Notes: a model not told the origin generated them from the sequence alone. A stretch of DNA of 64,000 bases from Clostridioides sp. (GCA_031261505.1 JAISJN010000008.1:62001-126000); one strand, 5' to 3'; positions 1 to 64,000 are shown, numbered from the stretch's first letter. Program-made: numbers and translations.

Positions 1-1314
1 CAGGTGAATTTTAGAATTCAGGTGGTTTTTATCCGCAGCTATTTCATAGTAATGTCTTGCACTCTTCGGATTTCCAAGATCCTCGTAAATCTTTGCCAGT
101 CTGTAACTCGATTCGACATCGCCGTTTTCAGATGCTGTCTTATACCAATGAGCAGCCTCTTCCATATTGTCTATTTTTTCATATAGATTAGCCAATTTTA
201 TCTGACTTGATAGCGAGTTTGTCACCTTTAAATAATACGATATCGCTAAATCAGGTGCATCGTTTTGACTGTAGAGGTCTCCTAGATTTTCTATTGAAGC
301 CTTGCAACCTACAGCAATCGCATCTTGATAGTATTTTATCGCTCTATCGTAGTCTTTTTCTTCGAAATATATACCTGCCAAGTTGTTCTTAGCTTCTATT
401 ATATTCTCGTCAGAAGCCATCTTATAGTATCTTTTTGCGTTTTCGATCTCGTCTTGTCTATTGTATAGGTTAGCTAGTCTAAACATAGATAAGACGTGTT
501 CCTGAGCTACAGCTCCTTCATAATACTGGATAGCCTCATCTATTTCATCATCTCTATCATATATATACGCAAGTCTGTACTGAGATTTCATATCTCCCTT
601 ATCTGCACTCTTCTTGTAATATTTCTTCGCATCATCTAAATTTTCAAAGATCTCCATTAGCATTCCTAGATTGAATGTCCCAGCTACATGTCCTGCCTTG
701 TAAAGCTGCTTGTACAGCTCGATTGCCCCACTGCTCTCCCCATTTTCAAACATCAATACAGCTAGATTGTATTTGGCGTCGTCGTCCTCTAGATCTGATC
801 CCTGTTTATAAATCTCGTACGCTTCCTCGCCTCGTCCTTGTGATTCATACAGTATTCCCAGGTTGTAGTACGCAGATCCCAACTCGTTATCTGCTGCGTG
901 TTTCAACCATTTTTCACATCTCACTATATCGCCCATTAGATAATGTGTTACACCTAGATTGTTTTGAGCCTCAGCATGGCCCTTATTCGCTATTTTCTCG
1001 TACCAGTACAGACAAAACTCAAATCCCTTAAGTCTGTAGTACATATTTCCTATCTGGAATGCAGCTAGCTCACTTCCGTTTTTCCAAGCTTGAGATAGCC
1101 ATTCTTCAGCGTCCTTGTATTTTTCGTCTTCCATATATATCATTCCGAGCTTATACTGCGATTTTAGATATCCTTTTTCTCCAGCATTTTTGTAAGCGTT
1201 GATTGCATTGTCCATCTTGCCCATTTTTTCAAAAATAGCCCCCCTACTATGTGCTACTTTCGGATCACTAGGCAGATTTTTTAATTTTTTTATAGAGAAC
1301 TTTGTATTTTTCAC
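1..1314 (-). CDS. Sel1/TPR-repeat protein (3' end outside window)
   Basis: The minus strand is open from 1314 to the window edge (438 codons, no stop reached). The start is a GTG at 1314, nine bases after an AGGTGG site; an in-frame TAA lies just upstream. The protein has no obvious signal peptide and is almost entirely made of about eleven 34-36 residue helical repeats with the pattern A-x-x-x-L-G-x-(L/I)-Y and A-x-x-(Y/W)-(Y/L), typical of Sel1-like/TPR solenoids (for example NNLGVTHYLMGD, YNLGILYESQGR). Such solenoids are protein-interaction scaffolds. The partner and pathway cannot be read from the sequence. The repeat family is clear, the function unknown. Confidence 0.85.
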   Translation of the reverse strand, partial: MKNTKFSIKKLKNLPSDPKVAHSRGAIFEKMGKMDNAINAYKNAGEKGYLKSQYKLGMIYMEDEKYKDAEEWLSQAWKNGSELAAFQIGNMYYRLKGFEFCLYWYEKIANKGHAEAQNNLGVTHYLMGDIVRCEKWLKHAADNELGSAYYNLGILYESQGRGEEAYEIYKQGSDLEDDDAKYNLAVLMFENGESSGAIELYKQLYKAGHVAGTFNLGMLMEIFENLDDAKKYYKKSADKGDMKSQYRLAYIYDRDDEIDEAIQYYEGAVAQEHVLSMFRLANLYNRQDEIENAKRYYKMASDENIIEAKNNLAGIYFEEKDYDRAIKYYQDAIAVGCKASIENLGDLYSQNDAPDLAISYYLKVTNSLSSQIKLANLYEKIDNMEEAAHWYKTASENGDVESSYRLAKIYEDLGNPKSARHYYEIAADKNHLNSKIHL

Positions 1315-1702
1315 ATCTATTTACCACCTATCAATTATTTTATATTTGTCTATCCGTAATTTTCAATTGTCTATTATCTTGATTTATATGCAGTGGAAAA
1401 AAACTCCACTTATGTATATAATATTATAGCACAAAATCTAGATATCAACATTATCAATAGTATATCTTGTCCAGATACATAATTTTTTATTTATTTTTGC
1501 CTTAGTTGCAAGTAATTTTTCCTTAATTGTTTTTATTGCGAGTTTTGTAGTTTTTGAGATTATTACCAAGATTTCTGTCCACTGGATTTTATTTATTCAT
1601 TGTTATATAATAAGAAAGATGGTAATTTCGATGATGATTAAAGGATTCAAGTGAAACCCTATTAAATGAGAAATATATCATTAAAAAACCAAATATTTAG
1701 GG
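1315..1702. other. Divergent intergenic region
   Basis: AT-rich spacer of 388 bp between the divergently transcribed Sel1-like gene and the AEC permease gene. It must hold promoters for both. No convincing coding frame, repeat or strong hairpin was seen. Confidence 0.5.
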
Positions 1703-2632
1703 GTGATTAAACTGAGTTTTATCAACGTTTTTACACAAGTTGCCGTTTTGTTTATTTTAATTATAGTCGGCTACAGCATTAGAAAATTGGGGCTGTTAGA
1801 CGAAAATTCGACTTCTAAACTTTCCAATTTAACTATTTCATTATTTCTGCCTTCAATGATAATTGTGAGTATGCAAATAGATTATAGTAGTGCAATGATA
1901 CATAAGATTCTCGTTCTTTTATTAGTTTCTGTATGCAGTTATGCGATTTCGATACTCGTAGCGTACTTAATCAAGTTCATAATGAAATCTGATAGAAACA
2001 TTGGAATCTATCAATACGCACTTATTTTTTCTAATGTTACATTTATGGGTTATCCAGTAGTTAGAGCTGTATTAGGAGAACAGGGAATCTTTTATACAGC
2101 TATATACAATCTTCCATTTAACTTGCTTTCATTCACTCTAGGTGTGTACCTGCTTTCAAAGGGTAGTAAGGACTTTAAGTTCTCACCTAAGGAATTGATA
2201 AATCCGTCTTTAATTTCTGTATTCTTGGGACTATTGCTCTTTATTACAGGTCTTAGACTTCCAACATTCGTCAACAACTCTCTCGATTTACTCGGAAGCG
2301 TTACGACTCCTATATCTATGTTGGTCATAGGAAGTATGCTTAGTACCTCGTCAGCCAAAGAGTGTTTTATGAATAAGAAACTGTATATACTTTGTTTCAT
2401 TCGTCTGATCTTCTTGCCAGTGATTATCTACCTTGCATTTATGAATAGGATTGAAGACAGCTTGATTGCAGCTATACCGGTCGTAATTACGTCTATGCCA
2501 ACCGCTGCAAATACGGCGATAATGGCAAACCAATACGATGCCGATGTCACTATAGCTTCTCAATGCGTGTTTATGACGACATTGTTTTCGGTTATAACAA
2601 TACCGTTGGTAAATCTTATACTTCTAGGCTAA
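1703..2632 (+). CDS. AEC-family (auxin efflux carrier-like) permease
   Basis: A 309-residue hydrophobic protein with about ten membrane segments arranged in two halves, as in the AEC family (PF03547), whose bacterial members export or take up small organic acids such as malate. Family-like features are an N-terminal segment ending near Y-S-I-R-K-L-G, a helix with G-Y-P near the middle (NVTFMGYPVV), and a C-terminal P-T-A-A-N motif. The substrate cannot be assigned. Start: the GTG at 1703 lies inside the only good Shine-Dalgarno sequence (TAGGGGTG); a CTG at 1712 has ideal spacing and may be the real start. The gene stands alone on the plus strand, followed by a small membrane peptide gene. 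Confidence 0.85.
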   Translation: MIKLSFINVFTQVAVLFILIIVGYSIRKLGLLDENSTSKLSNLTISLFLPSMIIVSMQIDYSSAMIHKILVLLLVSVCSYAISILVAYLIKFIMKSDRNIGIYQYALIFSNVTFMGYPVVRAVLGEQGIFYTAIYNLPFNLLSFTLGVYLLSKGSKDFKFSPKELINPSLISVFLGLLLFITGLRLPTFVNNSLDLLGSVTTPISMLVIGSMLSTSSAKECFMNKKLYILCFIRLIFLPVIIYLAFMNRIEDSLIAAIPVVITSMPTAANTAIMANQYDADVTIASQCVFMTTLFSVITIPLVNLILLG

Positions 2633-2704
2633 GATTCAGCAAATAACTTGATTTTTGTTGAAAAGATTGCCATACTAATAGTATACGCTTTTAGGAGGTA
2701 TTTT

Positions 2705-2851
2705 ATGGATTTAGATTTGATATTTAAATTAGCAATAGCGATTGTCGCTGTTGGGGTTTCTGTTAAATTGTTTAAAATAGTGGCAAACATGATGTTTAAG
2801 GTCGCTATAATAGCAGTTGTTTTAATTGTAATAGCAAGGCTATTTATGTAA
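2705..2851 (+). CDS. 48-residue two-helix membrane peptide
   Basis: The ATG at 2705 is preceded by a perfect AGGAGG (2693-2698), so this start is preferred over the in-frame codon at 2648. The peptide is almost wholly hydrophobic, with two predicted membrane helices (about residues 5-22 and 28-46), a lysine between them and an arginine near the end. A strong terminator follows within 15 bases. I do not recognise a family. It may be a small membrane protein of unknown role. The excellent ribosome site and the terminator argue that it is real. Confidence 0.65.
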   Translation: MDLDLIFKLAIAIVAVGVSVKLFKIVANMMFKVAIIAVVLIVIARLFM

Positions 2852-2865
2852 AAAAGCTAACAAGC

Positions 2866-2905
2866 AAAAAATGTCATCTACCGATATAGGTGGATGACAT
2901 TTTTT
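2866..2905. terminator. Bidirectional terminator
   Basis: A stem of about 12 bp (ATGTCATCTACC paired with GGTGGATGACAT) flanked by A5 on the left and T5 on the right, between two convergent genes (plus-strand peptide at 2705 and minus-strand ORF at 2912). It should stop transcription from both sides. The stem resembles the second hairpin of the intergenic repeat family. Confidence 0.85.
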
Positions 2906-2911
2906 AGATAT

Positions 2912-3142
2912 CTATATATTATTTAAGTCGATATACGCCTCTACCTGAGGTATGTACAACAACCCTTCACGTACATGTGTATTTCCAAATTCCTTTAGCT
3001 GATTTCCAGCCTCGTCTTCTGTTATCTTATACTTGATTATCTCGGAACTATCGTCAATTTCAGCTGTAAAATACAGCCCTTCGTATTGTTTGAACTTGAA
3101 GTTAAACTTAGCTCTCTCTAATTTAATCGCAATCTTTTTCAT
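2912..3142 (-). CDS. Small hypothetical protein downstream of ispG
   Basis: A 76-residue protein, basic at the N terminus and acidic after, with no membrane segment or signal peptide. It begins inside the end of ispG (20-base overlap), so it is probably translationally coupled; its own ribosome site is weak (AGGGAG 13 bases away). It ends just before a bidirectional terminator, making it the last gene of the dxr-rseP-ispG unit. I do not recognise the family. Its position and tight overlap are the main evidence that it is a gene. Confidence 0.6.
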
Positions 3143-4196
3143 CTAAATTTTCTATCTCCCTTAAAAGTTCGTCTACTAGATCTTCGTCGCTTATCTTCCT
3201 TATTATTTTTCCTTTTTTAAATAGGAGTCCATCTCCTTTTCCACCGGCGATTCCTATATCTGCTTCTCTCGCCTCACCAGGTCCGTTGACAGCGCATCCC
3301 ATTATAGCTACAGTGATATCTTTGTCTATGTCCTTGATTCTTTCCTCTATCTCATTTGCTATACTTATCAAGTCTATATTGCACCTTCCGCAAGTTGGAC
3401 ATGAAATTATCTTTATTCTGTCGTTTAGAAGGCCTAGGCTTCTGAGTATTTCCTTGCCTACTTCGACCTCCTGTACTGGGTCTCCGGTAAGCGAGATCCT
3501 TATCGTATCTCCTATTCCATGAAGAAGTATAGCTCCTACTCCAATTGAAGATTTAATAGTTCCTTTTTTTACGCTTCCAGACTCTGTAATCCCTACGTGG
3601 AGTGGATAATCTACTTTTTCTGATATAAGTCTATACGCTTCCACTGTTTTGAATATATCAGATGATTTAAGTGAGATAACCGTATTGTAAAAATCTAGGT
3701 CCTCTAGTATTTTCACATGTCCAAGTGCGCTTTCAACCAATGCCTCAGGAGTTGCTGATCCGTATTTTTCAAGTAGTTCCTTCTCTAGCGAACCTCCATT
3801 TACACCTATTCTTATCTTCAGGTTTTTTTCCTTACATTTCTCGACTATCTGCGCTACCCTACTAATGTTTCCGATATTACCTGGATTTATCCTTATACCG
3901 TCTATCCCCTGCTCTATAGCCTCTAAAGCTAGTCTGTAGTCAAAGTGGATATCAGCTATCACCGGTATATTCGCCTGTTTCTTTATTGCTCCAAGTGCCT
4001 TAGCTGCGACCATATCAGGAACAGCTACCCTGACCATGTCGCATCCAGCCTTTTCCAGGCTTTTAATCTGTCCCACAGTTGCTTCTACATCCCTTGTATC
4101 TGTATTTGTCATCGACTGCACGGATATAGGGTTATTTCCTCCGATTATCCTATTCCCTACAGTGACCTCTCTTGTCTGTCTTCTCTCGTAACTCAT
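3123..4196 (-). CDS. ispG: 4-hydroxy-3-methylbut-2-enyl diphosphate synthase
   Basis: IspG/GcpE converts methylerythritol cyclodiphosphate to HMBPP, the penultimate step of the MEP isoprenoid pathway, using a [4Fe-4S] cluster. The 357-residue protein shows the N-terminal TIM-barrel region ([12 protein letters not shown]) and the cluster cysteines in CPTCGRC (about 264) and CAVNGPGE (about 299). The compact bacterial form lacks the plant insertion. Start: ATG at 4196 follows GGAGG by five bases; the ATG at 4208 lies within that ribosome site. It sits with dxr of the same pathway and rseP. An intergenic repeat lies directly upstream. Confidence 0.97.
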
Positions 4197-4210
4197 CTTA
4201 TCCTCCATAT

Positions 4211-4304
4211 TATTTGAGATAAATATCCTACACCTCTATAAGTTCGGCAGAAATCTCATTTCAGTTGGGTGCATCCCCGCTAAATCTTTGAATCACCCTT
4301 TAAT
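4211..4304. repeat. Two-hairpin intergenic repeat, copy 1
   Basis: Member of the repeat family found throughout the window. On the minus strand it reads as the conserved GGTGATTCAA box, hairpin A (TTTAG..GGG paired with CCC..CTGAAA), TGAGA, hairpin B around TATAGAGGT, then ATCTCAAATAATAT. It fills the gap between rseP and ispG, so it is probably transcribed as part of the operon. Confidence 0.75.
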
Positions 4305-4307
4305 TTG

Positions 4308-4346
4308 AGAAAGATGTCCCCACCCATTGGCAGATGACATCTTTCT
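4308..4346 (-). terminator. Hairpin after rseP
   Basis: A perfect 11-bp stem (AGAAAGATGTC with GACATCTTTCT), with a 17-base loop, begins 4 bases after the rseP stop codon. No long U-tract follows, so it may be an attenuating or mRNA 3'-end hairpin rather than a full terminator. Its sequence resembles hairpin B of the repeat family. Confidence 0.55.
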
Positions 4347-4350
4347 ACGT

Positions 4351-5364
4351 TTATTTAAATAACCTCAATATATCTTTGTACGTTACAAATATCATAAATA
4401 CCATCAAAACTCCAAGTCCGATTAAGTTTACCATACCCTCTTTATTAGGATCGAATTTTTTCCCACCTCTTAGACCTTCGATGATGATCATTAAAATCCT
4501 CCAACCATCGAGCGCTGGGAATGGAAGTAAATTCAATATTCCAAGGTTCAAACTTATTATAGATCCGAAGTACAGTAGGTTTATAAAACCTGTCTTGGCT
4601 GCATCTGATACCATTCCAATTACTCCGACTGGTCCTGCAACTGAATTTCCAACTCCACCTGGAACTGTACCCGTCACAAGTTGACCGACGAATTTAACCA
4701 TCTGCACACTCATACTTCCGGTAGCTGTAAACGAACTGACGATGGATTTAATCACGCCCTTCTCCCTAAACTGAGATATACCTATTAGATATACTCCTTT
4801 TTCGAGCTTAGGTGTAACCGCTAGTTCTTTTTCTTTTCCATCTCTTAAAACTGTCATCTCTAGTTTTTTTCCTTTAGAAGCTCTAATCTCATTTACCGCA
4901 GTCTCCCAAGAATCTATTTTCTTGTCGTTTATGTCTACAATCCTGTCTCCGCTTTCAACGCCGACTACCTGAGCCGGACTGCTCTTTTGCACCTCGCCTA
5001 TAATAGCCTCCTGAGTAGGGACTCCTGTCACCATAAACACTGGAATCAGCAAAATTACAGCGAGTATTAAATTGAAAATTGGCCCTGCGAATATTACACT
5101 TAGGCGCTGAGGGATAGTTTTTTTACCAAATGCTCTCGGACTCTTAGAATCCTCGTCCTCGCCCTCCATACTCACGTATCCACCTATTGGAAAGGCTCTG
5201 ATAGAGTATTCCGTCTCTCCTCTTTTTCTGCTTATTATCTTCGGTCCCATTCCTATAGAGAATTCATGCACCAACACCCCACTCATCTTAGCGAATGAGA
5301 AATGCCCTAATTCATGTATAAAAATTATAACCCCAAACAATATAATCGCAACTATAATCGTCAT
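4351..5364 (-). CDS. rseP: RIP metalloprotease RseP (site-2 protease)
   Basis: Zinc metalloprotease that cleaves substrates within the membrane, typically anti-sigma factors or signal-peptide remnants. The 337-residue protein has HELGH at residues 17-21 in the first membrane helix, a PDZ domain in the middle (ESGDRIVDINDKKI), and the second active-site motif NLLPFPALDG near the C terminus. Start: ATG at 5364, seven bases after GGAG; the in-frame ATG at 5376 lacks such a site. It lies between dxr and ispG, a common order in Firmicutes. The substrate is not evident here. Confidence 0.95.
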   Translation of the reverse strand: MTIIVAIILFGVIIFIHELGHFSFAKMSGVLVHEFSIGMGPKIISRKRGETEYSIRAFPIGGYVSMEGEDEDSKSPRAFGKKTIPQRLSVIFAGPIFNLILAVILLIPVFMVTGVPTQEAIIGEVQKSSPAQVVGVESGDRIVDINDKKIDSWETAVNEIRASKGKKLEMTVLRDGKEKELAVTPKLEKGVYLIGISQFREKGVIKSIVSSFTATGSMSVQMVKFVGQLVTGTVPGGVGNSVAGPVGVIGMVSDAAKTGFINLLYFGSIISLNLGILNLLPFPALDGWRILMIIIEGLRGGKKFDPNKEGMVNLIGLGVLMVFMIFVTYKDILRLFK

Positions 5365-5464
5365 ATTTATCTCCATTTCTTATTACAAATTTGCCATTAG
5401 CCGTATCAGTATAAATCGATTGAGTATTATGTAGATTGCAATCTTGTAAGTCTTGTTCGATATA

Positions 5465-6622
5465 TTACTCGGCTAACAGGTTTTCAACGAATTCTCTACT
5501 CCATCTATCTATTTCAAGTATATCGTCTACAGTAGGATTTTCGATACTCATATGGTTTTCAAGTACCTTCTCTATATAGTATGGTATGTCATAGAAGCCG
5601 ATTTTATCCTCTAAAAATTTTCCGACTAGAATTTCATTTGCCGAATTGAGTGCTGCACAGTAAGTTCCACCCCTCTTTAGACATTCGTAGGCTAGACTTA
5701 GACATGGGAAAACTTCTGTATCTGGTTTTTCGAATGTGAGAGTTGCCACATCAGAGAAATTAACCCTACCAAGTCCTGTATTTTCAATCCTATCTGGATA
5801 TCCAAGCGCATATTGTATGGGCAGCCTCATATCAGGGCATCCAAGTTGAGCTATTATAGAACTATCCTTAAACTGTACCATAGAATGAATTATGCTCTGA
5901 GGATGAACTACTACATCTATTTGATCGTAGTCTACATCGAACAGCCATTTGGCTTCAATTACCTCCAAACCCTTGTTCATGAGAGTAGAAGAATCTATTG
6001 TTATCTTGTCACCCATAGACCAGTTTGGATGTTTTAGAGCTTCCTTCTTAGTAACATCGACCAATTCTTCTTTTTTCATACCCCTAAAAGGACCTCCTGA
6101 AGCAGTCAATATAACTTTTTCGATATTTTCGTATCTCTCTCCCTGTAGAGCTTGGAATATTGCACTGTGTTCGCTGTCGACCGGAAGTATCTTCACGCCC
6201 TTTTCCTTTGCCAGTTCAGTTACAAGCTTCCCTGCAGTTACCAATGTCTCCTTGTTTGCAAGAGCTATGTCTATCCCCTTCTCGATTGCGGATACAGTAG
6301 GTACTAGACCTATCATGCCTACCACTGCTGTCAAGAGTATATCTATATCGTCTAATGTGGAAATAGCCTTTAATCCGTCCATCCCACCCAATACTTCAAC
6401 ATCTATATCGTCAGGAATCATTTCCTTGAGTCTGATACATGCATCTTCGTCAAACACACATACATAACCAGGTTTAAATTCCAGAATTTGCTTCAAAAGT
6501 AAGTCTACATTAGAGTGTGCTGAAATCGCCCTCACTTCAAATTTGTCTTTGTTGCTTCTAACTACATCCAAGGTCTGTTTTCCTATTGAGCCAGTAGACC
6601 CCAGTATTGATAATCTCTTCAT
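5465..6622 (-). CDS. dxr: 1-deoxy-D-xylulose 5-phosphate reductoisomerase
   Basis: Dxr (IspC) makes methylerythritol 4-phosphate from DXP with NADPH, the committed step of the MEP pathway. The 385-residue protein has the nucleotide-binding [14 protein letters not shown] at its N terminus, the metal/substrate motif [10 protein letters not shown], and [23 protein letters not shown]. The length is normal. The start at 6622 follows AGGGGAGG. A good -10 element (TATAAT, 6668-6673 on this strand) lies upstream after the cdsA terminator, so dxr-rseP-ispG probably form their own unit. Confidence 0.97.
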
Positions 6623-6706
6623 TGATTTTCCTCCCCTTTAAATCATGGGCAATACGTCCACTAGTTAATTATACCATTATTGAGTGAAGAATTCACCCAA
6701 AATAAG

Positions 6707-6728
6707 AGCCCCAGTATATACTGAGGCT
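6707..6728 (-). terminator. cdsA terminator
   Basis: On the minus strand the hairpin AGCCTCAGT-ATAT-ACTGGGGCT (9 bp with one G-U pair) overlaps the cdsA stop codon and is followed by CTTATTTT. It separates the cdsA unit from dxr. Confidence 0.7.
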
Positions 6729-7506
6729 AGCTTAAAAATATTCTTATTGTGTTATAAATAAAAGGTGCTACCATGATAACGCTGTCAAATCTATCTAATA
6801 CCCCACCGTGCCCTGGTATCAGCTTCCCGTAATCCTTAATGCCAACGTATCTCTTAATTGATGAAGCGAATAAGTCCCCAAACTGTGCGATTACACTTCC
6901 TATACTTCCTAATAGAAACATCACTATCATGTCTATATTGAAAAAATAACCGAAAATCAAACAGACAACAGTGCTTCCTATTACTCCGCCCAAACATCCT
7001 TCCACAGTCTTTTTTGGACTTATAGAAGGTATTAGCTTGTGCTTACCGATTGCACTTCCAACGAAATACGCAAATATATCCGTCACAAAGGCTATAATGA
7101 ATATTATCCATACATAGATACTTCCCTTTTGAAAATTATCCATAGTCAAAGAAACACAGTCCATCAGAAGTCCAATATAAAAAATTCCTAAAAATGATAC
7201 CGATAGATCTATTACGTTCTTCTTGCTGTTTAAGATGAATAATATGCCAATAATGAATAAAGCAAATACCGCTGTGTAAGTGTACGCTACAGGTAATTTG
7301 AAAATATTTTTTACGGCGATATAAAATGCAAAGGCATATCCTATACTGAATATAGGGTGTATATCCTTGTGTTCAAACGCTTTGTAAAATTCATGTAACG
7401 CGATCCCAATCAAAATCGACTCTACTACATAAAGAGGAGTACCCCCAAATAGAAGAACGATTAGAAGCGGGATTAAAACCAATGAGGCAATAATTCTCGT
7501 AAGCAT
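6727..7506 (-). CDS. cdsA: Phosphatidate cytidylyltransferase
   Basis: CdsA makes CDP-diacylglycerol from phosphatidate and CTP, feeding all phospholipid synthesis. The 259-residue protein has about seven or eight membrane segments and ends with the family signature around KDYGKLIPGHGGVLDRFDS. The start at 7506 follows GGAG by eight bases. It lies 13 bases after uppS, so the two are co-transcribed, as in many Firmicutes. Confidence 0.96.
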   Translation of the reverse strand: MLTRIIASLVLIPLLIVLLFGGTPLYVVESILIGIALHEFYKAFEHKDIHPIFSIGYAFAFYIAVKNIFKLPVAYTYTAVFALFIIGILFILNSKKNVIDLSVSFLGIFYIGLLMDCVSLTMDNFQKGSIYVWIIFIIAFVTDIFAYFVGSAIGKHKLIPSISPKKTVEGCLGGVIGSTVVCLIFGYFFNIDMIVMFLLGSIGSVIAQFGDLFASSIKRYVGIKDYGKLIPGHGGVLDRFDSVIMVAPFIYNTIRIFLS

Positions 7507-7519
7507 TTAAATCGTCTCC

Positions 7520-8254
7520 CTACTTAAGTCCTCCAAATCTCCTATCTCTTCCTTGGTACGCCAAAATCGCCTTTTCAAGCTCTTCTGGTTTGAAATCTGG
7601 CCAGTGAATCGAAGTAAAGTAAAATTCAGCGTATGCTACTTCCCAAAGTAGGAAGTTGCTGAGTCTCTGTTCTCCGCTAGTCCTTATCACCAAATCAGGA
7701 TCTGGAATTGACTTTGTGCTCAAATAATTTTTCAATGTGTTCTCATCTATCTCGTCTATATCTATACTGCCGTCCTTACATCCATTTACGATTTTTACAA
7801 TAGCTGAGCTTATATCGGCCCTAGCCCCGTAGTTGAGCGCTAGATTCAAGTTAACTCCAGTGTTGTCTTTAGTCAAATCTTCTATTTTTGCAAGCTCTAC
7901 CCTGCATTTTGCAGGCAACTTGTCCGTAAATCCTATAGCGTTGACCTTTACGTTATTGCTATGGAGTTCTTTAGCTTCGTTTCTTAAATATTTTGCTAGT
8001 AAATTCATCAGAGTATCTACCTCAAGCTTAGGTCTATTCCAGTTTTCAGTAGAGAAGGCGTATAGGGTTAGGTATTTAACTCCAAGAGATGAACATTTTT
8101 TTACGATATCTCTGATCGCCTCTACCCCAGCCACATGTCCTGCAGTCCTAGGTAGAAATCTCGCCTTTGCCCATCTTCCATTTCCATCCATGATTATTGC
8201 AATGTGGGTAGGAACATTTTCTAAATCGATTTCTAGCGTATTTTTATTATTCAT
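7520..8254 (-). CDS. uppS: Undecaprenyl diphosphate synthase
   Basis: A cis-prenyltransferase adding isopentenyl units to make the C55 carrier lipid for peptidoglycan and wall polymers. The 244-residue protein has IAIIMDGNGRWAK near its N terminus (catalytic Asp) and the C-terminal RTSGEQRLSNFLLWEVAYAE. Start: ATG at 8254, following GGAGG; the longer frame (8290) adds 12 residues without a ribosome site. It sits in the frr-uppS-cdsA block. Confidence 0.96.
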   Translation of the reverse strand: MNNKNTLEIDLENVPTHIAIIMDGNGRWAKARFLPRTAGHVAGVEAIRDIVKKCSSLGVKYLTLYAFSTENWNRPKLEVDTLMNLLAKYLRNEAKELHSNNVKVNAIGFTDKLPAKCRVELAKIEDLTKDNTGVNLNLALNYGARADISSAIVKIVNGCKDGSIDIDEIDENTLKNYLSTKSIPDPDLVIRTSGEQRLSNFLLWEVAYAEFYFTSIHWPDFKPEELEKAILAYQGRDRRFGGLK

Positions 8255-8295
8255 ATTTCGTCCTCCAACACAAATTTTTAACTCTGTCAAAGTAC

Positions 8296-8318
8296 GTCAT
8301 CCACCTGAGGTGGATGAC
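8296..8318. other. Perfect short palindrome between uppS and the PASTA-like gene
   Basis: GTCATCCAC and GTGGATGAC form a 9-bp perfect stem with a 5-base loop and no U-tract on either side. It is therefore not a classical terminator. The arms match those of the terminator at 2866-2905, suggesting a common origin with hairpin B of the intergenic repeat. Confidence 0.6.
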
Positions 8319-8328
8319 TATACCTAAA

Positions 8329-8520
8329 TTATTGCAATGAGTCTGTAAAATATGTGACTATTAACTCCACACCCTCGTCGACTTGTTTCGCCCTTATGAC
8401 CCTGGGTATTGTAAGTCTGTCCTTATCTTTCTTACCTTCTATATATTTTATGCAAAAATGTATATTTTTATTATGCAAATACTCTTTCGCCTCGTCGAGA
8501 TGTAGACCGAGTAATTCCAA
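8329..8520 (-). CDS. Small single-domain PASTA-like protein
   Basis: A 63-residue protein starting at a TTG (8520) seven bases after a GGAGG that overlaps the frr stop codon; this choice avoids a long N-terminal extension inside frr. The sequence reads like one PASTA domain: GLHLDEAKEYLHNKNI at the start, strand-rich middle, then QVDEGVELIVTYF at the end. PASTA domains usually occur in repeats in penicillin-binding proteins and PrkC-type kinases and bind wall fragments. Here there is no signal peptide or membrane helix, so it should be cytoplasmic. Family assignment by pattern only. Confidence 0.65.
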   Translation of the reverse strand: MELLGLHLDEAKEYLHNKNIHFCIKYIEGKKDKDRLTIPRVIRAKQVDEGVELIVTYFTDSLQ

Positions 8521-8522
8521 GA

Positions 8523-9080
8523 TTACACCTCCATGATGTCTTTTTCTTTGATAGTTAAAAGTGCATCTATATCCTTTATACATTTATCAGTTATCTTTTG
8601 AACTTCTTCTTGTGCTTTTTTAAGATCGTCTTCAGAAAGTTCTCCGTCTTTTTCCATTTTTTTGATCTTGTCATTTGCATCTCTTCTATCGTTTCTAGCT
8701 CTTACTTTGAACTCTTCAGTAACTTTTCCAGCTCTCTTAGCTAGCTCTTTTCTTCTTTCTTCTGTAAGAATTGGCACTGATATTCTTATTACTTCTCCGT
8801 CGTTTGTTGGATTTAATCCAAGGTCTGCTGTTCTTATAGCTTTTTCTATTTCAGATAGAGCTGTCTTGTCCCAAGGACTTACCATCAAAGTTCTGGGCTC
8901 TGGAACAGATATAGCACCTATTTGGTTTATTGGAGTCGGTGTTCCGTAGTAATCGACTCTTACCTTGTCTAGCATCTGTGCATTTGCTCTACCTGCTCTT
9001 ATTGTAGTAAATTCAACTTTTAATGCTTCGATCGTACTAGCCATTTTTTCTTCTAATTGTTTGTGAATATCAAGTTTCAT
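8523..9080 (-). CDS. frr: Ribosome recycling factor
   Basis: Frees ribosomes from mRNA after termination together with EF-G. The 185-residue protein has the family pattern KVDYYGTPTPINQIGAI, PWDKTALSEIEKAI and the C-terminal helical KKMEKDGELSEDD. Start: ATG at 9080, six bases after AGGAGG; the ATG at 9086 abuts the ribosome site. It follows pyrH by 39 bases in the conserved pyrH-frr order. Confidence 0.97.
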   Translation of the reverse strand: MKLDIHKQLEEKMASTIEALKVEFTTIRAGRANAQMLDKVRVDYYGTPTPINQIGAISVPEPRTLMVSPWDKTALSEIEKAIRTADLGLNPTNDGEVIRISVPILTEERRKELAKRAGKVTEEFKVRARNDRRDANDKIKKMEKDGELSEDDLKKAQEEVQKITDKCIKDIDALLTIKEKDIMEV

Positions 9081-9119
9081 AGTCATCCTCCTATTATTTA
9101 AATATATTTATTTCTCAGT

Positions 9120-9878
<759 letters not shown>

Positions 9879-9996
9879 TTAAAAGTCTGTTCATTACCTA
9901 TATTAAAACTCTATTTAAATTATATCATTTTTTTAGGATATTTTTTCTAATAATTGATAAAAACTTTGGATACATGTATATATCCCCACGTTTTAA

Positions 9997-10025
9997 AAAA
10001 GAGAACACGCAAGGTGTTCTCTTTT
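9997..10025 (-). terminator. tsf terminator
   Basis: A 12-bp perfect stem (AAAAGAGAACAC with GTGTTCTCTTTT, loop GCAAG) just after the tsf stop codon, followed by a U-rich stretch on the minus strand. It ends the rpsB-tsf unit. Confidence 0.9.
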
Positions 10026-10039
10026 ATGATCACTATTTA

Positions 10040-10954
10040 CTAGTTCTTTAGTTGCTTAGCAACTTCGTCTGCAAAGTTTTCTGATCTTTTTTCTATACCT
10101 TCGCCAACTTCAAATCTTACTACTCTTACTACTTTTATGTCAGATCCAACTTCTTTAGCTACGTTAGCAACTAATTTTTTAACAGTTACATCTGGGTCTT
10201 TAACGAAAGCTTGTTCTAGAAGACAAACTTCTTTTAATTCTTTTTCAAGTCTACCAGTAACCATCTTTTCAACTATCTTAGCTGGTTTACCTTCGTTTAG
10301 AGCTTGTTGAGTCAATACTTCTGTTTCATGAGCGATGTATTCAGCATCTACTTCGTCTCTTGATACGTATTTAGGATTCATAGCTGCAACCTGCATTGCT
10401 ATGTCTTTACCTAATGTAAGAACTCTTTCGTCTCTGGCTTGAGTGTCAAGTTCAACTATAACACCTATTTTTCCGGCTCCGTGGATGTATCCAACAACTT
10501 GACCGTCTGTAGTTAATTTTTCAAATCTTCTTATGTCAAGCTTTTCACCTATAGTAGCTATTTTGCTGTTAAGAACTTCTTTTAGAGAATTTCCTTCGCT
10601 GTGAGTTTCAGCTAGGAAAGCTTCAAGATCCTTGCTTTCAGTGGCAAGTGCCATTTGAGCAGTTTCTTTTACAAAATCTTTGAAATCTTGGTTTTTAGCA
10701 ACGAAGTCTGTTTCAGAGTTTACTTCTACTATAGAAGCTACTGTATTATCTTCATTTATCTCAACAGTTACTAAACCTTCTGCAGCTATTCTGTCAGCTT
10801 TTTTAGCAGCCTTTGATAATCCTTTTTCTCTTAATACGTCGATTGCTTTTTCAGTGTCGCCGTCAACTTCTTGTAATGCTTTCTTACAATCCATCATTCC
10901 AGCGCCTGTTATTTCCCTTAATTCTTTTACCATTTGAGCTGTTATATTTGCCAT
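10040..10954 (-). CDS. tsf: Elongation factor Ts
   Basis: Guanine-nucleotide exchange factor for EF-Tu. The 304-residue protein has the N-terminal UBA-like domain with the signature REITGAGMMDCKKAL and the dimerisation/core domains that follow. The length is standard for Firmicutes. The start at 10954 follows GGAGG. It lies 30 bases after rpsB in the universal rpsB-tsf operon. Confidence 0.98.
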   Translation of the reverse strand: MANITAQMVKELREITGAGMMDCKKALQEVDGDTEKAIDVLREKGLSKAAKKADRIAAEGLVTVEINEDNTVASIVEVNSETDFVAKNQDFKDFVKETAQMALATESKDLEAFLAETHSEGNSLKEVLNSKIATIGEKLDIRRFEKLTTDGQVVGYIHGAGKIGVIVELDTQARDERVLTLGKDIAMQVAAMNPKYVSRDEVDAEYIAHETEVLTQQALNEGKPAKIVEKMVTGRLEKELKEVCLLEQAFVKDPDVTVKKLVANVAKEVGSDIKVVRVVRFEVGEGIEKRSENFADEVAKQLKN

Positions 10955-10984
10955 TTTATTTTCCCTCCAATATTGGTATATAGA

Positions 10985-11707
10985 TTATTCTTGTTCTCCA
11001 TCTGTTGCGACTACTTCTTCTTCAGCGCCTTGTCTACCTTCTACAACTGCTGTAGCCATTGCTCCAGTTATTAACTTAACGGCTCTTATTGCGTCGTCGT
11101 TACCTGGGATTGGGAAGTCTAATTCATCTGGGTCACAGTTAGTATCTACTATACCTACTACTGGAATTCCTAGTCTATGTGCTTCTTGTATTGCTATGTT
11201 TTCTTTTCTAGGATCTACTACGAATATAGCTCCTGGTAGTTCTGGCATATCTTTTATTCCGCCTAAGAATCTTTCAAGTTTTTCTTTTTCAGCTCTTAGT
11301 TTTATAACTTCTTTTTTAGGAAGTACTGCGAAAGTTCCGTCGTCTTCCATTTTTTCTAATTGTCTTAATTTGTTTATTCTAGTTGCTATAGTTTTGTGGT
11401 TTGTAAGCATTCCACCTAACCATCTTTCGTTTACGAAGTACATTCCGCATCTTAAAGCTTCGTCTCTTATAGCATCTTGTGCTTGTTTTTTAGTTCCAAC
11501 GAAAAGTACTGGTTTTCCAGTTTCAGATACTTCTTTCATGAATTTGTAAGCTTCGTCAACTTTTTTAACTGTTTTTTGTAGGTCGATTATATATATTCCG
11601 TTTCTTTCTGTGAATATAAATTTCGCCATCTTAGGGTTCCATCTTCTTGTTTGGTGTCCGAAATGTACACCCGCTTCTAGTAATTGTTTCATTGATATTA
11701 CGCTCAT
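10985..11707 (-). CDS. rpsB: 30S ribosomal protein S2
   Basis: The 240-residue S2 protein is complete: [22 protein letters not shown] at the start, the long coiled-coil hairpin in the middle, and an acidic tail ([12 protein letters not shown]). The start at 11707 follows AGGAGG. It has a strong promoter (11820-11848) and a leader of about 105 bases that may be autoregulatory. Confidence 0.98.
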
Positions 11708-11812
11708 AATATACCTCCTGGTTTTAATCCTCCAGCTCGATCCTCTTCCTAAAAAACCTCGTAGGCACCTTTTAAGAATCCCGATGCTGTGTGTGATAGT
11801 TTAAATTTTCAC
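11708..11812 (-). ncRNA. Possible rpsB leader RNA
   Basis: About 105 untranslated bases lie between the predicted start of transcription and rpsB. The part nearest the gene can form CTGG-(AGGATTAAAA)-CCAG directly before the AGGAGG. This would place a helix against the ribosome site, as expected for an S2-responsive leader. The fold is inferred by eye, and no named Rfam family was matched. Confidence 0.35.
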
Positions 11813-11819
11813 CTCTCGT

Positions 11820-11848
11820 AGTATAACATATAGGGAAAATAAATTCAA
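11820..11848 (-). promoter_or_regulatory. rpsB promoter
   Basis: On the minus strand TTGAAT (-35), exactly 17 bases, then TATACT (-10). Transcription would start near 11813, about 105 bases before rpsB. Confidence 0.8.
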
Positions 11849-11960
11849 CGATTTTTATCCTTTTTTAAAACAAATTGTTCCATTTCCGTTAGATAAGATC
11901 AATTTTTCTTCGATTTTCTTTTGATATTCATCATTTTTATGTGGTTTAGATGAAAATACT

Positions 11961-13157
11961 CTATTTTTCGTTGAATAATTTAAGTTTTAATCTATTTGAA
12001 ATCGAAATGCTATCTACGTTGTTTGCACTTACTACATCCTTTACTCCAAGCACCTCACCGTTTTCGTTGGTGTATTTTATCTCGCCTATCTTTTGGCCAT
12101 TCTTCACGGGATAGCTCAATTTATCTATTTTTATATCTGATTTTAGTTTCTCACCGTCTTTTAACACGGCGTAAAAATCGTCCTTTGTCTTCATCATGAC
12201 TTCTAGGTCTGAAATTCCACCTATATACTTCTTTCCTATGAAACTGTCCTTTGTCTGGACTTTTTTGGAGCTAGTCGTCTTCTTAACGTATTTAAGCATA
12301 TCGGCTGCGGCGCTCAACCTCTTGTTTTTATGATTTGCACCGAGAGTCACACCTATAACCCTGCGTTTTTTATCGTTTTTCTCGTCCTTGTCTATCATCA
12401 TCGAGAAAGACAGGCAGTACCCAGCATTTCCAGTGTAACCAGTCTTAATACCGTCTACCTCTGGTATCATCCCCATAAGAGCACCATTTGTATTTCCTTT
12501 TACGAAATTTCTGTCTGGATTTGTGTATATCTGCATATCAGTTATACTCGTCACCTGTTTTTCGTAATTGTCCATCATGTATTTTCCTAGGGTAGCTATA
12601 TCCCTGGCTGAAGATACATTCTCCGTAGCCGGCTTTTTAGTATCCTTCATATCGTATATCGGTAGACCATTTACATTGTAGTACTTGGTATTTTTCATAC
12701 CTAGTTCATTTGCCTTTACATTCATTTCGTCTACAAATTCAGCCTTGGTGCCTCCTACGTATTTAGCTATTGCTACAGCCGCATCGTTTCCTGAAACAAT
12801 CATAAGCCCTTTCATAAGCTCAATTAGAGGAACTTTCTCCCCAACCTTTAGGTTGTAGCTAGATCCTTTTGTAGACGCTATCTCTTTATCTATAGTGACG
12901 AGATCTGTAGGTTTTACCTCACCGTTTTCAATCGCCTCTATTGCTAGAGTAAATGTCATCATTTTTGTCAGACTCGCGAGCGGCAACTTGTCGTCTGGAT
13001 TTTTAGCTAGGAGCACTCTACCGCTATCCTGGTCTATCACTATAGAACCTTTTGAGTACTTATCTACATTACTTCCCTCATCTGCATAGACAGCGTATGG
13101 AGAGACAATCATAAGTGTGAGCAGCAGAACTGTGATCGTTTTGATGATTTTTTTCAT
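11961..13157 (-). CDS. dacA: D-alanyl-D-alanine carboxypeptidase (S11, PBP5/DacA type)
   Basis: A low-molecular-mass penicillin-binding protein trimming the terminal D-Ala from peptidoglycan stem peptides. The 398-residue protein has a signal peptide (KTITVLLLTLMIVSPYAVYA), the catalytic SLTK at about residues 62-65, SGN in VSGNDAAVA, and KTG in DGIKTGYTGNAG, then a C-terminal beta domain. Start: ATG at 13157; the GTG at 13169 lies within the GAAGGTG ribosome site. It ends in FNEK with an amphipathic stretch (NRLKLKLFN) that could tether it to the membrane. It stands alone. Confidence 0.93.
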   Translation of the reverse strand: MKKIIKTITVLLLTLMIVSPYAVYADEGSNVDKYSKGSIVIDQDSGRVLLAKNPDDKLPLASLTKMMTFTLAIEAIENGEVKPTDLVTIDKEIASTKGSSYNLKVGEKVPLIELMKGLMIVSGNDAAVAIAKYVGGTKAEFVDEMNVKANELGMKNTKYYNVNGLPIYDMKDTKKPATENVSSARDIATLGKYMMDNYEKQVTSITDMQIYTNPDRNFVKGNTNGALMGMIPEVDGIKTGYTGNAGYCLSFSMMIDKDEKNDKKRRVIGVTLGANHKNKRLSAAADMLKYVKKTTSSKKVQTKDSFIGKKYIGGISDLEVMMKTKDDFYAVLKDGEKLKSDIKIDKLSYPVKNGQKIGEIKYTNENGEVLGVKDVVSANNVDSISISNRLKLKLFNEK

Positions 13158-13254
13158 ATTATCATTCACCTTCTTGGATATATTGGTTATGTAAATCTTA
13201 AATTAAGATTATCCACTTACCTATCTTATCCAACTAGGCGATTATTATGCGAAA

Positions 13255-14334
13255 TCATTTATGCAAAAGTCTTTTTAGTATTACTGAGGTCCAAATAGCT
13301 CCAGTACTCATGCCCAGAAATACTTCGACGCAGGATACCACCTTTCCAAAAGAGGATATCTCATATATCTCGTCGTACCCTAGGGTCGAGAACGTCATCA
13401 TGCTTAGGTACCAGAGATTTAAGTATCTACTTAAGAGATCCTTGAATGAATACTGAAATACCTCGTTTATACCTATGCTCAAATCTCTGTTTTGAACGGT
13501 AGCTATTCCTGCAAATAGGTATAAAAATGCAAACACACTTATTATAAGAAGGATTAGGATAATTATATTCCACGGCTTTTGTCCGTATCCAGTGACGTAC
13601 TTTGCTATATCGTCGAAAAATTTCTCACCTAGGTACTCACTTAGCTTACCATAGTCACTTCTCTTCATCAATTTACTGCCATAATACCTTTCATTATAGT
13701 AGTAGTTTCCCGTCCTCTCGTAATCGCCTATCTTTGACGCCTGATTTCTTGCTATCCTGTAGTTTATCTTGCCGTTCATGTACTCGCCCTTGTCATAGCT
13801 TGTTTTTTCAAGAATTATCTTTGAGTAATTGCTAAAAAGTATGGCATCTAGCCTTGGAAAGTTTTTTATATTTTTGATTACCAAGTCCTGACCTTTGAAA
13901 TGCACACCCTTAAATATATGGTCGAATATGTATTCTTTATTGAACTCGGTGTTTATAAAGATGCAATTGCCATATATCATGGAATGTCTAAAGCTCACCC
14001 TGCCACAGAACTTGGTGTTTTCAAATTTAATCACCTTTTTTATCTCTACATTGCTAAAATCTGCGTCCTTTCTAAAGACTACCTCGTTAAAATTCAACAA
14101 ATCGTAATCGTAATCTATAATTTCACCAGCTTTGAAATCTTCCTCGAATACGAATCCAGTGAAGTCGCATAATTTCTCATTGCGTATGAATTCCATCATG
14201 AGTTCGTTTTCTTCCTCAGACTTACCAGACTTATGGCATATGCAGTATGTAGCGTCCAACACATCTACATCGAATTTTACATCATTATCACAGTTCTTTT
14301 TTGAATCCAGACTCGATTTCCACCCACATTTCAT
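13255..14334 (-). CDS. Pentapeptide-like two-TM ion channel, altered filter
   Basis: A 359-residue protein. The N-terminal 200 residues hold runs of FxxxxF/DFSNVEI-like segments resembling a pentapeptide-repeat helix. The C terminus has TM1 (WNIIILILLIISVFAFLYLF), a pore segment and TM2, as in bacterial Ion_trans_2 channels. Where the family has T-(V/L)-G-(Y/F)-G-D, this protein has STLGYDEI (about residues 316-321): the second filter glycine is missing. The start at 14334 has AGGA nine bases upstream. It lies 48 bases after the pseudokinase gene and is probably co-transcribed. Ion conduction is uncertain because of the filter change. Confidence 0.75.
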   Translation of the reverse strand: MKCGWKSSLDSKKNCDNDVKFDVDVLDATYCICHKSGKSEEENELMMEFIRNEKLCDFTGFVFEEDFKAGEIIDYDYDLLNFNEVVFRKDADFSNVEIKKVIKFENTKFCGRVSFRHSMIYGNCIFINTEFNKEYIFDHIFKGVHFKGQDLVIKNIKNFPRLDAILFSNYSKIILEKTSYDKGEYMNGKINYRIARNQASKIGDYERTGNYYYNERYYGSKLMKRSDYGKLSEYLGEKFFDDIAKYVTGYGQKPWNIIILILLIISVFAFLYLFAGIATVQNRDLSIGINEVFQYSFKDLLSRYLNLWYLSMMTFSTLGYDEIYEISSFGKVVSCVEVFLGMSTGAIWTSVILKRLLHK

Positions 14335-14382
14335 AATATCTCATCCTAACTGAATATAATTTTATTGGACTAGTATTTACAA

Positions 14383-15258
14383 TTAATCGTAAATTAATTC
14401 GCTAAGATCTATTATGATATTTCTAGAATGCGAGTATTTCGAACCGACATCTCTAGAAAGAAGTCTTTTTAAAATCTTCATAAACTCTTTGTTTTTCAAA
14501 GCGCCTATTAATTCTTTGTCGTTATCTCTATGTACTTCGTAGTTTAGTCGATACCACGATACTCCTTTGTTTATCTTTTTAAGTCGCTCTTCTTCCACCG
14601 TCGATTCCCCAAACGCCTTCACCTTAAACACCGATTCAAATAGAATCTGTCCTAATGCGAAGAAATCACTTTCGTAATCTGTTAAATCTACAATCAGCTG
14701 ATGCGGACAGATGTATTGCAGATTTACCTCACTTCTATTGTTTATACCATTGTTAGCATGTACTATGCCAAACCCGGATACCTTCACATTGAAAGAATCA
14801 TCTATTAAAATGCACTGTGGCTTTAAAGCACCGTGGTACATACCGTTTCCGTGCATTAGCTCAAGCGACTTCAACACTTGAATGGCAATCTTTGCAGAGT
14901 CTTGTATGCTGAGCTGTTTTCTATGTATTAATTCAGCGAGTGTAACCGCCTGTACGTACTCGTATACTATGTAATATCCTTCATTCAGATAATTATCTCC
15001 AGCAAACTCTCCCTCATCTGAAAACCTGCCTATTCTATCAACCTTCAACATATACGGAGAATTTATAAAAGATATCATAGCCGTCTCATCTAATAAGTTG
15101 ACTGCAAAATCTCTGCGGAGTTTATCTGTCTTTCTTACAAACTCAAGGTAGACAGATTCATTTTTTTCAATGTCAACTGCCTCGTATAAAATATTTTCTA
15201 ATAATGCTGTCTTTTCATCTACCTCATCTAATCGATATCTTTCATCTATTAACTTCAA
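14383..15258 (-). CDS. Pseudokinase (Ser/Thr kinase fold, catalytic residues missing)
   Basis: A 291-residue cytoplasmic protein with the eukaryotic-type kinase layout: a hinge-like YYIVYEYVQAVTLAELIH, then HGALKPQCILID (142-153) where active kinases have HRDLKPxNIL, then KVSGFG (159-164) where they have DFG. The catalytic Asp is Ala144, the metal-binding Asp is Gly162, and the strand-3 lysine is replaced (VYLEF, Glu39). No glycine-rich loop is visible. All key catalytic positions are lost, so a binding or scaffold role is likely. The start is TTG at 15258, seven bases after AGGGGG. It precedes the channel gene by 48 bases. Confidence 0.8.
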   Translation of the reverse strand: MKLIDERYRLDEVDEKTALLENILYEAVDIEKNESVYLEFVRKTDKLRRDFAVNLLDETAMISFINSPYMLKVDRIGRFSDEGEFAGDNYLNEGYYIVYEYVQAVTLAELIHRKQLSIQDSAKIAIQVLKSLELMHGNGMYHGALKPQCILIDDSFNVKVSGFGIVHANNGINNRSEVNLQYICPHQLIVDLTDYESDFFALGQILFESVFKVKAFGESTVEEERLKKINKGVSWYRLNYEVHRDNDKELIGALKNKEFMKILKRLLSRDVGSKYSHSRNIIIDLSELIYD

Positions 15259-15390
15259 ATTTATTCCCCCTGTTTATCAATTGTCTTTCATTTATCGTAT
15301 AACTCAAATCCTATTGCAAGATTATTTCTGAAACTGACTAATCAAATTCTCTGCAAAACCCACTTTTGGGATTATCTCAGAATTCTAAAA

Positions 15391-15417
15391 AATCGGCAGG
15401 GACTACACCCTGTCGAT
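15391..15417 (-). terminator. Terminator of the VanW gene
   Basis: An 11-bp stem (AATCGGCAGGG with CCCTGTCGATT, one G-U pair) followed on the minus strand by a T-rich tract, 30 bases after the VanW-family stop codon. Confidence 0.85.
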
Positions 15418-15447
15418 TTCTATATTACCAATTAAATATTGATATGT

Positions 15448-16692
15448 CTATTTTTTATATGTGCTGTTGGCTATATGTTCGCTCTTAACGACATTGCCAG
15501 CATCGTCTACAAAGTTTCTGTAAGTCGAGTAAACTCCTGATCCGTATTTAACATTTATAGAAACTTTCTTTTTATCTGTTTCGTTTCCATAAATAACCGA
15601 TGAAACGGTACCCCCATCAGCGTAGTTTTTAATAAATACTGGGTGATCATAAGGATTTTTAAATCTTAGGTTAAGTCCTCCATCGCTGACTGTTGCATCT
15701 CTACCTCTAGGAACGTAGCTAGAATGCTGAGAGTGGTTGTTTACCTCAGTTATTTGCATTCCCGCAAACAATGCAGCGTTGTACATAGTCGATGAAGTCT
15801 GACATACACCACCGCCTGGAGCTTGCTTGATCTTTCCGTACACTATTACTGGTGCGTTTTTGTATCCGTTAGCTCTATTACTTGGACCAGTGTATGCGTT
15901 GTACGAAAATTCTTCCCCCGGCATAAGTATAATATCGCTTGCCTTCCTCGCTGCCAAACCTACATTGTATCTTCTGCCATCTGGACTTGAGCCATAATCT
16001 GTCGAGAAACTACCTAGGGTTGAATTGACTTGTTTAACCTGATCAAGTGTTATTTCTGGTTTTTTTAAATTTACCTTTAGAGGTAAGACTTGTGCATTTT
16101 TGTTGCTGATTCTCTTGTATATAGATTCTTTATTCGCAGCTACATCAAACTCTCTACCTGTGACAGAATCTTTGTAATTGATTCCACCGTCTATTGATAT
16201 TGACGCATTCTTCATCTTGACATTTATGCCATCTGCTATTTTTGAAACCTTTTCACTCAACTTAGCTTCATCGAAACTAGTGTCAAATTTAAGGTTGTCT
16301 CCTTCAAACAATACTGCAAAGTACTTTTTGATGTTTTTAAGATATGTATCCTTTTTAGTCATGTCGTAAGCATCGTTTACTGCACCTTCAATATCATATT
16401 TTAAACCTATGTCACCGGCCTTTACCTTATAATCCCTGCCGTCGTAACTTAAGTTTATGTCTCTTAGGGTATATTTTGAACTAACAGCCTTATATGCATC
16501 GCTCTTGGTCATATTTGAAATCTCAACACCCTCTATTGTTACATTTCTAGCGATCTTTCCGTTGTATAAGAAGAACTTATTAAACGCAAGTACTATCGCC
16601 AGTAGTATCACTACTACTATTCCCACAAAAAATAGAACTCTCCTATTTTTCGATTTTGCCGGCACCACGGCTGTCGTTGAACCACCGTTCAT
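15448..16692 (-). CDS. VanW-family membrane-anchored wall protein
   Basis: A 414-residue protein with an N-terminal membrane anchor (VLFFVGIVVVILLAIVLAF, about residues 20-38), putative peptidoglycan-binding region(s) (PG_binding_4-like, IEGVEISNMTKSDAYKAV), and a C-terminal VanW domain with the conserved PGGGVCQTSSTMYNAAL. VanW proteins sit outside the membrane and are linked to vancomycin-resistance loci, but their reaction is unknown. Start: ATG at 16692, seven bases after GGGG; the longer frame adds six residues. It is single-gene, with its own terminator. Confidence 0.9.
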   Translation of the reverse strand: MNGGSTTAVVPAKSKNRRVLFFVGIVVVILLAIVLAFNKFFLYNGKIARNVTIEGVEISNMTKSDAYKAVSSKYTLRDINLSYDGRDYKVKAGDIGLKYDIEGAVNDAYDMTKKDTYLKNIKKYFAVLFEGDNLKFDTSFDEAKLSEKVSKIADGINVKMKNASISIDGGINYKDSVTGREFDVAANKESIYKRISNKNAQVLPLKVNLKKPEITLDQVKQVNSTLGSFSTDYGSSPDGRRYNVGLAARKASDIILMPGEEFSYNAYTGPSNRANGYKNAPVIVYGKIKQAPGGGVCQTSSTMYNAALFAGMQITEVNNHSQHSSYVPRGRDATVSDGGLNLRFKNPYDHPVFIKNYADGGTVSSVIYGNETDKKKVSINVKYGSGVYSTYRNFVDDAGNVVKSEHIANSTYKK

Positions 16693-16962
16693 TCTATCAC
16701 CCCAAGTCAATCAAAAAAAATTGATAATCTTTTTACATATATGAAATATGTGAAATATGTGTTCTTATTCGTCTACTGAGAATTTACGATGAAGATACAG
16801 TTCTGAACTACTTGCCGATTATATCAAAATCTGCTGAATAACTATTCAAATCAGTTGACTATTTTTATTATATTGCAACCGTCCCTTTTTTTCAACAGAA
16901 TTAAGCTAATGTAACTATATTGTTACAATTCTATACATTGTATTTTGGGGAAATATGTTTAA

Positions 16963-17604
16963 TCAGATTCTTTTTTCGCAGTCAGCAATAACTGGATAAT
17001 GATCCGATAATTTAATGTTTTCCACCTCGTACCTCATAGGTATCATCTGGCTGTCTGCAAAAATATAGTCTATCCTCGCATTCGACGGATAAAATGTCGT
17101 CAAACCGTCCTCTCCTGTTAGTAGCGCAAAATCACCGTAAGGGCTTAGCACGACATTTTTTTCGTTAAAATCACCACAAATAATTTTATTTCCTACGAGG
17201 CTGGATACATAGTTTGATATTTCATCCATCTGAGTCCTCCTCTCCTCCTCATTTAGACCAAGATGAGTATTTATCACACTTGTATATCCATTGGCATTGT
17301 CAAAAGTTACACATAGTGCACCCCTCTGTTCACCCTTACTTGTCAGGAAGAAATGGTGGTGGCAAAACGACTTTTTCCTCACAAATGTGCATATTCCGTA
17401 AGGTGACGGACCTTTCTTAGCATTTTCAGCAAATACGCCCCTCATCCTCAATTTTTTCTTCAATACTAAGTAGTCTGGATAGATTACCTCTTGTAGACAG
17501 ATGACATCTGCCCTTGATTTTTTTAAGTACTTGCATATCTTCAGCAATGTCGGTATATTTTCCCTGTTTACACCTGCATGGATATTATATGTAATAACTC
17601 TCAC
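16963..17604 (-). CDS. Endonuclease/exonuclease/phosphatase-family hydrolase
   Basis: A 213-residue protein of the EEP fold (DNase I/exonuclease III/inositol phosphatase). Catalytic motifs are present in order: TYNIH, CLQEV, NTHLG, CGDFNE, RIDYIF and SDHYPV. No signal peptide, so it should be cytoplasmic. The substrate (nucleic acid, lipid or phosphate ester) cannot be told. Start: the GTG at 17604 with GAGAGG nine bases before is preferred over the GTG at 17613 that overlaps it; the protein then begins MRVITYNIH, as is common in the family. Confidence 0.85.
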   Translation of the reverse strand: MRVITYNIHAGVNRENIPTLLKICKYLKKSRADVICLQEVIYPDYLVLKKKLRMRGVFAENAKKGPSPYGICTFVRKKSFCHHHFFLTSKGEQRGALCVTFDNANGYTSVINTHLGLNEEERRTQMDEISNYVSSLVGNKIICGDFNEKNVVLSPYGDFALLTGEDGLTTFYPSNARIDYIFADSQMIPMRYEVENIKLSDHYPVIADCEKRI

Positions 17605-18113
17605 TAAGTTCACCCTCTCTAAATTATCGTATTCTCATTTTAGATTTTACCCTAGGATTCTTACCTTTAATTATATTTATAAGACTTCTCTTTTATTCTT
17701 GATTTATCATGCTATTTTAAGACATAAATTTATGACTAAATTTTATAAATAGACAAATTATTATGTCGATTATTATTTTTTTAACACTTTTTTGAGATAT
17801 ATCTAGACAAATAACTTGTTTAGATATATCATATACTTAAGAAATGCATGTTCGTCCTAAACGACGTTTTGCATTTTGGGTGAATTCAGTTTATCCGAGT
17901 TGTAACGCTTCTTGGTGTAACTGTGACGCACATAATCTATACCTGACAGAAAAGGATTTCCTAATCTGAAAGGAAGTAGGCATATATTCTATTTGTATGA
18001 GCTAACTCCTCTCTATTTGGACCTTTTTAGGTATTTTTAGACGAGGTGTTTTTTAATACAAAAAATAACGTAGACGATACTGTTGTAGCCGTCAAAATGA
18101 AATGAGGTCAATT
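17605..18113. other. Intergenic region before the hydrogenase maturation genes, with two strong palindromes
   Basis: About 500 bp separate the divergent EEP and hydrogenase-regulator genes. At 17796-17830 a 15-bp near-perfect stem (GATATATCTA.. with ..TAGATATATC) has a five-base loop. At 17842-17876 a nested hairpin (AAATGCA/TGCATTT outside, CGTC/GACG inside) follows. Neither has a U-tract on the plus strand, so they are more likely operator or RNA elements than terminators. The remaining 240 bases to the gene show nothing I recognise. Confidence 0.55.
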
Positions 18114-18368
18114 ATGAGAAAAATAGCTGTAATCAGCGCAATACTCGAGGATCCAAGCGATTCACAACAGAAGTTCAACGATATAGTAGCATCGTTTAAA
18201 GGACTTATAAAGGGCAGAATGGGTATCCCCTGTCACGATGAAGGCGTATCTGTCATTTCCATAGTCGTCGTCGGAGAAATGGACGACATCAACAACATGA
18301 CTGGTAAACTTGGAAATCTGTCTAATGTATTAGTCAAGACTAGTATTTCTAAAAAGGAATTAGACTAA
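18114..18368 (+). CDS. TM1266-type iron-only hydrogenase system regulator
   Basis: An 84-residue ACT-fold-like protein (KIAVISAILEDPSDSQQKFN at the start, SIVVVGEMDDIN in the middle) matching the small family annotated as iron-only hydrogenase system regulator. It lies 43 bases before hydF, which supports the assignment. Start: ATG at 18114, six bases after GAGG; the ATG at 18102 lacks a site. It has no DNA-binding domain that I can see, so its regulatory action is not evident from sequence. Confidence 0.85.
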   Translation: MRKIAVISAILEDPSDSQQKFNDIVASFKGLIKGRMGIPCHDEGVSVISIVVVGEMDDINNMTGKLGNLSNVLVKTSISKKELD

Positions 18369-18411
18369 ACAGAACAGACAATCAAATTAAATAACAACGG
18401 AGGCACAGAAT

Positions 18412-19632
18412 ATGTCGCTAAATTCAACACCAAATGCTGTAAGAACTCACATCGGTATATTTGGAAAAAGAAACTCAGGTAAGTCGAGTTTAATAAACGC
18501 AATTTCAAATCAAGAGATAGCAATAGTATCAAATGTTAAGGGAACTACTACCGACCCGGTATTCAGACCTATAGAGATACTTCCAATCGGCCCATGCGTG
18601 CTTATAGACACAGCTGGAATAGACGACCTAGGTGAACTCGGAGAACTTAGAATCAAAAAATCTCTAGAAGTACTAGACAAGACAGACGTCGCTATCCTAG
18701 TCGTAGATGCCAAGGTCGGCATAGAAAACTACGACCTTGAGCTGATAGAAAAATTCAAACAGAAGAAAACTCCTTACCTACTCGTCTTCAATAAGATAGA
18801 CACTGTAGAAATATCTTCATTAGATATAAAAGAACTGCAGAAAAAAGTAGGTGCTAAGATAGTCCTCTCCTCTGCTCAAAGCGGAGATGGGATTGCCGAG
18901 ATCAAATCAGAAATAATAAGACTTAAACCAGATGAAAAAAACGACGTCTTAGTTTCAGACTTAATTGAGCCAGATGATTTCGTGGTACTTGTTACCCCAA
19001 TCGACGAATCTGCTCCAAAGGGAAGACTTATACTCCCTCAACAACAGGTAATCAGAGATTTACTTGACCACGACGCCGTAGCAATAGTTACAAAAGAAAA
19101 CACATTGTCAAGTACGTTAAAAGGTCTATCTAAGAAACCAAAGATGGTTATCACCGACTCACAGGCATTTAAAAAAGTCGACAAAGATACTCCTTCTGAC
19201 ATACCACTTACTTCATTCTCAATCTTATTCGCTAGGCAAAAGGGAGATCTTCAAACCCTTATAGATGGAGCGAGCGAGATAGATAAACTAAAAGACGGAG
19301 ATAAGGTTCTTATCGCTGAAGGCTGTACACACCATCTTCAATGCGATGATATCGGAAGATATAAGATCCCTACCCTACTTAAGAAGAGAACTAATAAAGA
19401 CATACAATTTGATTTTAGCTCAGGAGTCTCATTTACAGAAGATATCACAAAATACGCCCTAGTAATACATTGTGGGGCTTGTATGCTAAACAGAAAAGCA
19501 ATGATGAGCAGGATTGAGCAGGCAAAATCTTTCGGAGTACCAATAGTAAACTACGGAGTATTCCTAGCTTACGCAAATGGAATACTACCTAGATCGCTTC
19601 AGCCTTTTAAAGGAGTGCAAATACATGAATAA
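18412..19632 (+). CDS. hydF: [FeFe]-hydrogenase maturation GTPase HydF
   Basis: HydF is the scaffold on which the 2Fe subcluster is assembled and then delivered to the hydrogenase. The 406-residue protein has a GTPase domain (GKRNSGKSSLI, GTTTDPV, DTAGID, NKID) followed by the dimerisation domain and the C-terminal cluster-binding motif: EGCTHH and, about 50 residues later, HCGACM. The start follows GGAGG. It overlaps hydE by eight bases, so the two are translationally coupled. Confidence 0.96.
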   Translation: MSLNSTPNAVRTHIGIFGKRNSGKSSLINAISNQEIAIVSNVKGTTTDPVFRPIEILPIGPCVLIDTAGIDDLGELGELRIKKSLEVLDKTDVAILVVDAKVGIENYDLELIEKFKQKKTPYLLVFNKIDTVEISSLDIKELQKKVGAKIVLSSAQSGDGIAEIKSEIIRLKPDEKNDVLVSDLIEPDDFVVLVTPIDESAPKGRLILPQQQVIRDLLDHDAVAIVTKENTLSSTLKGLSKKPKMVITDSQAFKKVDKDTPSDIPLTSFSILFARQKGDLQTLIDGASEIDKLKDGDKVLIAEGCTHHLQCDDIGRYKIPTLLKKRTNKDIQFDFSSGVSFTEDITKYALVIHCGACMLNRKAMMSRIEQAKSFGVPIVNYGVFLAYANGILPRSLQPFKGVQIHE

Positions 19633-20716
19633 AGAAACAAGATCATTAAAGGAAAAGATAGACAAACTTTACGAAACTTCAAACTTAGACTATGACGAAA
19701 TATTATTCGTCGTACAAAACATCTTCAAAACTGAGTACAACGATGGTGAAAACTTATTTGACTACATCTGTTCAAAGGCCAACGAAGTTAGATTTAGAAA
19801 TTACGGAAACAAGGTATTTCTAAGAGGGCTTATAGAAGTCACAAACATCTGTAAAAACGACTGCTACTACTGTGGTATAAGATGTTCAAACCCAAATGTG
19901 GACAGATATAGACTCACAAGGGAAGATATCCTAGAGTGTTGTGCTGAAGGCTACGAAATAGGATACAGGACGTTTGTAATGCAGGGCGGAGAAGATCCGT
20001 ACTACGACGACGAGTGGATGTTCGAAGTCATAAAGGAAATAAGAGATACTTATCCAGATTGTGCCATAACTCTTTCACTAGGTGAAAAAAGCTATGAAAC
20101 ATATAAGAAGTACTACGAGGCTGGTGGCGATAGATTCCTTCTAAGACATGAGTCTATCACCGAAGAACACTACCAAAAGCTTCATCCAGAAACAATGAAA
20201 CTTTCAAACAGGCTTAGATGTCTAAAGGATTTAAAGGACCTCGGATTCCAAGTCGGTGCGGGATTTATGGTAGGTTCTCCATATCAAACAGACGAGAACC
20301 TAGCCAGAGACCTCGCCTTTGTAAAAGAATTTCAACCTCATATGGTGGGAATTGGTCCATTTATACCACATGAGGACACAAAATTCAAAGACTTCCCACA
20401 CGGAGATTTGAATTTAACCGTGCTGATGTACGCAATGACTAGGTTGTTACTACCTAATTGCCTACTCCCAGCTACTACTGCCGTAGCATCCATAGACCCA
20501 AACGGCAGAGCAAAATCACTTCTAGCCGGATGTAATGTAATTATGCCTAACCTCTCACCAAGGAGGTTTAGAAAAAGTTACTCGCTTTACAACGGCAAGC
20601 TATCCACTGGTAAGGAAGCTGCCGAGTACAATGACGAACTTGAAGCCGACCTAGCAAAAATAGGACTTCAGGTAGAATATATACGTGGTGATAACATACA
20701 ATGGAGGAGAAAATAA
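19625..20716 (+). CDS. hydE: [FeFe]-hydrogenase maturation radical-SAM protein HydE
   Basis: A radical-SAM enzyme acting on the Fe(CO)2(CN)Cys synthon to build the 2Fe subcluster. The 363-residue protein has the cluster motif CKNDCYYC near residue 76 and the SAM-binding MQGGEDP segment. Start: ATG at 19625 with AAAGGAG upstream, eight bases inside the end of hydF; the longer frame from 19577 adds 16 residues within hydF. A single base separates its stop codon from hydG. Confidence 0.96.
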   Translation: MNKETRSLKEKIDKLYETSNLDYDEILFVVQNIFKTEYNDGENLFDYICSKANEVRFRNYGNKVFLRGLIEVTNICKNDCYYCGIRCSNPNVDRYRLTREDILECCAEGYEIGYRTFVMQGGEDPYYDDEWMFEVIKEIRDTYPDCAITLSLGEKSYETYKKYYEAGGDRFLLRHESITEEHYQKLHPETMKLSNRLRCLKDLKDLGFQVGAGFMVGSPYQTDENLARDLAFVKEFQPHMVGIGPFIPHEDTKFKDFPHGDLNLTVLMYAMTRLLLPNCLLPATTAVASIDPNGRAKSLLAGCNVIMPNLSPRRFRKSYSLYNGKLSTGKEAAEYNDELEADLAKIGLQVEYIRGDNIQWRRK

Positions 20717-20717
20717 T

Positions 20718-22118
20718 ATGGAAAAAGCAATGGAAAGCAACATGTTTATAGACGAAGAATTGATTAATGAACTGTTAGAAAATGCTAAATCTGCAACAAA
20801 AGAAGATATAGGGGCTATTTTAGCCAAGGCTGAAAATAGAGAAAAACTTTCTCATCAAGACATAGCCAACCTACTTCAAATAGAAGATGAAGAACAGACG
20901 AAAGAACTTTTCAAGATAGCAGGACAGATAAAGAATGAAATCTACGGAAACAGAGTTGTACTATTTGCTCCATTGTATATATCTAATTTCTGTGTGAACG
21001 AATGTAAATACTGTGGTTTTAGTAGATCTAATAAATTTGCAAGAAAAAAACTTACCATGGACGAAATAAAAGACGAGGTAAGAGTTCTTGAAAAAATGGG
21101 TCATAAAAGACTTGCACTAGAGGCTGGACAGGACCCAGTTAACTGCGACATAGACTATATACTCGACGCACTTGACGCCATCTACTCTACTTACAATGAA
21201 AATGGAAACATAAGAAGGGTAAATGTAAACATAGCTGCTACAACAGTAGACGAATACAGGAGATTGACAGAAAAAGGCATAGGAACATACATCCTATTCC
21301 AAGAAACATACCACAAACCAACTTACGAAGACATGCACGTTAAATCACTTAAGAGCGACTACGACTACCATTTAACAGCATTTGATAGAGCCATGGAAGG
21401 TGGAGTCGACGATGTAGGCGCTGGTGTCTTATTCGGGCTAGCAGACCCTAAATTCGAAGTACTTGGCTTGATGATGCACAATGAACACCTTGAAGACAAA
21501 TTCGGTGTTGGATTCCACACAATATCATTCCCAAGGCTTAAAAAAGCTGAAGGTATGTCATTAGAAGACTTCCCTCACATACTAGACGACGAAATGTTCA
21601 AAAAAATCGTAGCTATAACTCGTCTTGCAGTACCTTATACAGGTATAATAATGTCAACTAGAGAATCAGCTGAAATGAGAGATGAACTTCTTAGATATGG
21701 TGTGTCTCAAGTATCTGCAGCATCGATTACAGGTGTCGGGGGATATAAAGCTTACGACGACGGTGAAATAATAGACCAATTCGAAGTAGGAGACAGCAGA
21801 AGCGCCGATGAAATGATTAAATCACTAATCTCAAGTGGATACATACCAAGTTACTGTACAGCTTGCTACAGAAAAGGTAGAACTGGAGATAGATTTATGA
21901 GTTTGGCTAAGAGCCGTCAGATACACAATGTCTGTACACCAAATGCCCTTACTACTCTTCAAGAATTTATAATAGATTACGGCGATGATGAGCTCACTGA
22001 AATGGGTGAAAAATTTATCGCTCAAGAAATCGAAAAAATTGAGAGAGATGATATAAGAGAAATAGCAAAATCAAATATGATTAAACTTAAAGAAGGCGAA
22101 AGAGACCTTTACTTATAA
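20718..22118 (+). CDS. hydG: [FeFe]-hydrogenase maturation tyrosine lyase HydG
   Basis: HydG cleaves tyrosine to p-cresol and yields CO and cyanide for the H-cluster. The 466-residue protein has the radical-SAM motif CVNECKYC near residue 92 and the C-terminal second-cluster motif C-x2-C-x22-C (beginning CTAC, near residue 380). Start: ATG at 20718 after GGAGGA; the longer frame to 20685 begins inside hydE. It is the last gene of the operon; a repeat and a terminator follow at once. No hydrogenase subunit is in the window. Confidence 0.97.
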   Translation: MEKAMESNMFIDEELINELLENAKSATKEDIGAILAKAENREKLSHQDIANLLQIEDEEQTKELFKIAGQIKNEIYGNRVVLFAPLYISNFCVNECKYCGFSRSNKFARKKLTMDEIKDEVRVLEKMGHKRLALEAGQDPVNCDIDYILDALDAIYSTYNENGNIRRVNVNIAATTVDEYRRLTEKGIGTYILFQETYHKPTYEDMHVKSLKSDYDYHLTAFDRAMEGGVDDVGAGVLFGLADPKFEVLGLMMHNEHLEDKFGVGFHTISFPRLKKAEGMSLEDFPHILDDEMFKKIVAITRLAVPYTGIIMSTRESAEMRDELLRYGVSQVSAASITGVGGYKAYDDGEIIDQFEVGDSRSADEMIKSLISSGYIPSYCTACYRKGRTGDRFMSLAKSRQIHNVCTPNALTTLQEFIIDYGDDELTEMGEKFIAQEIEKIERDDIREIAKSNMIKLKEGERDLYL

Positions 22119-22119
22119 A

Positions 22120-22207
22120 ATGAGATATATGTCTCCCACCTATATAGGTGGTGGGCATAAAACTCATTTCGGTGGTGATACATCCCCAACACGTAATCAC
22201 CATTTAG
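22120..22207. repeat. Two-hairpin intergenic repeat, copy 2
   Basis: Starts one base after the hydG stop codon, as hairpin B (TGAGATATATG..CCCACC-TATAT-AGGTGG..ACTCA), then hairpin A (weaker here), then GTAATCACCATTTA, the reverse complement of the GGTGAT box. It is in B-then-A order relative to hydG. Confidence 0.75.
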
Positions 22208-22218
22208 AAATAAATTTA

Positions 22219-22250
22219 AAACTCCACTAGTTTAGTGGGGTTCTTTTTTT
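22219..22250 (+). terminator. hyd operon terminator
   Basis: A 9-bp stem (AACTCCACT with AGTGGGGTT, one G-U pair) followed by TCTTTTTTT. It lies 100 bases after hydG, beyond the repeat. Confidence 0.88.
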
Positions 22251-22489
22251 ATCTGGATTTACATTAAATTAATTTTCTTATATTTCGGAAAACTAGTATT
22301 GCATATATTAAATTATTCTTATATACTTATATTAAGTTAAAAAATACATAAGTACTTCAATATTTTCTGTGTTCTTATATTTGCGTAAATAATTGGTTGA
22401 AATACTTGTGAAAACGTTTTGTTTTTTGTATACCAAATATTTTTTATTTGAATAAAGATATGTTTTTAGGGTATTAAGTTAATATACAT

Positions 22490-22590
22490 ATAACCTGAGA
22501 AAGATGTCCCCACCTCTACAGTCGGGTGGCATAATTCTCATTTCAGATGGAGTGCATTTCCTACTGAAATCGTTTGACCAGCATTTAAAT
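22490..22590. repeat. Two-hairpin intergenic repeat, copy 3
   Basis: B-then-A order on the plus strand: CTGAGAAAGATGTCC..ACCTCTACAGT..TTCTCA, then TTTCAG..GGA paired with TCC..CTGAAA, then GTTTGACCAGCATTTAA, a changed form of the terminal box. It lies in the AT-rich gap (22251-22645) before the small basic membrane protein gene; nothing else was recognised in that gap. Confidence 0.7.
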
Positions 22591-22645
22591 ATTTAGTTAT
22601 TAATCAGAGTTTTACACCGTATATCTATAGGGGGAGGTGTTGCAT

Positions 22646-22975
22646 ATGAATGATAATTCCGAAAAAATGATTCCTTTTAGGCAACATAACAGCAAGTGGA
22701 AGAAAGCTGATTTGACAAAGAATATTAAGCTCGGTGACAGTTCTAAGGTTGTACCGTTTCCAAAAAAAACTAGTCTCTATACGCAAAAAAAGAAAATTAA
22801 AAATAAATTTAATAATAAAAAACATAAGAAGCACTTAGATTATAAGAGCGGCAATGTTTCGAGTTACGCTCCTAAATCTACATTCGAAGTGTTATCAGCT
22901 ACTGTAACATACGCTTTTTACGGTACATTGATTATTTTACTCCTTGCTCTACTGGCTCAATACTTGTATATGTAA
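22646..22975 (+). CDS. Small lysine-rich protein with C-terminal membrane anchor
   Basis: A 109-residue protein: about 80 very basic residues (TQKKKIKNKFNNKKHKKHLD) and then one membrane helix near the C terminus (YAFYGTLIILLLALLAQYLY). The ATG at 22646 follows GGGGGAGGTG, which supports it over upstream in-frame codons. Without a signal peptide, the basic part should face the cytoplasm (tail-anchored), where it could bind nucleic acid or lipid head groups. No family recognised. A gene on its own, followed by a large hairpin. Confidence 0.7.
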   Translation: MNDNSEKMIPFRQHNSKWKKADLTKNIKLGDSSKVVPFPKKTSLYTQKKKIKNKFNNKKHKKHLDYKSGNVSSYAPKSTFEVLSATVTYAFYGTLIILLLALLAQYLYM

Positions 22976-23045
22976 TTACTACACAGAATTTGTCACTCAT
23001 TCAAAGAGTTTAAATATTTTCGTATCACGCTATTTCTATCATGTA

Positions 23046-23111
23046 AAAGAGGTTGAATTTCCAGCTCGCTAACCTGTATTTTGGTTACGATGCCAGTAAT
23101 TCAACCTCTTT
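23046..23111. terminator. Long nested hairpin between convergent genes
   Basis: A 14-bp perfect outer stem (AAAGAGGTTGAATT with AATTCAACCTCTTT) enclosing a second hairpin (TAACC..GGTTA). It lies between the plus-strand basic membrane protein gene and the minus-strand AlaX gene, where a bidirectional terminator is expected. The 38-base loop region and nested structure are unusual for a simple terminator. Confidence 0.6.
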
Positions 23112-23182
23112 AGTTTGCCTTAATATCTGGTATAATCGTTAAAATTTTTAACATCATACGCCTTTTTTATTAATTTTTAGTA

Positions 23183-24409
23183 CTATATACTTATTGTTTT
23201 TAATATCTTATCCGATGTGTAGTCTAACGTAGCTTTTACGTTCCCGTTATTTTTGCCGCCACCCTGGGCAAATGTAGTACTTCCTCCACCTTTTCCATCT
23301 ACTAGCGTCAGAGCGTCTTTTAGCAAGGCTCCCATGTTTAATGTAGATTTCAAATCGTCTGAAGACGCAAACACGAAGTTCGATTTGTCTGCTGACTTCG
23401 CAGCTAACAACGCCACTCTGGATCCTTTATCAGTTAATTTATTCGATAACTTGGTTATGTATTTCGCATCCTTCATTTCTGACTCGTCGAACTCGACTAT
23501 GCAGACTTCGATATTTCCTATTTGCATCGCTTTCGATATTATTTCTTTAACCTCGTATTCAGCGACTATTTCTTCTAACTTTCTCGTCTTTGAATTGGCA
23601 GTCGCAAGTTTCTCATTTAGGTTTGAAATACCATTTAAAGCATCTACATCATTACAACTTAGGAAGTTGCAAATCTTTGTCAAGCTCTGCTCTCTATTTA
23701 GTACATAGTCAACAGCCCTTTTTCCCGATAGAAACTCTACCCTAGTTGAATCCTTGTGTTTTTCAAATTTCTTTATCTTTATCATTCTAAGCTCTCTCGT
23801 ATTGTTTGGGTGAACACCACAACACGCATTTCTATCCAAATCTTCTATCTCGACTACTCTGATCTCTTCGTCTGTATTTGGAAGATCCCTTCTCAACCAC
23901 ATCTTTTTAAGTTCTTTCTTAGATGGAGTCAAAAAATTTACATCTAAAGAGTCCTCTATAATTTCATTTGCGTATTTTTCAACCATTGCAATATCTTCTT
24001 CGCTTAAAATTCCAGCAATATCCACCGTACTTATTTCTTGACCTAGGTGGATAGCAACAGTATTTTGATTTAATTTCTTAAAAAAGCAACCCGACAGTAC
24101 ATGTTGAGCAAGATGCTGATGCATCCCGTCCTCACGTCTCTTCCAATCTATACTGCATTTTAACTTGTGGATTTTATTTGGCTTTCTATCTAGGACATGA
24201 TATACGATTTGTTCTTTTTCATATACATCTAACACCTTGCTAGATTCTATAGTTCCTGTATCGTACCACTGTCCGCCTCCGCCTGGAAAGAACGCCGTCT
24301 TATCCAGTACTACATGGCACTGTCCATTTATTTCATCTATTTGTAGTAATTCAGCTACGAAATCCCTTGTATACTGGGACGTGTAGAATAACTTATCTGT
24401 AATGTGCAT
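23183..24409 (-). CDS. Alanyl-tRNA editing protein (AlaX-L type)
   Basis: A free-standing hydrolase clearing Ser- or Gly-mischarged tRNA-Ala. The 408-residue protein resembles the C-terminal half of AlaRS: an N-terminal beta-barrel (FFPGGGGQWYDTG), the zinc-binding HQHLAQH (99-103) and CCGVH (about 197), a coiled coil, then a DHHA1 domain with a glycine-rich end (VDGKGGGSTTFAQGGG). The length fits the long AlaX class. The start at 24409 has AGGGA five bases upstream. Confidence 0.93.
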   Translation of the reverse strand: MHITDKLFYTSQYTRDFVAELLQIDEINGQCHVVLDKTAFFPGGGGQWYDTGTIESSKVLDVYEKEQIVYHVLDRKPNKIHKLKCSIDWKRREDGMHQHLAQHVLSGCFFKKLNQNTVAIHLGQEISTVDIAGILSEEDIAMVEKYANEIIEDSLDVNFLTPSKKELKKMWLRRDLPNTDEEIRVVEIEDLDRNACCGVHPNNTRELRMIKIKKFEKHKDSTRVEFLSGKRAVDYVLNREQSLTKICNFLSCNDVDALNGISNLNEKLATANSKTRKLEEIVAEYEVKEIISKAMQIGNIEVCIVEFDESEMKDAKYITKLSNKLTDKGSRVALLAAKSADKSNFVFASSDDLKSTLNMGALLKDALTLVDGKGGGSTTFAQGGGKNNGNVKATLDYTSDKILKTISI

Positions 24410-24483
24410 TGGATTCCCTACTTTCTCGCTTGTCTTATTTGTTATTGTATCATGAAATTGTGATTAATGATATGGTGATTCTG

Positions 24484-24558
24484 GTCCAAGGGGACTCAAC
24501 ATTAGTTCCTTCACTCATGGTGATACGTTTCACTCACTAATATTGAGTCCCCTTGGAC
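24484..24558. other. 16-bp inverted repeat enclosing a second palindrome
   Basis: GTCCAAGGGGACTCAA at 24484-24499 is exactly complementary to 24543-24558. Inside, ATTAGT pairs with ACTAAT. The right half is repeated 126 bp further on in the tandem repeat, but the left arm is not. It lies between the alaX start and the msrAB stop. No U-tract follows on either strand. Confidence 0.75.
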
Positions 24559-24755
24559 GGTTATAATATATATCATTACTTCTATCTTCCTACGATTCTA
24601 TATCAAATAAGACGGCGCTCGGGGGTATTGGTTCCTTCACTCATGGTGATACGTTTCACTCACTAACATTGAGTCCCCTTGGACGGTTATTGTATATATC
24701 ATTACTTCTATCTTCCTACGATTCTATATCAAATAAGACGGCGCTCGGGGTATTG
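24505..24755. repeat. Two tandem 126-bp direct repeats
   Basis: Copy one spans 24505-24630 and copy two 24631-24755. They differ at only a few positions (AATATTG/AACATTG, ATAATATATA/ATTGTATATA, and one G fewer in a G-run). Each copy contains the right arm TTGAGTCCCCTTGGAC, a GTGATACGTTTCAC hairpin and CTCGGGG..TATTGG. No ORF runs through it. The copies were evidently duplicated recently. Nothing like it occurs elsewhere in the window. Confidence 0.9.
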
Positions 24756-24761
24756 GTTTAT

Positions 24762-25712
24762 CTATAAAAGTTCTAGATATTTACCATATCCTGCTGCTTC
24801 CATTTCTTCACGAGGTATAAATTTTAGCGCTGCTGAGTTTATGCAGTACCTTAATCCACCGCTTTCTTCTGGGCCGTCGTCGAATACATGTCCTAGGTGA
24901 GAGTTTGCACCTCTGCTTCTGACCTCTGTCCTGGTCATTCCCATTGAATAGTCCAATCTCTCCATTATCTTTTTGTCCTCTACTGGTTTTGTGAAACTAG
25001 GCCAGCCACAACCTGCATCGAATTTATCCCTTGATGTGAAAAGCACGTCTCCATTTACTACGTCTACGTATATTCCTTCACGAGTATTGTCGTAGTAGTC
25101 GTTTTCAAACGGTGCTTCTGTCATGCTATTTTGAGTTACTTCAAATTCTATATCTGAAAGACGAGCCCTGAGTTCTTCTCTACCTGCATTATTCCCGTCC
25201 CAGAAACCCTTGACAAAGTTATATCTTCCCGAGTTTTTATAGTACATATTGTAGTGACCTGGTTTTTTCTTATAGTATTTCTGATGGTAGTCTTCTGCTG
25301 GATAGAACGTTACCAGCGGTAAAATTTCAGTCACTATTGGATTATCGAATACCTTGCTCTCTTCTAAATCTCGTTTTGATTTCTCGGCAATCTCTTTCTG
25401 TTCTTCATCTTGATAGAATATCGCTGTCCTATACTGGGATCCCCTATCGCCGAACTGTCCGCCAGCATCTGTAGGGTCTATCTGTCTCCAATATATCTCA
25501 AGCAATTCTTCGTACTTAATAATCTCATCGTCAAATGAAATCTGTATAGCTTCGTAATGTCCAGTCGCTCCTGTACATACCTGCTCATATGTAGGATTTT
25601 CGATATCTCCTCCTATATAACCAGACTCGACACCATGTACTCCATCGTATTTATCATATGGTTTTACCATGCACCAAAAACAACCACCTGCGAAAGTAGC
25701 TAGTTTATCCAT
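24762..25712 (-). CDS. msrAB: Fused methionine sulfoxide reductase MsrA-MsrB
   Basis: Repairs both epimers of methionine sulfoxide in oxidised proteins. The 316-residue protein has an MsrA domain first (GGCFWCM, catalytic Cys11) and an MsrB domain second ([11 protein letters not shown], then [11 protein letters not shown] with the catalytic Cys near 295). The usual CxxC zinc pairs of many MsrB domains are not seen. No signal peptide, so it is cytoplasmic. The start follows GGGGAG. It is followed by the tandem repeat region. Confidence 0.96.
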
Positions 25713-25842
25713 TTAAACACTCCCCTTCATCTTTTGTAAACAACTTATCTATATATATTCCCATTTATCAACCTATCTAATCATAATTTAAAATCGTCAC
25801 TCTCAAGTTAATTATTGACTACATATGTATTTCAACCTACTC

Positions 25843-25893
25843 TGAAATAAGAAAGCCCCCAACGTGTAGATCATTTGGAGCATTCTTATTTCA
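25843..25893 (-). terminator. Hairpin overlapping the patatin stop codon
   Basis: TGAAATAAGAA pairs with TTCTTATTTCA (11 bp), with an inner GC-TCCAA/TTGG-GC stem. On the minus strand the first TGA is the stop codon of the patatin gene, so the stop lies inside the stem. It is likely the 3' end of that mRNA. Confidence 0.65.
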
Positions 25894-26844
25894 CAATTTA
25901 TACCATTTGGTTCCAAGCCAATGCATAACTGGCGCTATATCGTAGTTTCTAGCTTCTGATCGCATATACGGAACCTTGGTGTAATCGTCTAATGCTATGT
26001 CGTTCGCTAGATAAGGGTCTATCCTACAATAAGAGTCTCTAAGTAATTTCTGAGATAAATCCTTACTTATAATAGCATTGCTGTCCAATGTCAATGTTAC
26101 TATAGGATGTGATATATTCTTATTCATCACCCACTCCATCGCTCCCCAATTGCTTGTATCATCTACTATTCTATTCTTAGTATGCCCCGTACTTATAGAG
26201 AGCAAATTTATATCTTCTAACTTTATATTGTATTCACTGCCACATATTGTGGCAATACACGCTAAGCTAGGGTCGTTTGCCACCATTCCACCATCTATAT
26301 GTCTGTTGTATGAAGGAAAATATATAGGTGCTGCACAGCTTTGCATAGCTACGTCTATTACGCCGTATTCAGAATTCAATGAGTTTGGAAGATTGGTGTA
26401 AAATGTCGGTTTCCACTCTTCTTCCCAATCACCTAGGTATAGCGAAGGAATTAAAACGTAGTGACCTAAATCCGATAGCCTTAAATCTTCTGGAAATACT
26501 TTTAAAAGTGCCTCGTGCAGATGCTCATTGTCGTATTTGGGTCTAGTTATCTCGTTGTGTTTCTTATCAAAGATAAATTTCATATTCTCTAGTGAATACA
26601 GATCTACGAGTTTTTCCACACTCACATCGTATGCTAGTCCGAGTGCTATTAGTGAACCAGTTGATGTACCTGAAAAAAGGTCAGTATTTTCAAGAACATC
26701 TCCACCTTCATTTTGAATGTTTTCTAATATGCCAACACTTAATGCTCCCCTGACACCACCTCCGTCGAACGTCAATATATTAAACTTTTTTTCCTGTTTG
26801 GTTTTCTGCTTCTTTCCACGTTTTATTCCATACTTTCTTCTCAT
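25891..26844 (-). CDS. Patatin-like phospholipase
   Basis: A lipid acyl hydrolase with a Ser-Asp dyad. The 317-residue protein has the oxyanion loop GGGVRG (28-33), the nucleophile motif GTSTGS (Ser61) and DGGM (catalytic Asp) later. A lysine-rich N terminus (KRGKKQKTKQEKK) precedes the domain; no signal peptide is visible. Start: ATG at 26844 after GGGGG; the longer frame adds six residues. The substrate is unknown: it may act on membrane lipids or in defence, but nothing nearby supports a defence system. Confidence 0.9.
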   Translation of the reverse strand: MRRKYGIKRGKKQKTKQEKKFNILTFDGGGVRGALSVGILENIQNEGGDVLENTDLFSGTSTGSLIALGLAYDVSVEKLVDLYSLENMKFIFDKKHNEITRPKYDNEHLHEALLKVFPEDLRLSDLGHYVLIPSLYLGDWEEEWKPTFYTNLPNSLNSEYGVIDVAMQSCAAPIYFPSYNRHIDGGMVANDPSLACIATICGSEYNIKLEDINLLSISTGHTKNRIVDDTSNWGAMEWVMNKNISHPIVTLTLDSNAIISKDLSQKLLRDSYCRIDPYLANDIALDDYTKVPYMRSEARNYDIAPVMHWLGTKWYKL

Positions 26845-26971
26845 GCAACATCCCCCTATCAACTATATGATTGATAATACCCTTATGTATATATATTCTA
26901 GATACCTATAATTTATTATCTTAAATACAACTCTAAATCTATCCACAAAAATGCAGGTTGCTGATATAATT

Positions 26972-27060
26972 TCATTTCAGCTAAAATTTAAGACCTCACC
27001 GAAATGAGACAAATGTCCCCTAGCTCTATAGGTGTGGGACATCTATCTCAAGTTATAATT
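26972..27060. repeat. Two-hairpin intergenic repeat, copy 4
   Basis: A-then-B order on the plus strand: a degraded hairpin A (TTTCAG..CCGAAA), TGAGAC, then hairpin B (ATGTCCC..CTCTATAGGTG..GGGACAT), and the terminal ATCTCAAGTTATAA. It lies between the divergent patatin and SNF2 genes (gap 26845-27193); a TATAAT near 27120 may serve the latter. Confidence 0.7.
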
Positions 27061-27193
27061 GACATTTAACTAATATCTCATTAAATACGCTTAAACTAAT
27101 GAAAATATCTTCAACTTGGATTATAATATATAGGTAGCCTTTTGTATTTTTTGCAAAGGCATGAAAATATGATTTATCGGAAAAGGTGATTAA

Positions 27194-30100
27194 TTGATAT
27201 CTGAAAATATATATGAAATAATAAAAAGATCTACCCATATTTCTAGATGGAATAGCGGGTTTAAATACTATTTTAAGAGATTGGTGGACTCTGTAGATAT
27301 TACAAGGGATGATTCGAGATTTGAATTTAGAAGTTCAGTCGAGTCAGAATACGGAAATGAAGTATACAACACAGCCTTCACTGTTGATGTAGAAAAAAAC
27401 AGGGTAACAGGCTCTTATTGCACTTGCCCAGATTTTCATAATAACTCAGCAAAAAACTCTAACTTCCTATGTAAGCATCTAGTAGCTACTGCTATTAAAG
27501 GTGTTGACAAGCTAGAGGCTATTGAGCTATCAAATAAAGAGAATTCGTCCTTAGTTCCAGACGAGGAAGAAAATCTATTCACCCCACTTGAGCCAGATAA
27601 AAAGCTCTTAAGCCTATTCACCAAGAATTCCGAAGAAGCTGAGGTGCTTAACTTAGAGGTCAGCTTGACTATAGAGCCAAATAAATCTATAGCCGAGTTT
27701 AAGATTGGATCGGGGAAAAAGTCTTATATTATAAAAAATATAAAAGAATTTTCTTCGTCTAGATTAAATGGAGACCCACTTCCGTTTAGCACAAAATTCA
27801 CCTATGATCCGTCTATTCACTACTTTGACAGTGTAGATGAGAAGATTGTCGACTACATAGAGGGATACGGTGGTAATCTACCGCATTACACATTGTCCTC
27901 AGCTGATAAGAGATATATTCAGATAAACCATAGTTCTCTAAAATCATTTTTATCACTTCTTCGCAAAAAGGACTTTGTCCTAAACTACGAAAAAGAAGTA
28001 TATTCTCCAAATGTGTATTCAGATGTGATTCCATTAGATGTAGAACTGTCAAAATCAGACGCAAGCGTGGTATTATCGACTTCAGAAGAATTGCCACTAC
28101 CTCTTACACCAAAGGGCGACGTCGTATTTTCCGCTGGAGATCTATATTTGCTCGATAGTGAAAAATCCACTAAGTACATGGGCATATACAAGGTCCTAAG
28201 CAATAATAACAGGATAGAATTCGAAAAAAAAGATGTGCATGAGGTATTAAACAAGGTTCTTCCAGAACTACAATCGATATCTGATGATATTTATGTAGAT
28301 GATAAGATAAAAGAAAACATATCGAGTACCTTCAAGACGGAATTTTATTTTGATATTTACAAGGCACAGATTGTATGTGAACCTAAGTTTGTATATGAGG
28401 ATTTTGAATATAAATTTATAGTCCCAGACCGACAAAAAGAAAACGAAATTAAAAACAAGCTCCTAGAATATCTATTTGACCCAGGTAAAGATAGATTTGT
28501 CTTTACTGGAAACGACGACGATATGTTCTACTTCTTAGATGTTGGCTTAGACGAACTGAGAAAATACGGTACAGTCTTTTACTCAGACAAGTTTAAAAAT
28601 AGAAAAATATATAAATCTGAGTCTATCAAGGCTATAGTAGACGATAAACTTGGCACTTATCTGGACTTTAGCTTCAATATCTCAGATATAGATCCAAAGG
28701 AATTTTCAAATATAATGTACGCCTTTAAGGACAGTAGGACTTATTATAAACTAAAAGACGGAAGCTTCATGGATTTGAGAGAGGGAAAAACACAGGACTT
28801 CCTCGAATTCGTAGAAAACATCGGAATTGATTCAAAAGATGGTAAATATAGAATACCAAACTCGAGAGCAATGTATATGGAAAAATACATCAAGGATAAG
28901 AATCTGGATTTAATAGAAGGTCGAGAAATAATAGACAATATTAGTAATGGATTTAAAAATGCCGAAAACATAGATCTCAGTCTACCTCAAAATTTAAACG
29001 CAGACCTGAGAGCTTATCAGGTGAGTGGTTTTAACTGGTTTCAAGTACTTGACAACTATAAATTCGGAGGAATACTAGCCGATGAGATGGGTCTTGGAAA
29101 GACGCTTCAGACTATTACCTTTCTACTCGCTCATCTAGGCAAAAAAAGCATAATAATAACTCCGACTTCAGTAATATACAACTGGAAAAGCGAGTTTGAA
29201 AAATTTGCCCCAGATATGAAGGTTATGATAGTACACGGAAGCAAGGATGAAAGAAAACACGCTCTTTCTGAACTCGAATCATACGACGTGGTACTCACAA
29301 CTTACGGGACTTACAAAAACGACGTGAAACTATACAAGGAAATCGAATTTGACTACTGTATTATAGATGAGGCACAAAATATAAAAAATCCTCACTCTCT
29401 TGCAAGTAAGTCTGTCAAGGCTATAAATGCAAAATGCAGATTCGCATTAACTGGTACACCGATTGAAAACAATCTAGTAGAACTTTGGTCTATATTTGAC
29501 TTTGTTATGCCTGGCTACCTATATAACAAGAAGAAGTTCCAAAATATATACCTCAAAAAAGAGGCTAATTTGTACAACCTCAAATTGATGATCAAACCAT
29601 TTATCTTGAGGAGAACTAAAAAGGAAGTAATGACTGAACTTCCCGACAAGATAGAGAAAAACTACATTGTAGAACTAAATCGAGAAGAAAGAAGTATGTA
29701 CAGCAACTACGCTAAATACGTCCAACAAGAGCTACTCGAAAGAGACCTTAAGACTGACAAAATAGTAGTCTTTTCATATATGACTAAGCTTAGACAGCTC
29801 TGTCTAGATCCAAGTATAGTGGTCAAAGACTACCATGTACAAAGTTCAAAGATAAGTACCTGTATCCAGCTTATAGAGGAAGGCATTGAAAATAATCATA
29901 AAATACTTCTGTTCTCTCAGTTTACAACCGTACTAAAAAAACTTGGTACTGAGCTAAAGAAACATGATGTAACCTTCTCATATATAGACGGAGCAACTAA
30001 GGCAAAGGATAGATTGAATCTAGTTGAGGAATTTAATAATTCAGATACCAACCACGTGTTCTTGATTTCACTCAAGGCTGGTGGAATCGGGTTAAACCTA

Positions 30101-30364
30101 ACGAGTGCAGACACAGTTATACATTTTGACCCGTGGTGGAACCCATCTGTTGAAAATCAAGCAACTGACCGTGCTCATAGATTTGGGCAAAAAAACACGG
30201 TTCAAGTTATTAAACTTATTGCAAAAGGCACTATTGAAGAGAAAATACTCAAACTTCAGGAGAGCAAAAAGGAGCTTATTTCCACTATCATGGATGGTAA
30301 TTTATCTAATGAAAATCTCTTAAAGGAACTTTCGGATGAGGAAATTCTAAGCCTGTTTAGCTAA
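27194..30364 (+). CDS. SWIM zinc-finger SNF2-family helicase
   Basis: A 1056-residue ATP-dependent DNA translocase of the SNF2 family (RapA/HepA-like). Domains in order: a SWIM zinc finger (CTCPDF..CKHL, about 76-95), a long middle region common to bacterial SNF2 proteins, the SNF2 motor (ILADEMGLGKT, IIDEAQNIKN, LTGTPIEN) and a C-terminal helicase domain (DRAHRFGQ). The start is a TTG at 27194, seven bases after AAAGG; no ATG is nearby. Likely role: remodelling of protein-DNA or transcription complexes. It stands alone and ends at a very strong terminator. Confidence 0.94.
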   Translation: MISENIYEIIKRSTHISRWNSGFKYYFKRLVDSVDITRDDSRFEFRSSVESEYGNEVYNTAFTVDVEKNRVTGSYCTCPDFHNNSAKNSNFLCKHLVATAIKGVDKLEAIELSNKENSSLVPDEEENLFTPLEPDKKLLSLFTKNSEEAEVLNLEVSLTIEPNKSIAEFKIGSGKKSYIIKNIKEFSSSRLNGDPLPFSTKFTYDPSIHYFDSVDEKIVDYIEGYGGNLPHYTLSSADKRYIQINHSSLKSFLSLLRKKDFVLNYEKEVYSPNVYSDVIPLDVELSKSDASVVLSTSEELPLPLTPKGDVVFSAGDLYLLDSEKSTKYMGIYKVLSNNNRIEFEKKDVHEVLNKVLPELQSISDDIYVDDKIKENISSTFKTEFYFDIYKAQIVCEPKFVYEDFEYKFIVPDRQKENEIKNKLLEYLFDPGKDRFVFTGNDDDMFYFLDVGLDELRKYGTVFYSDKFKNRKIYKSESIKAIVDDKLGTYLDFSFNISDIDPKEFSNIMYAFKDSRTYYKLKDGSFMDLREGKTQDFLEFVENIGIDSKDGKYRIPNSRAMYMEKYIKDKNLDLIEGREIIDNISNGFKNAENIDLSLPQNLNADLRAYQVSGFNWFQVLDNYKFGGILADEMGLGKTLQTITFLLAHLGKKSIIITPTSVIYNWKSEFEKFAPDMKVMIVHGSKDERKHALSELESYDVVLTTYGTYKNDVKLYKEIEFDYCIIDEAQNIKNPHSLASKSVKAINAKCRFALTGTPIENNLVELWSIFDFVMPGYLYNKKKFQNIYLKKEANLYNLKLMIKPFILRRTKKEVMTELPDKIEKNYIVELNREERSMYSNYAKYVQQELLERDLKTDKIVVFSYMTKLRQLCLDPSIVVKDYHVQSSKISTCIQLIEEGIENNHKILLFSQFTTVLKKLGTELKKHDVTFSYIDGATKAKDRLNLVEEFNNSDTNHVFLISLKAGGIGLNLTSADTVIHFDPWWNPSVENQATDRAHRFGQKNTVQVIKLIAKGTIEEKILKLQESKKELISTIMDGNLSNENLLKELSDEEILSLFS

Positions 30365-30365
30365 C

Positions 30366-30455
30366 AATGCGATTTCACGATTTTAGTGTTGGATGCAACA
30401 CTACTAAAGAAATAAAATCCCCTACCTACATAGGTGGGGGATTTTATTTCTTTAA
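30366..30455 (+). terminator. SNF2 terminator, built like the two-hairpin repeat
   Basis: Hairpin one (TAGTGTT/AACACTA) is followed by a 22-bp stem (AAAGAAATAAAATCCCC.. pairing to ..GGGGATTTTATTTCTTT) with loop ACAT. The order, the GATTTCACG box and the inner ACCTACATAGGT match the A-then-B layout of the repeat family. Here hairpin B has become a near-perfect terminator for the plus-strand SNF2 gene and perhaps for the minus-strand chimera. Confidence 0.85.
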
Positions 30456-30549
30456 TTATTCGGGGATTTGCATCAATTCGATAATAGATGATTTTTTCAA
30501 CTTCATCGATGCAATTAGCGCTGCCGCAAATCCGAAAATCACCATATTC

Positions 30550-31077
30550 TTATTCTGCCTTTCTAGTCAGTTCAACTATACTCTTCTTTTTTAACATCCT
30601 AGAAGGTATTGATGTTGCAAGTACAGCTATAACCATATTTAATCCAAAGATTATCAAATATAAATTGTAATCCATCACAAACTCAGCATTTTCAAAATCT
30701 ACCTTGAGTTTATTAAATATGATAGACTGTGCACTCAGAGATACTGCTATCGTCAATATATTTGCTATGAGTCCGTAACATGTACCCTGGAGATTTATCA
30801 TGTTTCTAAGTTTCTTCGCAGAAAGTCCTACTGACCTCATCATTCCAAATTCTTCAATCCTTGAAATTAAAAAATCATCCAGCCTTACTTCTCCCGATGT
30901 GGGTTTGTCGAGTCCTGCCATACAGTGGAGCAAGGTTGATTTACCTAATCCACTTGCCCCTACTATTGCTGTGAATTTCTTTGGCTCTATTTCTAGTTCT
31001 ATTCCGGCCAGTGCATTTACTTCGCTTTCGCCTTTTCCGTATATTTTTCTTAAATTTTCAACTCTTAATGTTTTCAT
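30550..31077 (-). pseudogene. In-frame fusion of an ABC ATPase start and an FtsX permease end
   Basis: A 175-residue open frame. Residues 1-65 are the start of a MacB-type ABC ATPase with its Walker A (GASGLGKST, 39-47); the C-loop and Walker B are missing. From about residue 72 it is the last part of an FtsX/MacB permease (RIEEFGMMRSVGLSAKKLR and two membrane helices). A deletion has joined the two genes in frame. Such a protein cannot hydrolyse ATP or transport. The ribosome site (GGGAGG) is intact, so it may still be translated. No other part of the transporter is in the window. Confidence 0.85.
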
Positions 31078-31180
31078 AATATCCTCCCTATTTTCATCTA
31101 GTATAATTTTATTGGTAGTGTAACGTTTTACGCTAGCCTGTATTTACATTTTTAATCTAGTATTAATATAACAAAAATAA

Positions 31181-31226
31181 AGCATACCAAGAAAAATCCC
31201 ATTCTCGGAATCTCTCTCGGCATGCT
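31181..31226 (-). terminator. Terminator of the distal WxL cassette operon
   Basis: On the minus strand AGCATGCC pairs with GGTATGCT (8 bp, one G-U) around a 30-base interior, followed by TTATTTTTG. It lies 32 bases after the last WxL gene. The stem is modest, the U-tract good. Confidence 0.6.
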
Positions 31227-31257
31227 ATAAATTAGCATAAGGTATTTAACTATCTAG

Positions 31258-32013
31258 CTACTTAGGTGTATTCTCTAAATTCCACTCCATATCAGTGGTG
31301 TATTTCTCTTTACTCGCTGTACCGCCAATTACTAGCAGCGATATATTATGGTGATTTTCTTTTGTCACTGAATTTAGATACTGCGTTTCTTCATTTCCAT
31401 ATCTTGCGACAAAGTTTCCACTTCCAGAGTTTAGTTTTGCGTCCATGACTTCGTATTTAAATGTAGGACCTATATTTACTATATCTATTGTCTTATTAAC
31501 TGTTACACCAGAATTATTAGCTCCTGTCGCTGTTGTCGCTTTTTCTCCGTTGTTAAATGTTATTTTAGCGCCTTCCAATACTTTATTTGAAGGTGAGGTA
31601 AACTGTTTCTTTTGAGTAACTGTCATCTGCCAACCCTCGAAAGTTCCCCTGTCATCTGCTACCTGTGCATATCTAGGTTCCCAAGTGCCACTGTGGTGGT
31701 TATCGTCTACCTTTAGTGCATTCGCCCAGTATATCTTATTTGATGCCGATATCACTGTATTTCCAAATTCAAGAGTAGGTCTTACCACTATTTTGAGGTT
31801 ACCTATATTTGTAGTTGTATCCTCGCTTCCCGTAATTGGTTTATCTGGATCTGTTGGGTCTATAGCTGTACCTGGGTCTGTGTTTTCTATAAATGTAGCG
31901 GTACCATTCGAAGTCGCTGTGTCTGCCGATACCACTAATGCATTTCCAGTCGTAATTATAAATCCAGAGACAATTGCTATCGTCGCAAATTTTTTTAGCT
32001 TCGAAAATTTCAT
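31258..32013 (-). CDS. Small WxL-domain surface protein, cassette 1
   Basis: A 251-residue secreted protein: signal peptide (KFATIAIVSGFIITTGNALVVSA), a Pro-Asp rich linker (DPGTAIDPTDPDKP), and a WxL domain with its two tryptophan motifs (GWQMTVTQ and MEWNLENTP). WxL domains attach non-covalently to the wall or to partner WxL proteins. The first motif is W-Q-M, a slight departure from W-x-L. The start follows AGGGGGG. It is the last gene of cassette 1; paralogues lie at 35772 and 42611. Confidence 0.92.
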   Translation of the reverse strand: MKFSKLKKFATIAIVSGFIITTGNALVVSADTATSNGTATFIENTDPGTAIDPTDPDKPITGSEDTTTNIGNLKIVVRPTLEFGNTVISASNKIYWANALKVDDNHHSGTWEPRYAQVADDRGTFEGWQMTVTQKKQFTSPSNKVLEGAKITFNNGEKATTATGANNSGVTVNKTIDIVNIGPTFKYEVMDAKLNSGSGNFVARYGNEETQYLNSVTKENHHNISLLVIGGTASKEKYTTDMEWNLENTPK

Positions 32014-32044
32014 TTACTTGGTTCCCCCCTGTCATCTTAACTGT

Positions 32045-32112
32045 GTCTATATACATATCTGATTTCCTATATTTTCTATATTTACTTATCTTCTTATATT
32101 TCCTATATTCAC
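32045..32112. repeat. Short AT-rich tandem repeats after the CWB2 gene
   Basis: Imperfect repeats of TTTCCTATATT and CACTTATCTTCCTAT units of about 12 and 25 bp lie between the cassette-1 CWB2 stop codon and the following WxL gene. They occupy the place where the paralogues encode their C-terminal tail. They may mark the slippage or deletion that removed it. Confidence 0.6.
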
Positions 32113-33171
32113 TTATCTTCCTATAAGAATATGCCCATTTGATAGCCTTTGAGATATTTTGACCGCTGTCTCGTATCTGTTTAAACCAGCTACCCTTTCT
32201 GTTCTTAGGACTCCTAGGTTATTTTCAATGTATTGAGAAACTGAGTTCGTTCCTCCTCCTATCAATACATTTTCCATAGCCCATAGGTTAATTTTATTTT
32301 TAGTTATATCAGAGAGTTCAGTTGGATTCGTGAGTAGTATCGGTGCGTGGAAATTCGCAGCTAAGGTACTCACCGTAAGTCCATCTGGGAAGTTTGTACC
32401 GTCTACTAGCACCATATCCGACAAATTTGTAGTTGTATTTCTGACTTCTTCAGCAATGATTGAAGCTGTCTCATATCTATTTATTCCGCCAAATCTTCTG
32501 ACGTTTTGTGTTGTGAAACTGTCTTCTATTTGCTTAGAAACCGAATTAGTTCCTCCACCTATCGTAATATCACTTATAGACCACTCCGCAATCTTCTCCT
32601 TAGTAGACTGAGTAAGTGTAGGAGGTGTTGTAAGAAGTATCGGAACCCTAAGATGAGTTGCCAATCCAGATATAGTTATTACGTCTGGGAAGTTTGTACC
32701 GTCTACCAGCATTGCACCAGACAATACGTTGGTCAAACTTCTGACTTCTTTACCTATTTCTATAGCTGTATCATATCTATTTGCACCAGATACCCTTCTC
32801 ACTGCATAGCCAGATAATTGTGAAATTACTTTCTCAGATACTGAATCTTCGCCACCAGATATTATTATCTCATCTATATCGAGTCTTCTTATCTCGTCAA
32901 ACGTCTTTTCGTCTATCGAATCCCTGCTCGTAAGAAGTATAGGGCATTTCCTTTCATTTGCTAATACGGTTGATGCGAGTACATCGGTGTATTTTTCTCC
33001 ACTGGCTAGTATGACGTACTTCCTAGTACATGGATTTGGGGGTGGATTTTCATCTCCATCGAAACCTACCCCGCCACCCGACTCTGAACTATCAGCAAAT
33101 ACTACATTCATAGATAAGAGCATTGCAATGCTTAAAACTGTGACTCCGTTGAGAAGTTTTCTTACTTTCAT
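32113..33171 (-). CDS. Triple CWB2-repeat surface protein, cassette 1
   Basis: A 352-residue secreted protein: signal peptide (VTVLSIAMLLSMNVVFA), a short acidic linker, then three CWB2 repeats (PF04122), each with the I-L-A-S-G/L-V-D-G-T start and S-G-G/G-G-G-T-N-S-V-S end. In C. difficile three such repeats bind an anionic wall polymer, so this is probably a wall anchor. It stops right after LIGR, whereas both paralogues continue with a 20-30 residue tail. Start: ATG at 33171 after GGAG; upstream frame to 33324 lies in a repeat element. Confidence 0.92.
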   Translation of the reverse strand: MKVRKLLNGVTVLSIAMLLSMNVVFADSSESGGGVGFDGDENPPPNPCTRKYVILASGEKYTDVLASTVLANERKCPILLTSRDSIDEKTFDEIRRLDIDEIIISGGEDSVSEKVISQLSGYAVRRVSGANRYDTAIEIGKEVRSLTNVLSGAMLVDGTNFPDVITISGLATHLRVPILLTTPPTLTQSTKEKIAEWSISDITIGGGTNSVSKQIEDSFTTQNVRRFGGINRYETASIIAEEVRNTTTNLSDMVLVDGTNFPDGLTVSTLAANFHAPILLTNPTELSDITKNKINLWAMENVLIGGGTNSVSQYIENNLGVLRTERVAGLNRYETAVKISQRLSNGHILIGR

Positions 33172-33188
33172 AACACACTCTCCCTTCA

Positions 33189-33292
33189 TATAACTTGAGA
33201 AATATGTTTCCACCTCTGTATAGGTATAAATCTCTCGCCTCATCGGTAGAAACATTTTTCCTAACAAAACTTTAGAATCGCTCCCTTTTAAA
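33189..33292. repeat. Two-hairpin intergenic repeat, copy 5 (degraded)
   Basis: On the minus strand: TTTAAAAGGGAGCGATTC (changed box), a poor hairpin A, then GAGAGATTTATACC..AGAGGTGG..ATATTTCTCAAGTTATAT (hairpin B and terminal box). It lies inside the cassette-1 unit, between the large surface protein and the CWB2 gene, and ends right at the ribosome site of the latter. Confidence 0.6.
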
Positions 33293-33365
33293 CAAGTCCT
33301 ATCAAAGTGCATTCTCCGCAACACGCAATATAATCAATGTTTTCACTAACTATTTACAGTTCCTA

Positions 33366-35642
33366 TCAAGGTCCATTTGTCAAGGTCCACTCAATCGTTC
33401 CATTGTATGTTCCTTTTTCAATCGGAAGTCCATGGTAGTCTAGACATATACCTGTATTTGTTCCATTCCACTTACTCCCTGAAATATTGTATATCTCTGT
33501 AGTATTGGTATCTGAAACAATATCTACTGGAACATTTAATGCCATACTCTTTAGATTGCCATTGTCCAGATACGCTATCGCTCCACTCACAACTCTATTT
33601 GAAACGCTGTTAGTGAGTTCTTTTGTCGTCTTTGCTGATACCGTCCACGGAACCTTCGTCTTACGTGTGTCGCTTACAGCCAATTGACTGCCAGCTGCTA
33701 ATGGCTCAGCCAATTTCTTGTCTAGACCGATATTGTAGTTGTACTTAATGGTTCCAAAGTTTATAGTTTTAGGAACTATTAACTTCAGTTCTTCTGTAAC
33801 TATAGCACCCGTTTCACTTGAAACCCTGCTTAGATGTTGCATCAATGCCTGCTTTATTGTCTGCGTCGCCGAAGTTCCAGTGATTGTAAAGCCTGCACAC
33901 ATTTGATCTTCTATCGTACTGCTATTACTACCTGTTAACTTTATATTTCCACTGCTTCCTAGATTAAAACTTTGTGTAGGAGGTCCATTTATATTAAAAG
34001 GCTCTCTAGACCAGGTATTTATATTAGCACCGTTTATTGAAACATAAGAATATGAAAGTGTCTTCCAGAGCCATTCTCCACCGCCCTTATTTGCTATATC
34101 GTATACAGCTGGACTGTCCAGTAACAAACTTGTCGAAAAATCGTTTGAAGGACAGTGAACTGCTATAGCTCCAACTGCCTTCATAGTTCCAATAGGGTCG
34201 TAATAATAGCCTGTGTCATGTTTGCCTGTGTGACCATAGGCTAAAAATGTAGATCCCTTTCCTATTGTACAGTTGATATTGTCTCCGTTTAATAGTAAGG
34301 CCGTTCCATCTACTGACGTCAGACTCAAAAGCGATCCTTCTGATGTTGTCAAAGTCGTCTTGCCCTTCATAGTGAGCGCTACAGATTTATCGGTTCCCTT
34401 ACCAGTAGATATTATTATCAATTTTGCATTTTTTCCTACAGTCAGGGTTCCACCTGTCAAGACTTCACCAGTTGATTCTAGCTTAACTGTAGTTCCTTCT
34501 GCCACATTAAATCCATATCCTATACTCCCTCTGAGTAGAGGTTTTTGCGTTGTCGCTGGATTTTGGACTAGAGATATTGCCGATGAATCATCGCTTATAG
34601 TATTTCCACTGTAATTAGAGTCCTTGCTAAAATATAAATCTCCAGCCTGTACTGCACTGTATATTGTAGTTAAATCTACCTTCCCACTAAATGTCACCCT
34701 TCCAGAGCAAGACACTAGTCTAGGTATTGGATTTTTAGAATCTGTTGATATATTTCCTATTTCGAAATTCCAACCTGTTAGAGCCTGGTCTGAATTTGGA
34801 CCGAGTAGGGCAGATTGAGGAGATTCTTGATCTCTATCACCGTCATTCCAAAGTCCATCTGAAAGTATCTGTATATCGTGTATGTTAAATATCTTTGTCG
34901 TTATAGACTGTGATAAAGGTAAATCAGCCCTATCGCCCACTGAATATTCTTTTGGAAATATCAATTTATGATAAGAACCATCTTCTTTAGCTCCAGTTAT
35001 CTCGATATTGTTTTTTCTTCCTTGAAAAGTATTTCCTCCTGTAGCTGTTATATCACCCTTTAAGTGAATTTCCTCTACGGTTTCATTATTATATGCGTCC
35101 TTAAACTCATCCCAAGTACTCACTTCTCTAACTGCTATATTCGTTGGAACATTAGCTTCTATTAATACGCCATCTTCTGATTGTGACTCTTGGTTTTCTT
35201 GGTTCGATTGCTGCGTTTCACCAGATGTTTGATCATTTGGTATCGCTTCATCCTCTTCATCCTCTTCTACAGACGTTTCCTTATTTTCAAAATCTGTAGC
35301 CTTATCTTCTTCGCCCAAAGCTTTGTCTTCTTTATCTGCGTGTTTATCTTCTTCTCCTAATGCCTTGCTTTCTTTATTCAAATCTTCATCTTCTCCACTC
35401 AAAGCTTTGTTTTCTACTGTTTTATATATATTCTCGCTTGAATTATCAAGTTTATCTTCACCCTTGTTCTCAAGTCCACCCGTCAAAATACTTCTGTTGG
35501 TGTTAAATGAGGTATCTCTCATTTCAGCAGAAACCAATATGCCTGATGAAGAGAGGGTAAGTGCTAGTGCAGCACCTAGTGCTGCTAATCTTTTACATAG
35601 CTTTTTAAATTTAATTTCAATGCACCTCCATTCGCGTTGCAC
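33366..35642 (-). CDS. Large surface protein with adhesive and WxL-like domains, cassette 1
   Basis: A 758-residue secreted protein. It has a signal peptide (LAALGAALALTLSSSGILVSA), an acidic low-complexity stalk with repeated KALGEEDK units (about 80-150), and a beta-helix-like domain (VSTWDEFKDAYNN onward, resembling the pectate-lyase-like adhesive domain). The C-terminal WxL-like region has VPWTVSAK and, at the end, GTIEWTLTNGP. It lacks the Ig-like N-terminal domain of its two paralogues. The ORF begins at a GTG (35642), but the GGAGG lies downstream of it, so translation may begin at an ATT or other codon near 35610. The first W motif reads W-T-V rather than W-x-L. Confidence 0.85.
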   Translation of the reverse strand: MQREWRCIEIKFKKLCKRLAALGAALALTLSSSGILVSAEMRDTSFNTNRSILTGGLENKGEDKLDNSSENIYKTVENKALSGEDEDLNKESKALGEEDKHADKEDKALGEEDKATDFENKETSVEEDEEDEAIPNDQTSGETQQSNQENQESQSEDGVLIEANVPTNIAVREVSTWDEFKDAYNNETVEEIHLKGDITATGGNTFQGRKNNIEITGAKEDGSYHKLIFPKEYSVGDRADLPLSQSITTKIFNIHDIQILSDGLWNDGDRDQESPQSALLGPNSDQALTGWNFEIGNISTDSKNPIPRLVSCSGRVTFSGKVDLTTIYSAVQAGDLYFSKDSNYSGNTISDDSSAISLVQNPATTQKPLLRGSIGYGFNVAEGTTVKLESTGEVLTGGTLTVGKNAKLIIISTGKGTDKSVALTMKGKTTLTTSEGSLLSLTSVDGTALLLNGDNINCTIGKGSTFLAYGHTGKHDTGYYYDPIGTMKAVGAIAVHCPSNDFSTSLLLDSPAVYDIANKGGGEWLWKTLSYSYVSINGANINTWSREPFNINGPPTQSFNLGSSGNIKLTGSNSSTIEDQMCAGFTITGTSATQTIKQALMQHLSRVSSETGAIVTEELKLIVPKTINFGTIKYNYNIGLDKKLAEPLAAGSQLAVSDTRKTKVPWTVSAKTTKELTNSVSNRVVSGAIAYLDNGNLKSMALNVPVDIVSDTNTTEIYNISGSKWNGTNTGICLDYHGLPIEKGTYNGTIEWTLTNGP

Positions 35643-35702
35643 TCTGTTGCTAATGTCCTTTTAGGTGTCTTTTTAAGCTTGATCAAAATTTTTGGTAAAA
35701 CC

Positions 35703-35738
35703 CATTGAAGCATTCGGTGTACGCCAAATGCTTCAATG
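35703..35738 (-). other. Junction hairpin after WxL cassette 2
   Basis: A 12-bp perfect stem (CATTGAAGCATT with AATGCTTCAATG) between the cassette-2 WxL gene and the cassette-1 large gene, followed on the minus strand by GGGTTTTACC. The U-tract is short, so partial termination is likely. The equivalent junction at 42532-42569 has a hairpin with a related core (AAGCATT..GG). Confidence 0.75.
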
Positions 35739-35771
35739 AGTTTACATATATTATTGTCTAAACAGGCCTCG

Positions 35772-36536
35772 TTATTTAGGTGTATTTTCAAGGTTCCAAG
35801 ACAATGTAGTATTGTACACTTCTTTACCAGCTGTTCCACCTTTTACAAATAATGAAATATTGTGGTGATTTTCAGTTGTTCCATCTATATACTGAGTTTC
35901 TTGATCTCCAAATCTAGTAACGAAACTTCCATTACCACTGCCAGCCTTAGCATCCATTACTGTATATTTATAAGTTGCTCCTATATTTTGGAGAAGTACA
36001 GTAGGTTGTGAAGTTACGCCTAAAAAGTTTGCAGTTGAAGTATCTGTGAACATACTTGATTTTCTACCATTGTTAAATGTAATCTTTGCTCCATCCAACT
36101 GTTTTCCTGATGTCACTCCTGTAAATTGATTTAACTGAGCTACTGTTAAATGCCAACCCTTAAACTCACCTGTATCATCTGTAACCTGTACGTATCTAGG
36201 TTCCCATATTCCGCCGTGGTGGTTGTCGTTAACTTTTAGAGATGAAGCGTAGTAAGTCTTATCTGCTGCAGAGACTTTTTGTTCTCCAAATACCAATGTT
36301 GGTCTTACTACTATCTTTAGTTCTCCACCATTTCCAGTTTGATCTCCTCCACCGTTGTTTTCTTGACCTGGGTCAGTTGGGTCGATTGGTGTTCCTGGAT
36401 CATTGTTAGGCACAAACTCTGCTGAACCTCCTGAAGTAGAGCTATCTGCAGATACGATTAAACCAGTACCCCCAACTACCACCAATCCTGTTACCATTAC
36501 CATTGCAGTAAGTTTTTTTAATTGTGAAAATTTCAT
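35772..36536 (-). CDS. Small WxL-domain surface protein, cassette 2
   Basis: A 254-residue secreted protein: signal peptide (TAMVMVTGLVVVGGTGLIVSA), DPGTPIDPTDPG linker with a glycine-rich stretch, then the WxL domain (GWHLTVAQ and LSWNLENTP, both true W-x-L motifs). It is closely similar to the cassette-1 paralogue over its whole length (shared HHNISL, FVTRFG/FVARYG, LDGAKITFNNG/LEGAKITFNNG). The start follows AGGGGGAAA. It comes after the cassette-2 CWB2 gene. Confidence 0.95.
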   Translation of the reverse strand: MKFSQLKKLTAMVMVTGLVVVGGTGLIVSADSSTSGGSAEFVPNNDPGTPIDPTDPGQENNGGGDQTGNGGELKIVVRPTLVFGEQKVSAADKTYYASSLKVNDNHHGGIWEPRYVQVTDDTGEFKGWHLTVAQLNQFTGVTSGKQLDGAKITFNNGRKSSMFTDTSTANFLGVTSQPTVLLQNIGATYKYTVMDAKAGSGNGSFVTRFGDQETQYIDGTTENHHNISLFVKGGTAGKEVYNTTLSWNLENTPK

Positions 36537-36647
36537 AGCTATTTCCCCCTGTTCTCTTTATTTTTTATATTTTTGTTACATTGTAACCTCGTCGATATTT
36601 CATTTTTTTCCTAGACGGGATCCGCCCAGTATTTATTCAATATATCC

Positions 36648-37844
36648 TTATTGAATACCAAATACCCTGTTAAACAGAGTTCTAAATATGCTCTGTTTTT
36701 CCACCGAGCTAGCCCTCGCTGCTGGGTTAGTAGCCATTCTTCCTATTGGAGTGTCTTTGCTAGATAGCCTTTCAGATATCTTAACCGCTGTCTCGTATCT
36801 ATTTATACCAGATACCCTCTCCACTCTCTTTACCCCTAGGTTGTCCACAACATTTTTCGATACGGAGTTTATACCTCCGCCAATCAATACGTTTTCCATA
36901 CCCCAAACACTCATTTTGCTTTTCGTTGTATCATGTAGTGCAGCTGGATGTGTGAGCAATATAGGTGCTTTGAAAGCTGCTGCCAATGTACTTACTGTAA
37001 GCCCATCTGGGAAGTTAGTACCGTCGACTAGCACCATATCTGTTGAATTTCCAGCTTTGTTTCTAACCTCTTGCGCTATAGATAAAGCTGTTTCATATCT
37101 ATTTGATCCACCAAACCTCACAACTTTCTGTGTTGTAAAGCTATCTTGAATTTGTTGAGATACTGAATTAGTACCTCCACCAATTGTTATATCATTTATA
37201 GACCATTCTTTTATTTTATCCTTGGTAGACGTTGTCAACGTTTGCGGCGATGTGAGTAGTATCGGCACTCTAAGTTGAGTTGCCAGTCCAGATATAGTTA
37301 TTACGTCTGGGAAATTTGTACCATCTACCAACATTGCTCCAGATAAAATATTGGTCAATCCTCTAACTTCTTTAGCCACTTCAATTGCAGTCTCATATCT
37401 ATTTGCTCCAGATACCCTTCTTGTAGTGTAACCGGATAACTGTGTTACTATCTTTTCTGATACTGAATCTGGACCTCCAGATATTATTACTTCCTCAGTC
37501 TTAAGTCTTTTTATTTCATTTAAGGTCTTTTCATCTAATGAATCTTTTGTTGTCAACAGTATAGGACATTTCCTCTCATTAGCTAAAACAGTAGAAGCAA
37601 GGACGTCTGTATATTTTTCACCACTGGCGAGTATGACGTATTTCTTATCAGTAGGTTCTGGAGTTTCGCCTCCGCCACCACCACTTCCGCCTCCGCCGCC
37701 ACTTCCGCCGCCTCCGCTATCATCATCTACGAACTTAACGCCACTCTCTGACAAAGTGCTACTGTCAGCTAAGACTACATTCGTACTTAGTGTCAAAGCA
37801 ATACTTATAAATGCTACTCCTTTAAGAAATTTTTTTAGTTTCAT
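36648..37844 (-). CDS. Triple CWB2-repeat surface protein, cassette 2
   Basis: A 398-residue secreted protein: signal peptide, then a flexible linker of GGGGSGGGGG type, three CWB2 repeats, and a C-terminal tail ending in a basic-hydrophobic segment (SIFRTLFNRVFGIQ). The Gly-Ser linker probably spaces the wall-binding part from something at the N terminus. The tail could be an amphipathic helix for partner binding. Start: ATG at 37844, eleven bases after AAAGG; the ATG at 37853 is too close to that site. It lies 81 bases after the large protein gene. Confidence 0.93.
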   Translation of the reverse strand: MKLKKFLKGVAFISIALTLSTNVVLADSSTLSESGVKFVDDDSGGGGSGGGGGSGGGGGETPEPTDKKYVILASGEKYTDVLASTVLANERKCPILLTTKDSLDEKTLNEIKRLKTEEVIISGGPDSVSEKIVTQLSGYTTRRVSGANRYETAIEVAKEVRGLTNILSGAMLVDGTNFPDVITISGLATQLRVPILLTSPQTLTTSTKDKIKEWSINDITIGGGTNSVSQQIQDSFTTQKVVRFGGSNRYETALSIAQEVRNKAGNSTDMVLVDGTNFPDGLTVSTLAAAFKAPILLTHPAALHDTTKSKMSVWGMENVLIGGGINSVSKNVVDNLGVKRVERVSGINRYETAVKISERLSSKDTPIGRMATNPAARASSVEKQSIFRTLFNRVFGIQ

Positions 37845-37925
37845 ACTATACATATCCTTTACACTTCATATTTTTATTATTTTAACCCGATATACTCAGG
37901 CCTTATTTCAATATCAGACAATCTA

Positions 37926-40478
37926 TCAAGGTCCTACATTTAATAATGTCCACTCGATTACTCCATCGTATGTTCCCTTTTCTATAGGAAGCCCGTGGTA
38001 ATCCAGACAAACTCCAGTACTAATGCCATCCCAAGTTGTACCTGAAATATTGTAAACTGTGTCAATATTCTTATGTGTCATAATTAGTACGGGTGAAGCA
38101 CTCACTATAGGTTTTAACACTCCATTATCTAGGTATGCCATAGCATTTTCTATCTTACGACCTGAGATAGCGTTTGTTAACGGTGTTTTTTCCTGTGCCG
38201 ATAACTTCCAATCAACCTTATCTGTGTGAGTATCTATTACGGATAATTCACTAGTACTCGCTAGAGGCTCTGCTAGTTTTTTATTGAGTCCGACATTCGC
38301 ATTGTATTTTATAGTTCCAAAATTTATAAGCCTTGGCACTGTAAATGTCAACTCTTCGCTTATAGAATTACCCCTGTTTGAAATTCTGGCAACGTGTTTT
38401 TTAAGTGCTTTTTCTAAATCTCTATTTACAGGATAGGTCGAGACTCCCAACTCAATGTTAGTGTTTATCTCTATCCCTCTAACCCCAACATAATGTACGC
38501 CGTGGAAATTATAATCAGCTGCTTGTTCGAGATGTCCTGGCACTCCAGGCTTAGTCTCCCAAATATATTCATCGCTATCTATTATTTCCATGATTGAATC
38601 CTGTGTCGGTTTGTATATCCAATTTCCATTAGGTGCCCTGTTTGCAATATCGAAGTACTTAGGGTTATCAAGTACAAACCTAGTCGTAGCGTTTGTATAC
38701 TGACTAAAACCAATAGCACCTCGTTGATCTCCTCCGCTGTTGCCTTGAGAATATCCATGTGTTATAAAAGTTGATCCTGGGTGAAATGTGACCTCTGTGT
38801 TCTCTCCTTTTAGCCACATTACACAATTTCCTTTTTTCAAAACTGGGTCATATGCCCTTAAATCCACTACCGAGCCATCATAAGCATCAAATGTAGTCGG
38901 ATCTAACTTTGATCCAAATTCCAGATGTATTGTAGCATTTACACCAGTATATCCGTACAGTTGAGCATCTTGATTTATTATAAAATGTTTAGTAGCACGG
39001 TCTACAATCGGACCAATTGAAGTAATTTTGACCTTTGCAGCACGGGCGAGTTCGAAATTTCTGGAATCTCCTGTAGTCTTATACCCATACTGTCCTTCTA
39101 TTCCATTTTCATCTTTCCCTGGAAAATAAATTCCATTTGAAGCCATATTGCTTACAATTTTTGACTCGTATTGCACATCTGGTTCAAAATATAAACTTCC
39201 TACATCCATAGCTGTATTTAGAGTGTATAACTCCACCTTGCCTCCTATTGTGACTTGGCTAAATGCGTATATCAGTCTCGGAATAGGGAGATTCTTATTA
39301 GTACTTATATTTCTAAACTCAAATTTCCAACCAGCAGCATCTTTGTAACTATCTCTTTCGTTGGTTTCTTCATGCAATGCTGATCCTATCAGGGCATTTC
39401 CACTTCTTTCTGCAAATCTTTCATGAGGATCCCAATTGCCATCTGATAATATTTCCACGTCGTGTAATTTAAACATTCTCGTATTGGATTCTGTCTGAGA
39501 CCTTTGATACGCCTTATTATCGTATATAGGCAAATCCGAAGATTGCATACCAGTACTTTCAGCCGAGTAATAATGAGGGAATGTAAGCTTATAATGAGAA
39601 TCCGCTGTCTTCACACCACTTATCTCAATATCATTTTCCCTAGGGCGCGTATAGTACACCGAACCTGTAGCCACAATATCTTTTTTTAAGATAATGTGAG
39701 TTATGCTCTGGTTGTTGTACGCTGACTGAAATTCCAACCAGCTACTTACCTCTGCAGTGTCTAAAGCCCTTACAGCTGCTACCTTCGCTGGGTTTTGTTC
39801 ATTTTTATCATCTTGTTCTTGCTCTTGAGTTTGACTTTGGCTTTGGTCTTGACCTTCACCTTGGTCTTTGTCTTGACTTTGTTCGTCGGCATCTTTTTCT
39901 TCTCCGCTAGGATTAGTTTTGTCGCCGGCTGAGTCAGTATCTTTAATTACCTTTAATTCCAAATCATTTGATATAATATCTCTATCCTCTGATAATATAT
40001 TAAATACTCCAGAACATTCATCTAGAGATTTTAGGAATATTCTAATATTCTCTGGCAGACCGTCTACATCCTTAGGGGCTATGCTTAGCTCTCTATTGAT
40101 TTCATCGAAGTCTATATATACATTTTTGTTTTCATCTTGTGTTTTTTTCGTCAATACTTCTATTTTGTCAGGAATCCTACCGTGAATAGTACCGCTCAGT
40201 GTCTTTTCTGTCAGTATAATTGAAATGTCAAATTCATCGTTTATGCTTATTTGATCTGAACTCAATGTAATTTTTATTGCCTTATCTTTAACTGCATCGT
40301 CCTTAATTGTCTTGCTGTTTAAATCTTTCTCCGTCGCCTTCTTACTCGAGGAAGATATCGAACTTTCCACCTGGACACTCTTTAGAGCATTTCCTTGAGC
40401 AAAGACTATTCCTAAATTCGAGTAAGTTAAAACTACACCTGCCATAGCAACGAGTACTATCATTCTTTTGAATTTCAA
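37926..40478 (-). CDS. Large surface protein with Ig-like, adhesive and WxL domains, cassette 2
   Basis: An 850-residue secreted protein: signal peptide (IVLVAMAGVVLTYSNLGIVFA), a region with ITLSSDQISINDEFDISI that reads like an Ig-type domain (about 70-190), an acidic Gln-rich stalk (DQGEGQDQSQSQTQEQEQDD), and the beta-helix-like adhesive domain (VSSWLEFQSAYNN onward). The C-terminal WxL domain follows (VDWKLSAQ, then GVIEWTLLNV). The ORF starts at a TTG (40478), 19 bases from the GGGGG site; two in-frame ATT codons lie closer. It is preceded by a leader of about 360 bases with its own promoter. Confidence 0.87.
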   Translation of the reverse strand: MKFKRMIVLVAMAGVVLTYSNLGIVFAQGNALKSVQVESSISSSSKKATEKDLNSKTIKDDAVKDKAIKITLSSDQISINDEFDISIILTEKTLSGTIHGRIPDKIEVLTKKTQDENKNVYIDFDEINRELSIAPKDVDGLPENIRIFLKSLDECSGVFNILSEDRDIISNDLELKVIKDTDSAGDKTNPSGEEKDADEQSQDKDQGEGQDQSQSQTQEQEQDDKNEQNPAKVAAVRALDTAEVSSWLEFQSAYNNQSITHIILKKDIVATGSVYYTRPRENDIEISGVKTADSHYKLTFPHYYSAESTGMQSSDLPIYDNKAYQRSQTESNTRMFKLHDVEILSDGNWDPHERFAERSGNALIGSALHEETNERDSYKDAAGWKFEFRNISTNKNLPIPRLIYAFSQVTIGGKVELYTLNTAMDVGSLYFEPDVQYESKIVSNMASNGIYFPGKDENGIEGQYGYKTTGDSRNFELARAAKVKITSIGPIVDRATKHFIINQDAQLYGYTGVNATIHLEFGSKLDPTTFDAYDGSVVDLRAYDPVLKKGNCVMWLKGENTEVTFHPGSTFITHGYSQGNSGGDQRGAIGFSQYTNATTRFVLDNPKYFDIANRAPNGNWIYKPTQDSIMEIIDSDEYIWETKPGVPGHLEQAADYNFHGVHYVGVRGIEINTNIELGVSTYPVNRDLEKALKKHVARISNRGNSISEELTFTVPRLINFGTIKYNANVGLNKKLAEPLASTSELSVIDTHTDKVDWKLSAQEKTPLTNAISGRKIENAMAYLDNGVLKPIVSASPVLIMTHKNIDTVYNISGTTWDGISTGVCLDYHGLPIEKGTYDGVIEWTLLNVGP

Positions 40479-40619
40479 CTTAGGATTTACAATAATACAC
40501 CCCCTATATACAGTGATATCCTTTGATTATGTAACCCAATCCCACTATACATAATCATTAGCTAATCCCAACCCCACTCAAATTCAAGAAACAATATATA
40601 ACTTTCTAAGTAGTCAATC

Positions 40620-40640
40620 GAGTAAACAGGGAATTTACTC
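40620..40640 (-). promoter_or_regulatory. Conserved leader hairpin upstream of the cassette-2 large gene
   Basis: GAGTAAA and TTTACTC pair around a TTCCCTG loop on the sense (minus) strand, 142 bases before the TTG start. The leader of the cassette-3 gene has the same hairpin with compensating base changes (47786-47806). Confidence 0.65.
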
Positions 40641-40842
40641 TGAATTCCGTATACAGCTGTAAATCGTCGATACTATTTTTGTATACCATTGTACCTTATT
40701 ACAAACTACAGAATTTAAGAAAATAATTCTAACAATTTGTATTTTGTCGAATAAATTCAGTATACAATATTCGTTATATTTTGTGATATTATGTCTATTT
40801 ATACAATTGTTTCTAAATTCAGTAACCTTTAGGATTAATCAT

Positions 40843-40893
40843 ATTTTAGCACCATAGTCATAATGTGTCAACAGTTTTAAATTGTATACATTA
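40843..40893 (-). promoter_or_regulatory. Cassette-2 promoter with upstream box
   Basis: On the minus strand TTGACA (40866-40871), 17 bases, TAAAAT (40843-40848). The 22 bases just before the -35 element (beginning TAATGTATACAATTT) are nearly identical to those at the cassette-3 promoter. Transcription would begin near 40836. The box contains the palindrome TGTATACA. Confidence 0.8.
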
Positions 40894-41341
40894 GTTTTTA
40901 TTTTAAAACTAGTTTTATATTATTTTATTTATTCTTCGACATATTTTTATTTATTTTTTGTATTCAAAAATTATTTTATATTTTATCTGTATTTTCTATA
41001 ATTTTCTTCTCTAAATTGCATTTTTCCTCTTTATTTACTAATTTAAATTAACTATTTTTAATATTTATTAATATTTTTGTTTTTATGATACTATCGTATT
41101 TCATCTTTATTCGACTTTTTCTAAATTATCAATATTTTATATGATTATCTTAATATTGATACTATTTTATTCTTAATTTCTTTCTTTGAAACTTTATTCT
41201 GCAAGTATAAGTTGTTAACCATTTAATTATCTAGATATCACTAATTCAGTCATTATTTTAAATATTTTGTTTTTTGTATGTAATATATTTTTAGTCTTTA
41301 CGGACAATTCGCTTATTCCCTTAAATAAGATCAAAAGAAAA
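40894..41341. other. Very AT-rich spacer between cassette operons
   Basis: About 450 bases with hardly any G or C and no coding frame worth naming. One copy of the AATTCAGT motif (41243-41250) occurs. It may act as an upstream activating or curved-DNA region for the cassette-2 promoter. Confidence 0.5.
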
Positions 41342-41369
41342 CCTCCCCCAGCTATTACACTGGAGGAGG
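41342..41369 (-). terminator. Terminator of the cassette-3/WxLIP operon
   Basis: On the minus strand CCTCCTCCAG pairs with CTGGGGGAGG (10 bp, one G-U), followed by TTTTCTTTT, 45 bases after the WxLIP stop codon. Confidence 0.92.
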
Positions 41370-41413
41370 CTTCCTCTTAATTTTAGTACATATATATATA
41401 TTAAAAATTGATA

Positions 41414-42439
41414 TTACTCTTCTTCAATCGATTTTTTCTTTTTCTTGACTACGAAGAATATTATTCCTGCTATTACTACTACTGCAGCTATTGCTCCTAC
41501 TATTATCCAAGTGTAGTCTTTTACATCCACGTCACTTGCATTCAAGTCTTTAGCCTGGTCATCTGTTACTGTAAATTCTTTGTCAAATTCCCAGTGATTA
41601 GCCCCTGCATTTGCTTCTAAATGCATGTAGTATGTTCCTGCTTCTATCCTTTCTCCATTCAACCTTGTCATATGATCAAAGTTTGAGTTTGGAGCCATCT
41701 GGAATTTTTCGTCGCTTGCAGAGAACAAAGTCTTCTTAGCCTTATCGCCCTTTTTATATACCTTTGTCTTAATAGACATATCTCTTATATATCTAGGCAC
41801 TGGGTTTTGTAAATTTGATGCTATAATAGTTCTAGCGTTACTCTGTGTAGCCTTGACATCGTTTAAACGAAGATCTGCATTTATATTTTTTGAATCGTCC
41901 TGATGAAGGACTACCCCGATGATAAACGCATAGGTGTTTTTGATATTAGCACCTGTAGTCTGAGTTTCCTCTGTCTTTTTTTCTTCTTCTTTTTGTCTAA
42001 AAGTGAATCCACCCGCTAGTATACCATCAAATTTTTCAGCTGGTGCAGTCAACTTAAATTGGACAACTTTTTCACTGTTTTTAGGTATACTGACTTCTTT
42101 GTCTACCTTTATTATGTCTTTCATCGAATACTTAAGAGTACTGTCCTTTTTAGCATCTGTATCACCGTAGTTTATAACTCCTGTAGGTGAAGAGGTTGCA
42201 GAGTTAACAGTAGGCAAAATAATGATATCCTTGTCGCCCGTGTTTTTAACAACTACCTCTAATGTCTCTTGTTGACCTGGTGTCACTAGTACGTCAAAGT
42301 ATGACTTTGATTTATCCACTTGGTTTTCAGGTATGTTTGCACTTACAGTGAAGTCTGAATCCAATGCATTTACCATGCCTGTAGACATTCCTAAAACAAG
42401 TACTAATGATGATATTAGCACAGCTATTTTTTTTCTCAT
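41414..42439 (-). CDS. WxL-interacting protein (DUF916/DUF3324) with membrane anchor
   Basis: The 341-residue WxLIP type: signal peptide (VLISSLVLVLGMSTGMVNA), a first beta domain beginning FTVSANIPENQ and SKSYFDVLVTPGQQETLEV (DUF916-like, peptidoglycan-binding in its family), a second (DUF3324-like) with ENTKV-type host-binding strands, then a membrane helix (WIIVGAIAAVVVIAGIIFFVV) and a basic tail. It should tether WxL complexes to the membrane and wall. It is the only such gene in view, so probably serves all three cassettes. An 8-bp hairpin lies between its GGAG and its ATG. Confidence 0.93.
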   Translation of the reverse strand: MRKKIAVLISSLVLVLGMSTGMVNALDSDFTVSANIPENQVDKSKSYFDVLVTPGQQETLEVVVKNTGDKDIIILPTVNSATSSPTGVINYGDTDAKKDSTLKYSMKDIIKVDKEVSIPKNSEKVVQFKLTAPAEKFDGILAGGFTFRQKEEEKKTEETQTTGANIKNTYAFIIGVVLHQDDSKNINADLRLNDVKATQSNARTIIASNLQNPVPRYIRDMSIKTKVYKKGDKAKKTLFSASDEKFQMAPNSNFDHMTRLNGERIEAGTYYMHLEANAGANHWEFDKEFTVTDDQAKDLNASDVDVKDYTWIIVGAIAAVVVIAGIIFFVVKKKKKSIEEE

Positions 42440-42450
42440 ATTTTCTTTCT

Positions 42451-42471
42451 ATTCAAATATATTGAATAGTT
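42451..42471 (-). promoter_or_regulatory. Hairpin between ribosome site and start of the WxLIP gene
   Basis: CTATTCAA-(5)-TTGAATAG, a perfect 8-bp stem, separates GGAGAA (42472-42477) from the ATG at 42439. Linear spacing (more than 30 bases) is too long for initiation; folding of the stem would bring the site within about 11 bases of the start. Confidence 0.7.
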
Positions 42472-42531
42472 CTCCTTTCCGATTGTGATTGATCTCAATG
42501 TAGTTTTGGGATTGAACCCTAGTTGTAAAAT

Positions 42532-42569
42532 CTCGTAAAAGCATTGGAGTAGCCCAATGCTTTTACGAG
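42532..42569 (-). other. Junction hairpin between the cassette-3 WxL gene and WxLIP
   Basis: A 16-bp perfect stem (CTCGTAAAAGCATTGG with its complement) followed on the minus strand by ATTTTAC, a weak U-tract. It could be a partial terminator lowering WxLIP expression relative to WxL, or an RNA-processing site. Confidence 0.8.
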
Positions 42570-42610
42570 TGTTTATATGATTAATTAATTATTGTCTAAA
42601 TATTAGTTTC

Positions 42611-43411
42611 TTATGGTTGTGGTACTGGTACATTTTCTAAATTCCAATCAAGTGTAGTGCTATATGCTAGTTTTTTAGCAGAACCACCCTTAATAAATAG
42701 AGATATATTTTCATGTGGATATTTTTTTGGATCATTTGGATCAAAATCTTTTTGTTGATTCCCAAATTTATTTATAAAATTACCATCACTTGATCCTACC
42801 GCTGCATCCATTACAACTACACTTGAATTCAAAGTTGCTAAGCTAACAGTTTGTTGAGCTGTTACACCTGTCTTATTTTGATTACTTGATAACGAACCAT
42901 TAGTAAATGTTAATACTGCTCCTGTTAATTCTTTAGAACCGTCTTGCGAACTAGTTTTAAACTGTTCATTTTGCTTTACAGTTAACTTCCATCCTTCCGC
43001 TGTTCCTCTGTCGTTTTTCACTTGTACATATTTTGGTTCCCAATTACCTTTAGTAGATGAATCAGGTGAATGATTATCGCTAACTTTTAATGGCTGTGCC
43101 CAGACTGTCTGATCGCTTACAGATGTTTTTTGTAAACCAAAATTTAAGTTTGGTGTAACTACTAGAACTAGCTCGCCATTATTATGTGTTATATCTGGAT
43201 CATCTGGATCATCTGGGTCTAGTGGATTTTCTGGATCTGTTGGGTCTTCTGGGTCACCTTCCCCACCTCCACCTGCATTAAATACAACTTTCGCATTGCT
43301 TAACTTAGAATCCACTGTATCTGCTGATACTACACCAGTACCTGCTGCAACTACTACCATTCCTGCTACCATCGCCACTGAGGCGAACTTTCTTAGTTTT
43401 GAAAATTTCAT
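42611..43411 (-). CDS. Small WxL-domain surface protein, cassette 3
   Basis: A 266-residue secreted protein: signal peptide (SVAMVAGMVVVAAGTGVVSA), a GGGGEGDPEDPTDPENP linker, and the WxL domain (GWKLTVKQ and LDWNLENVP). It is more diverged from the other two than they are from each other; for instance it has DNHSPDSSTKGNWEPKYVQV where they have DNHHxGxWEPRY. The start follows AGGGGGAAA. It lies between the cassette-3 CWB2 gene and WxLIP. Confidence 0.95.
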   Translation of the reverse strand: MKFSKLRKFASVAMVAGMVVVAAGTGVVSADTVDSKLSNAKVVFNAGGGGEGDPEDPTDPENPLDPDDPDDPDITHNNGELVLVVTPNLNFGLQKTSVSDQTVWAQPLKVSDNHSPDSSTKGNWEPKYVQVKNDRGTAEGWKLTVKQNEQFKTSSQDGSKELTGAVLTFTNGSLSSNQNKTGVTAQQTVSLATLNSSVVVMDAAVGSSDGNFINKFGNQQKDFDPNDPKKYPHENISLFIKGGSAKKLAYSTTLDWNLENVPVPQP

Positions 43412-43483
43412 ACAATTTTCCCCCTGTTTAAATAATATATTATAATTTTTGTTGCTAACATCATTAATTTGTATGCCTAGAGG

Positions 43484-44632
43484 CTATCCTCTTCCGAAAA
43501 GTTTAATGTATATAGATCTAAATATGCCTGATTTTTTTTCTTCCTGTTGAGGTCCCATTCTGCCTATAGGCACGCTCACTCTGGTAAGTCTCTGAGATAT
43601 TTTGACTGCTGTCTCGTATCTATTTGCACCAGATACTCTTTCTACCTTCTTGGCATCAAGAGTTGTTTCAATTTTTTCAGAGACCGAAGATGGACCTCCG
43701 CCTATCAATACATTTTCGATAGCCCAGTTTTTCATCTTGCTCTTTGTTAAATAATGCAGTTCACTTGGCTTAGTGAGTAGGATTGGCGCCTTGAAATTAG
43801 CCGCTAAGGTGCTCACTGTAAGTCCGTCTGGGAAGTCTGTACCATCTACTAGTACCATATCTTTTAAATTACCAGTCTTGTTTCTGACCTCTTGACCTAC
43901 GATCACTGCTGTTTCATACCTATCTGTCCCGCCGAACCTAGCTACGGAATCTACAGATAAGTTATTTTCTATTTTTTTAGATACTGAATTAGTCCCACCA
44001 CCTATTGTGATGTCCCTGATGGACCAATTAGCAATCGTATCCTCAGTTGACTTGGATAATGAGGCTGGGGTCGTAAGCAGTATTGGTATTCTTCTTTGGG
44101 TCGCCAAACCAGATATAGTTATTACGTCTGGGAAGTTAGTCCCGTCTACCAACATAGCACCTGACTTATTGCCAGTTAGATCCCTTACTTCATTTCCTAC
44201 CTGTATTGCTGTCTCGTATCTGTTTTTACCAGCTATCCTTCTAACTGTGTACGCATTTGATAACTGCGATACTACATTTTCAGACACTGAATCTGTACCA
44301 CCCGATATTATAACTTCATCGGTCTTTAATCTTTTTATTTCAGCTAAGGTCTGGTCGTCGACCGAGTCTTTAGCTGTTAATAATATAGGACATTTTTTTT
44401 CATTTGCTAGTACTGTGGAAGTCAGAACATCCGTATACTTTTGACCACTCGCAAGTATGACATATTTCTTGTCGACGGAACCTCCGCCTCCTCCACCGGG
44501 ATCTTCAGGTTCGCCTTCTTCAAATGTGATTCCTGCACCGGTTTGACTACCACCTGCTAATACTACATTTGTACTCATGCTCAATATAATACTAACAAAC
44601 GCTACTCCTTTAAGAAATTTATTTACTTTCAT
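43484..44632 (-). CDS. Triple CWB2-repeat surface protein, cassette 3
   Basis: A 382-residue secreted protein with signal peptide, short Gly/Pro linker (EPEDPGGGGGG), three CWB2 repeats and a basic-hydrophobic tail (KKSGIFRSIYIKLFGRG) matching that of cassette 2 in character. Start: ATG at 44632, nine bases after GAGG; the ATG at 44641 is too close. It is 436 bases from the preceding large gene, the widest such gap of the three cassettes, so an internal promoter is possible. Confidence 0.93.
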   Translation of the reverse strand: MKVNKFLKGVAFVSIILSMSTNVVLAGGSQTGAGITFEEGEPEDPGGGGGGSVDKKYVILASGQKYTDVLTSTVLANEKKCPILLTAKDSVDDQTLAEIKRLKTDEVIISGGTDSVSENVVSQLSNAYTVRRIAGKNRYETAIQVGNEVRDLTGNKSGAMLVDGTNFPDVITISGLATQRRIPILLTTPASLSKSTEDTIANWSIRDITIGGGTNSVSKKIENNLSVDSVARFGGTDRYETAVIVGQEVRNKTGNLKDMVLVDGTDFPDGLTVSTLAANFKAPILLTKPSELHYLTKSKMKNWAIENVLIGGGPSSVSEKIETTLDAKKVERVSGANRYETAVKISQRLTRVSVPIGRMGPQQEEKKSGIFRSIYIKLFGRG

Positions 44633-45068
44633 ACTATACATCCTCTTTTATTGCATATTTTATGTTACTTATTTTATTGTTTTTACAGTAAATTTTGGTT
44701 CGATTGAAATTTTGAAATGTCAGTGCAAACTAGTGTAGCTGCATCTATATAAGTCGTCTAAGACTTCATCTATGTAGTTTATTCCTGAAATGATATATGT
44801 AATCCGCAAGTTTAATTGTATCTCTATATCTCCATGGATTGTCAGTACTCAGTTTGAGCGTAATAATACATAGTAAACAGCACACATATGTACTGATCTA
44901 TATTTCATATACACTGAACTTGTACGCTTTCTTTCTTTGCAGTAAGCTAGATTTAGCAGCACTGCTCCCCATGTTTCCCCCCGAATTGCAATCTTTCAGC
45001 AATCTAGTTAATTTTACATATCAATAATCATTTTATTTCTGTGTTTCTATTTTATTCTAGCATAATCA
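44633..45068. other. Intergenic region within cassette 3
   Basis: This 436-bp gap is far longer than the 81- and 194-bp equivalents. It contains a small hairpin (AAGTC..GACTT near 44750) and no convincing ORF. It may carry an internal promoter for the CWB2-WxL-WxLIP part. No copy of the two-hairpin repeat was seen here. Confidence 0.45.
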
Positions 45069-47636
45069 TCAAGGTTTAGTTGAAGGTACATTTGATAATG
45101 TCCATTCTATAACTCCACTATACGCTGTCTTCCTCATCGATGGTCCATCATATTCTAGACACAAGCCGGTTTTTGGTCCCCACGTATCTGTAATATTATT
45201 TGCATCTGAAGTATTTGTAATATCTTTGAGAATCTGCAAACTTTCAGTTGTCAGAATCTTTTCAGGTTTTCCATCTGTCATGTACGCTATCCCTGTGTCG
45301 TTTACATCTTCTCTATTAATATATTCTTTAAAATCATTTTTCAACGGCTCCTTCATTCTTACTGATAAGGACCACTTAACCTTCTTAGTATTTGGATCGG
45401 TTATGATGAGATTCTTATCATAATGTTCTGGCACCCTCTTGCTTATTGGTTTCGAGATAGAATATTGTACTGTTCCAAAATCTATATTATTAGGTACTGT
45501 AAACGTAAGAGGCAATGTATCAGTCGAATCTGAAAAGCTAGAAAATCTAACGACATAATTTCCTTTCATCATCGCTGGAATCGTTGGATCCGGAGCATCA
45601 GAATCAACTTCCAAATCTTTGTGAGAAATACCAGTATTATGGTAATATTTATCAGTACACATACTCGTTCCAGTTATCTTAACCGTAAAATACGTGCCAC
45701 TCTCATTTATACGATCTGTATGAGTTGTATGAATTGTGAAAGCATTGATATCGCTACCTCTATCCCAAATAGAGGTATTCTTTGTTGTAATATTTATCGA
45801 AGAGTTAACGCTTCCAGTCGTCTTACATATCCAGTCTCCTCCACCTTTATTTACTATGTCGTAAAGGGCAGGTTTGTACAAGTTAATTTCTGTACTACTA
45901 CAACCATTCTTACCAGAAAGGGCTATAACTCCTGGATTAAAGTCATCACTTGTATCATTCTTATCTTCACCATTACCTACACCATCATTTGGTCCAGTAC
46001 TTCCAGATGCTTTAAATGTTCCGCCCTCACCTATGTTAAATTTAATATTATCACCATTTAGATATAAGGCAGATCCGTAACTTGATTCTAAAATAACTTT
46101 AGATCCATTCTTGGTTTCAAGTTTAGTGCCGTTATTCATAGTTAGTGCTGGCTCAGTTGTTGCTTTGCTTTGTTTTATATTCAGCTGAGCTCCTTCTTCA
46201 ACTGTTACAGTCCCCGTATTTATAATTTGTGGACCATTAGGCGTATAACTTCCATTTTTTTCAATTGTTATTTTTTTCTCCAAATCGTTACTAGCTCTTA
46301 AAAGAGGCATTTTCTGTGATTCAGTTAGCTCAACTGCAGGAGATTCTTCGTTTGCAGCCCCACCCGTGTAATCAGCACCCTCACTGATTACTATGTTTGC
46401 AGCCTCTACTGCACTGCAAATCGTTGTCAATTCTAATTTTCCACTGAATACAACCTTGCCTGTGCAAGATACTAATCTAGGAATCATTTTATCAGAATCC
46501 GTCGATATATCGCGTAGGTCGAAATTCCAACCAGATAGTAGTTCACTCGTATTAGAGCCGATTAAAGATATATTTGACTTATCTGAATCCACGTCCTCTA
46601 CGCTCCACGCTCCATCTGAAATCACTTCTACCTTGCTAAGTTCAAAATGTTTTAAATGTCCTCTAAGTAAGCTTACTAGCGGTAAATCTGCCTTTCCACT
46701 TACTGAGTAACTCTTTGGAAACATCAACTTAGAATGCGATCCATCTTCTTTTATTCCTATTATCTTAATATCATTTTTTCTTCCCTGAAATTCGTTTGCA
46801 CCAGTGGCTTGGATATCAGACTTTAACTGTATCTCTTCCACATCTTCATTGCTGTATGCATCCTTAAATTCATCCCAGGTACTTACTTGCCTAATTGAAT
46901 CTGAAACATCTGTACCATTCTGTACTTCAGTATTTCCTTGTAAATCAATAACCTTTTCACCCGCTGGGATATTATCAGGTATGCCGCCTTGTTCAGGCAC
47001 AGGTTTTCCGACATTCAGTTGAATGTCATTTGATATTACTTCTTCTTCCGTAGTCAATAAGCTCACAACATTTGAACCCTCAGAATTCGCTTTTAAGAAT
47101 AGTCTAATATCCTCAGGCTGCACCTCGGGTTTATTGTAACTTATGATTAAATTTCTACTTGTGTCATCGTATGTGGTAGTTATGTCGTTATTTTCTTGGT
47201 CTGTCTTTTCCTTCAAAAATTCTATATTGTCAGGGATCTTTATATGAATAGTGTCTTTCAGTAACTTATCTGTCTGCTCTGTCGACTTAATCGAAATGTA
47301 AAATTCATCACTTATGCTTATCTGATCTAAACTTAATGCTATCGTTACTGGTTTACTTTTGTCAGCCTTGCTATGTGGTTCACCTAATTCCGCAGCCCTA
47401 TCGTCGTCTCTTCTTAAATTGTCAGCCTTGTTACTTAAATCCTTGTTAGCCTCTTGTGTTCCCCCTGATACATAGCTATTTCTCTTGTCTTTTGTCGTAA
47501 GAGCATTACCATGCACTGAGACTAGACCAATATTTGAAGTAGAGAAACTCATAGCTATCACAGCACTTACTGCTACAATTGGTTTAAATATTTTCCTCAC
47601 GTTAAATAATACACCCCCACTCGTATTATTATTCAT
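45069..47636 (-). CDS. Large surface protein with Ig-like, adhesive and WxL domains, cassette 3
   Basis: An 855-residue secreted protein: signal peptide (IVAVSAVIAMSFSTSNIGLV region), the Ig-like domain (IALSLDQISISDEFYISI, about 95-210), adhesive domain (VSTWDEFKDAYSN onward, almost the same as in cassette 1) and the C-terminal WxL domain (VKWSLSVR and GVIEWTLSNV). The ATG at 47636 has no ribosome site; GGGGGTG lies after it, favouring the in-frame GTG at 47600. It heads the cassette-3 unit, with a leader of about 270 bases. Confidence 0.87.
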   Translation of the reverse strand: MNNNTSGGVLFNVRKIFKPIVAVSAVIAMSFSTSNIGLVSVHGNALTTKDKRNSYVSGGTQEANKDLSNKADNLRRDDDRAAELGEPHSKADKSKPVTIALSLDQISISDEFYISIKSTEQTDKLLKDTIHIKIPDNIEFLKEKTDQENNDITTTYDDTSRNLIISYNKPEVQPEDIRLFLKANSEGSNVVSLLTTEEEVISNDIQLNVGKPVPEQGGIPDNIPAGEKVIDLQGNTEVQNGTDVSDSIRQVSTWDEFKDAYSNEDVEEIQLKSDIQATGANEFQGRKNDIKIIGIKEDGSHSKLMFPKSYSVSGKADLPLVSLLRGHLKHFELSKVEVISDGAWSVEDVDSDKSNISLIGSNTSELLSGWNFDLRDISTDSDKMIPRLVSCTGKVVFSGKLELTTICSAVEAANIVISEGADYTGGAANEESPAVELTESQKMPLLRASNDLEKKITIEKNGSYTPNGPQIINTGTVTVEEGAQLNIKQSKATTEPALTMNNGTKLETKNGSKVILESSYGSALYLNGDNIKFNIGEGGTFKASGSTGPNDGVGNGEDKNDTSDDFNPGVIALSGKNGCSSTEINLYKPALYDIVNKGGGDWICKTTGSVNSSINITTKNTSIWDRGSDINAFTIHTTHTDRINESGTYFTVKITGTSMCTDKYYHNTGISHKDLEVDSDAPDPTIPAMMKGNYVVRFSSFSDSTDTLPLTFTVPNNIDFGTVQYSISKPISKRVPEHYDKNLIITDPNTKKVKWSLSVRMKEPLKNDFKEYINREDVNDTGIAYMTDGKPEKILTTESLQILKDITNTSDANNITDTWGPKTGLCLEYDGPSMRKTAYSGVIEWTLSNVPSTKP

Positions 47637-47785
47637 TACTCTATGTCAAGGTGTTTCCCAGTCGAATCTCAATCCCATTAGACCGACTGTAATCCCGATT
47701 GCACTTAAGTATGATCAAAATCCCAATCCCACTTAGCATTCGTCATTCCTATGAAATTTAAACCCACATATTTGCTACTAAAACT

Positions 47786-47806
47786 GAGCAAACAGGGTAT
47801 TCGCTC
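47786..47806 (-). promoter_or_regulatory. Conserved leader hairpin upstream of the cassette-3 large gene
   Basis: GAGCGAA pairs with TTTGCTC around a TACCCTG loop on the sense strand, 150 bases before the ATG. Compared with the cassette-2 hairpin, a T-A pair has become C-G and an A-U pair has become G-U: pairing is preserved in RNA of this strand only. Confidence 0.65.
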
Positions 47807-47915
47807 CGATTCTTGTAAACGATAATCATGGTCAGTATGTATTATCACATATTGGATACTTTACATCCTCTTCCACGATAATGTTGGTTTTATCCCATTC
47901 CCTCGGGATATTTAT

Positions 47916-47966
47916 ATTTTATCAGCAGACAACACAGGTGTCAATAGTTTCAAATTGTATACATTA
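47916..47966 (-). promoter_or_regulatory. Cassette-3 promoter with upstream box
   Basis: On the minus strand TTGACA (47939-47944), 17 bases, TAAAAT (47916-47921). The bases from TAATGTATACAATTT to the -35 element match the cassette-2 promoter at 27 of 29 positions, while the 17-bp spacers differ. Start of transcription near 47909. Confidence 0.82.
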
Positions 47967-48200
47967 AATATCATTTTAATACATAATTAATAATTATATA
48001 ACAAATTCAGTGTTTTAATTTTTCCATAATTCTGATGATGTTATTTTTTTATTTAAATTATAATTTTTTCATTATCTACTTATTATAAACAAAGGCTTTT
48101 CCTTGAAAATTCTAATTTATTGTAAGTAACTTCTTCTGTATCTTAGCTTTTTTTATATGATCTCAATTCAGTTAATTATTTTCAGAATATTATAAATATG

Positions 48201-48227
48201 TCCGATAATGTTTTAACGCGCTCAAAA
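48201..48227. repeat. Direct repeat, left copy
   Basis: TCCGATAATGTTTTAACGCG and the following seven bases recur at 48547-48573 with about four changes. The two copies flank the WxL-like fragment at 48325-48516. Confidence 0.7.
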
Positions 48228-48324
48228 TAGATACGGACTTGCATTCCCCACCATAAAAGCAGAATGCAATTAAGTTAAAACATCTCCCTTTTTAAGGCAA
48301 TGACTATTTCTCGATTTATATTTA

Positions 48325-48516
48325 CTAAATTAAGGCGTTTCTGGGGTAATCGCCAACGCCCATTCTTATCTCAGCATGGTAGGTTCCTTTTGGAACTACG
48401 GCACCTTTAGTCACACATAAGAACAAACCATTGTCACTTACATTCCAATCCTTAGAAACTATATACGGCTTCAATGAATCATTAGTATTATTTGTAATCT
48501 CAACCGTGCTTGACAT
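48325..48516 (-). pseudogene. C-terminal remnant of a fourth large surface protein
   Basis: A 63-codon frame whose middle matches the end of the large cassette proteins: here DWNVSDNGLFLC..VPKGTYHAEI, there KWNGTNTGICLD..IEKGTYNGTI. The final EWTL motif is gone. It is the decayed end of a fourth paralogue; a nucleotide match to the start of the same gene type lies at 48826-48880. Confidence 0.6.
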
Positions 48517-48546
48517 CGACTGAGGCGATCTATCTTTTTGGATTTA

Positions 48547-48573
48547 TCCGACAATGTTTTAACACGCTCAGAA
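48547..48573. repeat. Direct repeat, right copy
   Basis: Second copy of the 27-base repeat (TCCGACAATGTTTTAACACG onward), on the far side of the WxL remnant. Confidence 0.7.
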
Positions 48574-48825
48574 CAAAACAAGGAGATAATCCTATAAATA
48601 ACTAGGTATTATCTCCATTGATAAAATAATATTATACATATGCGACCTAAATATCCAATGTATTCATTTGAATACAAAGTATACTCCATTCTGTATAATG
48701 TTTAATTATGAACTCTGCTTATTTACAATCTTTATTAGATAAGGTTGTCGATAATGAAGTTCAATAAGCCCCCTGTATTTTTACAGCTACAGTTAATAAA
48801 TTTTATATGTCTGAAATCCTAGTAT

Positions 48826-48880
48826 GAATTGTGTCTTTCAGTAACTTCTCTTACTTGATGAAATGCAAAACTATCGTGCG
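48826..48880 (-). pseudogene. Fragment of the Ig-like domain of the fourth large gene
   Basis: GAATTGTGTCTTTCAGTAAC and the next five bases match cassette 3 at 47248-47272 at about 22 of 25 positions; the following 22 bases match again after a small gap. In cassette 3 this stretch codes for the Ig-like domain (KLLKDTIHIKIP). No open frame remains. With 48325-48516 it shows that most of a 2.5-kb gene has been lost. The rest of the 48517-49364 gap holds no ORF worth naming. Confidence 0.55.
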
Positions 48881-49221
48881 ATTTTATTGCTCTCGATTTG
48901 ATATTTGTTACTGTTTCCTTATAACGCTTTTCGATTTACATACTTGCTGACTGTTTATATGTTTATAAATCAAACACCCCCTAAGTACATTCATCGATGA
49001 TTTTAAATTGTACCGATACTTTTTTCTGTCCCAATTCAGTTCAACACTATCACGGTACACTAGTATGATAGACGAACCTATGAAATATACGCCCAACAAT
49101 CTTTTAGTCAATTGAGTATACATGCTATACACTTATTTTTTTAAACGGCTTCTGTGAATCCTAGACAATCTTACGAGACTATCGACATTGTTTGTTTAAT
49201 TTCGTCTTTTGGGATAATTAA

Positions 49222-49250
49222 ATAATAACATCGCATATAATTAGTGTCAA
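49222..49250 (-). promoter_or_regulatory. Promoter of the decayed fourth copy
   Basis: On the minus strand TTGACA (49245-49250), 17 bases, TATTAT (49222-49227), preceded by AAATTTAATTGAAATTAAAT, a diverged form of the upstream box of the two live promoters. It lies upstream of the fourth-copy remnants. Confidence 0.6.
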
Positions 49251-49296
49251 CATTTAATTTCAATTAAATTTTGATTGTTTGTCGGTGGAAATATAA

Positions 49297-49336
49297 AAAA
49301 GAACCAAGGCGTTGTCAGCTCAACCTCAGTTCTTTT
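49297..49336 (-). terminator. Terminator of AI-2E permease A
   Basis: AAAAGAAC pairs with GTTCTTTT, with an inner GTTG/CAAC stem, 29 bases after the stop codon at 49365. Confidence 0.75.
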
Positions 49337-49364
49337 CATCCTTAAAATATAGAAATATAACCCT

Positions 49365-50528
49365 CTAAATATAGTCCTCTGTCTCTATCGGTAATCCCCT
49401 CTTGTCCAACCTGTACTCTACCACTTCTTTGATAAGAGAATAGATGACCGCAAACATTGGTACACCTACGATCATTCCTACAAGACCAAAGATCTTACCT
49501 GTGACGAGTATTGAAAATAGTATCCAAAATGCGGATATACCTATTGATTCGCCGAGTATCTTAGGTCCAATTATATTTCCGTCTATCTGTTGTAGAATCA
49601 ATATAATCAAAGCTAACCACATAGCCTTTATCGGTGAAACGAATAGGACAATCAATATAGATGGTATTGCTCCAATTATCGGACCGAAAAACGGTATGAT
49701 GTTTGTGACACCGATTATCACGGATATCAAGATCGTATACGGCATCTTGACAATGCTCAATACTATAAATACGATTATTCCTATGATGAAGGCGTTCAAT
49801 ATCTTTCCACTTAGGAATTTACCAAAGGTTTGGTTGCTTCTATTTATTATGTCGACAACTTTTTTTGAAACTTTTTCTGAACACATGGAGAAAAGCACCT
49901 TCTTGCTTAGTCCACGGAATCTTTCTTTGTCTATGAGCAAGTACACAGAAACGATAATTCCCAAGAGCGTATTCCAAATACTAGAGAATATATTTTTTAC
50001 GATTATTCCTAAAACCGGAATCAAATCGGTCGCAAGTCCCATGATTTTAGTCGTGAGTTCATTCCATCTATCTGTTGCAAACTCCATGACGGCGGTACTT
50101 GAATTCAAATCAGATAGTACACCATTTATCCAATTGGCTGTCTCAGTCGCATACATTGGTATGTCATTGATAATACCAGTTATACTTTCGATGAGTTGTG
50201 GAAGTACTATTCTGATGAATAGATATAGGATAGATCCCGCTATCACATATGTAATCGCCATGCCTAAAAACCTCTTGTACTTTTGATTCAAATTTTCAAA
50301 TATCTTTCCCACTAAGATCTTGTTTTCTATAAACTTGAGTACAAAGTTTAAAATATATGCTATAGCGAAGCCTGCAATAAAAGGTTGCAGTGTTGCAAAT
50401 ATCTCACTCAATCCTGCACTAAACTCGTCAAACTGCGAGGCTACCAAATAAAATAACTCACTACACACTACTACTATGAAGGCATATATCGAAATAAGAG
50501 TGTATCTTTTACTAGCTCTAATTTTCAC
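49365..50528 (-). CDS. AI-2E family permease A
   Basis: A 387-residue protein with about eight membrane segments and a large soluble region after the third (ESITGIINDIPMYATETANW), typical of the AI-2E/PerM family (PF01594). Members have been proposed to export signals or ions; the substrate is not known. The C-terminal part holds the conserved NIIPFFGPIIGAIPS and the glycine-rich final helices. Start: GTG at 50528 after GGGGGG. It is the downstream copy of a tandem pair of equal length (other copy 50783-51946) with its own ribosome site; a terminator stands between the two. Confidence 0.9.
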   Translation of the reverse strand: MKIRASKRYTLISIYAFIVVVCSELFYLVASQFDEFSAGLSEIFATLQPFIAGFAIAYILNFVLKFIENKILVGKIFENLNQKYKRFLGMAITYVIAGSILYLFIRIVLPQLIESITGIINDIPMYATETANWINGVLSDLNSSTAVMEFATDRWNELTTKIMGLATDLIPVLGIIVKNIFSSIWNTLLGIIVSVYLLIDKERFRGLSKKVLFSMCSEKVSKKVVDIINRSNQTFGKFLSGKILNAFIIGIIVFIVLSIVKMPYTILISVIIGVTNIIPFFGPIIGAIPSILIVLFVSPIKAMWLALIILILQQIDGNIIGPKILGESIGISAFWILFSILVTGKIFGLVGMIVGVPMFAVIYSLIKEVVEYRLDKRGLPIETEDYI

Positions 50529-50602
50529 CTGCTCCCCCCCAATCCTTTACAAGATAAATCATAGCATATGATTATTAAATTTTTGTTAAATTGTAAAAAA
50601 AA

Positions 50603-50636
50603 CAACGCTTTTGTATGTATACATTCAAAAGCGTTG
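50603..50636 (-). terminator. Terminator between the two AI-2E genes
   Basis: CAACGCTTTT pairs with AAAAGCGTTG (10 bp) around a 14-base loop; the flanks are A8 and T7, so it could work both ways. It ends transcription of permease B before permease A. Confidence 0.88.
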
Positions 50637-50657
50637 CTTTTTTTGGATAATATGCTT

Positions 50658-50762
50658 AAGTTAAATGGTGATTCAACGCTTCCAGTTGGAGATTTTACTC
50701 CAACTGAAATGAGATTTATGCCCTCCACCTGTAGAGGTGTTGGAGATTTATCTCAACTTATA
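50658..50762. repeat. Two-hairpin intergenic repeat, copy 6
   Basis: A near-consensus copy on the plus strand: TTAAATGGTGATTCAACG, hairpin A (CAGTTGGAG/CTCCAACTG, perfect 9 bp), AAATGAGATTTATG, hairpin B (CTCCACCT-GTAG-AGGTGTTGGAG), ATCTCAACTTATA. In sense of the AI-2E gene B that ends at 50783 it is in B-then-A order, 20 bases after the stop. Confidence 0.9.
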
Positions 50763-50782
50763 TTTCTCAATTTAAGACTTTG

Positions 50783-51946
50783 TTAAATATAGTCGTCCGT
50801 TTCCGTAGGTAGACCCCTCTTCTCAAGCCTGTACTCTACAACTTCCTTGATCAAGGAGTATATTACTGCAAACAGAGGAACACCTATCACCATTCCTACA
50901 AATCCTAATAGCTTGCCTGTTACGAGGAGTGAGAACAGTATCCAAAATGCTGATATCCCTATTGAATCTCCGAGTATCTTCGGTCCTATAATATTTCCAT
51001 CTATCTGTTGGATGATGAATATTATAAGGGCGAGCCATAGAGCCTTTGTCGGTGAAACAAACAATACGATTATCACCGATGGTATCGCTCCTATAAATGG
51101 TCCAAAGAAAGGTATGATATTGGTTACCCCTACTATGACGGAAATCAATAGTGCGTATGGCATCTTGACCACTGTTAAGACTATAAATGTGAGTATCCCT
51201 ATGATGAATGAGTCAAGTATCTTTCCGCTCAAAAACTTTCCGAATGTTTCGTTGCTCCTGTCCATTATCTCAACGACTTTTACAGAAACTCTTTCTGAAA
51301 ACAAGGAGAATAGTATCTTCTTGCTCAATCCGCAAAAGTTTTCCTTGGATATGAGTAGGTAGACCGATACGACAATTCCCAAGAGCACGTTCCAAATACT
51401 CGAGAATATCCCTTTGACAACAAGACCTAAGATAGGAATTAAGTCGGTTGCAAACTCCATAATCTTTGTCATAAATTCATTCCATCTCTCTGTGGCAAAT
51501 TGCATAACCTCTGGAGTTGGATTTAAGTCCTTTAATATGTCATTTATCCAATTGGTTGTCTCCCTAGCGTACATTGGTATATCATTGGCAAGACCAGTGA
51601 TGCTAGCTATGAGTTGAGGAAGTACTATTTTTATAAATAGATACAAGATAAAACCTGCTATGAGATATGTGATAATCATACTCAAAAACCTCTTGGACTT
51701 CTGCTTCCAGTTTTCAAAGAATTTACCGACCAATACATTGCTTTCGACAAACTTGAGTACAAAGTTTAAAATATAGGCTATCGCAAATCCTACGATGAAC
51801 GGCTGAAGAGTTGCAATCATACCGCCCAGCTTAGCACTGAATACATCAAATTGCGAAACAGCTAAATAAAACAACTCACTGCACGCTACTACTATAAACG
51901 CGTATATCGAAATCAGAGTATATTTTCTGCTCCAACTAATTTTCAC
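50783..51946 (-). CDS. AI-2E family permease B
   Basis: A 387-residue paralogue of permease A, alike along the whole length (for example both have LFYLxxSQFD, NIIPFFGP and KRGLPxETxDYI at the end). The pair arose by tandem duplication and has since diverged at many positions. Start: GTG at 51946, seven bases after GGAGG; the longer ORF begins ten codons upstream without a site. It has its own terminator and a repeat element downstream. Confidence 0.9.
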   Translation of the reverse strand: MKISWSRKYTLISIYAFIVVACSELFYLAVSQFDVFSAKLGGMIATLQPFIVGFAIAYILNFVLKFVESNVLVGKFFENWKQKSKRFLSMIITYLIAGFILYLFIKIVLPQLIASITGLANDIPMYARETTNWINDILKDLNPTPEVMQFATERWNEFMTKIMEFATDLIPILGLVVKGIFSSIWNVLLGIVVSVYLLISKENFCGLSKKILFSLFSERVSVKVVEIMDRSNETFGKFLSGKILDSFIIGILTFIVLTVVKMPYALLISVIVGVTNIIPFFGPFIGAIPSVIIVLFVSPTKALWLALIIFIIQQIDGNIIGPKILGDSIGISAFWILFSLLVTGKLLGFVGMVIGVPLFAVIYSLIKEVVEYRLEKRGLPTETDDYI

Positions 51947-52053
51947 ATTTCCACCTCCAAACTGTCTAGTATACACTACTATACCATATTATCATTAGAA
52001 TTGTATTAAATTATGTTAACAAATTTAAATTTTTACACATTTATATAAAAACA

Positions 52054-52075
52054 TCCCAACCTGTTTAGGTTGGGA
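52054..52075 (-). terminator. Terminator of the ABC exporter operon
   Basis: A 9-bp stem (TCCCAACCT/AGGTTGGGA, loop GTTT) followed on the minus strand by GTTTTTAT. It lies 60 bases after the last ABC gene, beyond a partial repeat element. Confidence 0.88.
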
Positions 52076-52090
52076 CATTCTTATTTCTCT

Positions 52091-52138
52091 ATGGTTGATC
52101 TCACCACCTATAGAGGTTTCGTGATTTATCTCCAGTTA
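52091..52138. repeat. Partial intergenic repeat (hairpin B only), copy 7
   Basis: On the minus strand TAACTGGAGATAAATCAC..ACCTCTATAGGTGGTGAGATCA is hairpin B. It overlaps the end of the ABC gene: the TAA stop codon lies at its edge. Hairpin A is missing and a terminator takes its place. Confidence 0.6.
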
Positions 52139-53986
52139 CATAGCATCTTCATTTTCAAATTGAGAGTTATAAAGCTTAGAGTAGAATCCTCCCCTAGCTA
52201 ATAAGTCATCGTGATTACCCTGCTCTACTATATCTCCCTCATTCATAACTAGGATCATATCTGCATCTCTGATAGTTGAAAGTCTATGTGCTATTACAAA
52301 ACTTGTTCTACCTTCCATTAGATTATCCATTGCCTTTTGTATGAGGACTTCTGTTCTGGTATCGACTGAGCTTGTAGCCTCGTCTAATATCAATACCTTA
52401 GGGTCTGCCAAAATTGCTCGGGCAATAGTCAATAGCTGTTTTTGCCCCTGTGATACGTTGTCGGCTTCTTCGTTTAATTCCATGTTGTAACCGTCTGTCT
52501 GTGTCAATATAAATCTATGTGCGTATGCTGCCTTTGCAGCTTCAATTACTTCTTCGTCAGTAGCGTCTAGCCTACCGTATCTTAAGTTTTCCATAATTGT
52601 ACCATTGAATAGCCAAGTATCTTGAAGAACCATACCGAATACTTCTCTAAGTTCTCTTCTGTTGAATTCATTTACATTATGTCCGTCAATTAGTATAGCC
52701 CCACTTGTAACGTCGTAGAATCTCATCAAGAGTTTGACGATTGTGGTTTTACCAGCTCCAGTCGGGCCGACTATTGCTATCTTTTGACCTGGTTTTACAC
52801 TTGATGTAAAATCATTGATTATAGTTTTATTATGGTTGTAACCGAAGTTTACATGTTCAAACTCGATTGCTCCTTCTATACTTTCTACAGGTACAGGATT
52901 TTCAGCTGACTGCACTTCTTCCTCTTCTTCTAGGAATTCAAATACCCTCTCAGCAGATGCTGCTGTAGATTGAAGTAGGTTGGCAACCTGTGCCAATTGA
53001 GCCATCGGTTGAGTAAATGTTCTAACGTATTGTATAAAACTCTGTATATCCCCTACTTCTATAGTCTTTTTGATTGTCAAATACCCCCCTAGTATAGATA
53101 CTGCTACATATCCTAGGTTTCCGACGAAGTTCATAAGTGGGTGCATTATCCCAGATAGGAACTGTGATTTCCAAGCTGAATTGTATAGCTGTCCGTTTAG
53201 TTTGTCGAATTCGTTTATACTGTCTTCTTCACCGTTGAATACCTTTATTATATTGTGACCTCCGAAAGATTCTTCTACATGGCCGTTTACATGTCCTAGG
53301 TATTCCTGTTGTTGTCTAAAATACTTCTGTGATTTTCTTATTATAAGCATAACTAGAATCAACGACAATGGTACTGTTATTACAACAGCTAGAGTCATCT
53401 TCCAGCTTATGCTAAGCATCATTATAAGCACACCTACCATGGTAACAAACGATGTGATCAGCTGAGTCATACTTTGATTTAAACTATGTGTAAGCGTATC
53501 TATATCATTTGTAAACCTAGATAGTATCTCCCCATGTGTGTTATCGCTGAAATACTGCATAGGTAGTTTGTGTAGTTTTTCTGATAGTTCACTTCTAAGT
53601 CTGTAACTTAGTTTTTGCGTTATCCCACTCATTATAAATCCTTGGATGAATGAGAACAGCGAACTAGCTACGTATAGACAGACTAGGGTCAATAGAATTT
53701 TACTTATCGCGTCAAAATCTATTCCAGCTGCGTTTACACTCGATATTTTTCTTATCAAGCCTTCAAATATCTTTGTTGTTGCCTTACCTAATATCTTAGG
53801 CCCTACTATTGAAAATGCCGCACTTCCTATTGAAAATATCAAGACGAATGCCAAAGACACCTTATATCTTCCTATATATGATACGAGCTTTTTCATAGTG
53901 CCTTTGAAGTCATTTGCCTTTTCAAAGGTCTTCATTCCTTTTCCGTGTTTTCCGCCAATATTTGATTTCTTATTTTTATTACTCAT
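52136..53986 (-). CDS. ABC exporter half-transporter (consensus ATPase site)
   Basis: A 616-residue protein with six membrane helices fused to an ATPase domain: Walker A GPTGAGKTT, C-loop NVSQGQKQ and Walker B VLILDEATSSVD with the catalytic Glu. It overlaps the upstream half-transporter by eight bases, so the two are translated together and form a heterodimer like BmrCD or TM287/288, exporting lipids, drugs or peptides. The start follows GAGGAG. Its C-loop (VSQGQ) is a known variant, not a defect. Confidence 0.93.
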   Translation of the reverse strand: MSNKNKKSNIGGKHGKGMKTFEKANDFKGTMKKLVSYIGRYKVSLAFVLIFSIGSAAFSIVGPKILGKATTKIFEGLIRKISSVNAAGIDFDAISKILLTLVCLYVASSLFSFIQGFIMSGITQKLSYRLRSELSEKLHKLPMQYFSDNTHGEILSRFTNDIDTLTHSLNQSMTQLITSFVTMVGVLIMMLSISWKMTLAVVITVPLSLILVMLIIRKSQKYFRQQQEYLGHVNGHVEESFGGHNIIKVFNGEEDSINEFDKLNGQLYNSAWKSQFLSGIMHPLMNFVGNLGYVAVSILGGYLTIKKTIEVGDIQSFIQYVRTFTQPMAQLAQVANLLQSTAASAERVFEFLEEEEEVQSAENPVPVESIEGAIEFEHVNFGYNHNKTIINDFTSSVKPGQKIAIVGPTGAGKTTIVKLLMRFYDVTSGAILIDGHNVNEFNRRELREVFGMVLQDTWLFNGTIMENLRYGRLDATDEEVIEAAKAAYAHRFILTQTDGYNMELNEEADNVSQGQKQLLTIARAILADPKVLILDEATSSVDTRTEVLIQKAMDNLMEGRTSFVIAHRLSTIRDADMILVMNEGDIVEQGNHDDLLARGGFYSKLYNSQFENEDAM

Positions 53987-56369
53987 GTTCTAACTCCTCC
54001 TTTGTAAGTTGTGACAAAGCGATTTGCTTATAAACTTCACAATCTTTTAGAAGTTCTTTGTGAGTACCAATGCCCGCTATCTTACCGTCATCTAGTACTA
54101 CGATCTGTTCTGCACTCATGATAGTACTTATTCTCTGTGCAACTATAAGCATTGTAGAATCAGATACTTTTTCGCTCAAAGCCTTTCTAAGCATTGCATC
54201 TGTCTTTAAGTCTAGTGCTGAGAAACTATCGTCGAATATATATATCTCTGGATTCTTGGCAATAGCCCTAGCTATTGAAAGTCTCTGTTTCTGACCTCCA
54301 GATACATTTGTACCACCTTGAGATATCTCTGAGCTGTACTTATCTGGTTTTGTATCTATAAATTCCGTAGCCTGAGCTATCTCAGCGGCTTCCTTCATTT
54401 CTTCCTCTGTTATATTTTTTCTACCGTATCTCAAGTTTGAATCTATAGTTCCTGAGAACAATACTCCTTTTTGAGGTACGTAGCCTAATTTATCTCTTAA
54501 ATCGTGTTGACTGAGTTCTCTTACATCTACGCCGTCTACTAGTATCTCTCCACCTGTTACATCGTAAAATCTAGGTATTAGATTTACTAGAGTCGTCTTA
54601 CCACTACCTGTACTTCCTATAAATGCTGTAGTCTGACCTGGTTTTGCTGTGAAGGTAATTCCCTCTAAGACTGGTTCTTCAGAATCTGGGAACTTGAATG
54701 ATACGTCTTTGAATTCCACATATCCCTTCATATCGTCACTTGATTTTTTAGCTTCTTTTGGATCTGATATACTTTCTTCTGTAGTCAATACCTCATCTAT
54801 ACGCTCTGCAGAAACCATAGCTCTAGGCAACATAATAGATACCATTGATATCATCAAGAATGCCATTATTATCTGCATTGTGTATTGGATGAACGCCATC
54901 ATATCTCCTACCTGCATTGCTCCAGAATCTACTCCGTAAGCACCCTTCCACACTATGAGTACTGTGATAAGGTTCATTATAAGCATCATTACCGGCATCA
55001 TACCAGACATCATTCTATTTACGAACAAGTTTGTACTTGTAAGGTCTCTGTTTGCTCCGTCAAATCTATTCTCTTCGTAGTCTTCGTTGCTAAATGCTCT
55101 GATTACCGGTATACCTGTGACTATCTCACGAGTTACCAGGTTGAGTTTGTCGACTAGTTTTTGCATTAATTTGAACTTAGGCATTACCAGCGAGAACATA
55201 ACTCCTATTGTAACCATCATAGCTAGCACTGCTACTCCTATAATCCAAGACATACTTGTGTTTGTGTGTATTACCTTTAATAAGGCTCCTATACCCATGA
55301 TAGGTGCGAATACTACTATCCTTAGAAGCAGTACCATAAGCATCTGTATCTGTTGGATATCGTTGGTACTTCTCGTGATAAGTGAGGCTGTGGAGAATTT
55401 ATTTATCTCAGAAGTCGAAAATCTTGTGACTTTTTTAAATACTTCGCCCCTCAAGTTTTTACCTACTGTAGCCGCCACCCTAGATGCTAAGAATCCTACT
55501 GTAACTGCAGCTATAACGCTTAGAAGTGCTACCCCAAGCATTTTTGCGCCTGCTGAGAGTATGTAGTTTGTCTGAGCTCTGTCTGTGTCGATTCCGACCC
55601 TGTTGTTTTCTGTTTTTACGAATTTCACTGCTGCCTGTGTTATTATAGTTTCTGGCATCTTGTCTATTTTTTTGTAAATCTCTTTATTTACTTTATCCAA
55701 TGATTCTTTTGGCATATCGGCAAACATTGCAAATACGTCCAAATCCTCTGCCTTAGTAGGAATAGCTCCTCTAGTCTGCTTTTGGTCTCCCTTTGCTCCG
55801 TTTACAGCACCAGGTGTCAATATTCTAGATTTAGGACCTTGTGCTCCTGATTGTTGCGCTCCTGCCTGTGCTGCTCCTGCTTGAACTTTTGCCATCTGCG
55901 CCTGCATCTGATTAAACATCTGCTCTTTAATTTGTTTTGATTCGCTTCCATTGCTTTCGAAGGTTGAAACTACCAGCATCGCCTTGGCAATTATCCCGTT
56001 TACTTCCTCCCTAGCCTCTTTATCTATTGATTTAAGTTCATATAGATTTTCTTTTTTTATAGCCGAATACTTATCTGCGTAGTCTTTATAATCTTCACTA
56101 GATAATTTATCCTTGCTCAAGAGTTTGTAATGCTTCATTACTGTTTCTTTTTCATCAGCTTTTAAGAATAGATTAATCCTATCCATCTCGCTCTTTCTGA
56201 TGATATTTGGAACTGCGTCTTCAATCCCGCCTTGCTGTATGCCCACATTTACGATATTAGACGTGTAGGTAGGCAGAGATAGATCACATACAGCCTGCAT
56301 AGCCAATAATACCACAATGATTACGATAGACATAGCTGATTTTTTTAAGTACTTAATTAGCTTTAACAT
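53979..56369 (-). CDS. ABC exporter half-transporter with a large extracellular insertion
   Basis: A 796-residue half-transporter, some 200 residues longer than its partner. The extra length sits between the first two membrane helices (about residues 32-265): a helical segment plus an Ala/Gln/Gly-rich stretch (QAQMAKVQAGAAQAGAQQ). This should lie outside the cell. The ATPase has Walker A GSTGSGKTT and C-loop NVSGGQKQ, but Walker B reads IYIFDDSFSALD, with Asp in place of the catalytic Glu, as in the degenerate site of heterodimeric exporters. It lies 67 bases after the MarR gene. Confidence 0.92.
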   Translation of the reverse strand: MLKLIKYLKKSAMSIVIIVVLLAMQAVCDLSLPTYTSNIVNVGIQQGGIEDAVPNIIRKSEMDRINLFLKADEKETVMKHYKLLSKDKLSSEDYKDYADKYSAIKKENLYELKSIDKEAREEVNGIIAKAMLVVSTFESNGSESKQIKEQMFNQMQAQMAKVQAGAAQAGAQQSGAQGPKSRILTPGAVNGAKGDQKQTRGAIPTKAEDLDVFAMFADMPKESLDKVNKEIYKKIDKMPETIITQAAVKFVKTENNRVGIDTDRAQTNYILSAGAKMLGVALLSVIAAVTVGFLASRVAATVGKNLRGEVFKKVTRFSTSEINKFSTASLITRSTNDIQQIQMLMVLLLRIVVFAPIMGIGALLKVIHTNTSMSWIIGVAVLAMMVTIGVMFSLVMPKFKLMQKLVDKLNLVTREIVTGIPVIRAFSNEDYEENRFDGANRDLTSTNLFVNRMMSGMMPVMMLIMNLITVLIVWKGAYGVDSGAMQVGDMMAFIQYTMQIIMAFLMISMVSIMLPRAMVSAERIDEVLTTEESISDPKEAKKSSDDMKGYVEFKDVSFKFPDSEEPVLEGITFTAKPGQTTAFIGSTGSGKTTLVNLIPRFYDVTGGEILVDGVDVRELSQHDLRDKLGYVPQKGVLFSGTIDSNLRYGRKNITEEEMKEAAEIAQATEFIDTKPDKYSSEISQGGTNVSGGQKQRLSIARAIAKNPEIYIFDDSFSALDLKTDAMLRKALSEKVSDSTMLIVAQRISTIMSAEQIVVLDDGKIAGIGTHKELLKDCEVYKQIALSQLTKEELEHE

Positions 56370-56436
56370 ATTTTCTTCCTTTCTTTTTTTAATGATGATT
56401 CAACAATTTATTGTATTAAGATACATTCATATAAGC

Positions 56437-56922
56437 CTAGTGTCTGCAGTTCTTTCTCAAGTCGTGCATATCTGGAGGCTGAAACTCATGTGGATCTATT
56501 TTTATATTCTCAGACATCTTCTTTAAGAGTTCTCGCAATGTTGTTTTTTCTTCTTCACTGAACTCTAGAAAACAAAGTTCGTCGAGTTGCTTCTTTAATT
56601 CTACTACTTCTTTGACGACGTCCCTGCCCTTTGCTGTCATGTATATTCTAGTTATCCTCTGGTCAAATTCGTCCTTTTTCTTCTCTATAAGTCCCGCCTT
56701 CACCATCCTGTTTAAAGTAACTGTGTTTGTAGATGCCTTTACTTTTCTATCATTTGCAAGCTCAGTCTGACTTTGACCGTCTTTTTCCATAAGTGAAAGC
56801 AAGACATGTGGTTGACCTGGATATAGCCCTAGTTTTGATAATACATTATGACTTCTGATAAAGTAACTTCTGGCTAACATATGAAATAACTCATGTATAC
56901 CCTCGTTTTTGCAATCATGCAT
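56437..56922 (-). CDS. MarR-family transcriptional regulator
   Basis: A 161-residue winged-helix repressor (LSLMEKDGQSQTELANDRKV recognition region and the wing KKKDEFDQRITRIYMTAKG). It heads the operon with the two ABC half-transporters, so it probably represses them and itself and is relieved by a transported compound. The start follows GGGGG. A perfect promoter and TTAG-type palindromes lie directly upstream. Confidence 0.93.
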   Translation of the reverse strand: MHDCKNEGIHELFHMLARSYFIRSHNVLSKLGLYPGQPHVLLSLMEKDGQSQTELANDRKVKASTNTVTLNRMVKAGLIEKKKDEFDQRITRIYMTAKGRDVVKEVVELKKQLDELCFLEFSEEEKTTLRELLKKMSENIKIDPHEFQPPDMHDLRKNCRH

Positions 56923-56950
56923 TTCAACGCCCCCTATAATCTATTTTTAT

Positions 56951-56997
56951 GTATTAGTCGGCGAATTGTTAGTCGACTAATGGTTAGCTACCTAACT
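56951..56997 (-). promoter_or_regulatory. Likely MarR operator cluster
   Basis: Contains the perfect palindrome TTAGTCGACTAA (56969-56980), a half-site TTAGTCG at 56954-56960 and GTTAG-CTAC-CTAAC (56983-56996). TTAG half-sites are common for MarR proteins. They lie just downstream of the -10 element of the operon promoter, where a bound repressor would block initiation. Confidence 0.75.
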
Positions 56998-56998
56998 T

Positions 56999-57026
56999 AT
57001 TATACAACTTTTATTTTTTTTGTCAA
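56999..57026 (-). promoter_or_regulatory. MarR-ABC operon promoter
   Basis: On the minus strand a consensus TTGACA (57021-57026), 16 bases, and a consensus TATAAT (56999-57004). Confidence 0.85.
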
Positions 57027-57220
57027 TTATATTTTAACGCTTAGTTGATTTTTTTGAGCTGAGAATTTTTGAGTTAGTGGTTTTTGAATTGATGATTTTT
57101 AGTATTTAGATAACTTTGTATGATGTCTGTATAACTTTTCTATAATATTTGGATAATTTTTTTACATATGCTATCAATTAAATTTTGATTATGTGGTGTT
57201 GAATTTGATAAAACTTAAAT

Positions 57221-57263
57221 GAGAAAGACATACCTCGCCTAAATAACGGGGTATATCTTTCTC
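57221..57263 (-). terminator. Terminator of the alpha/beta hydrolase gene
   Basis: GAGAAAGA/TCTTTCTC outer stem and ATACC/GGTAT inner stem, beginning four bases after the stop at 57267 and followed by a T-rich tract on the minus strand. Its layout resembles hairpin B of the repeat family. The rest of the 57027-57220 gap holds nothing recognisable. Confidence 0.7.
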
Positions 57264-57266
57264 ATT

Positions 57267-58136
57267 CTATAAATTCTTCATAAATCTCAATATATTAGTA
57301 ACTGTTTTGCTGAGCTGTTTTTCACTAGTCACGATCGCTTCGTTGTCACCGTTTTGTTGGCCGTAGTCTCCAAATTGAGAGTGGTTTCCGCCTTCGATTT
57401 CTATGTAGGTAGTGTCGGCTGGAAGCTTTGCCTTTGAAGAGACTAATCTCTCGTAATCTACTACTCCGTCCTTGCTTCCCCATATAGATATTACTTTTTT
57501 GCCTATATCCTTGATTTCATCGTCCATAGGGAATGATGACAATAGGATCACTCCACTTATTCTATTGCTTGTCGATGCAAATTTAGATGCACAGCTTCCA
57601 CCCATTCCATGTCCTGCTATCGACCAATTGCTGATATTTGGATAACTGTCTATAACTCCCTGCGCTCTGTTTTGAGACATTGTCGCAAGGTTTAGCCTCA
57701 TTGGCACAATTACTACCTCATATCCTTCTTCCGCTATTTCACGACATAGTGGTGCGTAGGCTTCAGGTTTTATCTTAGCCTCTGGGTAGAATATCATGCC
57801 TTTTTTAGGCTCTTTTCCCTTTGGTGTAAAGTTTATGTACTTATCTACCTTTACCTCTACCTTTGAATCACTTATCATAGATAGTTCCGCCAACGCCTGC
57901 GGTTTATATGTCATATTCGCCCATATTATAAATATTATTGCAGCCATTGATAAGGCTATAGCTATAGCAATTAGAAATTTTTTAGTTGTTTTTTTCTTTT
58001 TTTTGTCCCGACCACCACCATTATGGTCATTTACTCCACCCTCGCTCAATGCGTCGAGGATTGATGTCTTTTCAAGTTCCATTGTTATACTGAAGGTGTC
58101 GTATTTTTTTTTGTTTTTTTCATCTACCTCTATCAC
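57267..58136 (-). CDS. Membrane-anchored alpha/beta hydrolase
   Basis: A 289-residue protein. Residues 1-45 are cytoplasmic and basic (GGGRDKKKKKTTKK), then one membrane helix (FLIAIAIALSMAAIIFIIWA), then an extracellular alpha/beta hydrolase domain with a nucleophile-elbow-like GHGMGG, WGSKDGVV (acid region) and EGGNHSQFGDYG (His). The usual nucleophile Ser is Met in G-H-G-M-G-G if that is the elbow, so catalysis is uncertain. Start: GTG at 58136 after GGAGG; the longer frame runs into a repeat element. The substrate is unknown. Confidence 0.82.
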   Translation of the reverse strand: MIEVDEKNKKKYDTFSITMELEKTSILDALSEGGVNDHNGGGRDKKKKKTTKKFLIAIAIALSMAAIIFIIWANMTYKPQALAELSMISDSKVEVKVDKYINFTPKGKEPKKGMIFYPEAKIKPEAYAPLCREIAEEGYEVVIVPMRLNLATMSQNRAQGVIDSYPNISNWSIAGHGMGGSCASKFASTSNRISGVILLSSFPMDDEIKDIGKKVISIWGSKDGVVDYERLVSSKAKLPADTTYIEIEGGNHSQFGDYGQQNGDNEAIVTSEKQLSKTVTNILRFMKNL

Positions 58137-58165
58137 ATTAATACCTCCAAAGCTTATCCTTAAAT

Positions 58166-58252
58166 AATTATTTCGCAGTGATGGATTCACTCCGCTGAAA
58201 TGAGAATTGTACCCGTCACCTGTGAGGTAAGGGACATTTATCTCAAGTTATA
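58166..58252. repeat. Two-hairpin intergenic repeat, copy 8
   Basis: Plus strand: TTATTTCGCAGTGATGG, hairpin A (CAG..GGA with TCC..CTG), AAATGAGAATTGTACCC, hairpin B (CACCTGTGAGGTAAGGG), ATCTCAAGTTATA. It lies between the rhodanese and hydrolase genes. No other feature was found in that gap. Confidence 0.8.
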
Positions 58253-58400
58253 TGTATATTTATTTTATATGTTTATTAATTTTATATATTCGAACTGATA
58301 AATTTTTAAGCAGGTACGATAATATTTAAGTATCACCATACCTACTTATTTTATCATACTTATCAAGTTTTTTCTAATCTGATTTTCGCCATATCCTAAT

Positions 58401-58700
58401 TTACAGTATGTTATCAATACCACCTTGCAGATTGAATAGGTTTGTAAACCCCTGACTGTATAATAGCTGGCAGGCAGTTCCACTATGATGACCATAATCG
58501 CAAAAAACTATCACTTGACAGTCTTTATAAGATGCTATTGTATTAATTCTCGATAATAGACACGGTAGCGGTATGTTTATAGAGCCTGGGTATCTACATT
58601 CCATATAATCTTCCCTAGACCTTATATCCAATAACAGGACATATGGATTGCATCTTATCATTGCTTGAAATTCATCATAATTTATATTTTCAAAGACCAT
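58401..58700 (-). CDS. Single-domain rhodanese-like protein
   Basis: A 99-residue cytoplasmic rhodanese domain with active-site Cys67 in the loop CDYGHHS; the loop departs from the common CRSGxRS. It has the CH2A/B-like motifs LLDIRSREDY and GSINIPL. It could carry sulfane sulfur. The start follows GAGGTG. Confidence 0.88.
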   Translation of the reverse strand: MVFENINYDEFQAMIRCNPYVLLLDIRSREDYMECRYPGSINIPLPCLLSRINTIASYKDCQVIVFCDYGHHSGTACQLLYSQGFTNLFNLQGGIDNIL

Positions 58701-58818
58701 TTATTTCACACCTCATAGTTAAAGTAGAATACTAGGTTACGTATTCGTACGTAAAAATAAATTATTTTATTAATATATATTTTATTTGAATCCTAAGATC
58801 CATATACAATATATATTA

Positions 58819-58911
58819 ACGTTGATTCAACCATTTCAGTGGGGGATCTGCTCCCACTGAAGTGAGAATTATTCCCGCCATTCGTATATATGGTGGAAAT
58901 CTTTCTCAAGT
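58819..58911. repeat. Two-hairpin intergenic repeat, copy 9
   Basis: First of two tandem copies on the plus strand: GTTGATTCAACC, hairpin A (CAGTGGG/CCCACTG), AAGTGAGAATTATTCCC, hairpin B (CGCCAT..ATGGTGG) and CTTTCTCAAGTT, which merges into the next copy. Confidence 0.88.
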
Positions 58912-59008
58912 TAAATGGTGATTCAACGTTTCCAGTGGACGTTTTGATTCCACTGGAATGAGAATTATTTTCGCCTACATACTTGGCGAAAATCTTTCTC
59001 AAGTTATA
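58912..59008. repeat. Two-hairpin intergenic repeat, copy 10
   Basis: Second tandem copy: TTAAATGGTGATTCAACG, hairpin A (CCAGTGGA/TCCACTGG, perfect), AATGAGAATTATTTTCG, hairpin B (TTTTCGCC/GGCGAAAA, perfect) and CTTTCTCAAGTTATAAT. The stems differ completely from copy 9 yet pair just as well. The rest of the gap to 59139 is AT-rich with likely promoter sequence for the Mga-like gene. Confidence 0.9.
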
Positions 59009-59139
59009 ATATGCTGAATACGATAAAATGTGCGTAAAAAATACAAATAAAAACATAATTTATATTTCACTTAATGAGTTGTATAGTGTAAAATATATTG
59101 TATATAATATATATATGTATTTGTATTGTATGCTAGGGG

Positions 59140-60612
59140 GTGATTACTATTAATGGATTTTTAGAAAAAGAGGACAACTATAAAATTTTGATGTTCAATT
59201 ATTTGAACTATCTACCTACCCACAGAGCTAGTATTTTTGACATAAAGGAAAGTTTAGACCTTTCCACATTTCTACTCAACAAGACATATAAAAATCTAAA
59301 AGCCGATATCCGCTACTATGAACTGGATGATTATTTTGATATAACCATAGAGAACAAGACGATTTCTCTGATTAAATTCACCGATATTACATCTGGATTT
59401 TTGGTGGCTAAGTACATCAACAACTCTAATAAGTATAAGTATTTAAAGCACTGTATACTAGAGGATATATCGACTACTGAGCAGTTTGCCGAAAAGGAGT
59501 TTCTGAGTGTAACTAAGTCGTACTACATTCGCCAGTCTATAGATTCATATTTCAGTGATAAGAATATATCTATATCATCTGATTTAAAATTGACTGGCAG
59601 TGAGAAGGATATTCGTTACTTCCTATATCAATTTCACTATATTTATTTCACAGGTATGAAATATCCCTTTGAAAATAAGTATCGAACTTTTTTGGATAGT
59701 TTCCTTGAGGATATGTCACCTATTTTAGGTGATAATTTCACAGAGACCCAGAGGATTAAACTCGGGTACTTTTTAGGGTTTACATTTCTGAGACTTAAAA
59801 ATGGACATCCTGTAAAAGACAAGGTTAATAAAAAACTAGTGGAGTCGAATCTAAGCTCTGATATTTACAGCTATTTGATAAAATTCTACCGCAAGCATGT
59901 AGACATCAGTACATACGAGTATTTCTACGAAGCACAGCTTATGTTGATATTTTTATATATCATAGACTTTCCTATAGATGAAGGGGCTCTAGCTTCACTA
60001 GATAAAACGTATTTCGACTTTGCAGAAGTAAGGAATTTGAATTTTGATCTGGTAAACAGCGTTGAAGAATGCTTTCATCACGATATTAAAAAATCGATTC
60101 CAGATAAATTGAAAGATGAAATTACTAAAATACATTTTAAGTTTTTGTATTTCAACCATTTCTACTTTCCATTTTACGATCATAGGCGGATTCAAGAAAC
60201 CGAGGAATCGTTCCCCGATTACAGTAGAATCGTCAATGCTTCGATAGCGAATTTTTATAAGCGGAAGTCCAAGTATTCTCTTGAGATGCTTAAAAATCTG
60301 CTATTTTACGATTTTTTCTACGCCTTTGTAAGTCATCTTCCACTCTCTGTCCTCGACAGACCAGTGCATGTGTGCGTAGATTTTTCGTATGGTACAAATT
60401 ACAACACTCATATTAAACGCAAGGTGGATAGCTACGATTACCTTAACTTGGTCGTAGATGATACCCTTTGTGACGAGACTGATTTGTATCTCACAGATAT
60501 AAATATATTGAATGTAAAATGTAGGAGGCTTGTTTGGACAAATCCTCCACTTCAAGACGACTGGCAAAATTTTGTGAGTATTGTAAGTGCTATAAAAAAT
60601 AACTTGAGATAA
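59140..60612 (+). CDS. Mga-type transcriptional regulator
   Basis: A 490-residue protein. The first 90 residues look like a Mga-family helix-turn-helix (HRASIFDIKESLDLSTFLLNKTYKNL), the middle is helical, PRD-like (FLYQFHYIYFTGMKYPFENK), and the end resembles an EIIB-like domain (NLVVDDTLCDETDLYLTDI). Such regulators activate surface-protein genes in streptococci and enterococci and are controlled by PTS phosphorylation. The targets are unknown; the WxL cassettes 12 kb away are a natural guess. The GTG at 59140 overlaps its own ribosome site; an in-frame ATT at 59149 has better spacing. Its stop codon lies inside a repeat element. Confidence 0.8.
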   Translation: MITINGFLEKEDNYKILMFNYLNYLPTHRASIFDIKESLDLSTFLLNKTYKNLKADIRYYELDDYFDITIENKTISLIKFTDITSGFLVAKYINNSNKYKYLKHCILEDISTTEQFAEKEFLSVTKSYYIRQSIDSYFSDKNISISSDLKLTGSEKDIRYFLYQFHYIYFTGMKYPFENKYRTFLDSFLEDMSPILGDNFTETQRIKLGYFLGFTFLRLKNGHPVKDKVNKKLVESNLSSDIYSYLIKFYRKHVDISTYEYFYEAQLMLIFLYIIDFPIDEGALASLDKTYFDFAEVRNLNFDLVNSVEECFHHDIKKSIPDKLKDEITKIHFKFLYFNHFYFPFYDHRRIQETEESFPDYSRIVNASIANFYKRKSKYSLEMLKNLLFYDFFYAFVSHLPLSVLDRPVHVCVDFSYGTNYNTHIKRKVDSYDYLNLVVDDTLCDETDLYLTDINILNVKCRRLVWTNPPLQDDWQNFVSIVSAIKNNLR

Positions 60613-60696
60613 ATATCCAACCTCTATAGGTTCGGATATAGGTCTCATTTTAATGCGGGCAAATTTCCCACTGAAGTCGTTGAATCACCGTTTAAT
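60601..60696. repeat. Two-hairpin intergenic repeat, copy 11, containing a stop codon
   Basis: B-then-A order on the plus strand: AACTTGAGATAAATATCC, hairpin B (ATCC.AACCT-CTAT-AGGTT.GGAT), GGTCTCATTTTAATGCGGG, a weak hairpin A, AAGTCGTTGAATCACCGTTTAA. The first 12 bases are the last codons and TAA stop of the Mga-like gene. Confidence 0.88.
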
Positions 60697-60706
60697 ACGA
60701 AATAAA

Positions 60707-60748
60707 AAAACTAAATGGAAGACTTCTAAGAGCTTTCCATTTAGTTTT
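60707..60748. terminator. Bidirectional terminator
   Basis: A perfect 14-bp stem (AAAACTAAATGGAA with its complement), with A- and T-rich flanks, between the convergent Mga-like and CD0519-like genes. Further on, at 60795-60835, there are two small palindromes (ACTGTC/GACAGT and TTGATAA/TTATCAA) of unknown role. Confidence 0.9.
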
Positions 60749-60877
60749 GTATTGTTTTTATTTATTTAGCGTCATTTCATCAATTAAGCGTTTTACTGTC
60801 AATCGACAGTTTATCTCGTTTGATAATTTTATCAAGTAAATTACTACCTTTATTTTCTATTAAAATAGTTCTAATCT

Positions 60878-62089
60878 CTAGAACAAACTAATAAGCATGA
60901 ATATGAAATGAGCTGATATACCTGCACAAATACCGCCTATCGTATGCGATAGTATAGCCTTTCCAGCTAGTTCTCTTGCGCCTAATGCATCCATCATTCC
61001 TATATGAGTGCTTAGATATCCACTCCAACACATACCCATTGCTGTAAATACAGCTATATCGTTTGGAGTTACTACTCCATCTGCTATAAACTTTGGAACT
61101 AGAGATATCGCTGCTCCTACAGCCCCCAATGATGTTATCGGGAATGCTATAGCTTCCGGTGATGTGAATCCGAATAGCGGCTCTAGTATAAATTTAAGTT
61201 TTCCACCTATATATGGAAGTAATTTTATACCTTCATAAGCTGCACCTGTGTACACTTCTTTACCTGTAGTCGGATCTACAGATGGTCCGAATGTTAATAT
61301 CATAACTAATGTACATACAACTAATACCCCTGGTATAATCGCCATACCCATGTCGACCCCTACTTTTCCACCTTCTAGGATTGCGTCGAGACCTCTTTGG
61401 AATACGTTGCCATCTCTAATTTCTCTCATATCATCTAGTTTTTCACCAGTGGCAGCGACCTCAGATTTTTCATTTGTATACCCGTAATATTTTTTGGTCT
61501 GTCTTATCATCAGTCTAACACTGATAATACTACCTATTACAGCTCCCACATTACCAATCAGAGCTGGTACTAGATATTCTTTACCCTGTGACATCATAAA
61601 TGTCGTAACGATTAATCCCATTCCGAATGCAGTACCTAGGTTACAAAGAGCTGGTATTTGGTACTTTTTAAAGTACTGTGTGAATGATTTATCTTTTGCG
61701 AATGAAATTATCGCCGGATTATCCGATAAGTATGTTGTGATTGCACCAGCTACACTCGCTCCTGGAAGCCCGTAAAGCGGTTTCATCAAACCTTTAAACA
61801 ATGTATTTATCAGAGATATCACTCCGAATTCAGATAGCAATGCACTTAACGCACCTGCTAGTACTGCTAACGCCATTATTAAAAATACCGTTTGCAAAAG
61901 TAAATCATGCGCTGTAGCCATTATTACCTTAAACATGGTTCCTAACCCCATTATACTCGCTATATAACCTCCCACTATCAATAGTATAGCTAGAAATACT
62001 ATTGTCTCGACTCCAACCGGCTTGACTTTTCTCTTGGTGGTAATAGTCTCTTGGACTACTATATCCACTTTTTCATGTAACTCATCCAT
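60878..62089 (-). CDS. CD0519/CD1768-family membrane protein
   Basis: A 403-residue protein with about ten membrane segments. The motifs LPGASVAGAITTYLSDNPAIISFA and NLGTAFGMGLIVTTFMM resemble the Gate/nucleoside-recognition class and the clostridial CD0519/CD1768 family. The substrate is unknown. Its start follows AAGGAG. It is a single gene. I recognise the family by its general pattern, not from a characterised homologue. Confidence 0.7.
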   Translation of the reverse strand: MDELHEKVDIVVQETITTKRKVKPVGVETIVFLAILLIVGGYIASIMGLGTMFKVIMATAHDLLLQTVFLIMALAVLAGALSALLSEFGVISLINTLFKGLMKPLYGLPGASVAGAITTYLSDNPAIISFAKDKSFTQYFKKYQIPALCNLGTAFGMGLIVTTFMMSQGKEYLVPALIGNVGAVIGSIISVRLMIRQTKKYYGYTNEKSEVAATGEKLDDMREIRDGNVFQRGLDAILEGGKVGVDMGMAIIPGVLVVCTLVMILTFGPSVDPTTGKEVYTGAAYEGIKLLPYIGGKLKFILEPLFGFTSPEAIAFPITSLGAVGAAISLVPKFIADGVVTPNDIAVFTAMGMCWSGYLSTHIGMMDALGARELAGKAILSHTIGGICAGISAHFIFMLISLF

Positions 62090-62175
62090 ACTAACACTCC
62101 TTCATAATATTGTAGTTTTGTTATTGATTTTTTTTATTTCTGTACATTATACTATAGATTTTAACTTTTGTGAAG

Positions 62176-62279
62176 GTTAAATGGTGATTCAACGCTTTTC
62201 GTGGGGGATTTTACCCACACGAAAATGAGATTTACGTCCCCCACCTGTAGAGGTTATGGACATAAATCTCAAGTTATAA
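62176..62279. repeat. Two-hairpin intergenic repeat, copy 12
   Basis: A near-consensus plus-strand copy: TTAAATGGTGATTCAACG, hairpin A (TTTTCGTG/CACGAAAA plus GGG/CCC), AATGAGATTTACGTCC, hairpin B (ACCT-GTAG-AGGT, GTCC/GGAC) and ATCTCAAGTTATAAA. It lies in the gap 62090-62415 between the CD0519-like and gap genes. Confidence 0.9.
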
Positions 62280-62343
62280 ATTATAACCTAAGTAATTAAA
62301 TATATAAAAATGACGAAACAATAAAAACGAGGAAAACAATAAA

Positions 62344-62371
62344 AACGCAGACCTGTACAAGTCTACGTTTC
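62344..62371 (-). terminator. gap terminator
   Basis: AAACG-C-AGAC pairs with GTCT-A-CGTTT (one mismatch), followed on the minus strand by TTTTTATTGTTTT, 45 bases after the gap stop codon. Confidence 0.8.
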
Positions 62372-62415
62372 ATCATTTCGTATTATTTATTGTTTTTTGA
62401 TATATTTATCTCAAA

Positions 62416-63432
62416 TTACAGTCTTTCTGCTACATATTTAACTAGGTCTACAGTTCTTACTGAATAACCCCATTCATTGTCGTACCAAGATACTATCTTA
62501 GCCATGTTTCCATCCATTACCATAGTTGAAAGTCCATCTACTATCGAAGATCTTGAATCTCCTCTATAGTCCATAGATACTAATGGTTTGTCAGAGTATC
62601 CAAGTATTCCTTTCATATCAGTATCAGCTGCTTTTTTAAGTGCTGCATTTATAGATTCTACTGTCACTTCTTTTTCAAATTCACAAACTAGGTCTACTAA
62701 TGATACAGTAGGAGTTGGAACTCTTAGTGAGAATCCGTTTAATTTTCCGTTTAATTCTGGAAGTACTTTTCCTACAGCCTTTGCTGCTCCTGTACTTGTA
62801 GGTATTATTGATTCAGCGGCAGATCTAGCTCTTCTTAAGTCTTTATGTGTTTTGTCTAGTATTCTCTGGTCGTTAGTGTATGAGTGAACTGTAGTCATAA
62901 GTCCTTTTTTTATACCAAATTCTCTGTGTAGAACTTTTGCAAATGGTGCTAGGCAGTTTGTTGTACAAGATGCGTTTGATATTACAGTGTGGTTTGCACT
63001 GTCGTAGTCAGATTCGTTTACACCCATTACTATTGTTGCGTCTTCGTTTTTACCAGGTGCTGTTATTACGACTTTCTTAGCTCCTGCTCTTATGTGTTTT
63101 TCACAATCTTCTTTTGATTTGAACACACCTGTTGATTCTACTACTATATCTACTCCAAGTTCTTTCCAAGGTATATTTTCTGGATCGTTTTCTCTAAATA
63201 TTTTTACGTCTTTTCCGTTTATTGTTATTGTATCTTCATCTTTTACTTCTACTTCACCTTTGAATGTTCCATAAGTTGAATCGTAAGTGAATAGATGTGC
63301 TAGAGTTTCTGCGTTAGCTCTTGCGTTTATAGCTACAACTTCAATGTCGTTTGCGTATTCTTCTTGTAATGCTATTCTTACTACTAGTCTTCCTATTCTT
63401 CCAAATCCGTTTAAACCTATCTTTTTGCTCAT
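62416..63432 (-). CDS. gap: Glyceraldehyde-3-phosphate dehydrogenase
   Basis: Glycolytic enzyme making 1,3-bisphosphoglycerate with NAD and phosphate. The 338-residue protein has the dinucleotide-binding [10 protein letters not shown] at the N terminus and the catalytic ASCTTNC (Cys near 153) with the His in HSYTNDQ. The length is normal. The start follows AAGGAG by eleven bases. Promoter and terminator are both clear, so it is transcribed alone. Confidence 0.98.
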
Positions 63433-63480
63433 CTATTAAAATTCTCCTTTTTGAAATAATTTGTATCATTTCCCATAAGT

Positions 63481-63509
63481 ATTGTACACTATATAGGATT
63501 GATATTCAA
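63481..63509 (-). promoter_or_regulatory. gap promoter
   Basis: On the minus strand TTGAAT (63504-63509), 17 bases, TACAAT (63481-63486). The leader to the gap start is about 40 bases. Confidence 0.75.
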
Positions 63510-63629
63510 CAATTTTATACAATTCATTCAAAAATATATTTTTTTATTCCCAATTATTCATGCGTACATCTAAATTTTTCATATTTAAAATTAAATGTGC
63601 TACACTAATTGCAATTAATCATCATTTAA

Positions 63630-64000
63630 TTAGTCAATATCCATTTCCATATTGTCTTTGTCCACAAAACCTAGACTGACTTCACAGTTGAATATTTCTT
63701 TTAAAAATATAGCTAGCTCATCTCTAGCCTGTACTACCTTATCGTCATTTACACCCACAAATCCGTCTATGGGGAAGAATATGTTTTTACTCGATTCTGT
63801 TATTTTTCCCTCTTCGCCCTGTCTCCAAATCCATCTTCTAGTCTTTATCGTGTCGCCTATTGCGTAAACCAATTCGTCCATGTCGATAGATTCCGATTCT
63901 ATTTCACCAAAGGGGGTAAATCTATCTGTTTCTTTTGAAAATCTCACGCAGATATCGTCGCCACTTACATCCATATCATGTGCGCCTAGAGGTAGTAAGT
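63630..64000 (-). CDS. B3/B4 tRNA-binding-domain protein (5' end outside window)
   Basis: The minus-strand frame is open to the window edge (LLPLGAHDMDVSGDD at the very start of what is seen). The visible 123 residues match the B3/B4 domain of the phenylalanyl-tRNA synthetase beta chain in its free-standing form: PLGAHDMD, FTPFG, ELVYAIGD, TRRWIWRQGEEGKITESSKN, FFPIDGF. Such proteins are thought to act in tRNA editing or quality control but are poorly studied. The ATG at 63974 is internal, not the start. Confidence 0.8.
   Translation of the reverse strand, partial: LLPLGAHDMDVSGDDICVRFSKETDRFTPFGEIESESIDMDELVYAIGDTIKTRRWIWRQGEEGKITESSKNIFFPIDGFVGVNDDKVVQARDELAIFLKEIFNCEVSLGFVDKDNMEMDID

Follow-up and report, generated by a model that had tools for sequence, protein, structure and literature searches.

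Organization of the locus

Why should genes for CWB2 proteins, a type of wall anchor known from C. difficile, lie three times over inside a cluster of WxL genes, where the usual partner is an LPXTG protein? The question is raised by a locus in a 64,000-nucleotide stretch of DNA (the window) that belongs to a 2.14 Mb draft genome of the genus Metaclostridioides. An earlier note on this DNA had described a three-fold repeated order (large WxL-ended protein, triple-CWB2 protein, small WxL protein) accompanied by a single WxLIP gene. All ten ORFs were found in their places, all on the minus strand, and the three-fold order is present as claimed; the locus is a hybrid gene set. The first cassette encodes a large WxL protein of 855 amino acids (45069..47636), a CWB2 protein of 385 amino acids (43484..44641) and a small WxL protein of 266 amino acids (42611..43411). 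It is followed by the WxLIP gene (41414..42439) and a terminator-like hairpin 3' of it (41332..41379, minus strand, from a consensus scan only). The second cassette encodes a large protein of 850 amino acids (37926..40478), a CWB2 protein of 401 (36648..37853) and a small WxL protein of 254 (35772..36536). In the third, the genes for a large protein of 758 amino acids (33366..35642), a CWB2 protein (32113..33324) and a small WxL protein of 251 amino acids (31258..32013) precede another terminator-like hairpin (31181..31226, minus strand, consensus scan only). The third CWB2 ORF, of 403 codons, opens about 51 codons upstream of the likely signal-peptide methionine (likely start near 33171), and its product is without the C-terminal tail of the other two window CWB2 proteins.

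Domain assignments with Pfam were clear for most of these products. The WxL domain (PF13731) scored over cut-off in the three small proteins (E = 6e-41, 4e-45 and 4e-44) and CWB2 (PF04122) in the three middle ones (E = 1e-49 to 5e-52), each with three full repeats and a partial stretch. The single WxLIP serving the three cassettes has both of its domains, PGBD and HBD (PF06030 and PF11797, E = 1e-38 and 1e-41), and a C-terminal transmembrane helix with a lysine-rich tail; its nearest solved chain is EfmWxLIP1 (9i1y, E = 8e-43). Under the positive-inside rule, such a tail after a transmembrane helix fits a bacterial membrane and not the host membrane proposed in the literature. All three large proteins contain the pectate-lyase-like adhesive domain PF20585. 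Their description as WxL-ended was borne out by Pfam over cut-off for the third protein alone; the first scored 13.8 bits (below cut-off) and the second gave no match. The WxL ends of the large proteins are divergent, and those of the first two were recognized by alignment, in which all three retain the FGT core together with both W-x-[LV] motifs.

The window holds no LPXTG-type sorting signal, and no sortase-like protein was noticed among its products. The claimed absence of sortase and LPXTG stands for the window but not genome-wide, since three sortases are encoded on other contigs, adjoining PKTG substrates. Loss of sortase as the cause of a change of anchor was rejected on the same ground.

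Recurrence of the gene order

The same genome contains two tandem sets in the order CWB2-small WxL-WxLIP-large on one contig (C21) and one more set on another (C11); an orphan large WxL gene on a third (C13) adjoins a pair of LytTR-type regulator genes, as judged from reading the sequence. Three congeners have one cassette set each. In M. mangenotii the order is large-CWB2-small WxL-WxLIP, in Clostridioides mangenotii TR it is the same with a broken CWB2 gene, and in a congener known from a MAG it is large-small WxL-WxLIP-CWB2, i.e. the CWB2 gene lies 3' of WxLIP and not 5' of the small WxL gene. Since the order recurs elsewhere in the genome and in congeners, it is not due to chance. Conservation in relatives had been named beforehand as a test, and the outcome was positive: the order is kept in M. 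mangenotii, and adjacency of CWB2 and small WxL genes is kept in the other clusters of the genome.

Beyond these genomes the arrangement is narrowly distributed. WxLIP was found in 4 of 71 genomes of the family, all from Metaclostridioides and none from the other genera sampled, and it is rare among 394 genomes sampled from the order and 391 from the class; the few WxL clusters read from these two samples contain no CWB2 gene. Among 79 named WxLIP loci, CWB2 is confined to Metaclostridioides.

The upstream neighbour of the small WxL gene

CscD, a tiny sortase-anchored protein, is often encoded immediately 5' of small WxL genes in lactic acid bacteria, bacilli and Anaerocolumna. CscD was defined as an LPXTG protein of 90–140 residues of which only a peptide of 40–60 residues stays on the wall, and its alignment was judged uninformative at the time (Siezen 2006, PMC1534035); the literature searched yielded no role for it. 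Outside Metaclostridioides, 46 of 76 WxLIP loci have a small sorted protein with the N-terminal strand motif described below beside a WxL gene; in 45 of them its gene immediately precedes that of a small WxL protein, and the sorting signals vary (LPxTG, IPxTG, IPxAG). CscD was not found in some WxL clusters elsewhere and is therefore usual but not obligatory.

This place is taken by a CWB2 gene in 8 of 9 Metaclostridioides cassettes. For comparison, the order is large-LPXTG-small WxL-WxLIP in Anaerocolumna, also a clostridium, and large-CWB2-small WxL-WxLIP in M. mangenotii. The window has no CscD with an LPXTG sorting signal, and the five genomes of the genus give no match over cut-off to the CscD model NF053819.

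A shared N-terminal strand motif

In the cassette CWB2 proteins the signal peptide is followed by a short segment, then by a linker rich in Gly and Pro, and then by the three CWB2 repeats. Between signal peptide and repeats a single residue is invariant, a phenylalanine that belongs to S-x-x-G-[IV]-x-F or a close variant of it, and small WxL proteins have the equivalent segment directly after the signal peptide. In the window the motif reads TGAGITF (44522..44542), SESGVKF (37731..37751) and SGGGVGF (33061..33081) in CWB2 proteins 1 to 3, and SNAKVVF (43280..43300), SGGSAEF (36414..36434) and SNGTATF (31891..31911) in small WxL proteins 1 to 3, all on the minus strand.

Written as [ST]xxx[VIAT]xF, the motif lies near the mature N-terminus of 9 of 9 cassette CWB2 proteins and of 1 of the 21 other CWB2 proteins of these genomes. 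The difference is significant (Fisher P ~ 2e-6 for 8 versus 21 genes), although the P value overstates it, because the regular expression was picked after the sequences had been viewed and because the cassette proteins are homologues. The pattern also occurs in 138 of 179 small WxL proteins and 25 of 32 CscD proteins, as against 4 of 85 WxLIP, 0 of 24 large WxL proteins and 6% of shuffled sequences. Directly before the WxL domain it was found in 121 of 167 small but only 2 of 25 large proteins. At 79 loci, mostly from Bacilli, CscD and small WxL proteins further have in common Y(-2), N(+1) and G(+2), positions that played no part in the choice of the motif.

With a pattern picked in hindsight, the least biased evidence comes from a search with NF053819, the NCBIfam model of CscD (EF2685/EF0750 family; cut-off 47 bits), which includes the signal peptide. 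Of 16 weak matches genome-wide, all below cut-off, four fall on the N-termini of cassette CWB2 proteins (four of the six, including CWB2 protein 3 of the window; best score 22.6 bits) and three on small WxL N-termini, and none lies in the other CWB2 regions of the genome. A position matrix built from the N-termini of LPXTG CscD proteins alone (13 columns, YG..Y tail included) failed to distinguish cassette CWB2 proteins from the rest (P = 0.09): in the CWB2 version, the flanks typical of CscD have not been kept. The case for an N-terminal link between CWB2 proteins and CscD is good, although not proven by sequence alone.

CWB2 repeats and their divergence

The PILL motif is kept in 9 of 9 CWB2 repeats of the window. 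In C. difficile, CWB2 binds PSII, and anchoring requires ILL (PMC4973711); PSII or a like polymer would be the ligand of the cassette proteins in this genus as well, by analogy. The genome is rich in CWB2 (91 repeat matches), and on contig C14 a locus combines murJ genes with CWB2 genes. The cassette CWB2 modules form one well supported clade together with four CWB2 proteins encoded outside the WxL clusters, consistent with recruitment from among the CWB2 proteins of the genus itself. On the best tree of the repeats the cassette proteins require three changes, and one origin is also possible. Large adhesins of the same genome that are fused directly to CWB2 are not clearly homologous to the WxL adhesins.

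Identity matrices of CWB2 repeats, small WxL proteins and large WxL ends are correlated (Mantel r = 0.80–0.84, permutation P < 0.001), a correlation driven by two groups, the window and C21/C11. Similarity of the N-terminal strand of a CWB2 protein to that of its own small WxL protein also exceeds that of cross pairs overall (17.1 versus 8.5, permutation P = 0.0016), and this excess is absent both within the window array (~11 versus 10) and within the C21/C11 group (~17 versus 20).

A proposed exchange of the wall anchor

The explanation that we favour is that the locus is a WxL (Csc) locus in which the CWB2 protein corresponds to CscD, its sortase signal having been exchanged for a CWB2 module that binds wall polymer; we put its probability at about two in three. 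Such a swap is well supported by position and motif, and the suggestion that CWB2 proteins take the part usually played by an LPXTG protein is supported by both the shared gene slot and the shared N-terminal strand motif. WxLIP, held in the membrane by its C-terminal helix, would take up secreted WxL domains. The small WxL protein would carry the large WxL adhesin, a predicted beta-helix that probably binds polysaccharide or a host surface. The CWB2 protein, which would have kept the strand of CscD and small WxL proteins, with CWB2 repeats in place of the LPXTG signal behind its Gly/Pro-rich linker, may plug this strand into a WxL domain, and the complex would then hang on wall polymer by the three repeats, non-covalently, as in C. 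difficile on anionic PSII.

The CWB2 proteins might instead be independent wall proteins that travel with WxL genes and whose N-termini are alike owing to signal-peptide context or gene fusion. The abundance of CWB2 in the genome is in keeping with this, as are CWB2 genes of the same subclade that lie close to two clusters but do not belong to them. Independent proteins, however, would not be expected to be confined to strand, linker and repeats, with no other domain of their own, to fill the CscD slot, to diverge in step with their WxL partners, and to bear a motif that is otherwise seen in just one of 21 CWB2 proteins; we therefore consider this alternative unlikely.

A slightly poorer prospect is that each cassette is a private adhesin set, three proteins fitting only one another, an idea traced to the earlier note, in which each cassette was one interchangeable adhesin set. 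Each cassette does comprise one large, one CWB2 and one small WxL protein, and the three families do diverge in step. The lack of any same-cassette excess of strand similarity within either group argues against such pairing, as does the sharing of one WxLIP by three cassettes, and this part of the earlier proposal was not upheld.

Least probable of all, and quite improbable, is that the CWB2 protein is an S-layer-type block, i.e. a spacer or S-layer element around a complex whose WxL domains bind peptidoglycan unaided: such binding has been reported (PMC10599100) and the repeats score against the NCBIfam S-layer model of SlpA (E = 1e-29 to 1e-37), but the match is confined to the CWB2 part and far below cut-off, an SlpA-like ectodomain is absent, and strand motif and gene slot are left unexplained.

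If the CWB2 protein is the CscD counterpart, a CscD-like strand in front of an unrelated wall anchor would mark the strand as the working part of CscD, and tethering to the wall as its job. Two worlds of anchoring, sortase and CWB2/PSII, would be joined, adhesins could be hung on the clostridial wall polymer in modular fashion, and a simple hypothesis for assembly of the WxL complex would follow.

Structure models and a possible donor strand

A sequence search found no solved WxL structure. The AlphaFold model of small WxL protein 2 has a pLDDT of 84 (81–91 for its N-terminal segment, residues 31–60); the N-terminal motif is confidently placed, and DSSP assigns no strand there. Its closest structural matches are donor-strand pilins, those of type 1 and Csu among them (Foldseek probability up to 0.94, E = 0.01 or worse), with VIA-align Z up to 5.8, a range in which the match may reflect no more than a shared arrangement. 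For large protein 3 the model is of low quality (pLDDT 66), and only its beta-helix and its C-terminal WxL domain were used; the beta-helix is closest to SRRP of Lactobacillus reuteri and to pectate lyases, and Csu pilins rank lower, matching a short part that is probably the WxL end, at low confidence. After its signal peptide FimA of E. coli K-12 begins AATTVNGGTVHFKGEV, similar to YxSNGxVxF. In a published model a WxLIP strand completes the WxL sandwich, in parallel (Hassan 2023, PMC10599100). The literature searched contained nothing relevant on WxL together with CWB2, donor strands or chaperone-usher systems.

Because of the likeness of the small WxL model to donor-strand pilins, the published WxLIP model and the FimA N-terminus, the shared segment may be a donor strand, the step of the argument of which we are least sure. 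More broadly, and tentatively, since we think this rather less likely than its opposite, WxL systems could be a Gram-positive donor-strand system: WxLIP would be the chaperone, held in the membrane and completing the WxL sandwich with a strand of its own, the small WxL protein would both give (Y-x-S-x-G-x-V-x-F) and accept, the large WxL protein would accept only, as the tip, and CscD or the CWB2 protein would give only, as the wall-tethered base. If true, this would explain why CscD leaves so short a peptide on the wall, and the exchange of anchor in Metaclostridioides would reveal the strand to be what counts in CscD.

Relation to known systems

Chaperone-usher pili (type 1, Csu) resemble the WxL proteins in that the small WxL model is nearest their subunits and that the alternating N-terminal strand G-x-V-x-F recalls NGGTVHFKG of FimA, and the strand that WxLIP contributes in the published model resembles donor-strand exchange (PMC10599100). 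They differ in that there is no outer membrane here, no sequence homology was seen between the two, and the Z-score is low. With the C. difficile CWP family the cassette CWB2 proteins share a signal peptide and three tandem repeats with PILL; C. difficile CWPs, however, often have a functional domain of their own, whereas the cassette proteins have a short N-terminal segment and a linker, and their genes lie inside a WxL cluster. The CscD-type family NF053819 is matched in the N-terminal half of its model, although below cut-off and without the LPXTG half.

With the WxL/Csc clusters (CscA–D) the locus shares a WxLIP with both domains and a transmembrane helix, a small WxL protein, a large protein with a C-terminal WxL domain, all in adjacent genes, and a secreted partner with an N-terminal strand motif in the CscD slot. 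Where CscD is short and carries LPXTG, the partner here has 368–439 amino acids, three CWB2 repeats and no sorting signal, and the host belongs to the Clostridioides family and not to Lactobacillales or Bacilli. The Metaclostridioides locus is a variant of the known WxL system, marked by a CWB2 gene in the place usual for that of CscD.

Features within and bordering the WxL array

A perfect 16-bp inverted repeat (42532-42569) separates the small WxL gene of the first cassette from the WxLIP gene and is possibly an intra-operon terminator or attenuator. At the upstream edge of the array, 5' of the first cassette, lies a short minus-strand frame (48325-48516) similar to the C-terminal end of the large WxL proteins; it is likely the leftover of one more large WxL gene. 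Two AI-2E family transporter genes are found in tandem on the minus strand at 49365-51976, and a gene for a Mga-type HTH regulator (PF05043) is located upstream of the array on the plus strand (59140-60612). Regulator-like genes are also present on the 5' side of some lactococcal WxL clusters (L082, L089 and L106). At the downstream border, a minus-strand ORF (30550-31077) that begins as an ABC ATPase and finishes as an FtsX-type permease looks like the product of an internal deletion.

Related loci in the same genome and in congeners

The CWB2 gene of the WxL cluster is intact in M. mangenotii DSM 1289, whereas in strain TR it is broken into two frames (L033, 11183-12288, minus strand). An orphan large WxL gene is carried by another contig of the window's genome (C13; L031, 5588-8215, minus strand); it has no WxLIP, CWB2 or small WxL gene among its neighbours, and the genes next to it appear, from their sequence, to encode a histidine kinase and a response regulator of the LytTR type. 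The same genome encodes three sortases at two loci (L136 and L137; contigs C19 and C9), each sortase being adjoined by a large PKTG-ended surface protein; these constitute a sortase-anchored system apart from the WxL array. Finally, judged by reading its sequence, contig C14 (L026 and L130) carries multiple CWB2 genes accompanied by a sugar transferase gene and a pair of genes for murJ-like flippases, a locus similar to the cwp/anionic-polymer locus of C. difficile.
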